A stretch of 35,019 nucleotides of DNA from Nitriliruptoria bacterium. GTDB taxonomy: Bacteria > Actinomycetota > Nitriliruptoria > Euzebyales > Egibacteraceae. The stretch covers positions 1 to 35,019 of the forward strand of contig PUKE01000115.1 in the NCBI GenBank assembly GCA_003550425.1, written 5' to 3'. Of the stretch, positions 1-35,019 are shown piece after piece. The notes beneath the pieces are model-generated. The model was given only the letters and a program-made list of their open reading frames with translations, made no database searches and was not told the origin of the DNA. A program made the translations under genes and the position numbers. Numbering within the stretch: position 1 is the first letter of the stretch; each line of letters begins with the position of its first letter.

Positions 1-111
1 ATGCAACACATTGGTGATCGCCGCCGTCAACGTGGTCTTCCCATGATCGATATGACCGATCGTGCCCACGTTCAGATGCGGCTTCGTCCGCTCGAACTTC
101 GCCTTGCCCAT
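1..111 (-). CDS. tuf: Elongation factor Tu, N-terminal fragment (gene runs off the left edge)
   Basis: Reverse complement translates [37 protein letters not shown], the EF-Tu N-terminus with the [10 protein letters not shown]-loop; ATG at 109-111. Confidence 0.97.
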
Positions 112-196
112 GGTTCGCTCCCCGGAAAGCCCTCGGTTGCGGATGTGATGCGCGGTACGCTCGGACAGCGGGACCCTGGCCGGAACGGCACGACGC

Positions 197-230
197 GCCA
201 CCGACCGGTCCCTCCCGGGACCGGGGTGGC
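197..230 (-). other. Strong hairpin between tRNA-Met and tuf (possible processing/attenuation element)
   Basis: gccacc(ga)ccggtccc-tccc-gggaccggggtggc: 8-bp inner stem plus 6-bp outer stem with a 2-nt bulge; the minus-strand RNA loop is GGGA (GNRA type); no U-tract follows. Confidence 0.45.
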
Positions 231-256
231 GCTTGCACCGCTCGGGGCGCGGATCG

Positions 257-330
257 TAGCGGCGGGAGGATTCGAACCTCCGACCCCTCGGTTATGGGCC
301 GAGTGCTCTAGACCCCTGAGCTACGCCGCC
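257..330 (-). tRNA. tRNA-Met (CAT)
   Basis: Reverse complement GGCGGCGTAGCTCAG...CTCGG CCCATAA CCGAG...GGTTCGAATCC...CGCCGCTA folds as a cloverleaf; anticodon CAT. Confidence 0.93.
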
Positions 331-361
331 GTGGGTTGTGCGTCCCCGCGCCGGGGACCCG

Positions 362-434
362 AGCCCCCCAGCGGACTCGAACCGCTGACCTTCTCCTTAC
401 CATGGAGACGCTCTGCCTGCTGAGCTAGGGGGGC
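362..434 (-). tRNA. tRNA-Thr (GGT)
   Basis: Reverse complement GCCCCCCTAGCTCAGCAGGCAGAGC...TCTCC ATGGTAA GGAGA...GGTTCGAGTCC...GGGGGGCT; anticodon GGT. Confidence 0.94.
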
Positions 435-562
435 TAGCAGCGTCCGACAGTATGGAGGCCGCGCCCCGCAGCCGCAACCGGACGGCCGGCGTGTGGGCCG
501 TGCAGCCCGTCCCATCGGCCCGCCGCTGCGTGGCCGGCCCGTGAGAAGGTAAGACTGCCACC

Positions 563-1342
563 GTGAGCGATCTCCCTCCCCGCCGACCGACGCACCTGCC
601 GCCCCCGCCCGGCGCGCAGGGCGGCGACGCTGACGCGGCCGACGATCCCCGCCCCGCAGCGGGCCAGCCCCCCGGGGAGTCCTGGCCGACCGCGCCGCCG
701 TCCGAGCACGACGGCCCCGAGCGCCACGGCCCCGGGCGGGTCGCCCCTGGGCGCGGCGACCCCGGGCACCGCGACCCCGGGCACCGCGACCCGCAGCGGC
801 CGGACGCCGACGCGCTGCGCACCACCGACGGCACCGAGAGCGATGCCCGGGCCGAGCGTCCGGTGCTGCCCACCGCCGAGGGGGTGGCGCGACCGCTCGA
901 TCCCCGCATCAAGCCGGTCTGGATCATCGGTGGGCTGCTCAACGTGCTCCAGCTCACCGCGATCGCGGCGCTCCTGGACTTCCTGGTCCCGCTCCCGCTC
1001 GAGTTCGGCCGCCTCACCGGCGCCGTGGCGGGCGTGGGCACCGTGCTGGCCCTGATCACGCCGTTCATCCGCTACCGGCGCTGGCGCTATGCCCTGCGTC
1101 CCCACGACCTGTGGATCCGCCAGGGCCTGCTGACCGTCCAGGTGTCGGTCATCCCCTACCGGCGCCTGCAGTTCGTGGACACCCGCTCGGGGCCCATCGA
1201 GCGAGCGTTCGGCCTGCGCCAGCTCGTGGTCCACACCGCGGCGCTGGGGACCTCCGGCCGCCTGCCGGGGCTCGAGGCCGAGCACGCCGAGCGCCTGCGC
1301 GAGACCTTGGCGGAGCTGGAGCCCGAGGACGCGCTGGTCTGA
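563..1342 (+). CDS. Bacterial PH (bPH2/DUF304) domain membrane protein, YdbS-like
   Basis: 259 aa ORF (GTG start): proline-rich N-terminus, two TM segments, then RYRRWRYALRPHDLWIRQGLLTVQVSVIPYRRLQFVDTRSGPIERAFGLRQLVVHTA, typical of YdbS-type PH domains. Confidence 0.85.
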   Translation: MSDLPPRRPTHLPPPPGAQGGDADAADDPRPAAGQPPGESWPTAPPSEHDGPERHGPGRVAPGRGDPGHRDPGHRDPQRPDADALRTTDGTESDARAERPVLPTAEGVARPLDPRIKPVWIIGGLLNVLQLTAIAALLDFLVPLPLEFGRLTGAVAGVGTVLALITPFIRYRRWRYALRPHDLWIRQGLLTVQVSVIPYRRLQFVDTRSGPIERAFGLRQLVVHTAALGTSGRLPGLEAEHAERLRETLAELEPEDALV

Positions 1343-3039
1343 TGGCCATGCCCGAGCCGCCACGCCCCCCTGACGCCCACCCCGCGGCGCCGGGCCCACC
1401 GCCGCCGCGGTCCTCCAGCGAGGCGCAGGGGCCGCCCGCCGGGACCCCGTCCCCGCCCTCGAGCACCCCTCGAGGACCGTCCGCTCGGGGAACAGGCCCC
1501 ACCGACGGCGTCCCGCTCGGTGGCCCGCTGCACCCGGCCGCGGTGGGCGTGTGGTCGTTCACCCAGCTCGGCGCGCTGGCCGTCGTGGTGCTGATCAACC
1601 CGGCCTCGCTGCCGATCGTGCTGCTGGTGGCAGCCGGCATGGTCGCGGTGAACGCGGTGAAGTGGGCACGGTTCCGCTGGTGGGTCGCCGAGGGGACCCT
1701 CGTGATCACCCAGGGGCTCATCTAGCAGGAGCGTCGCGTCATCCCCCTGGAGCGCATCCAGAGCGTCGACGTGGTGCGCCGCATCAGCCACCGCGCGCTC
1801 GGCGTGCAGGCGCTGCAGGTCGAGGCCATCGGCGGCGCGGACACCGAGGGGCAGCTCGAGGCGCTGTCGCCCACCGTGGCCGCCCAGACCCGCGCCGCGC
1901 TCCTCGCGGGACGCGACGCCGCCCGCAGCGGCGCCGACCCGACCGCCGCGCTGGCCGCCGCCGCGGCCGACCCCTCGGCCACGCCGGGGCAGGCCGCGCG
2001 ATCGGACGCCGCCGAGGAGGAGCCGCTGGCGAGCATCAGCCCACGCGAGCTGCTGCTTGCCGGGCTGACCGAGGCCAACGTGACCGTGCTGGCGGCCACG
2101 GTCGGCTTCGGCTCCCAGATCCTCGGGGACCGCCTCGACGCCATCGCCGAGCGCATCCCCGCGCTCGTCGGCTCGGGCGTGGCGATCGTGGCCACGGTCG
2201 GGCTGATCCTCGTGGCCGTGCTGCTGCTCATCGTGGCGCAGTTCGTGACCTACTGGCAGTTCCGCCTCACGCGCACCCCCGACGACCTCCGCGTGCGCCG
2301 GGGACTGCTGGAGCAGCGCTTCGACACCGTGCCGCTGCGTCGCCTCCAGGCGATCCGCATCGAGGAGAACCTCCCGCGGCGGCTGTTCGGGTTCGCGGCG
2401 GTGAAGGCCGACGTCGCCGGCAAGCCCGGCAGCAGCGCGGCCGGCACCGACACGCTGCTGCCCTTTGGCACCGCCGCGCAGGCACGCGAGCTCGTCGCCA
2501 CGATCCTGCAGGACGAGCGCCCCACCGAGCTCACGCTCACCCGGATGCCCACCCGGGCCCGCACCCGGCGCCACGTGCGTGCCGGGCTGCTGACGGTCGT
2601 GGCCACCGCGGGGGCGGTGGCGTGGCTCGGCGGCTGGGGATGGGTCCTCGGGGCCGTGCTCGCGCCGCTGGCGTTCGGGGCGGCGGAGCTCGCCTACCGC
2701 GCCCTGGGCTGGAGCAAGGTCGAGGGCCTCGCGGTGACCCGCGCGGGCTGGTGGACGCGCCGCACGGCCTTCGTCCCCGAGCACCGCCTCCAGGCGCTGG
2801 AGCGGCGCGCCACGCTGCTGCAGCGCTGGCGCGGCCTGGCCACCCTCGAGCTGCAGATCGCGCGCAGCCCCGGCTTCTGGCAGGGCCCGCAGTGGATCGA
2901 CCTGGACGCGCGCGACGCGGACCGGCTCGGGCTCGTGCTCGCCGACATCATGATCGTGACCTCGCCTGCGGCACAGCCCCAGCCGCGGGTGACGGGCAGC
3001 GCGGAGCGCTCCCGCGCGGGTGGCGCGCTCTTGCCCTGA
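1342..3039 (+). pseudogene. YdbT-like multi-PH-domain membrane protein interrupted by one in-frame amber stop (TAG 1723-1725)
   Basis: ORFs 1342-1725 and 1771-3039 share a reading frame. The conceptual product ...WVAEGTLVITQGLI*QERRVIPLERIQSVDVVRRISHRALGVQALQVEAIGG... is broken inside the first PH domain. The 5' ATG overlaps the upstream TGA. Confidence 0.75.
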
Positions 3040-3095
3040 CCGGCTCCGCCGGGACGTGGCCGACGCCCAGGCCCGAGGGGCCCCTGCCCATGACG

Positions 3096-3121
3096 ACGCC
3101 CCGGCCGCGAGGCCGGGGCGT
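3096..3121 (+). terminator. Hairpin, probable transcription terminator of the PH-domain genes
   Basis: acgccccggcc-gcga-ggccggggcgt: perfect 11-bp GC-rich stem with a GCGA (GNRA) loop on the plus strand, 57 bp after the stop at 3039; no T-tract. Confidence 0.5.
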
Positions 3122-3206
3122 GGTGGTGGGAGGAGGATTCGAACCTCCGAAGGCATAAGCCGGCGACTTTACAGGCCGCTCCCTTTGGCCGCTCGGGCAT
3201 CCCACC
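3121..3206 (-). tRNA. tRNA-Tyr (GTA), 3' CCA encoded
   Basis: Reverse complement GGTGGGATGCCCGAGCGGCC...GCGGC CTGTAAA GTCGC, long variable arm CGGCTTATGCCTTCG, GGTTCGAATCC...TCCCACCACCA. Confidence 0.93.
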
Positions 3207-3343
3207 AGCGGATCGGCTGGGAAGGGTAGGACCGCGCCCACGGCCGTGCAACGCCCGCACCCCCCCCCGCGCGCTCGCACCGGCCACACCGCCCCTGGGC
3301 CCCGCGCTAGCGTGCCACCGTCGTACGGAGCGCAGGAGGACCG

Positions 3344-3643
3344 GTGGCCGCAACGCATCGCTTCGAGGTCGTGGTCGCCCCCGAGGACGACGCCCCGGCG
3401 CGGACCGAGCCGACCGCACGGGGACGCGACGAGGTCCCCGCCGACCAGGCCGCGCCGCTGCCCGACGAGGCCGCCCAGGCCCTCCTGGAGTGGATCGAGG
3501 CCTCCAAGCTGCCCGTCACCGCCGAGGTCGTCGACGGTCGCCTGCAGGTGCGCTCCAGCTCTCGGGACGCGCTGAGCGAGTGCCAGGCCCTGATCGCGCT
3601 GCACGACCAAGGCCTGCCGCTGCGCTTCACCAACCACGCGTGA
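3344..3643 (+). CDS. Small hypothetical protein (99 aa)
   Basis: GTG start with AGGAGG at 3334-3339; product MAATHRFEVVVAPEDDAP...ALLEWIEASKLPVTAEVVDGRLQVRSSSRDALSECQALIALHDQGLPLRFTNHA; convergent with htpX. Confidence 0.6.
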   Translation: MAATHRFEVVVAPEDDAPARTEPTARGRDEVPADQAAPLPDEAAQALLEWIEASKLPVTAEVVDGRLQVRSSSRDALSECQALIALHDQGLPLRFTNHA

Positions 3644-3680
3644 GCACGGCGCCACGGGCCCGTACGGACCCAAGGGGCGC

Positions 3681-4592
3681 TCAGGCGATCTGGCCCATCT
3701 CGCGAGCGATGCGCTGCAGGTTGGCGACCCGGTCCTGGGTGCGGGGATGGGTGCGGAACAGGTTGCCGACCTGACCGGCGCCGCCGAAGGGCGCGGAGAT
3801 GTACAGGCTGCTGTAGGCGCTGGAGGACTCCGCCGGCGTCCCGCCGACGCCCCGCCGCGCGAGCTGCTCGCTGCCGGCCTCGAGCTTGCGAAGCGCGCTG
3901 GCCAGGGCCATCGGCTTGCCCGACAGCCTGGCGCCGGCCTCGTCGGCCAGGGTCTCGCGGCTGCGGGTCACCGCGAGCTGGATCATCATCGCCGCGATGG
4001 GGCCCAGCAGGATCAGGGCCAGCTGCGCCGGCAGGCTGTCACGGTTGCCCCCGCCGAACAGCAGGCCTAGCCGCGACAGGAAGACGATCGCGGTGGCCAG
4101 CGTCGCGGCCACGGTGCCGACCAGGATGTCGCGGTTGTAGACGTGGCTGAGCTCGTGGGCGAGCACGCCCTCCATCTCGTCGTCGTCGAGCAGGTCGATC
4201 AGGCCCTGGTTGACGCACACGGCCGCGTTCGCGGGGTTGCGCCCCGTCGCGAAGGCGTTGGGCTGCGGGCTGGGGCTGATGTACAGGCGCGGCTTGGGCT
4301 GGCCGGCCTGCAGGGCCAGGCGCTCGACCATGCGGTGGTACCAGCCGTGCTCGCGCTCGTCGGCGGGCTCGGCGCGCGCCATGCGCAGCGCGAGCCGGTC
4401 GCTGAACCAGTAGGAGCCGATGTTCATGGCCACGGCGATCGCCAGCGCGATCACCAGGCCGCCCTGCCCGCCGAGCGCCTGCCCGGCGAACAGCAGCAGC
4501 GCCGACAGCAGCGCGAGCAGCGTCCAGGTCTTGAGCGAGGACTGCACCGTCGACCGACCTCCTGGGACGACGCGGGTGACCCTTCCACCCAA
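3681..4592 (-). CDS. htpX: HtpX-family zinc metalloprotease (likely start GTG at 4547)
   Basis: N-terminal TM segments, SPSPQPNAFATGRNPANAAVCVNQGLIDLLDDDEMEGVLAHELSHVYNRD (HExxH), C-terminal FRTHPRTQDRVANLQ. Confidence 0.95.
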   Translation of the reverse strand: MGGRVTRVVPGGRSTVQSSLKTWTLLALLSALLLFAGQALGGQGGLVIALAIAVAMNIGSYWFSDRLALRMARAEPADEREHGWYHRMVERLALQAGQPKPRLYISPSPQPNAFATGRNPANAAVCVNQGLIDLLDDDEMEGVLAHELSHVYNRDILVGTVAATLATAIVFLSRLGLLFGGGNRDSLPAQLALILLGPIAAMMIQLAVTRSRETLADEAGARLSGKPMALASALRKLEAGSEQLARRGVGGTPAESSSAYSSLYISAPFGGAGQVGNLFRTHPRTQDRVANLQRIAREMGQIA

Positions 4593-4656
4593 AGACGATA
4601 CCCAGGACGCCGGCGGTCGATCCTCTCGACGAGCGCCTCGTGCCGCGCGGACCCGG

Positions 4657-6147
4657 TCAGCCGCTCGCGATCAGCACCGCCTGGTCCGCCGCGCCCCACA
4701 GCAGCGGCGCGAGCACGAACAGCGCGACGGTGACCACCGCGAGCCCGCCCACGGTGAAGCCGAGCGCGAGGCCCGGCTGCACGGGCTCGGGCTCGGGCTC
4801 GGGGGCCTCCTCCATCCAGACCACCCGGGCGACACGCAGGTAGTAGACGAGGCTGATGACGGTGTTGATCGCCACGGCCGCCGCCAGGACGATGCCTAGG
4901 GTGGTGCCGGCCTCCACCGCCACGAAGAACACGGCGAGCTTGGCCACGAAGCCCACCAGCGGCGGGATGCCTCCCAGGCTGACCAGGAAGGTCGTCAGGG
5001 CCACGGCCAGGCCCGGCGACCGCTGGCCGAGGCCGGCGTAGTCCGACACCCGTCGACCCGGATGGCGACGCGCCACCGCGATCACCACGGCGAACGCCCC
5101 GATGTTCATGGCGCCGTAGGCGAACAGGTAGACGAGCACCGCGCTGAAGGCGTCGGCGTTGAGCGCCGCGTCGCCGGGCTGGACGACCGCGAAGGGCACG
5201 AGCACGTAGCCGGCGTGGGCCACCGAGGAGTAGGCGAGCAGCCGCACCATGTTGGTCTGCGTCAGCGCGGTGAGGTTGCCGAGGGTCATGGTGAGGATGG
5301 CCACCACGCCGAGCACCGGCGCCCACACGTCCGCGAGCGGCTCGAAGGCCACGAACGTGACCTGCAGCAGCCCCGCGAAGCCGGCGGCCTTGGAGGCCAC
5401 CGCCAGGAAGGCGGTGACGGGGATCGGCGCGCCCTCGTAGGTGTCGGGCGCCCAGAAGTGGAACGGCACCGCGCTGACCTTGAAGCCGAAGCCGGCGATG
5501 ACGAACAGGGTGGCGGCCAGCAGCAGCGGGTTGGCCTCGCCGGCGGACAGCGAGGCGGCCACGCCCTCCAGGGTGGTCGTCCCGGTGAAGCCGTAGACGA
5601 TGGACAGGCCGAACAGCAGCACCGCGGCGCTCAAGACCCCGAAGAGGAAGAACTTCATGGCGCCCTCGTTGCTGCGCAGGTCGAACTTGCGCAGCCCGGC
5701 CATGATGAACCCGGGGACGCTGACGAGCTCGAGGGCGATGAACAGCATCACCAGGTCGCGCGCGCTCGGCATCAGCATCATGCCGAGGAACGCCGCGAGC
5801 ATGAGGAAGTAGTACTCGCCCTGGAAGGTGCGGATCTCGCTGAAGTAGCGATAGCTGATGAGCAGCACGAACAGCGCCACCGCGAGGAAGAAGCCCTTGA
5901 ACGCGAGCGCGTAGTCGTCGACCACGAACATCTGCCCGAACGAGGACCGCTGCGCGCCGTCCAGCCACAGGGCCACCACGAACCCGAAGGCGACGAGCAC
6001 CCCGAGCACCGCGATCGGGTTCACGAAGCGCTTGCGCGGCCCGTGCAGGAACAGCTCGATCAGCAGCACGAGCAGCGAGGCGCCGAGCACCGCCAGCTCT
6101 GGCGCCAGCGCGAAGAGGTCGATCTGGGTGGCCTGGTCGACGTCCAT
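4657..6147 (-). CDS. nuoN: NADH-quinone oxidoreductase subunit N (cluster 1)
   Basis: 496 aa antiporter-like subunit; FGFKVSAVPFHFWAPDTYEGAPIPVTAFLAVASKAAGF; follows nuoL and nuoM. Confidence 0.95.
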   Translation of the reverse strand: MDVDQATQIDLFALAPELAVLGASLLVLLIELFLHGPRKRFVNPIAVLGVLVAFGFVVALWLDGAQRSSFGQMFVVDDYALAFKGFFLAVALFVLLISYRYFSEIRTFQGEYYFLMLAAFLGMMLMPSARDLVMLFIALELVSVPGFIMAGLRKFDLRSNEGAMKFFLFGVLSAAVLLFGLSIVYGFTGTTTLEGVAASLSAGEANPLLLAATLFVIAGFGFKVSAVPFHFWAPDTYEGAPIPVTAFLAVASKAAGFAGLLQVTFVAFEPLADVWAPVLGVVAILTMTLGNLTALTQTNMVRLLAYSSVAHAGYVLVPFAVVQPGDAALNADAFSAVLVYLFAYGAMNIGAFAVVIAVARRHPGRRVSDYAGLGQRSPGLAVALTTFLVSLGGIPPLVGFVAKLAVFFVAVEAGTTLGIVLAAAVAINTVISLVYYLRVARVVWMEEAPEPEPEPVQPGLALGFTVGGLAVVTVALFVLAPLLWGAADQAVLIASG

Positions 6148-6271
6148 CGCGGGGGTTGCCCTCTCGTCGTCGGGACCGGTGCGGCGTGGGGCCGATCAGC
6201 GCCGCGCGCGCCGGTCGGGTCGGTCGCGGTCGGTTGGTGGGTCGTCGGGCGGGGTTCGGCGCCGCGCGCGG

Positions 6272-7810
6272 TCAGGCGCCCAGCGCGGTGAGCACCGCCG
6301 ACACGGCCGGGTCGGTGATGCCGAACACGAGCACGGGCACCAGGCCGATGGCCACGGTCATGACCAGCAGGGGGGACCAGGCGCCCCACTCGATCGCGCT
6401 GACGTCGCTCAGGTCGGCCTCGCGCCAGCGCGCGGGCGCGGTGCCCATCGTCACCTTCTGGAGCATGTTCAGGAAGTAGCCCGCGGTCAGCACGGTGCCG
6501 ATCGCGCCGAGCACCATGAGCACGCGGAAGAAGGTCAGGAACCCGGCGTCGACGAGGGCCTCGGCCGGGTTGAAGGCGGCGTAGAGGGCCACCACCTCGC
6601 CCCAGAAGCCGGGCAGCGGTGGGAGCCCGAGGCTGGCGATGGCCACGAACGTCAGCACCGCGCCCATGCGCGGCATCGTCTGGAGCACGCCACCGCCGAT
6701 GTCGGCGATCGCGCGGCTGTGGTAGCGCTCCTTGATCGAGCCCACCGCGAAGAACAGCATCCCGGTGATGATCCCGTGGGCGATCATCCCGAAGATCGCG
6801 GCGTTGACCCCCACCGGGGTGAGGGTGGCGATGCCCAGCATCACGAAGCCCATGTGCCCCACCGAGCTGAAGGCGATCAGGCGCTTCAGGTCGGTCTGGG
6901 CGAGGCAGCACAGCGCGCCGTAGAGGATCGCGATCACCGCGAGCGCGCCGATGATGGGGGCGTACTCCACGGCCGCGTCCGGCAGGATCGGCAGCGCGAT
7001 GCGGACGAAGCCGTAGGTCCCCATCTTCAGCAGGATGCCGGCCAGCAGCACGCTGCCGACGGTCGGCGCCTCGGTGTGGGCGTCGGGCAGCCAGGTGTGG
7101 AAGGGCCACATCGGCACCTTCACCGCGAGCCCCAGGAAGATGCCGAGGAAGGCCAGGCGCTGGAAGGTCAGCCCGAACTCGCCGGCGGCGCCCGCCTGCT
7201 GCAGCGCGACGATGTCGAAGGTCCCCGGGCCCGCGAAGTACAGGGCGATGAACGCCACGAGCATGAACACGCTGCCGAACAGCGTGTAGAGGAAGAACTT
7301 CACCGCCGCGTACTCGCGGCGCGGACCGCCCCAGATGCCGATCATGAAGTACATCGGCACCAGGACCAGCTCCCAGAACACGAAGAACAGCACCAGGTCG
7401 AAGGCGACGAAGGTGCCGGCCATGCCGGTCTGGAGCAGCAGCATCAGCGACAGGAAGGCCTTGGGCCGCCCCGGCTCCTCGAGGTGGTGGAAGGTGTAGA
7501 CCGCGCACAGGAACGTGAGCAGGTAGCTGAGCACGAACAGCGGCAGGCTGATCCCGTCGATCGCCACGTGGTAGCTGGCGTCGATGACGGGGATCCAGTC
7601 GACCCGCAGCTGGTAGGCCAGCCCCTCGCCGCCGGGGGGCCCGAGGTAGTAGCCCGCCAGGATCGCCAGCGACAGGAGGAACGCCAGCAGCGAGACCCCG
7701 AGGGCGACGGGCTTGGCGGCCTCCTCCTTCGCCTTGGGGATCAGGGTGATGAGCGCTGCCCCCACTAGCGGCAGGAAGACGGTGATGGTGAGCGCAGAGG
7801 CTTCCCACAT
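6272..7810 (-). CDS. nuoM: NADH-quinone oxidoreductase subunit M (cluster 1)
   Basis: 512 aa; FVFWELVLVPMYFMIGIWGG and VKVPMWPFHTWLPDAHTEAPTVGSVLLAG. Confidence 0.96.
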   Translation of the reverse strand: MWEASALTITVFLPLVGAALITLIPKAKEEAAKPVALGVSLLAFLLSLAILAGYYLGPPGGEGLAYQLRVDWIPVIDASYHVAIDGISLPLFVLSYLLTFLCAVYTFHHLEEPGRPKAFLSLMLLLQTGMAGTFVAFDLVLFFVFWELVLVPMYFMIGIWGGPRREYAAVKFFLYTLFGSVFMLVAFIALYFAGPGTFDIVALQQAGAAGEFGLTFQRLAFLGIFLGLAVKVPMWPFHTWLPDAHTEAPTVGSVLLAGILLKMGTYGFVRIALPILPDAAVEYAPIIGALAVIAILYGALCCLAQTDLKRLIAFSSVGHMGFVMLGIATLTPVGVNAAIFGMIAHGIITGMLFFAVGSIKERYHSRAIADIGGGVLQTMPRMGAVLTFVAIASLGLPPLPGFWGEVVALYAAFNPAEALVDAGFLTFFRVLMVLGAIGTVLTAGYFLNMLQKVTMGTAPARWREADLSDVSAIEWGAWSPLLVMTVAIGLVPVLVFGITDPAVSAVLTALGA

Positions 7811-7878
7811 GTCGGTCCTGGTCCTTTCGCTGGCCCGCGGAGGTCGTGGTCGTCAGGGGTCGGAGGCGCGGGGTCGGG

Positions 7879-9903
7879 TCAGGCGCCGGTGGCGAACACC
7901 ACGGCCAGCACGAACACGCCGATGAACAGCGCGCCCGCGTAGAGCTGGACGTTGCCGGACTGGGCCAGGCGCATCCGCGCGCCCGACCACAGCGCCGAGG
8001 CGCCCAGGCCGTTGATGGCGCCGTCGATGCCCCGCTGGTCGCCGGTGTCGTAGAGCACCCGTCCGAGCGCGGCGGTCCCCCTCCCGGACCAGTAGACCGC
8101 ACCGTCGAGCACCCGGTCGCTGAACCACACGGCCGCGGGGGCGAGCCGGTCCCGCACCGCGGTGCGCGCGATCAGGTCGGTGTAGAGGTCGTCGAGGTAG
8201 TAGCGCCGCTCCAGCACGTGCGAGAGCAGCCCCAGGTGGTGCACGGGGTCGCGCTCGGGCGCCTCGCGGTAGATCGCCCGCGCGCCGAGCACGCCCGCCA
8301 GGGCGAGCGCGGTGGCGAGCGCAGCGATCGCGGCGTTCAGCTCGATGGGGTTGGCCACCCAGTAGTCCACGTCGAACATCACCCACGAGGAGAACGACAG
8401 GGGCTGGACGGCCGGGAAGGGCAGGTTGATCCAGCCGATCGCCACCGCGGGCACCGCGAGCGCGACCAGCGGCGCGGTCATCGCCGGCTCGGACTCGTGG
8501 GGATGGCCGTGCCCGCGGAACTCGCCGGCGAACACGAGGTAGAGCGCGCGGGTCATGTAGAAGGCGGTGATCAGCCCGCCGAGCAGGCCGAGCACGAGGA
8601 CCAGGCCGCCGGTGTACCCGCCGGCCTCGAAGGCGGCGACGAGGATCTCGTCCTTGGACCAGAAGCCCGCCAGCGGGGGGATGGCGATGAGCGCCAGGGA
8701 GCCGGCGAGGAAGGTCCAGAAGGTGACGGGCATCACCCGGCGCAGCCCACCCATGTCGGTCATGTGGTTGGAGTGCGCGGCATGGATGACCGAGCCCGCG
8801 CCCAGGAACAGCAGGGCCTTGAAGAAGCCGTGGGTGAACAGGTGGAAGATGCCGGCCACGTAGCTGAACGACAGCGCGGCGACCATGTAGCCGAGCTGGC
8901 TGACGGTGGAGTAGGCCAGCACCTTCTTGAGGTCGGTCTGCACGAGGGCGAGCAGGCCCGCCATCACCAGGGTGATCGCGCCGATGACCGCCAGCGTCGC
9001 CTGGGCGGCCGGCGCGGCCTGGTAGGCCGGGAACAGCCGCGCCACCAGGAACACCCCGGCGGTGACCATCGTGGCGGCGTGGATCAGCGCGCTGACCGGC
9101 GTGGGGCCGGCCATCGCGTCGGGCAGCCAGGTGTGCAGCGGGAACTGCGCGGACTTGCCGACCGCGCCGAGGACCATCGCCAGCAGCGCGAAGGTCAGCA
9201 GCCCCTGCTCGAAGCCCCCGGCGGCGATGCCGTCGAGCACGCCCTGGATCGAGAAGGTCCCGAACATGCCCGCGAGGGCCACGACCCCGATGATGAGGCC
9301 GACGTCGCCGAGCTTGGTGGTCAGGAACGCCTTGATGGAGGCGTCCTGGTTGTGCTTGTCCTCCCACCAGAAGCCGATCAGCAGGAAGGAGCAGATCCCG
9401 ACGAGCTCCCAGCCCACCAGCAGCACCAGCAGGTCGCTGGCGATGACCAGCAGCAGCATCGAGAAGCTGAACAGGCTCAGCAGGGCGAAGAAGTAGGTGA
9501 AGCGCGGATCGTCGCGGAGGTAGCCGACGCTGTAGACGTGCACCATCAGGCTCACGGCGCTGACCAGCAGGAACATCATCGCGGTGAGCCCGTCGACCCG
9601 CATGCCCAGCTCGACGGTGAGGTCCCCGCCCAGCGGGGTGAGCGTCAGCCCGCGCTCCAGCAGGAATGCCTCGGCGCCCCCCGGCGCCGCCTGCGCCTCG
9701 CCCGCCGGCCCGATCGCCTGGGTGATCCCGGCGTTGTGGCTGAACACCTCCCAGGCCACCACCAGGGACAGCACGAGGGCCGCGGCCATGGCCACGAGCC
9801 CGACCTCGGCGCCCCGTCGCGGCAGCGCCCGGCCGGTGAAGGTGATGATCAGCACCGACACCGCCGGCAGCGCCGGGATCAGCCACGCCCATTCGGAGAA
9901 CAA
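7879..9903 (-). CDS. nuoL: NADH-quinone oxidoreductase subunit L (cluster 1)
   Basis: 674 aa; VGWELVGICSFLLIGFWWEDKHNQDASIKAFLTTKLGDVG, GKSAQFPLHTWLPDAMAGPTPVSALIHAATMVTAG. Confidence 0.96.
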   Translation of the reverse strand: MFSEWAWLIPALPAVSVLIITFTGRALPRRGAEVGLVAMAAALVLSLVVAWEVFSHNAGITQAIGPAGEAQAAPGGAEAFLLERGLTLTPLGGDLTVELGMRVDGLTAMMFLLVSAVSLMVHVYSVGYLRDDPRFTYFFALLSLFSFSMLLLVIASDLLVLLVGWELVGICSFLLIGFWWEDKHNQDASIKAFLTTKLGDVGLIIGVVALAGMFGTFSIQGVLDGIAAGGFEQGLLTFALLAMVLGAVGKSAQFPLHTWLPDAMAGPTPVSALIHAATMVTAGVFLVARLFPAYQAAPAAQATLAVIGAITLVMAGLLALVQTDLKKVLAYSTVSQLGYMVAALSFSYVAGIFHLFTHGFFKALLFLGAGSVIHAAHSNHMTDMGGLRRVMPVTFWTFLAGSLALIAIPPLAGFWSKDEILVAAFEAGGYTGGLVLVLGLLGGLITAFYMTRALYLVFAGEFRGHGHPHESEPAMTAPLVALAVPAVAIGWINLPFPAVQPLSFSSWVMFDVDYWVANPIELNAAIAALATALALAGVLGARAIYREAPERDPVHHLGLLSHVLERRYYLDDLYTDLIARTAVRDRLAPAAVWFSDRVLDGAVYWSGRGTAALGRVLYDTGDQRGIDGAINGLGASALWSGARMRLAQSGNVQLYAGALFIGVFVLAVVFATGA

Positions 9904-9924
9904 CGGTCCCGCCTCCCGCGCTCG

Positions 9925-10242
9925 TCAGTACTTCATCAGGTCGGCATCGTCGACGTTGACCGTGGCCCGGTTGCGATAGAGCAGCAGCACGATCGCCAGG
10001 CCGACGCCGACCTCCGCCGCGCCCACCGCCATCACGAACAGGGCGAACGCCTGGCCCGACAGCAGCGGATCGCCGACGTCGGTCGTCACCAGGCCGTGGA
10101 AGGCCACGAGGTTGACGGTCACGGCCGCGAGCATGAGCTCGACGCTCATCAGCACCAGCACGGCGTTGCGCCGGCTGAGCACGCCGTAGACCCCGGCGCT
10201 GAACAGCAGCGCCGCGAACGTCAGCGGGAACACCGCCTGCAT
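9925..10242 (-). CDS. nuoK: NADH-quinone oxidoreductase subunit K (cluster 1)
   Basis: 105 aa; VLMSVELMLAAVTVNLV and AVGAAEVGVGLAIVLLLYR, both conserved membrane Glu present. Confidence 0.95.
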   Translation of the reverse strand: MQAVFPLTFAALLFSAGVYGVLSRRNAVLVLMSVELMLAAVTVNLVAFHGLVTTDVGDPLLSGQAFALFVMAVGAAEVGVGLAIVLLLYRNRATVNVDDADLMKY

Positions 10243-10856
10243 CAGGGCGCTCCGATCTGCTGTCCGGCGTCCCCCGAGCCCGGCGCGCTGGTCACGTCGC
10301 TGGACGCTGGCGCGCGCTCGCGCTCGTCCCGCGCGTCATCGGGGCCCTCGTCGGGCAGTGGCCCCTCGCCCTCCTCGCGCCGCGCGAGGACCAGCGCGCC
10401 GATCAGGGCCACGGTCAGCAGGAAGCCCAGCACCATGAACGGGAAGGCCCACTGGACGTAGAGGACCTCGCCGAGGTCGGCCACCCGCACCGGCGTGACG
10501 TCCAGCGTGGCGTCCCCGACCGTGGTCACGATCAGCGTCATCAGCAGCGCGAACAGGCCGACGCTGACCGCCACGGCGAACTTGCGGTTCTCGTTGTGCT
10601 GGGCCATCGGGCCGATCGGGGCGCGCGTCAGCATCAGGCCGAACAGGATCAGCACGACCACGGCGCCGACGTACACCAGCACCTGGGCCCAGGCGAGGAA
10701 CTCCGCGCCCATCCACAGGAACGCGGCCGCGACAGCGACGAGGGCCACCACCAGGTAGAGGGCGGCGTGCACCACGTTGCGCGCGGTCACCACCAGCAGG
10801 GCGGCGGCACCGCCGAGGACCAGCGCACCGAGCATGAACAGGTCGGGCACGCTCAC
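10242..10856 (-). CDS. nuoJ: NADH-quinone oxidoreductase subunit J (cluster 1)
   Basis: GTG start overlapping the nuoI stop; [76 protein letters not shown]. Confidence 0.92.
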
Positions 10857-11806
10857 TGGTCGCCCTCCGATCCCTCGGAAGCCTGTCGCCGCCGCTTGGC
10901 CGCGGCGGCCTTCGCCTTCGCGGCGGCCACGCGCTCGCTCTTGCCCTCGGCCAGCAGCCGGTCGTAGGTCTCCTGGTCGAACTCCGGCGCGGGCTCGGCC
11001 GCCGGCTCCGCAGCGGCCGCGGCCTGCGCGCCCGCCTGGGGCGAGCCCGAGCCGCCGTCGTCCGCCTGGGGCGAGGCCGAGCCGCCGGGCTGGCCTCCCG
11101 CCGCGCTGCGCTGCTTGGCCGCCGCCTTCTTGGCCTTGGCCTTGGCCACGCGCTCGCTCTTGCCCTCGGCCAGCAGCCGGTCGTAGGTCTCCTGGTCGAA
11201 GTCCGGCGCGGGCTCGGCCGCCGGCTGCGCCGCGGCCTCGGCCTGGGCGGCGGCCTCCGCGGCCGCGCGCGCGGCCTCGGCGGCCTCCTCGACCGCCTTG
11301 GCGGCCGCGCGCTGGCCGTCCTGGACCTCCTTGGGCATCGCGGCGCCCACCTCCAGCGGCGGCGGGGGCGGCACGGTGTCCATCCACTCGCGCAGCTGGT
11401 CCATCTCGTGGGTGAGGTCGGCGATGCGGTGCTCGGAGTACTCGAACTCCGGCGACCAGAACAGGGCATCGAACGGGCAGACCTCCACGCAGATGCCGCA
11501 GTACATGCACAGCGCGAAGTCGATCGCGAACCGGTCGAGCTGGTTGCGCGTGCGGCTGCGTCCCCCGGGCTCCTTGGGGGGCACCGTCAGCTTGTGGCTG
11601 TCGATGTAGATGCACCAGTCGGGGCACTCGCGCGCGCACTGGAAGCAGACGGTGCAGTTCTCCTCCATCAGCGCGATGACGCCCCGAGTACGTGGCGGCA
11701 GGTCGGGCTTGACATGGGGGTACTGCTGGGTGGTGGCCGGGGTCAGCGCGGTCTTCAGCGTCAGCCCGAGGCCCTTGAGCAGCCCGATCTTGGGAGCGGT
11801 CGGCAT
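10853..11806 (-). CDS. nuoI: NADH-quinone oxidoreductase subunit I with long repeat-containing C-terminal extension (cluster 1)
   Basis: Two 4Fe-4S motifs [12 protein letters not shown] and [12 protein letters not shown], then ~165 aa Ala/Lys/Glu-rich extension with two copies of [34 protein letters not shown]. Confidence 0.93.
10894..11229 (-). repeat. Two direct repeats (~117 bp each, 219-bp period) in the nuoI 3' extension
   Basis: 10894-11010 and 11113-11229 share gcttggccgc...ccacgcgctcgctcttgccctcggccagcagccggtcgtaggtctcctggtcgaa(c/g)tccggcgcgggctcggccgccggct. Confidence 0.9.
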
Positions 11807-11851
11807 GTCAGGTCACCTCGTCGCAGCAGGGGGTCACAGCCAGCGCGCCGG

Positions 11852-12895
11852 TCATGGCAGCACCACGATCACGATGGCGATGACCACGATCTGGGCCAGC
11901 GCGAGGGGGATCAGGATCGTCCAGGCCATGCGCTGGAGCTGGTCCTCGCGCAGGCGCGGGAAGGTCGCGCGCGCCCAGGTCATGACCATGGCGAGGATCA
12001 CCGTCTTGGCGATGGTGGTCACGGTCCCGATGACCGCGCCCCACGCGCCGTCGGGCAGGTCCGCGCCCGGCCACGGGTACCAGCCGCCGAGGAACAGCAC
12101 GACGGCCAGGGCGCTGAGCACCACCATGCCGGCGTACTCGCTCAGCATGAAGAAGGCGTAGCGCAGCCCGGTGTACTCGGTCATGTGGCCGGCGATGATC
12201 TCGCTGTCGGCGATCGGCATGTCGAACGGCGGACGGTTGAGCTCCGCCATGGCCGCGACGAAGAACAGCCCGAAGCCAATGACCTGCGGCACGCCGTACC
12301 ACACCGGGATCGTGTCGAACAGCACGAGCTCGTTCTGGCGCTCGACGATCTCGACGAGGCTCAGCGTGCCCGCCTGGAGGGCGACGGCCGCGCCGGCCAG
12401 CACGAGCGGCAGCTCGTAGGCGATCAGCTGGGCGGCGTCGCGGATCGCGCCCATCAGCGAGAACTTGTTGGCGCTGGCCCACCCGGCCATCAGCACGCCG
12501 ATGACGGTCACCCCGCTGGCCGCCAGCGCGAAGAACAGCCCGAGGTCCAGGTTCTCGGCCCACACCCCCGGGCCGAAGGGGATCACCACGAGGATCATCA
12601 GGGTGGGGACCAGGGCCACGCCGGGGGCGATGGCGAACACCCAGCGGTCCGCCGACCGCGGGATGATGTCCTCCTTCTGGATGAACTTGGCCCCGTCGGC
12701 GACCAGCTGTCCGACCCCGTGCTTGACCGGCCCGAGCCCGGCCTCCATGGGACCGGTGCGGTCCTGCATGTGCCCCATGACCTTGTGCTCGAGGTAGCCC
12801 ACGACGAGCGCGGCCACGAGGAAGAACGCCACGATCACCAGCACCTTCACCACCACGGTGAAGAGCAGGCTGTCGAAGGTGAGGATGGACTCCAT
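11852..12895 (-). CDS. nuoH: NADH-quinone oxidoreductase subunit H (cluster 1, divergent)
   Basis: 347 aa; VGYLEHKVMGHMQDRTGPMEAGLGPVKHG, QKEDIIPRSADR, ELNRPPFDMPIADSEIIAGHMTEYTGLRYAFFMLSEY. Confidence 0.95.
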   Translation of the reverse strand: MESILTFDSLLFTVVVKVLVIVAFFLVAALVVGYLEHKVMGHMQDRTGPMEAGLGPVKHGVGQLVADGAKFIQKEDIIPRSADRWVFAIAPGVALVPTLMILVVIPFGPGVWAENLDLGLFFALAASGVTVIGVLMAGWASANKFSLMGAIRDAAQLIAYELPLVLAGAAVALQAGTLSLVEIVERQNELVLFDTIPVWYGVPQVIGFGLFFVAAMAELNRPPFDMPIADSEIIAGHMTEYTGLRYAFFMLSEYAGMVVLSALAVVLFLGGWYPWPGADLPDGAWGAVIGTVTTIAKTVILAMVMTWARATFPRLREDQLQRMAWTILIPLALAQIVVIAIVIVVLP

Positions 12896-12958
12896 GGGGC
12901 CTCTGGTGGGGTGCGCGGGGTCCCGCCGGACGGCTCGTCGGCGCGCAGCGTGCGCAGC

Positions 12959-14146
12959 CTAGCGGTCGACGTCGCCGACCACGAAATAGACGCTGCCCAT
13001 GATCGCGATCATGTCGGGCAGCATCGAGCCTTCCAGCAGATGCGGGATCATCTGGACGTTGTTGAACGACGGGGTGCGCATGCGCAGCCGGTAGGGCTGC
13101 TTGCCCCCGTCGCTGATCAGGTAGTAGCCGCCCTGGCCGAGCGGGTTCTCGGTGCGGACGTAGATGGCCCCCTCGGGCGCCTTGACCTGCTTGGGGGTCT
13201 TGGCGGCGAAGGGGCCGGCGGGCAGGTTGCCCAGGCACTGCTCGATGATGTCGCAGCTCGCGTCGATCCGGTCGAGCAGCACCTGGAAGCGGTCGTAGCT
13301 GTCGCCGTTCTCGGCGACCGGGACCGTGACGTCGACCTCGTCGTACTTGAGGTAGGGCTCGGTGACGCGGCTGTCCTCGGCGACCCCCGTGGCGTGCAGG
13401 GCCGGTCCCGTGACGCCGTAGTCGAGGGCGACCTCCGGCTCGAGGGCGCCCACGCCCTTGGTCCGCGCGTGGAAGATCTCATTGCCGAGCAGCAGGTCGC
13501 GGTACTCCTGGTTGCGGCGCCGCACCAGGGGCACGAGCTCCTCGGACGCCTTGAGGAAGCCCAGCGGCAGGTCGTCCTTGAGGCCCCCCCCCCGCGTGTA
13601 CGTGAAGTGCAGGCGGCCGCCGGTGGCCGACTCCATCAGGTTCTGGATGTCCTCGCGCTCGCGGAAGGCGTAGAACATCGGGGTGATCGCACCCAGCTCG
13701 AGCCCGAAGGAGGACACGAACATCAGGTGGTTCATGATGCGGTTCCACTCGCACATCATCGTGCGGATCCACTGGGCCCGCTCGGGGACCTCCAGCTCCA
13801 TCATCCGCTCGACGGCGAGGGCGACGCCCACCTCGTTGCAGAAGGCACTGAGCCAGTCGTGCCGGTTGACCAGCGCGATGATCTGCCGGTAGTCGCGGTG
13901 CTCGGCGAGCTTCTCGAAGGCGCGGTGCATGTAGCCGATGACCGGCTGGGCGCGCACGATGCGCTCGCCGTCGACGTCGATGACCACGCGCAGCACGCCG
14001 TGGGTGGCCGGGTGCTGCGGGCCGATGTTGAGGTTCATGTCCTGGGTCTGGAGGTCGCCGTCGCTGCGGACCTCCACCTGCAGGGACTCGCCGGGCGCGC
14101 CGGGGAGCACGCCGCCGGCCGCGTCAGCCGCGGCTGCCTGGGTCAT
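12959..14146 (-). CDS. nuoD: NADH-quinone oxidoreductase subunit D (cluster 1, divergent)
   Basis: 395 aa; [54 protein letters not shown]-terminal [12 protein letters not shown]. Confidence 0.96.
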
Positions 14147-14925
14147 CGCGAGCCCTCCTCGCCGTGGTCGTCCTGCTGCTCGCCCTCACCGGCGCCCTCG
14201 CGCTCGGCTCGCTTGCGCCGACGCATCTCGGCGGCCTTCGCCTTGGCCCGCGCGACGCGGTCGGACGGGTCCTCGCCGGCCTCCGCTCCCGAGCCCGACG
14301 ACGCCAACGCGCCGCTGGCCTCGCTCGACCCGGCCCCCTTGGCCTCGCTCGACCCGGCCCCCTCGGCCTCGCTCGATCCGGCCCCCTTGGCCTCGGTCGC
14401 GGTGCCCTTGCCGCGCCGCTTGGGGGCACTGGACTCCTCCTTCTCGCCCGGCCACGGCTTGGCGAGCCGCGTGGTCAGCGCGAAGTCCTTGCGCAGTGGC
14501 CAGCCCTCGAAGTTCTCGACCGTCAGGATGCGCGGGGCCAGCCCGGGATGGCCCTCGAACACGATCCCGAACATGTCCCAGATCTCGCGCTCCTGCCAGT
14601 TGGCCCCGCGGTAGACGCTGGTGATCGACGGCAGGCGGGGGTCCTCCCGCCCACCGGGGGCGACCGCGCGCAGGTGCACCTGATGGCGCTGCTCAGGGCT
14701 GTAGAGGTGGGTGATCACGGCGAAGCCCTCGTCGCCGAGGTCCACGCCGGTCATGAAGTCGAAGAGGCGGCAGTCGAGGCGCGGGTCCTCCTTGCACACC
14801 CGCGCGGCGGTCACCAGCACGTCGGGGGCGACCGTGACGGTCGCCTGACCGTAGGCGATCTCGCGGTCCACGAGCCGATCGCCGAAGCGGTCGAGGAACA
14901 GGTCCGTGATCTCCTCGGGCGTCAC
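14143..14925 (-). CDS. nuoC: NADH-quinone oxidoreductase subunit C with low-complexity C-terminal extension (cluster 1)
   Basis: [44 protein letters not shown] is the NuoC signature; ~85 aa tail with GAGSSEAK repeats and [19 protein letters not shown]. Confidence 0.94.
14317..14388 (-). repeat. 24-bp minisatellite (3 units) in the nuoC C-terminal extension
   Basis: ggcctcgctcgacccggcccccttx x3 (14317-14340, 14341-14364, 14365-14388), 1-2 substitutions between units; encodes an 8-aa repeat. Confidence 0.9.
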
Positions 14926-14986
14926 CGTGCTCCTTGCCTGCCGCGGGGTCGTGCGGGCGGGGCGGGATCGAGGGCCCGCGCCCGGC

Positions 14987-15535
14987 TCACATCGGGTCGT
15001 CGAGCGGATGCCGCGTCGGGTCGCCGTCGCCGGCCACGACGGGGCGCCGGGCGTCGCGCGCGGCGTAGCGCTCCTTCAGCGACTCGTGCTCGATCTGCTG
15101 CTGGAGCGTCACGATCCCCTCGAGCAGCGCCTCGGGGCGCGGGGGGCAGCCGGGCACGTAGACGTCGACGGGCACGACCTGGTCCACGCCCTTGGTCACC
15201 GAGTAGCTGTCCCAGTAGGGCCCGCCGCAGTTGCTGCACGACCCGAAGCTGATGACGTACTTGGGCTCGGGCATCTGGTCGTAGAGCCGCTTGATCGCCG
15301 GCGCCATCTTGTCGGTGAGGGTGCCGGCCACGACCATGAGGTCGGCCTGTCGGGGCCCATGGGCGAAGGGGATGACGCCCAGCCGGATGAAGTCGTGGCG
15401 CGCCGCCGACGTCGCGATGAACTCGATGGCGCAGCAGGCGAGCCCGAAGTTCATCACCCACAGCGAGTACTTGCGGCCCCAGTTCAGCACGAACTTCAGG
15501 GGCTGGGGCACCTCGTGGCTCTCGATCAGGCCCAC
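14987..15535 (-). CDS. nuoB: NADH-quinone oxidoreductase subunit B (cluster 1)
   Basis: GTG start; [49 protein letters not shown] (N2 cluster ligands). Confidence 0.95.
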
Positions 15536-15900
15536 TTCAGGACCCCCTTCTTGTACTCGTAGGGGAGGGTGAGGGTGACGAAGAACAGGAACACGAGCAT
15601 GACGCCCAGCATGAAGGGCTGGAGCTCGCCGGCCTCGCCGAGGACCACCGCCCAGGGGAAGATGAACAGGGTCTCCACGTCGAAGATGACGAAGAGGAAG
15701 GCGAAGAGGTAGTAGCGGATGTGGGTCTGCGACCACCCCTGCCCCACCGGGTCGATCCCGCACTCGTAGGTGGACAGCTTCCCGCCGTAGGAGCGGTCGG
15801 GTCGCACCAGTCGGCTCGCGGTGAACGCGACGGCCACCAGCAGGATGCCGGCGGCCAACAGCGCGAAGACCGTGGTGTAGGACTCGTAGTACTCGGTCAT
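15526..15900 (-). CDS. nuoA: NADH-quinone oxidoreductase subunit A (cluster 1)
   Basis: [18 protein letters not shown]...[50 protein letters not shown] just upstream. Confidence 0.95.
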
Positions 15901-15972
15901 GCTCCTCCTGGGCACGGCCGCCCAACCGGGCTCGCAGCGCAGCGCCGGCCTCCGGGCGTGACGGCGCGCATC

Positions 15973-16002
15973 AGTCTACGGACGGCGCTCGCCGGTGCCC
16001 AA
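15973..16002 (-). promoter_or_regulatory. Candidate sigma-70-like promoter for the cluster-1 nuoA operon
   Basis: Minus strand TTGGGC-N18-TAGACT in the 265-bp grcC/nuoA gap, about 70 nt upstream of the nuoA ATG. Weak -35. Confidence 0.3.
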
Positions 16003-16107
16003 TCGAGACGGCCCCACTGGCCACACAGGCCCGAGCGGCCCGGCGGCCCCGGCACGGGAGCCTCCGCCGCGCAGGCCCCTGGTGCGGCTCGCTCGGGTCG
16101 GATGGCC

Positions 16108-16123
16108 CGGGCCGTTCGGCCCG
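16108..16123 (-). terminator. Short GC hairpin downstream of the polyprenyl synthase gene (possible terminator)
   Basis: cgggcc-gttc-ggcccg, 6-bp perfect stem 43 bp after the stop codon; no U-tract. Confidence 0.25.
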
Positions 16124-16165
16124 TCGGCGCTCGCGGCCTCACCGGCCGCCGCTCGGCCAGCCGGG

Positions 16166-17203
16166 TCAGCCCACCCGGGTGGCGGCGTAGTCGGCGAGCT
16201 CGGCGAGGCCCTCCCGCACGACCTCGGGCGTGAGGCTCGGGTCCAGGTCGCGCAGGATCCGTCGGGCCTTGGCGGCCGCCAGCCGGGCGTCGTCGCGCGC
16301 CAGCTCGAGCGCGGGATGGCCACGCAGGATCTCGAGGGCCTCGGCGACCTCCTGCGCACCGGGCTCGGTGAGCAGCCGCGCGAGACGGGAGTCGGCGCCC
16401 TCGGCCTCGACCGCGTAGAGGACCGGCAGGGTGCGCACGCCCTCGAGCAGGTCGGTGCCGGGGTCCTTGCCGGACTCCTCCGGGTCGCTCTCGAGGTCCA
16501 GCACGTCGTCGGCGATCTGGAAGCTCATGCCGAGGTGATGCCCGTAGGCGTCGACGAGGTCGACCGCCTCGCGGGGCAGGCCCCCGAGGAGGCCGCCGAG
16601 GCGCGTGGAGGCGGCGATCAGCGACGCGGTCTTGTCGGTGATGACCGCGAGGTAGTGCTCGCGGCCCGGGGGCACCGGCGGCATCCCGTGGCTGCGGGCC
16701 AGCGCCGAGCCCTGCACCTCGCGGATCTGGCCTGCGCACAGCGCGGCGATCGTGCGGGCCATGACCTTGGTGGGCTCGGTGCCCAGCTCGGCCGAGAGCT
16801 CCGAGGCGCGCGCCAGCAGGTGGTCGCCGGTGAGGATCGCGGTCGTGTTGGACCACCGCACGTGCGCGGCGACCTCGCCGCGTCGGCGCTCGGCGCCGTC
16901 GATCACGTCGTCGTGGTAGAGGGTCGCGAGGTGGACGAGCTCGACCACCACGCCGGCGTCGACGAGCGCGTCGTCGGTGGCGCGGCGACCGCCGAGCATC
17001 CCCGTGAGCAGCACGAGCATGGGCCGGAACCGCTTCCCGCCGGCGTCGACGAGGTGGCGCCCCGCCTCCTGCAGCAGGGGCAGGTCGGCGTGCACGGCGT
17101 CGCGCAGCCGCTGCTCGACGAGGGCCAGGCCGGGCCCGAGGTCGAGCCCGCGCTCGGCGCCGCGGCGGGCGAGGTCGTCGAGCGCGGCGTGGGGTACGGC
17201 CAT
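16166..17203 (-). CDS. Long-chain polyprenyl diphosphate synthase (menaquinone side chain, GrcC/HepT-like)
   Basis: 345 aa; GGKRFRPMLVLL, LATLYHDDVIDGAERRRG (first Asp-rich motif), GMSFQIADDVLDLESDPEESGKDPGTDL (second Asp-rich motif). Confidence 0.95.
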   Translation of the reverse strand: MAVPHAALDDLARRGAERGLDLGPGLALVEQRLRDAVHADLPLLQEAGRHLVDAGGKRFRPMLVLLTGMLGGRRATDDALVDAGVVVELVHLATLYHDDVIDGAERRRGEVAAHVRWSNTTAILTGDHLLARASELSAELGTEPTKVMARTIAALCAGQIREVQGSALARSHGMPPVPPGREHYLAVITDKTASLIAASTRLGGLLGGLPREAVDLVDAYGHHLGMSFQIADDVLDLESDPEESGKDPGTDLLEGVRTLPVLYAVEAEGADSRLARLLTEPGAQEVAEALEILRGHPALELARDDARLAAAKARRILRDLDPSLTPEVVREGLAELADYAATRVG

Positions 17204-17240
17204 GCGGGCAGCCTCCGGTCGGGGGCGGACGCGCCCGGTC

Positions 17241-18896
17241 CTACCCCGCGAACGTCGCCGCGCGCTCGGCGAGGTCGATCACGGCCGGGGGCAGCACGCC
17301 GAGGGCGATGACCCCGACGGCGGCCACCGAGACCGCGGTCGAGGCCGCCGACGCCGGCGGCACGGGGGCGTCCGCGAGGTGGGCGGGCTCGTCGTCCATG
17401 AACATCGCCACGATGACACGGATGTAGAAGTACGCAGCGATGACGCTGGAGATCACCAGCACCACGGCGAGCCACACCAGGCCCGCGTCGACGGCGGCGC
17501 GCACGATCCCGAACTTCGCGATGAACCCGACGGTCCCGGGGATCCCCGCCAGCGACAGCAGGAACAGGGCGAACATCACCGCCAGCGAGGGGGCGCTCTG
17601 CCACAGCCCGCGCAGGTCGGCCACGGCGATGGCCTTGCGCTGCCGGCGCTCGAGGATGGTCAGGATCCCGAAGGCCCCGAGGCTCATGATCGCGTAGGCC
17701 AGCAGGTAGAACAGGGTCGCGCCGGTGCCGATCTCGCTGACGGCGACCAGGCCGATCGCGGCGTAGCCGGCATGGGCCACCGCGGAGTAGCCGAGCATCC
17801 GCTTGAGGTCGTCCTGCACCACCGCCAGGGCCGCGCCGACCAGCATGGTGATCGCGGCCAGGACGCTGACGGCCGGCACCCAGATCCAGGCCAGCTGCTC
17901 CATGCCGCCGGTGAACACCCGGAGGAAGGCGGCGAAGGCCGCCACCTTCGTCGCCGCGGCCATGAAGGCGGTGACCGGCGTGGGCGCGCCCTGATACACG
18001 TCGGGGGTCCACATGTGGAACGGGACCAGGGCGACCTTGAAGGCGAACCCCACCAGCATCAGGGCGATGCCGGCGAACACCAGCCCGGCGGGCGTGCCCG
18101 GGTCGGACAGGGCGACCCCGGCCGTGGCGATGTGCGTGGTGCCGGTGGCCCCATAGACCAGGGCGATCCCGTACAGCAGGAACGCCGAGGAGAAGGCGCC
18201 GAGCAGCAGGTACTTGAACGCGCCCTCCTGGCTGGCCATGTCGCGCCGGGCCAGCCCGGTCATCACGTAGAGGGCGAGCGACAGGATCTCGACGGCCAGG
18301 AAGACCATGAGCAGGTCGGCGGCGCTGGCCAGCAGCGTCATCCCCGTCGCGGTGAACAGCAGCAGCGGGTAGTACTCGCCGCGGTGGATCCGGCGGTCCT
18401 GCAGGTAGGCGAAGCCGAGCAGGACGGTGAGGATGCCGGCGCCGGCGACCACGAAGCGCGTGAACAGCGCGACGCCGTCGACGGCGACCATGTCGGCCAG
18501 CAGGCTCTCGGTGCCCACCATCCCGCCGTTCGCGGCGGCCTGGTACTGCCAGGCGGCGATCCCGATGGTCGCGACGAGGGCCACGACGGTGAGCACCGCC
18601 CCCAGCAGCCGCGGCCGCGTGTGCAGCCACAGGGTCAGGGCCAGCTGCAGCACCCCGGCGCCGACCAGCAGGGCCACGATCTCGGGGGCCGCGCCCCCGG
18701 GGATGGCCGCCAGCGCGGCGATGCCCAGCAGGATCGCCAGGGCGATGACCGACGAGGTGCGCCGCCGCGGCCCGGCGGTGTCCAGCAGCAGGACCAGGAT
18801 CCCGGCGCCGAACAGGGTCAGCTCGGGGCTGATGGCCGCCCAGGGGATCTCGGGGATCTCCACGCCGGCGGGCAGCTGTTGAGCCAGCGCGCTCAC
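17241..18896 (-). CDS. nuoN: NADH-quinone oxidoreductase subunit N (cluster 2)
   Basis: 551 aa; VGFAFKVALVPFHMWTPDVYQGAPTPVTAFMAAATKVAAF; last of 14 nuo genes. Confidence 0.96.
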   Translation of the reverse strand: MSALAQQLPAGVEIPEIPWAAISPELTLFGAGILVLLLDTAGPRRRTSSVIALAILLGIAALAAIPGGAAPEIVALLVGAGVLQLALTLWLHTRPRLLGAVLTVVALVATIGIAAWQYQAAANGGMVGTESLLADMVAVDGVALFTRFVVAGAGILTVLLGFAYLQDRRIHRGEYYPLLLFTATGMTLLASAADLLMVFLAVEILSLALYVMTGLARRDMASQEGAFKYLLLGAFSSAFLLYGIALVYGATGTTHIATAGVALSDPGTPAGLVFAGIALMLVGFAFKVALVPFHMWTPDVYQGAPTPVTAFMAAATKVAAFAAFLRVFTGGMEQLAWIWVPAVSVLAAITMLVGAALAVVQDDLKRMLGYSAVAHAGYAAIGLVAVSEIGTGATLFYLLAYAIMSLGAFGILTILERRQRKAIAVADLRGLWQSAPSLAVMFALFLLSLAGIPGTVGFIAKFGIVRAAVDAGLVWLAVVLVISSVIAAYFYIRVIVAMFMDDEPAHLADAPVPPASAASTAVSVAAVGVIALGVLPPAVIDLAERAATFAG

Positions 18897-20484
18897 CGGC
18901 TCACCTCCTCGTCGTCCACGGCGACCTCGTCGTCAGCAGGGGGGTCGATCACGAGCTCGGCGTCCGCGCCCGCGTCACCGGTCAGGTGCCGCAGCGTCGC
19001 GAGGTCCGCGTCCTCGGCGACGGCGACGACCTCGTCGACCAGGGCCTCGACCGTCGGGTTCACCCGCTCGTAGAGGGGGCCGGGGTAGACCCCGATGACC
19101 AGCATCAGCACCACGATGGGCGCCACGACCCCGACCTCGCGGGGGGTCAGGTCGGTGAGGCCGACCGCGCGCCCCTCGACCGGGCCGTGGAACATCCGCT
19201 GGTAGGCCCACAGCAGGTAGATCGCGGCGAGGATCACCCCGAGGGTGGCCAGCACGCCGGCCAGCGGCAGGGCCTCGAAGGTCCCGAGCAGGATCGGGAA
19301 CTCGCCGGTGAAGCCGTTGAGCCCTGGCAGGGCCAGCGAGCTCATCGCGGTCACGAGGAACAGCCCGCCGAACACCGGGGTGGCGCGCATGATCCCCGAG
19401 TACGAGGCGATCGCGCGGTCGTGCGTGCGGTCGTAGAGGAAGCCCACGAGCAGGAACAGCGCGCCCGTGGACAGCCCGTGGTTGACCATCTGGACCACGC
19501 TGCCCGCGGCCCCGGTCTGGTTCAGCGCGAAGGCGCCGAGGACCACGAAGCCGAGGTGGCTGACCGAGCTGTAGGCGATCAGGCGCTTGATGTCGCGCTG
19601 CACCATCGCCACCAGGGCCCCGTACAGCACGCCGATCACGCCCAGCGCGAGCATCCACGGCGCCAGGGTCAGCGTGGCCTCGGGGAAGTAGGGCAGCGAG
19701 AAGCGCAGGAAGCCGTAGCCGCCGATCTTCAGCAGCACCGCGGCCAGGATGACCGAGCCCACGGTGGGGGCCTCGGTGTGGGCGTCCGGCAGCCAGGTGT
19801 GGAACGGGAAGATCGGCACCTTGATGCCGAAGGCCGCGAAGAACGCGAGGAACAGCCACAGCTGCTCGGTGCCGGTCAGGTCCAGGCCGCGCAGCAGGTC
19901 GTAGTCGAAGCCCTGCGCGCCCGCGCTCCAGTACAGGTAGAGGATCGCGACCAGCATCAGCAGGCCGCCGATCAGCGTGTACAGGAAGAACTTGATCGCC
20001 GCGTAGCGCCGCTGCTTGCCGCCCCAGATGCCGATGAGGGCGTACATCGGCACGAGCATGGCCTCGAACAGGACGTAGAACAGGATCAGGTCCAGGGCCA
20101 GGAACACGCCGAGCATCGCCGCGCCCATCGCCATGAGGGACACGAAGAAGCCCTTGGCGCGCTCCTGCTGGTGCCAGGCCGCCAGCACCACCAGCGGCAT
20201 GAAGAACGCGGTCAGGCCCACCAGCAGCAGGCTGATGCCATCCACGCCGAGGCGGTAGGAGATGCCCCACTGGGGGATCCAGGCCGCCTGCTCCTCGAGC
20301 TGGAAGCCGGGCTGGCCCACCTCGAAGGCGGCGACGATCGCCACGGCGATCCCGAGGGTGACCAGGCTGCCGACGAGCGACACCGAGCGGATCGGCCCGA
20401 CCGCGTGGCGCGGCATCGCGGCCACGAGGACCGCGACCGCCGCCGGGACGGCGATCAGGAGGGTCAGCAGGGGCAGGTCCGCCA

Positions 20485-20494
<10 letters not shown>
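18893..20494 (-). CDS. nuoM: NADH-quinone oxidoreductase subunit M (cluster 2)
   Basis: 533 aa; YVLFEAMLVPMYALIGIWGGKQRRYAAIKFF, IKVPIFPFHTWLPDAHTEAPTVGSVILA. Confidence 0.96.
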
Positions 20495-22452
<1,958 letters not shown>

Positions 22453-22516
22453 GGTTGGATCCCTCGCATCACGGTTGTGCCTCCCCCTCGCGGTGGAGCG
22501 TCGTGGGTGGCGCGCC

Positions 22517-22822
22517 CTAGGCCCGCAGGGCACCGACGCCGTCGGCGTCGGTGGAGGCGCGCAGACGGAACAGGTTGACGACGAGCGCGAGCCCCACGAC
22601 CACCTCGGCCGCGGCGACGACGATCACGAAGAACGCCAGCACCTGGCCATCGAGGTTGGCCTGGATCCGCGCGAACGTCACGAGCGTGAGGTTGACGCTG
22701 TTGAGCATCAGCTCCACGCACATGAACATCACGATCACGCTGCGTCGGATGAGCACGCCGACCGCGCCGATGGAGAACAGGGCGGCGGCGAGGATCAGGT
22801 AGTAGCCCGCTGGGACGCTCAC
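22517..22822 (-). CDS. nuoK: NADH-quinone oxidoreductase subunit K (cluster 2)
   Basis: 101 aa; [43 protein letters not shown]. Confidence 0.96.
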
Positions 22823-23589
22823 GTGCGCTCCTCCCCCTCCGCTCGTGACGGCTCGGCGTCGGGCCTCCCGTCGGGCCTCCCAGCGTCGGGCGCCCCGGCG
22901 TCGGGCGCCCCATCGCCTGGCGCGGCGGCGGCGTCGTCCTCACCGGGGCGCGCCGGCAGGACGGTCGAGCCGGGCTCGACGAGCTCCGCGGGATCCTCGC
23001 GCCGGCGCCCGAGGACGATCGCGCCGATCGCGGCGATGACCAGCAGGACGCTGGTGACCTCGAAGGCCCAGACGTAGTCGGTGAACAGCAGGAAGCCGAC
23101 CCCCCGCAGGTTGCCCTCGGCGGCGTTGACCGCCGCGAGCCCCAGGCAGGGCTCCCCGTCGCCGGTGCCCTCCAGGGCGGCCTCCGAGCCGCACACGCTG
23201 GCGTCGCCCAGGAAGGGACCGGCCGTGGCCGCGGCGAGGCTCACGAACAGCAGCACGCCCACGATGCTGGCCATGGTCTTCTGCCCCGGCACCCGTGCGG
23301 TGAGCGAGTCCTCGCGCGAGACGCCGAGCAGCATCAGCACGAACAGGAAGAGCACCACGATGGCGCCGGCGTAGACGATGACCTGGATGACCGCCAGGAA
23401 CTGCGCCTGGAGCACGGCGTACAGCACCGCGATCGCCAGGAAGTTGAGCACCAGCATGAGCGCTGCGTGCACCGCGTTGCGCATCAGGATCAGGCCGAGC
23501 GCCGAGCCGAGCGCGACCGCCCCGACGATGATGAACGTCCAGAGCTCGGCCGCGCCACCCTCGGTGGCCTGGGCGAGCACCGGGGTCAT
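22819..23589 (-). CDS. nuoJ: NADH-quinone oxidoreductase subunit J (cluster 2)
   Basis: 256 aa; [57 protein letters not shown]; Pro/Ala/Asp-rich tail with GAPDA repeats. Confidence 0.95.
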
Positions 23590-24194
23590 CCCTGCCCACC
23601 CCCGGGACGCGGGTCGTCGAGCAGGTCGGTGGTCACGGGGTCACCGTGCTCCTCCGGCGCCGCGAGATCCGCCTGCCAGTGGCGCAGCGGGTCCTGGGCG
23701 GCGTGCCCCTGGTAGTAGGTCATCCCTCGGGCCTCGACCTCGTCGTCGGTGTGCGGTGGCGGCTTGGCGCCCTCGGGCAGCGGCGCGAGCAGCATCTCCT
23801 TGGTGAAGATGAAGTCCTCGCGCTTGTCCGCGGACAGCTCGTACTCGTTGGTCATCGTGAGCGCGCGCGTCGGGCACGCCTCGATGCACAGGCCGCAGAA
23901 GATACAGCGCAAGTAGTTGATCTGGTAATCGGCACCGTAGCGCTCGCCCGGCGAGAAGCGCGCCTGGGGGGTGTTGTCCTCGCCGCGCACGAAGATGGCG
24001 TCGGCCGGGCAGGCCCAGGCGCACAGCTCACAGCCGACGCACTTCTCGAGGCCGTCGGGCCAGCGGTTGAGGACGTGGCGCCCGTGGAAGCGGGGCGCGG
24101 TGTCCCGGCGGGTGTCGGGGTACTCGGTGGTGGACGAGGGCCGGAACATCGACTTGAAGGTCAGGCCGAAGCCCTTGCGCAGCGCGTTGAACAC
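23586..24194 (-). CDS. nuoI: NADH-quinone oxidoreductase subunit I (cluster 2)
   Basis: 202 aa; [12 protein letters not shown] and [12 protein letters not shown]. Confidence 0.96.
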
Positions 24195-24206
24195 GGTCGG
24201 TTCCTC

Positions 24207-25493
24207 TCACCGCTCGCGATCGTCAGGGTCGTCGCCGCCGACGTCGTCGGGCGGCTCGGCCGGGCGGCGCGACGGCGTGGCGCCGACGAGCTCCCGTGCC
24301 TCCACGCGCTGCACGCGCTGGGATGCGGGCACGGCGGGCTCCTCCTCGGCCTGCTCCCGCCGCAGGGACGGCAGGATCAGGAGCACGAGGGCCACGACGC
24401 CGACGACGCCGAACAGCGTGAGGAGCTGGCCCATGCCGAGCGCTTGCAGCTCGTCCTGGCCGACCACGATCACGCCGGTCAGCATGACCCAGACCAGGCC
24501 GAAGGGCAGCAGCACCTTCCAGCCGAGGTCCATGAGGCGGTCGTAGCGGAAGCGCGGCAGGGTCCCGCGCAGCCAGATGAAGATGAACAGGAAGCCGGCC
24601 GTCTTGGCCATGAAGTACAGGGTCGGCAGGATCGCCTGCAGCCAGTCCGGGCCGAACAGCGGACCGCCGGGGCCGCCGAAGAACAGCGTGACCATGACGG
24701 CCGAGAACGTGAACATGTTCATGAACTCGCCGAGGTAGAACATCGCGAACTTCGCACCCGAGTACTCGGTGTGGAAGCCGCCGACGATCTCCCCCTCGCC
24801 CTCGGGCAGGTCGAAGGGCGGGCGCTGGGTCTCGGCCACCGCGGTCAGGAAGAAGATCGCGAAGGCGAAGACCTGCGGCAGCACGTTCCAGGCGGGGATC
24901 GTGATCGGGCCCAGCTCGGCGAGGGTGCCGCTCTGGGCCTCGACGATCTCCGAGACCTGCAGGGTGCCGTTCCACACGAACACCGCGGCGAAGGCCAAGG
25001 CCATGCCCAGCTCGTAGGAGACCATCTGGGCGCTGGACCGCACCCCGCCCAGCAGCGGGTACTTCGACCCCGAGGCCCAGCCGGCGAGCACGATGCCGTA
25101 CACGCCGAGGGAGCTCATCGCGAACACCCACAGCAGGCCGATCTCGGGATCCCAGACCTGCAGGGTGACCTCGCGGCCGAACAGCTCGACGGTCCCGCCG
25201 AAGGGGATCACCGCGAACATCACCAGCGCCGTGGTGGCGCTGATCACCGGGGCGGCGATGAACACCGCGCGATCGGCGATCTTGGGGGTGAGGTCCTCCT
25301 TGAAGAACAGCTTGATGCCGTCGGCGAGCGTCTGGACGATGCCCATCGGGCCGAGCCGGTTGGGCCCCACCCGCGTCTGCATCTTGGCCACCACGCGGCG
25401 CTCGCCCCAGATGAGCAGCGCGGTGCTGAGCAGCCACAGGACGAACGCCAGGTTGGCGACGATCAGCGCCGAGACGAAGTCTGGCCCCTCCAT
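24207..25493 (-). CDS. nuoH: NADH-quinone oxidoreductase subunit H (cluster 2)
   Basis: 428 aa; GERRVVAKMQTRVGPNRLGPMG, FFKEDLTPKIADR, TQRPPFDLPEGEGEIVGGFHTEYSG. Confidence 0.97.
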   Translation of the reverse strand: MEGPDFVSALIVANLAFVLWLLSTALLIWGERRVVAKMQTRVGPNRLGPMGIVQTLADGIKLFFKEDLTPKIADRAVFIAAPVISATTALVMFAVIPFGGTVELFGREVTLQVWDPEIGLLWVFAMSSLGVYGIVLAGWASGSKYPLLGGVRSSAQMVSYELGMALAFAAVFVWNGTLQVSEIVEAQSGTLAELGPITIPAWNVLPQVFAFAIFFLTAVAETQRPPFDLPEGEGEIVGGFHTEYSGAKFAMFYLGEFMNMFTFSAVMVTLFFGGPGGPLFGPDWLQAILPTLYFMAKTAGFLFIFIWLRGTLPRFRYDRLMDLGWKVLLPFGLVWVMLTGVIVVGQDELQALGMGQLLTLFGVVGVVALVLLILPSLRREQAEEEPAVPASQRVQRVEARELVGATPSRRPAEPPDDVGGDDPDDRER

Positions 25494-27964
25494 CAGGCGG
25501 ACTCCTCGAGCTCGTCGGCGGGCGCCGCGGCCACGGTGACGCGCAGGCGCCCGGTCGGGTCGTCAGGGTCGGCGAGGGTGCCCACCGGTGCCTCCAGCGC
25601 GTTGCCGGGCAGCACCACGGAGCCCTCCACCACGTGCGGGCGCACCGCGAGCGGCAGGGTCACGGCGCCGCCAGGCCCGCGGACCTCGACGGTGTCGCCG
25701 TGGCCCACCCCGGCGCGCTCGGCGTCGGCGGGGGCCATCACCGCCGAGGGGGTGCGAGCGGTGGCGAGGAGGTCGTCGGCGCCGGCCAGCAGGGTGGAGC
25801 GCTCGGCGAGCAGCAGGTCGGCGACCACCGCCTCCAGCTCGCCCTCCTCCAGCGGCGGCACCGGTGCGGTGGCCAGGGGCAGCGGCTCGGACTCGAGGGC
25901 GGCGAGGCGCTCGGCCACCGAGGCCCGGCGGTCCATCAGGGGCGCGGCCTCGGCGCGGACGTCGCTGGCGGTCTCCCAGCCGAGGTCCGCGCCCAGCGCG
26001 CGCGCCAGCTGCCGCGTGATGTCCCAGTCCTGCTGCTGCAGCCGCTGGGGCGGCAGCGCCTGCGGGAACGGCTGGCGCCGCCCCTCCCACGTGGTGAAGG
26101 ACCCCACGCGCTCCTGCGGCGCGGCGGCGGGCAGCAGCACGTCGGCGTAGGCCGTGGTCTCGGTCCGCATCAGGTCCTGGACGATCACCGTGTCGGCGGC
26201 CTCGAGGGCGGCGCGTGCCAGGCGCGGGTCCTCGAAGTCGCGCACGGGGTCGACCCCGACCAGGTACAGCGCCTTGATCTCGCCGGCGGCGGCCGCCTCG
26301 AGGATGCCGCGGGCGTCGCGGCCGGGCGCGGTGGGCACGTGGTCCCAGGCGTCGGCCACGGGGCCCGCCTGCGACTGCGGGCGCCCACCGGGCAGCAGCC
26401 CGGGCAGCAGGCCCGCGTCGAGGGCGCCGCGGGCGCCGTTGCGCCGCGGCACCCAGGCGAAGGCGGCGTCGCGGCGCTGGGCGAGCATCGCCGCCGAGGG
26501 CAGCGCGCCCGGCGAGCGCGACAGGCGCTCGCCGGCCAGCACCACCACCGAGGTCGCCGCGCCCTCGCCGTCGCCACCCAGGGCCGCGGCGACCTCGTCC
26601 TGCAGCTCGCCGGTGGTCGCCCCGGTCGCGAGGGCCGTCAGCACGCGCCCCTCGTCGCCGGCGTCGGTGCGCACCCAGCGCCAGGCGATCTCGGACATCG
26701 TGCCCAGCGTCGGGCCGACCACGACGATCCGCTGACCGTGCTTGCGCCACGCCTTGCGCAGGCGCAGGTGGAGGATCGGGACCTCCTCCTCGGGGTCCAG
26801 CCCGGCCACGACCACCACGTCGGCGTGCTCGACGTCCTCGTAGGTGGGCCCGGGCGCCCCGGCGACGGCCGCGAGCACCTCGCGCTCGTCGTCGGTGCGC
26901 GGCCACAGGCGGAAGTCGACGTTGTCGGTGCCGACCGCGTCGCGCGCGAAGCGGCTCACCGCGTAGGCGTCCTCGTCGGTCAGGCGCCCGCCGGTGAGGA
27001 CCCCGACCGCGTCGCCGCCCCCGGCGTCCAGCGCGGCCTGGAGGCCCTCCGCGGCGGTGGTCAGCGCGCCGTGCCAGCTGACCGGCTCCAGCGCGAGCAG
27101 CGAGCCACGCGCCTGGGGCTGCTGGAGGCGCTCGGGGTGGCTGACCCACGGGAAGCCGAAGCGGCCCTTGTCGCAGTTCCACATCTCGTTGACGGCCATG
27201 TTGTCGGCGGCCAGCTGCCGCTCGATGCCGCCCCGTCGCGTGTCCACCCGCAGGTTGCAGCCCGCCGAGCACTGGTTGCAGACCCCGCCGGTGGAGCGCA
27301 GGTCGAACGGGCGGCTCTTGAAGCGATAGGAGGTCGAGGTCAGCGCGCCGACCGGGCAGATCTGGATGACGTTGCCCGAGAAGTAGCTGTGGTAGGGCTC
27401 GTCCTCGTAGACGGCGACCTGCTCCAGGGCCCCGCGCTCGAACAGCTCGATGAACGGGTCGCCCGAGATCTCCTGGGAGAACCGCGTGCAGCGCGCGCAG
27501 AGCACGCAGCGCTCGCGGTCGAGCAGGATCTGCGGGCTGATCGGGATGGGCTTCTCGTAGCGGCGCTTCTGGTCGATGAAGCGGCTGTCGGGCGGGCCGT
27601 GGGCCAGCGCCTGGTCCTGCAGCGGGCACTCGCCGCCCTTGTCGCACTGCGGGCAGTCCAACGGGTGGTTGATCAGCAGGAACTCCAGCTGACCCCGCTG
27701 GGCCACCGCCGCCATGTCGCTGGTGAGGTGGGTCTTGACGACCATGCCGTCGGTGGCCTTGGTCGAGCACGAGGTCATGGGCTTGCGCATGCCCTCGATC
27801 TCGACGATGCACTGCCGACAGGCCGCGACCGGCTCGAGCAGCGGGTGGTCGCAGAACCGGGGGATGGTGATGCCCAGCCGCTCGGCGGCGCGGATGACCA
27901 GGGTGCCCTCGGGCACCTGCACCTCCGTGCCGTCGATCGTGACCGTGATCTGATCGTCGCTCAT
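25493..27964 (-). CDS. nuoG: NADH-quinone oxidoreductase subunit G (cluster 2)
   Basis: 823 aa; 2Fe-2S CDHPLLEPVAACRQC, HPLDCPQCDKGGEC, CVLCARC, plus CNQCSAGC...NC (N7-type ligands) and a molybdopterin-oxidoreductase-like C-terminus. Confidence 0.96.
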   Translation of the reverse strand: MSDDQITVTIDGTEVQVPEGTLVIRAAERLGITIPRFCDHPLLEPVAACRQCIVEIEGMRKPMTSCSTKATDGMVVKTHLTSDMAAVAQRGQLEFLLINHPLDCPQCDKGGECPLQDQALAHGPPDSRFIDQKRRYEKPIPISPQILLDRERCVLCARCTRFSQEISGDPFIELFERGALEQVAVYEDEPYHSYFSGNVIQICPVGALTSTSYRFKSRPFDLRSTGGVCNQCSAGCNLRVDTRRGGIERQLAADNMAVNEMWNCDKGRFGFPWVSHPERLQQPQARGSLLALEPVSWHGALTTAAEGLQAALDAGGGDAVGVLTGGRLTDEDAYAVSRFARDAVGTDNVDFRLWPRTDDEREVLAAVAGAPGPTYEDVEHADVVVVAGLDPEEEVPILHLRLRKAWRKHGQRIVVVGPTLGTMSEIAWRWVRTDAGDEGRVLTALATGATTGELQDEVAAALGGDGEGAATSVVVLAGERLSRSPGALPSAAMLAQRRDAAFAWVPRRNGARGALDAGLLPGLLPGGRPQSQAGPVADAWDHVPTAPGRDARGILEAAAAGEIKALYLVGVDPVRDFEDPRLARAALEAADTVIVQDLMRTETTAYADVLLPAAAPQERVGSFTTWEGRRQPFPQALPPQRLQQQDWDITRQLARALGADLGWETASDVRAEAAPLMDRRASVAERLAALESEPLPLATAPVPPLEEGELEAVVADLLLAERSTLLAGADDLLATARTPSAVMAPADAERAGVGHGDTVEVRGPGGAVTLPLAVRPHVVEGSVVLPGNALEAPVGTLADPDDPTGRLRVTVAAAPADELEESA

Positions 27965-28019
27965 CGCTTCCTCGCTGTCGGGCGGCGCCTCGGGGCGCGG
28001 GCGGACCGCGCGCGGCGGG

Positions 28020-29357
28020 TCACGCGCCCACGAGCTGCTCGGGTCGTCCGTGCCCGCTGTTGCGGTCCACCGCGTCGGTGTGCGCCTCGATGCCGTCGGG
28101 CAGCCGGCCGTGCGCGATCAGGTGCTCGTACTCGTCGCGGAAGAGCGCGAGGCTCGACTTGATGGGGCTCACGGCGCCATCGCCGAGCGCGCAGAACGAG
28201 CGGCCGAAGATGTTGTCGCAGATCTCGTCGAGCAGGTCGAGGTCCTCGCTCCTGCCGCGCCCCTCCAGGAGGCGGTCGTAGATCTGGGACAGCCAGAAGG
28301 TGCCCTCGCGGCAGGGCGTGCACTTGCCGCAGGACTCGTGCTCGTAGAACTTGGTCCAGTTCCGGGCGGCCTCGACGACGCTGGTGCGGTCGCTGAACAT
28401 CTGCATGGCGGCCGTGCCCAGCAGGCTGCCGGCCTCCATGATCGCCTCGAAGTCCATCGGGGTGTCGGCGTGCGCGCCGGTCAGCAGCGGGGTGGAGGAG
28501 CCGCCGGGGGTCCAGAAGCGCAGCTCGCGGCCGTCGAGCATCCCCTGACAGGAGACCTCGACGATCTCCCGGGCCGTCGCGCCCATCGGCCACTCGTAGT
28601 TGCCGGGGCGGTTGACCTCGCCGGAGACGCAGAACAGCTTCGGGCCAGGCGACTTCTCGGTGCCCATCGACCGGTACCAGTCCACGCCGTGCTGGACGAT
28701 GTGGGGCACGTTGGCGATGGTCTCGACGTTGTTGACCTGGGTGGGCATGCCATAGACGCCCGCCTGGGCGGGGAAGGGCGGCCGCAGTCGGGGCTGGCCG
28801 CGCCGGCCCTCCAGTGAGTCCAGGAGCGCGGTCTCCTCGCCGCAGATGTAGGCGCCGGCCGCGTAGTGCAGGGTCACGTCGACGTTGACGCCGCTGCCCT
28901 TGATGTCCTTGCCGAGGTAGCCGGCCTCGTAGGCCTCGGCGATGGCGTGCTCGAGGCGCACCCCCGGCCACAGGTACTCGCCGCGCAGGTAGAGGAACGC
29001 GCGCTCGGACTCCAGGGCGTAGCAGGAGACGATGATCCCCTCGAGGAGCTGGTGGGGGTCGCGCTCCATCAGCTCGCGGTCCTTGAAGGTGCCGGGCTCG
29101 CCCTCGTCGGCGTTGATGACGAGGTAGGTCGGCTTGCCGGTGCCCCGCGGGGTGAAGCCCCACTTGACGCCGGTGGGGAAGCCGGCGCCGCCGCGCCCGC
29201 GCAGGCCCGCGTCCTTGACCTGGCTGACCAGGTCGGTGGGCGCCTGGTCGAACGCCGTGGCGAGCGACTGGTAGCCCCCGGTGCGCTCGTAGCCGGCCAG
29301 GGTGTGGGCGTCGGGGACGTCGTAGCGCTGGGTGAGGACGCTGATGGGCTCGCTCAC
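28020..29357 (-). CDS. nuoF: NADH-quinone oxidoreductase subunit F (cluster 2)
   Basis: GTG start overlapping the nuoE stop; GLRGRGGAGFPTGVKWGF, NADEGEPGTFKDR, ESCGKCTPCREGT. Confidence 0.96.
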   Translation of the reverse strand: MSEPISVLTQRYDVPDAHTLAGYERTGGYQSLATAFDQAPTDLVSQVKDAGLRGRGGAGFPTGVKWGFTPRGTGKPTYLVINADEGEPGTFKDRELMERDPHQLLEGIIVSCYALESERAFLYLRGEYLWPGVRLEHAIAEAYEAGYLGKDIKGSGVNVDVTLHYAAGAYICGEETALLDSLEGRRGQPRLRPPFPAQAGVYGMPTQVNNVETIANVPHIVQHGVDWYRSMGTEKSPGPKLFCVSGEVNRPGNYEWPMGATAREIVEVSCQGMLDGRELRFWTPGGSSTPLLTGAHADTPMDFEAIMEAGSLLGTAAMQMFSDRTSVVEAARNWTKFYEHESCGKCTPCREGTFWLSQIYDRLLEGRGRSEDLDLLDEICDNIFGRSFCALGDGAVSPIKSSLALFRDEYEHLIAHGRLPDGIEAHTDAVDRNSGHGRPEQLVGA

Positions 29358-30289
29358 GAGGTGCCCTCCTGGTCGTCGTCGGCCGCGTCGTCGGCGGCGT
29401 CGTCGGCCGGGCCCCCGGTGGCGCCCGCGCCGGGATCGGTGGGCTCCCAGTCGGGGTCGGTGGTGGGGAACTCCCGCGCCTGGGGGCCCGCGCCGGACTC
29501 GACGGCGCTCGGGTCCTGGCCGGCGTCGCGCACCGCCTGGCGGGCGCGCTCGCGCTCGGCCTCCTGCCCGGCGCTGAAGGTGGGCTCGATCGTGACCGGC
29601 GTCACGCCGGGCCCGGCCTCGGGGATCGGCACCGCGCCATCGTCGGCGCGGGCCTGGTCGCTGGCACGGCCCGCCTGGGCCACCACCGCCTCGCCGTCGG
29701 GCGCCGGGCCCAGGCCCGCGAGCCGGTGCTGGACCGCGCGGATGCCCTCGGGCGGGAAGCCGCGCGTGGGGGTGGGGCGCTCCCCGGCCGCGACGCGGTC
29801 CACGAGGTCGGCGGCCGAGGCCGGCGTCTGGCCCTCGTAGTTGAGGTAGTCGATCGTGACCACCGGGGCGCCCTCGCAGTTGCCCAGGCACTCGGCGTGC
29901 TCGAGGGTGAACCGGCCGTCCTCGGTGGTGCCGTTGTGGCCCACGCCCAGGCGCTCGGAGAGGTGGCGGTACACCGCGGTGCCCCCGCGCACGTGGCACG
30001 CGAAGTTGGTGCACACGCTGACGAGGTGCTCGCCCATCGGCTCGCGCTTGTACATCGAGTAGAACGTCGCCACGGCGCCGACCTCGGCCTTGGTCAGCCC
30101 GCACAGCTCGGCGCACAGCGTGACGCCGGCGTCGGAGACGTAGCCGTGGGCGTGCTGCACGAGGTGCAGCAGGGGCAGCAGCGCGGAGCGCTTGACCGGA
30201 TAGCGGCCGACGATCTCCTCTGCCTTGGCGCGGACCTCGGCGGGGATCTCTGGTGCGGGGCCGCTCCCGTTGGTGCTCGGGTCGCTCAC
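29354..30289 (-). CDS. nuoE: NADH-quinone oxidoreductase subunit E with ~140 aa acidic C-terminal extension (cluster 2)
   Basis: [31 protein letters not shown]...[14 protein letters not shown] (2Fe-2S thioredoxin-like); tail ends [20 protein letters not shown]. Confidence 0.94.
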
Positions 30290-31698
30290 CGGTCGACTCC
30301 TCCCATCACGGGGTCAAGGCTGGCGACGGCGACGATGACGTCGGCGACGAGCAGCCCGCGCGTGGCCGTGGGCAGCGCGCCGACGTGGATGAAGCTCGGG
30401 TCGCGGACCTTGACGCGGTAGGGCTTGTTGGTGCCGTCGGAGGTCATGTGGTAGCCGAGCTCGCCGCGCGGGCTCTCCACCGGCGCGTACACCTGGCCGG
30501 CTGGGACCGTGAAGCCCTCGGTGACCAGCTTGAAGTGGTGGATGAGCGACTCCATCGACTGGCCCATGATCTTGGAGATGTACTCCTGGGCGTTGCCGAT
30601 GCCGTCGGGCCCCATGGCGAGCTGGGCGGGCCAGGCGATCTTCTGGTCCTCGACCATGACCGGGCCGTCGCCGACCTGCTCGAGGCGCTCGAGCGCCTGC
30701 TCGATGATTCGCACCGACTGGCGCGCCTCCTCGATGCGCAGCAGGTAGCGCGCGTAGGCGTCGCCGTCCTCGCCGGTGATGACCTCGAAGTCGTAGGTCT
30801 CGATCCCGCAGTAGGGATCGGTGACGCGCACGTCGTAGGGGATCCCGGCGCTGCGCAGCCCGGGCCCGGTGACCCCGAGGTCCAGGCACTGCTCGGCGGT
30901 GAGGACCCCCACGCCCTTGAGGCGCTCGATCCAGATGGGGTTCTCGGTGAGCAGGTCCTCGAACTCCTGCAGGCGGTTGGGGATCTCGGTGATGACGGTG
31001 TTGGCCCGCTCCACGAAGTCCTCGGGGACGTCCTGGGCCACGCCGCCGGGGCGGATGTAGGCGTGGTTCATCCGCAGCCCCGTGACCTGCTCGAACAGGT
31101 CGAGCACGGTCTCGCGCTCACGGAAGCCGTAGATCATCGCCGTGGTCGACCCGAGCTCCATCCCGCCGGTGGCCAGCCAGACCATGTGGCTGGAGATGCG
31201 GTTCAGCTCGGTCATGATCACGCGGATGATCTGGGCGCGCTCGGGGATCTCCTCGGTGATGCCGAGCAGCTTCTCGACCCCGAGGCAGTACGCCAGCTCG
31301 TTGAACAGCGGCGAGAGGTAGTCCATTCGGGTGACGAACGTGACCCCCGGCACCCAGGGCCGGAACTCGACGTTCTTCTCGATCCCGGTGTGGAGGTAGC
31401 CGATGATCGGCTCGTTGTCGACGACCGTCTCGCCGTCGAGCGACAGCCGCATCCGCAGCACCCCGTGGGTCGAGGGGTGCTGCGGCCCCATGTTGAGGAC
31501 CATGAGGTCGTCCTCGACGGCGTCGGGGAGCTCCTCCCAGTCGCCGCCCACGAGGGTGTACTCCGCGGGCTCGCCGCGCGCGGGGACGGTCTCGCCCTCC
31601 TGGGTGGCCACCGCCGAGGAGGGCTCGGTGATGGGCTCCTCCTCGCCCCAGGGGGCGCCGGTCTCGGGCGGTCGGTCGCTGTGCTGGTCGCTGCTCAT
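30286..31698 (-). CDS. nuoD: NADH-quinone oxidoreductase subunit D (cluster 2)
   Basis: 470 aa; [42 protein letters not shown]-terminal GGVDR. Confidence 0.97.
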
Positions 31699-31800
31699 GG
31701 GCCTCGGTGCTCCTGGCGTGGGCCTCGGTGTGCGCTGCGCGTGGTCGTGGGGCTGGTCGCTCGAGGGCGGGGGCGCCCGCGGATCGGGTCGGGCGCCGCG

Positions 31801-32466
31801 CTAGTACTCGCGCTCGTCGGGCGGGGGGATGGTCGCGCCCTTGTACTCGACCTCCACCCCGCCGAGGGGGTAGTCCTTGCGGTGGGGGTGGCCCTCCCAG
31901 TCCTCGGGCATGAGGATGCGCTGGAGGTTGGGATGCTCGGCGAACACCACCCCGAAGAAGTCGTAGACCTCGCGCTCCATGAAGTCCGCGGCCCGCCACA
32001 CCCCGGTGGCGGTGGGCAGCCGCGGGGCCTCGTCGTCGAGGTTCACCCGCACTCGGAAGCGGTGGCCCTGGCTGATCGAGGTGAGCAGGTAGTCCACCTC
32101 GATCCGACCCGCCTGCGTCTCGGTGTAGGTGGGCCAGCCGGTGGTCGCCTGGGCGCTGGCCTCGCGGGTGCCGCCGGGCCAGTGGACGCCCGAGAGGTCC
32201 GACAGGAGCTCGCACTGCAGCTCCGGGTCGTCACGGCAGAAGGTGAGGAGCTCCACGAGCCGCTCGGGGCTCGTCACGACCGTCAGCTCGCGGCGGTCGG
32301 CGAGCACCTCGAGCCCGTCGGGGTCGCCCTCGGCGACGTTGCCGAAGGCCTCGACCAGCCGGTCGCGGACGGCGACCAGGTGGTCGGGCAGCGAGCGGTC
32401 CAACGACCGCTCGCGCATCCGCGCCGTCTCGCCGAGGGTGACGTTGGGGTTGCGATCGCGGCTCAT
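31801..32466 (-). CDS. nuoC: NADH-quinone oxidoreductase subunit C (cluster 2)
   Basis: TGVWRAADFMEREVYDFFGVVFAEHPNLQRILMPEDWEGHPHRKDYPLGG; ATG at 32466. Confidence 0.95.
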   Translation of the reverse strand: MSRDRNPNVTLGETARMRERSLDRSLPDHLVAVRDRLVEAFGNVAEGDPDGLEVLADRRELTVVTSPERLVELLTFCRDDPELQCELLSDLSGVHWPGGTREASAQATTGWPTYTETQAGRIEVDYLLTSISQGHRFRVRVNLDDEAPRLPTATGVWRAADFMEREVYDFFGVVFAEHPNLQRILMPEDWEGHPHRKDYPLGGVEVEYKGATIPPPDEREY

Positions 32467-32468
32467 GG

Positions 32469-33113
32469 TCAGCGCTCCTGCGACGGGCCGGGCTCGGCGC
32501 CGCTCGGGGTGTCGCGCCGACCCGACCGGGTGCCGCTGCGAGGGGCGAACTGGGCGGCGGCCACGCCCTCCACGCTCGGATCGGGGTCGATCCAGCCGGT
32601 GCGGCGACGGAAGTCCTCCATCGACTCGCCCGGCTTGGGGCGCTCGACGAACTGCTCGCTCTTGACCTTGTCCTGCAGCTTGAGGATCCCGTCCATCAGC
32701 ATCTCGGGCCGTGGCGGACAGCCGGGGACGTACATGTCGACCGGCACCACGTGGTCCACGCCCTGCACGATCGCGTAGTTGTTGAACATGCCACCGCTGG
32801 AGGCGCACACCCCCATCGACAGCACCCACTTGGGCTCGGGCATCTGGTCGTACAGGTTGCGCACCACCGGGGCCATCTTCTGGCTGACGCGACCGGCGAC
32901 GATCATGAGGTCGGCCTGCCGCGGGCTGGCGCGGAAGACCTCCTGGCCGAAGCGGGCCAGGTCGTAGTGGCTGCCACCAGTCGACATCATCTCGATCGCG
33001 CAGCAGGCGAGCCCGAACGTCGCGGGCCACATGCTGCCGGCGCGCCCCCAGTTGACGAACTTCTCAACGGAGGTGAGCAGGATGCCGTTGGGGAGCTTGG
33101 CCTCTAGTCCCAT
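32469..33113 (-). CDS. nuoB: NADH-quinone oxidoreductase subunit B (cluster 2)
   Basis: [62 protein letters not shown]. Confidence 0.97.
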
Positions 33114-33469
33114 TCCAGGCCTCCCTTGCGGAGGACGTAGTAGTAGCTCTCGAACAGCAGGAGGATGAAGATGGCCATCGCGGCGACGGCGAACCAGCCG
33201 AGGTCGCGGAGCACCACCGCCCAGGGGTAGAGGAAGACCGCCTCGACGTCGAAGATGATGAACAGCATCGCGACGAGGTAGAACTTCACGGGGAAGCGGC
33301 TGCCGGCGATCTCGGTCTCAGGGCTGGTGATGATCCCCGACTCGTAGGCCATGGCCTTGACGGGCCCGGGCTTCCACGGACCCAGGCGCGCTGCCACGAT
33401 CAGCGAGACGCCGACGAACCCGACGGCGATCGCGAACAACAGCAGCAGCGGGAGGTACTCGGCGAGCAC
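33104..33469 (-). CDS. nuoA: NADH-quinone oxidoreductase subunit A (cluster 2)
   Basis: [48 protein letters not shown]. Confidence 0.95.
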
Positions 33470-33585
33470 GGCGGATCAGCCTCCGGTCGAGCGGGACGCG
33501 GCCGGCGCCAGGGGCGCACGCGGCGAGCGCAGCCTAGGCAGGCGCTGCGCCAGGCTCAAGCGCGGGTCGTCGACCATCGCCCGCC

Positions 33586-34902
33586 TCATGCCGACGGCAC
33601 CGCCCGCGACAGCCCGTTGATGATGCGGTCGATCCCGTCGGCGCTGCGCCGGTCGACCAGGTGGGCCATGAAGCGGAAGACGAAGCGCATGAGCGCTGGG
33701 CGCGGCATCCCGTAGTCGCGGCACAGCCGCATGATCGTCGGGTTGCCCATCACCGCGGCGAACACGATGCCCAGCCGGTAGTAGCCGCCCCACTGCTCGG
33801 TCACCGCGCGGGGGTAGCCCTGCAGCAGCGCGTCGTCGCTGTGCGCCAGCGCGAGGTCGGCGGCCTCGGCGGCCATCTCGCCGGCCTCGATGGCGTAGCT
33901 GATGCCCTCCCCGTTGAAGGGGTTCACCATCCCGGCCGCGTCGCCGACCAACAGGGCGCCGCCGCGCACCATCGGGCGGCGATTGTGCGACATCGGCAGG
34001 CCGGCGCTCTTGGTGCGGCCATGGGAGGTCTCGGCGCTGATGCCCCACTCGGCGGGCATCGAGGCGATCCACTCCTCGAGGATGCCCCGGTAGCTCACGC
34101 CGCGGAAGTGGCGGGAGCTGTCGAGCTGGCCCCAGCCGACGTTCACGGTGCCGTCGTCCAGCGGGAAGATCCAGCCGTAGGCCGGCAGGAGCTTGCCGTT
34201 GGAGGTGATCTCGAGGAACCCCTCCATCATGTCGAGGTCGGGGCGCGCGTGGTCGTGGTACGCGCGGATGGCCACGCCCATCGGGCGCTTGCGATCCCGG
34301 TGCAGGCCCAGGGCGATGCCCAGGCGCGAGGAGTTGCCGTCGGCCACGATGACGATCGGCGCGCGCACGGTGCCCGTGGCGGTCGTGCCGTCCTCGCGCC
34401 GCTGCCGCCAGGTCACCCCGGCCACGCGCTCCTGACTGCTGGTCAGCCACACCGGGCCGGTGACCTCGGTGCCCTCCCAGAGCGTGGCGCCACCCGCGAC
34501 CGCGTGCTGGGCGAGCGTGTGGTCGAACAGCTCGCGCGTGGCGGTCACCGAGTGGGCGGGCCAGTCGGGGAGCTCGGGCCAGGGCAGGTCCAGCACCGTT
34601 CGCCCGCCATACATCCGCAGGCCGCGCTGGCGGTGCCACCCCGGGACGCGTCCCTCTGCCTCCTGATGCAGGCCCAGGCGCTGCAGCGCTCGCACCGCGC
34701 GGGGCGTCAGGGCGTCGCCGCAGACCTTGTCGCGGGGGAACGTGGCCTTCTCGATCACGACCACGTCGCGCCCGGCGTCGGCCAGGAACCGTGCCGTCGC
34801 GGCGCCGGCCGGCCCCGCGCCGACGACGACGACGTCGGCGTGCGTCACCGGCTCCGGCGCCGTCTGCGCGGTCGGCGCGCCAGTCCCGTCGGTGTCGGTC
34901 AC
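33586..34902 (-). CDS. Geranylgeranyl reductase family FAD-dependent oxidoreductase (menaquinone reductase MenJ-like)
   Basis: DVVVVGAGPAGAATARFLADAGRDVVVIEKATFPRDKVCGDALTPRAV, LLVGDAAGMVNPFNGEGISYAIEAG; GTG at 34902 with GGGAGG upstream preferred over the longer ORF to 34983. Confidence 0.9.
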   Translation of the reverse strand: MTDTDGTGAPTAQTAPEPVTHADVVVVGAGPAGAATARFLADAGRDVVVIEKATFPRDKVCGDALTPRAVRALQRLGLHQEAEGRVPGWHRQRGLRMYGGRTVLDLPWPELPDWPAHSVTATRELFDHTLAQHAVAGGATLWEGTEVTGPVWLTSSQERVAGVTWRQRREDGTTATGTVRAPIVIVADGNSSRLGIALGLHRDRKRPMGVAIRAYHDHARPDLDMMEGFLEITSNGKLLPAYGWIFPLDDGTVNVGWGQLDSSRHFRGVSYRGILEEWIASMPAEWGISAETSHGRTKSAGLPMSHNRRPMVRGGALLVGDAAGMVNPFNGEGISYAIEAGEMAAEAADLALAHSDDALLQGYPRAVTEQWGGYYRLGIVFAAVMGNPTIMRLCRDYGMPRPALMRFVFRFMAHLVDRRSADGIDRIINGLSRAVPSA

Positions 34903-34955
34903 CCGAACCCTCCCTGATTCTCCGCCCGTGCGGCGATCCGGTGCCTCCACGGCGT

Positions 34956-34971
34956 TGTGAACGGTATCACG
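34956..34971. promoter_or_regulatory. CRP/FNR-family-like operator TGTGA-N6-TCACG upstream of the menJ-nuo locus
   Basis: tgtga-acggta-tcacg, 9/10 match to the TGTGA-N6-TCACA consensus, centred about 60 bp upstream of the preferred menJ start. Confidence 0.4.
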
Positions 34972-35019
34972 AGGCCTCTCCACTGCCCCGGGTCGTGTCA
35001 GGGGTCACGGGGCTGGGGA

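Follow-up and report, generated by a model that had tools for sequence, protein, structure and literature searches.

The Tyr that contacts the quinone headgroup in the NuoD (49-kDa) subunit of complex I has been described as strictly conserved (PMC8119997) and as essential (PMC7434922), and the headgroup is held to need two proton-donor ligands, His59 and Tyr108 (PMC9120487). In addition to the 14-subunit enzyme, 11-subunit forms of complex I are known, e.g., from Desulfitobacterium and as the cyanobacterial NDH-1, that consist of nuoABCDHIJKLMN, lack nuoEFG, and are served by a donor other than NADH (PMC11238625). A second nuo cluster has been described in Streptomyces, where nuoD2 was noted in 2013 to be placed apart from nuoA2, B2, and H2-N2 (PMC3765725). 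Here, we describe a stretch of 35,019 nucleotides from a Nitriliruptoria bacterium (the window) that carries two nuo clusters (Table 1). Cluster 1 shares the gene set of the 11-subunit enzymes and, in all probability, their independence of NADH.

Table 1. Features of the two nuo clusters and neighboring genes in the window. Residue numbers of NuoB1 begin at the codon preceding its GTG start.
Feature	Position	Strand	Description	Basis
Cluster 1	4657..15915	-	nuoABCDHIJKLMN, 11 genes, without nuoEFG	
nuoD1	12959..14146	-	Trp-type 49-kDa subunit of 11-subunit complex; 395 aa, PF00346	
NuoD1 W98 (TGG)	13853..13855	-	quinone-headgroup position; Nqo4 Tyr87, bovine and mouse Tyr108	alignment, codon reading
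NuoD1 R75	13922..13924	-	NDUFS2 Arg85 / Y. lipolytica R121, NDUFAF7 target by N2	sequence; PMC8042128
NuoD1 H49	14000..14002	-	retained headgroup-loop His (Nqo4 His38)	sequence comparison
NuoD1 E150	13697..13699	-	at Nqo4 Asp139 position	
nuoB1	14987..15535	-	N2 subunit, GTG start	
NuoB1 T73	15320..15322	-	Arg in NuoB2 (Nqo6 R83); reciprocal to NuoD R75	
NuoB1 A59	15362..15364	-	FRASPRQ Arg lost (human NDUFS7 Arg73)	sequence; PMC4938201
NuoB1 I41	15416..15418	-	at Nqo6 Met51 quinone-contact position	sequence; PMC7434922
NuoB1 C104	15227..15229	-	additional Cys three residues past conserved Cys101 near N2	
NuoH1 I228	12212..12214	-	first Glu of tunnel loop (PFDxPE) lost	
NuoC1	14143-14925		tail motif once	
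NuoI1	10853-11806		tail motif twice	
M48 gene	3681-4592		HtpX-like metallopeptidase, after nuoN1	
Polyprenyl synthase gene	16166-17203		between the two nuo clusters	
Cluster 2	17241..33469	-	14-gene nuoA-N, Tyr-type comparison enzyme in same genome	
NuoD2 gene	30286-31698	-		
NuoD2 Y127 (TAC)	31318..31320	-	canonical quinone Tyr	codon reading
NuoD2 T104	31387..31389	-	Thr at Arg85 position (Thermus-type)	
NuoB2 Arg	32889..32891	-	at Nqo6 R83 position	
Geranylgeranyl-reductase-like gene	33586-34983		upstream of nuoA2	

The Trp site of NuoD1 and its distribution

A sequence-only reading of the window had placed a Trp at the quinone site of NuoD1 and the canonical Tyr in NuoD2. Codon reading (TGG and TAC) and a phmmer alignment that runs without gaps from residues 30-324 of NuoD1 to 19-313 of Thermus thermophilus Nqo4 bear this out. 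NRHDWLSAF of NuoD1 pairs with TPRMDYLHSF of Nqo4, which puts W98 on Tyr87, and with FDRLDYVSM of mouse Ndufs2. In an AlphaFold2 model (pLDDT 86.5) that fits solved 49-kDa/NuoD chains almost end to end (TM about 0.87), W98 is the start of a helix comprising residues 98-116. Neither the alignment nor the model gives any sign of a register shift placing another Tyr at the headgroup site, an arrangement that the sequence-only reading had itself raised against its claim. A sequencing error is ruled out by the occurrence of the same Trp in a genome of the same genus and in 89 further sampled genomes. The partner His, said to be kept, is indeed found in every case, H45 and H49 of the loop being retained in 156/156 Trp-type NuoD sequences. 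The best family of NuoD1 is PF00346, with NiFeSe_Hases under the cut-off, and the CxxC nickel-binding pairs of [NiFe]-hydrogenase large subunits are absent from its sequence. Because W98 stands where the Tyr is expected, we class its quinone site as a variant rather than as that of a canonical complex I member. At the level of sequence, the loss of the Tyr in nature is firm.

We searched 297 Actinomycetota genomes with a DNA pattern for PQHP[AST]THG followed by 46 residues and D-W, and with the same pattern carrying Tyr. The Trp signature was found in 91 genomes (69 of 199 genera) and the Tyr signature, which overlooks some Tyr-type nuoD genes, in 110. A scan of 85k species returned at least 120 Trp matches, a lower bound that leaves room for rare matches in other phyla. 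Among the matches listed, 119 of 120 are Actinomycetota by label, and the lone other, a metagenome bin labeled “Acidobacteria”, has the same actinobacterial-type operon at the locus. Trp-type NuoD spans Acidimicrobiia, Actinomarina, and Actinomycetes. In a tree built with columns 75 and 98 masked, one branch with an SH-aLRT of 99% has all Trp sequences on the same side, and a single change between Tyr and Trp is enough, a result repeated with ten extra Trp sequences. The suspicion that Trp defines a paralog subfamily is thereby supported, with a single origin as judged from the tree, and the DWLS that it attributes to a second NuoD of Streptomyces is confirmed at three loci (L032, L033, and L077), where the gene stands outside any operon. 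It may be argued that the substitution reflects near-neutral drift of little functional meaning in a second copy, since it is located in a paralog and 62 of the 91 genomes have a Tyr enzyme alongside. We consider this very unlikely because Trp and an Arg upstream of it (R75) are both retained in 156/156 distinct sequences; the 29 Trp genomes without a match to the Tyr pattern also speak against it, allowing for the genes that this pattern overlooks.

Gene clusters and the orphan nuoD

The Trp-type nuoD is found in two settings. In the first, to which the window belongs, it is part of an operon of 11 genes (ABCDHIJKLMN) that lacks EFG and in many cases directly follows a 14-gene cluster on its downstream side. 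In the second, which accounts for 82 of 120 among the scan matches listed, it is an orphan with no further nuo gene in the surrounding stretch; orphans also occur in two more family groups (f12 and f48). The Streptomyces-like genomes examined are of the second kind and have one Tyr NuoD in a 14-gene cluster, one orphan Trp NuoD, and two NuoH. Their second nuo cluster reads A-B-C-H-I-J-K-L-M-N, with nuoD gone between C and H. Such D-less clusters were found in 19 of the 20 named genomes searched, some of them ending at contig ends, in Streptomyces, Kitasatospora, Micromonospora, Actinoplanes, Actinomadura, Nonomuraea, Terrabacter, Janibacter, Humibacillus, and other genera; that of Frankiaceae breaks off after nuoC. 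As these second clusters have no nuoD, the orphan Trp NuoD would be the missing subunit, being the sole D candidate in the Streptomyces-like and named genomes. The idea of an orphan bereft of its complex was dropped in view of the D-less clusters in both sampled and named genomes, as was the placement of Streptomyces nuoD2 within an 11-gene operon, the gene being an orphan.

Whether Trp tracks the absence of nuoEFG had been raised by the sequence-only reading, and the relation holds in one direction. Every operonic Trp-type cluster examined is without EFG, but eight EFG-less loci of Actinomycetota (L084-L088, L096, L277, and L278) retain Tyr. That Trp merely marks the missing nuoEFG is consequently refuted as a general rule and carries practically no weight with us. 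Judged by gene content, Trp is a mark of the Actinomycetota 11-subunit enzyme, yet it is not equal to “no EFG”.

Several individual loci have other layouts. L084 and L085 are Tyr-type EFG-less clusters of rearranged order (B-C-D-I-A-H-J-K-L). One genome (G038; L094 and L095) has two Tyr-type clusters with nuoE, F, and G in both. In another (G029; L097), a Tyr-type cluster contains homologues of nuoF and nuoG and two nuoI-like genes, nuoE being undetected; its NuoD has Arg and its NuoB Thr. In a single genome (G063; L269, 8500-12200), the second cluster consists of nuoA, B, C, a truncated nuoH, nuoI, and M48; J-N are absent within the 20 kb examined and the orphan Trp NuoD is found elsewhere. 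This cluster is possibly a pump-less remnant. An M48 gene is found after nuoN1 in the window and likewise in many other Trp-type clusters. The C-terminal tails of NuoI1 and NuoC1 share (S/D)-x-RVA-x-AKAKAA or close variants, a motif otherwise seen in the closest relatives only (L103 and L275), and possibly serve in docking.

Residues around cluster N2 and the quinone

R75 of NuoD1 is found 23 residues before W98 and pairs, in the gap-free phmmer alignment, with Thr in Nqo4 and Arg in mouse. In Yarrowia lipolytica, the equivalent R121 of NDUFS2 (human R85) is dimethylated and occupies the same space near N2 as R83 of Thermus Nqo6; Thermus has Thr at the R121 position, and Nqo6 R83 takes the space (PMC8042128). 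NuoD-75 is Arg in 156/156 distinct Trp-type sequences and Thr in 56/56 of the 14-gene type, whereas NuoB-73 is Thr in 72/72 for the Trp enzyme and Arg in 45/45 for the 14-gene enzyme. The mirror-image residues, read with the published structure, mean that the two complexes of one cell use opposite solutions on the N2 side. Nine Tyr-type NuoD from clusters without full EFG also have Arg, their partner NuoB having Thr or Trp, never Arg.

Methyltransferase genes of the NDUFAF7/MidA family (PF02636) are present in 71/91 Trp genomes and in 17/206 others (odds about 39). Counted by family group, the association is 24/3/7/36 (p about 2e-9), and it is this family-level count alone that takes kinship into account. 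In 45 of the 71 genomes, the gene is found at most 16 kb from the Trp nuoD (about 0.65 expected), adjoining the orphan or, in operons, beyond nuoN1. Among the 17 exceptions, six (G018, G029, G033, G044, G181, and G187) have a Tyr-type NuoD with Arg, which suggests that the gene tracks Arg and not Trp. PF02636 was detected neither in the window genome (95% complete) nor in its Trp-bearing relatives of the same family. With Trp and Arg75 present there, the Trp enzyme cannot have an obligate need for methylation; in E. coli, too, the Arg is present without dimethylation (PMC8042128). A requirement for the methyltransferase by Trp itself was rejected on the same grounds and because the gene accompanies Arg in several Tyr-type EFG-less enzymes.

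Nqo6 numbers were matched by counting from its tandem cysteines, which we take to be Cys45/Cys46. The Arg of FRASPRQ, known from human NDUFS7 as Arg73 close to the quinone tunnel (PMC4938201), is replaced by Pro or Ala in 72/72 Trp-type NuoB sequences (NuoB-59), never being Arg. At NuoB-41, the equivalent of the quinone contact Met51 of Nqo6 (PMC7434922), Gly, Ile, Ala, or Leu is found in 66/72 Trp-type sequences and Met in 41/43 of the 14-gene type. C35, C36, and C101, the three ligands counted, are present in 72/72 and an extra Cys like C104 in 65/72. NuoH-228 is Val, Ile, Leu, or Ala in 80/81 Trp-type sequences, and NuoD-150 is Glu or, in 42 sequences, Gln (those named being mostly Acidimicrobiia).

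The sequence-only reading had drawn from the Trp a changed headgroup interaction and possibly another quinone. Since NuoB and NuoH also differ at quinone-site positions in step with Trp, an altered headgroup environment is very likely. The second part is not supported. The window genome encodes MenD, and two Actinomycetes genomes having both complexes carry MqnA-family genes, which indicates that the two complexes most likely share menaquinone. A different quinone or a phenazine or polyketide quinone as acceptor, with Trp as the selectivity residue, would fit the joint alteration of several headgroup-site residues and a Streptomyces strain in which a polyketide quinone is reported to take over from menaquinone (PMC9927152). 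We find such an acceptor quite improbable since the range from Acidimicrobiia and Actinomarina to Actinomycetes is too broad for a single quinone of secondary metabolism, a menaquinone pathway is present in the genomes checked, and Tyr-type enzymes use menaquinone already, as does that of T. thermophilus (PMC7434922). The window also holds a polyprenyl synthase gene and a geranylgeranyl-reductase-like gene, and the genome of the same genus (G141) has menD on the same contig, a menaquinone/complex I neighborhood.

In 13 second clusters, the genes upstream of nuoA1 include some that resemble KorA of 2-oxoacid:ferredoxin oxidoreductase. A KorA homologue is encoded in the window genome away from the nuo clusters, and KorA is also present in genomes without a Trp match (G119, G195, G039, and G009). 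From gene context, ferredoxin is most likely the electron donor. The complex might instead run mainly in reverse, the proton gradient driving electrons from menaquinol to ferredoxin at a Tyr-free site that favors quinol oxidation. The absent NADH module and the neighboring oxidoreductase genes, whose products can work reductively, are compatible with this direction, which we nevertheless hold to be rather unlikely: Kor yields reduced ferredoxin in its oxidative direction as well, and any direction is an extrapolation from the genes.

Proposed mechanism and comparison with known systems

We propose, with a probability of roughly 0.62, that W98 serves as the signature of a clade of 11-subunit, menaquinone-reducing, proton-pumping complex I enzymes of Actinomycetota in which the N2/quinone site is rebuilt. 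The sequences show the mitochondrial arrangement on its N2 side, where NuoD has Arg and NuoB has Thr, and the Thermus arrangement, with Thr and Arg, in the 14-subunit enzyme. The chemistry that we infer for the Trp enzyme would be as follows. The headgroup would be held by His49 together with Trp stacking or an indole-NH contact, the bulkier Trp being partly fitted in by the smaller NuoB residue. As Trp would be unable to act as second proton donor, the second proton would have to come from His49, water, or another group. Reduced ferredoxin would supply the electrons (Kor genes adjoin nuoA1 in many Actinomycetes), and Arg75 would in most lineages be the substrate of the linked PF02636 methyltransferase. 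A further-reaching idea is that a whole branch of complex I reduces quinone, or operates in reverse, without a second protonic ligand, fed by ferredoxin and with an N2 retuned by an Arg in NuoD in place of NuoB that would be methylated in most lineages, such that its proton delivery and coupling would differ from Tyr-based models; this we regard as tentative and somewhat doubtful.

The Trp branch is a natural test of a central textbook residue, and its presence in culturable Streptomyces beside the normal Tyr enzyme provides an internal natural control for the role of Tyr. Because the Arg resides in NuoD of one complex and in NuoB of the other, the pair also tests the role of the N2-side Arg and its methylation.

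The second nuo cluster of Streptomyces (PMC3765725) belongs to the same clade as NuoD1. Compared with the available part of that paper, the present analysis adds the exchange of Arg and Thr, the neighboring methyltransferase gene, the range across the phylum, a nuoC-like gene between B and H, and the Trp itself, of which there may be earlier notice elsewhere. T. thermophilus Nqo4/Nqo6 resemble cluster 2 of the window at three sites (NuoD Thr, NuoD Tyr, and NuoB Arg) and are opposite to cluster 1 at all three. The mitochondrial NDUFS2 Arg85/NDUFAF7 system (PMC3829151; PMC8042128) shares the Arg position with NuoD1, and PF02636 is linked to nuoD in many genomes; it differs in having Tyr108 in place of Trp, whereas PF02636 is undetected in the window genome and methylation of Arg75 is here putative. 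From other 11-subunit forms of complex I, the Trp enzyme is set apart by Trp in place of Tyr, by the loss of the FRASPRQ Arg and the NuoH tunnel Glu, and by a nuoD that is often split from its cluster.
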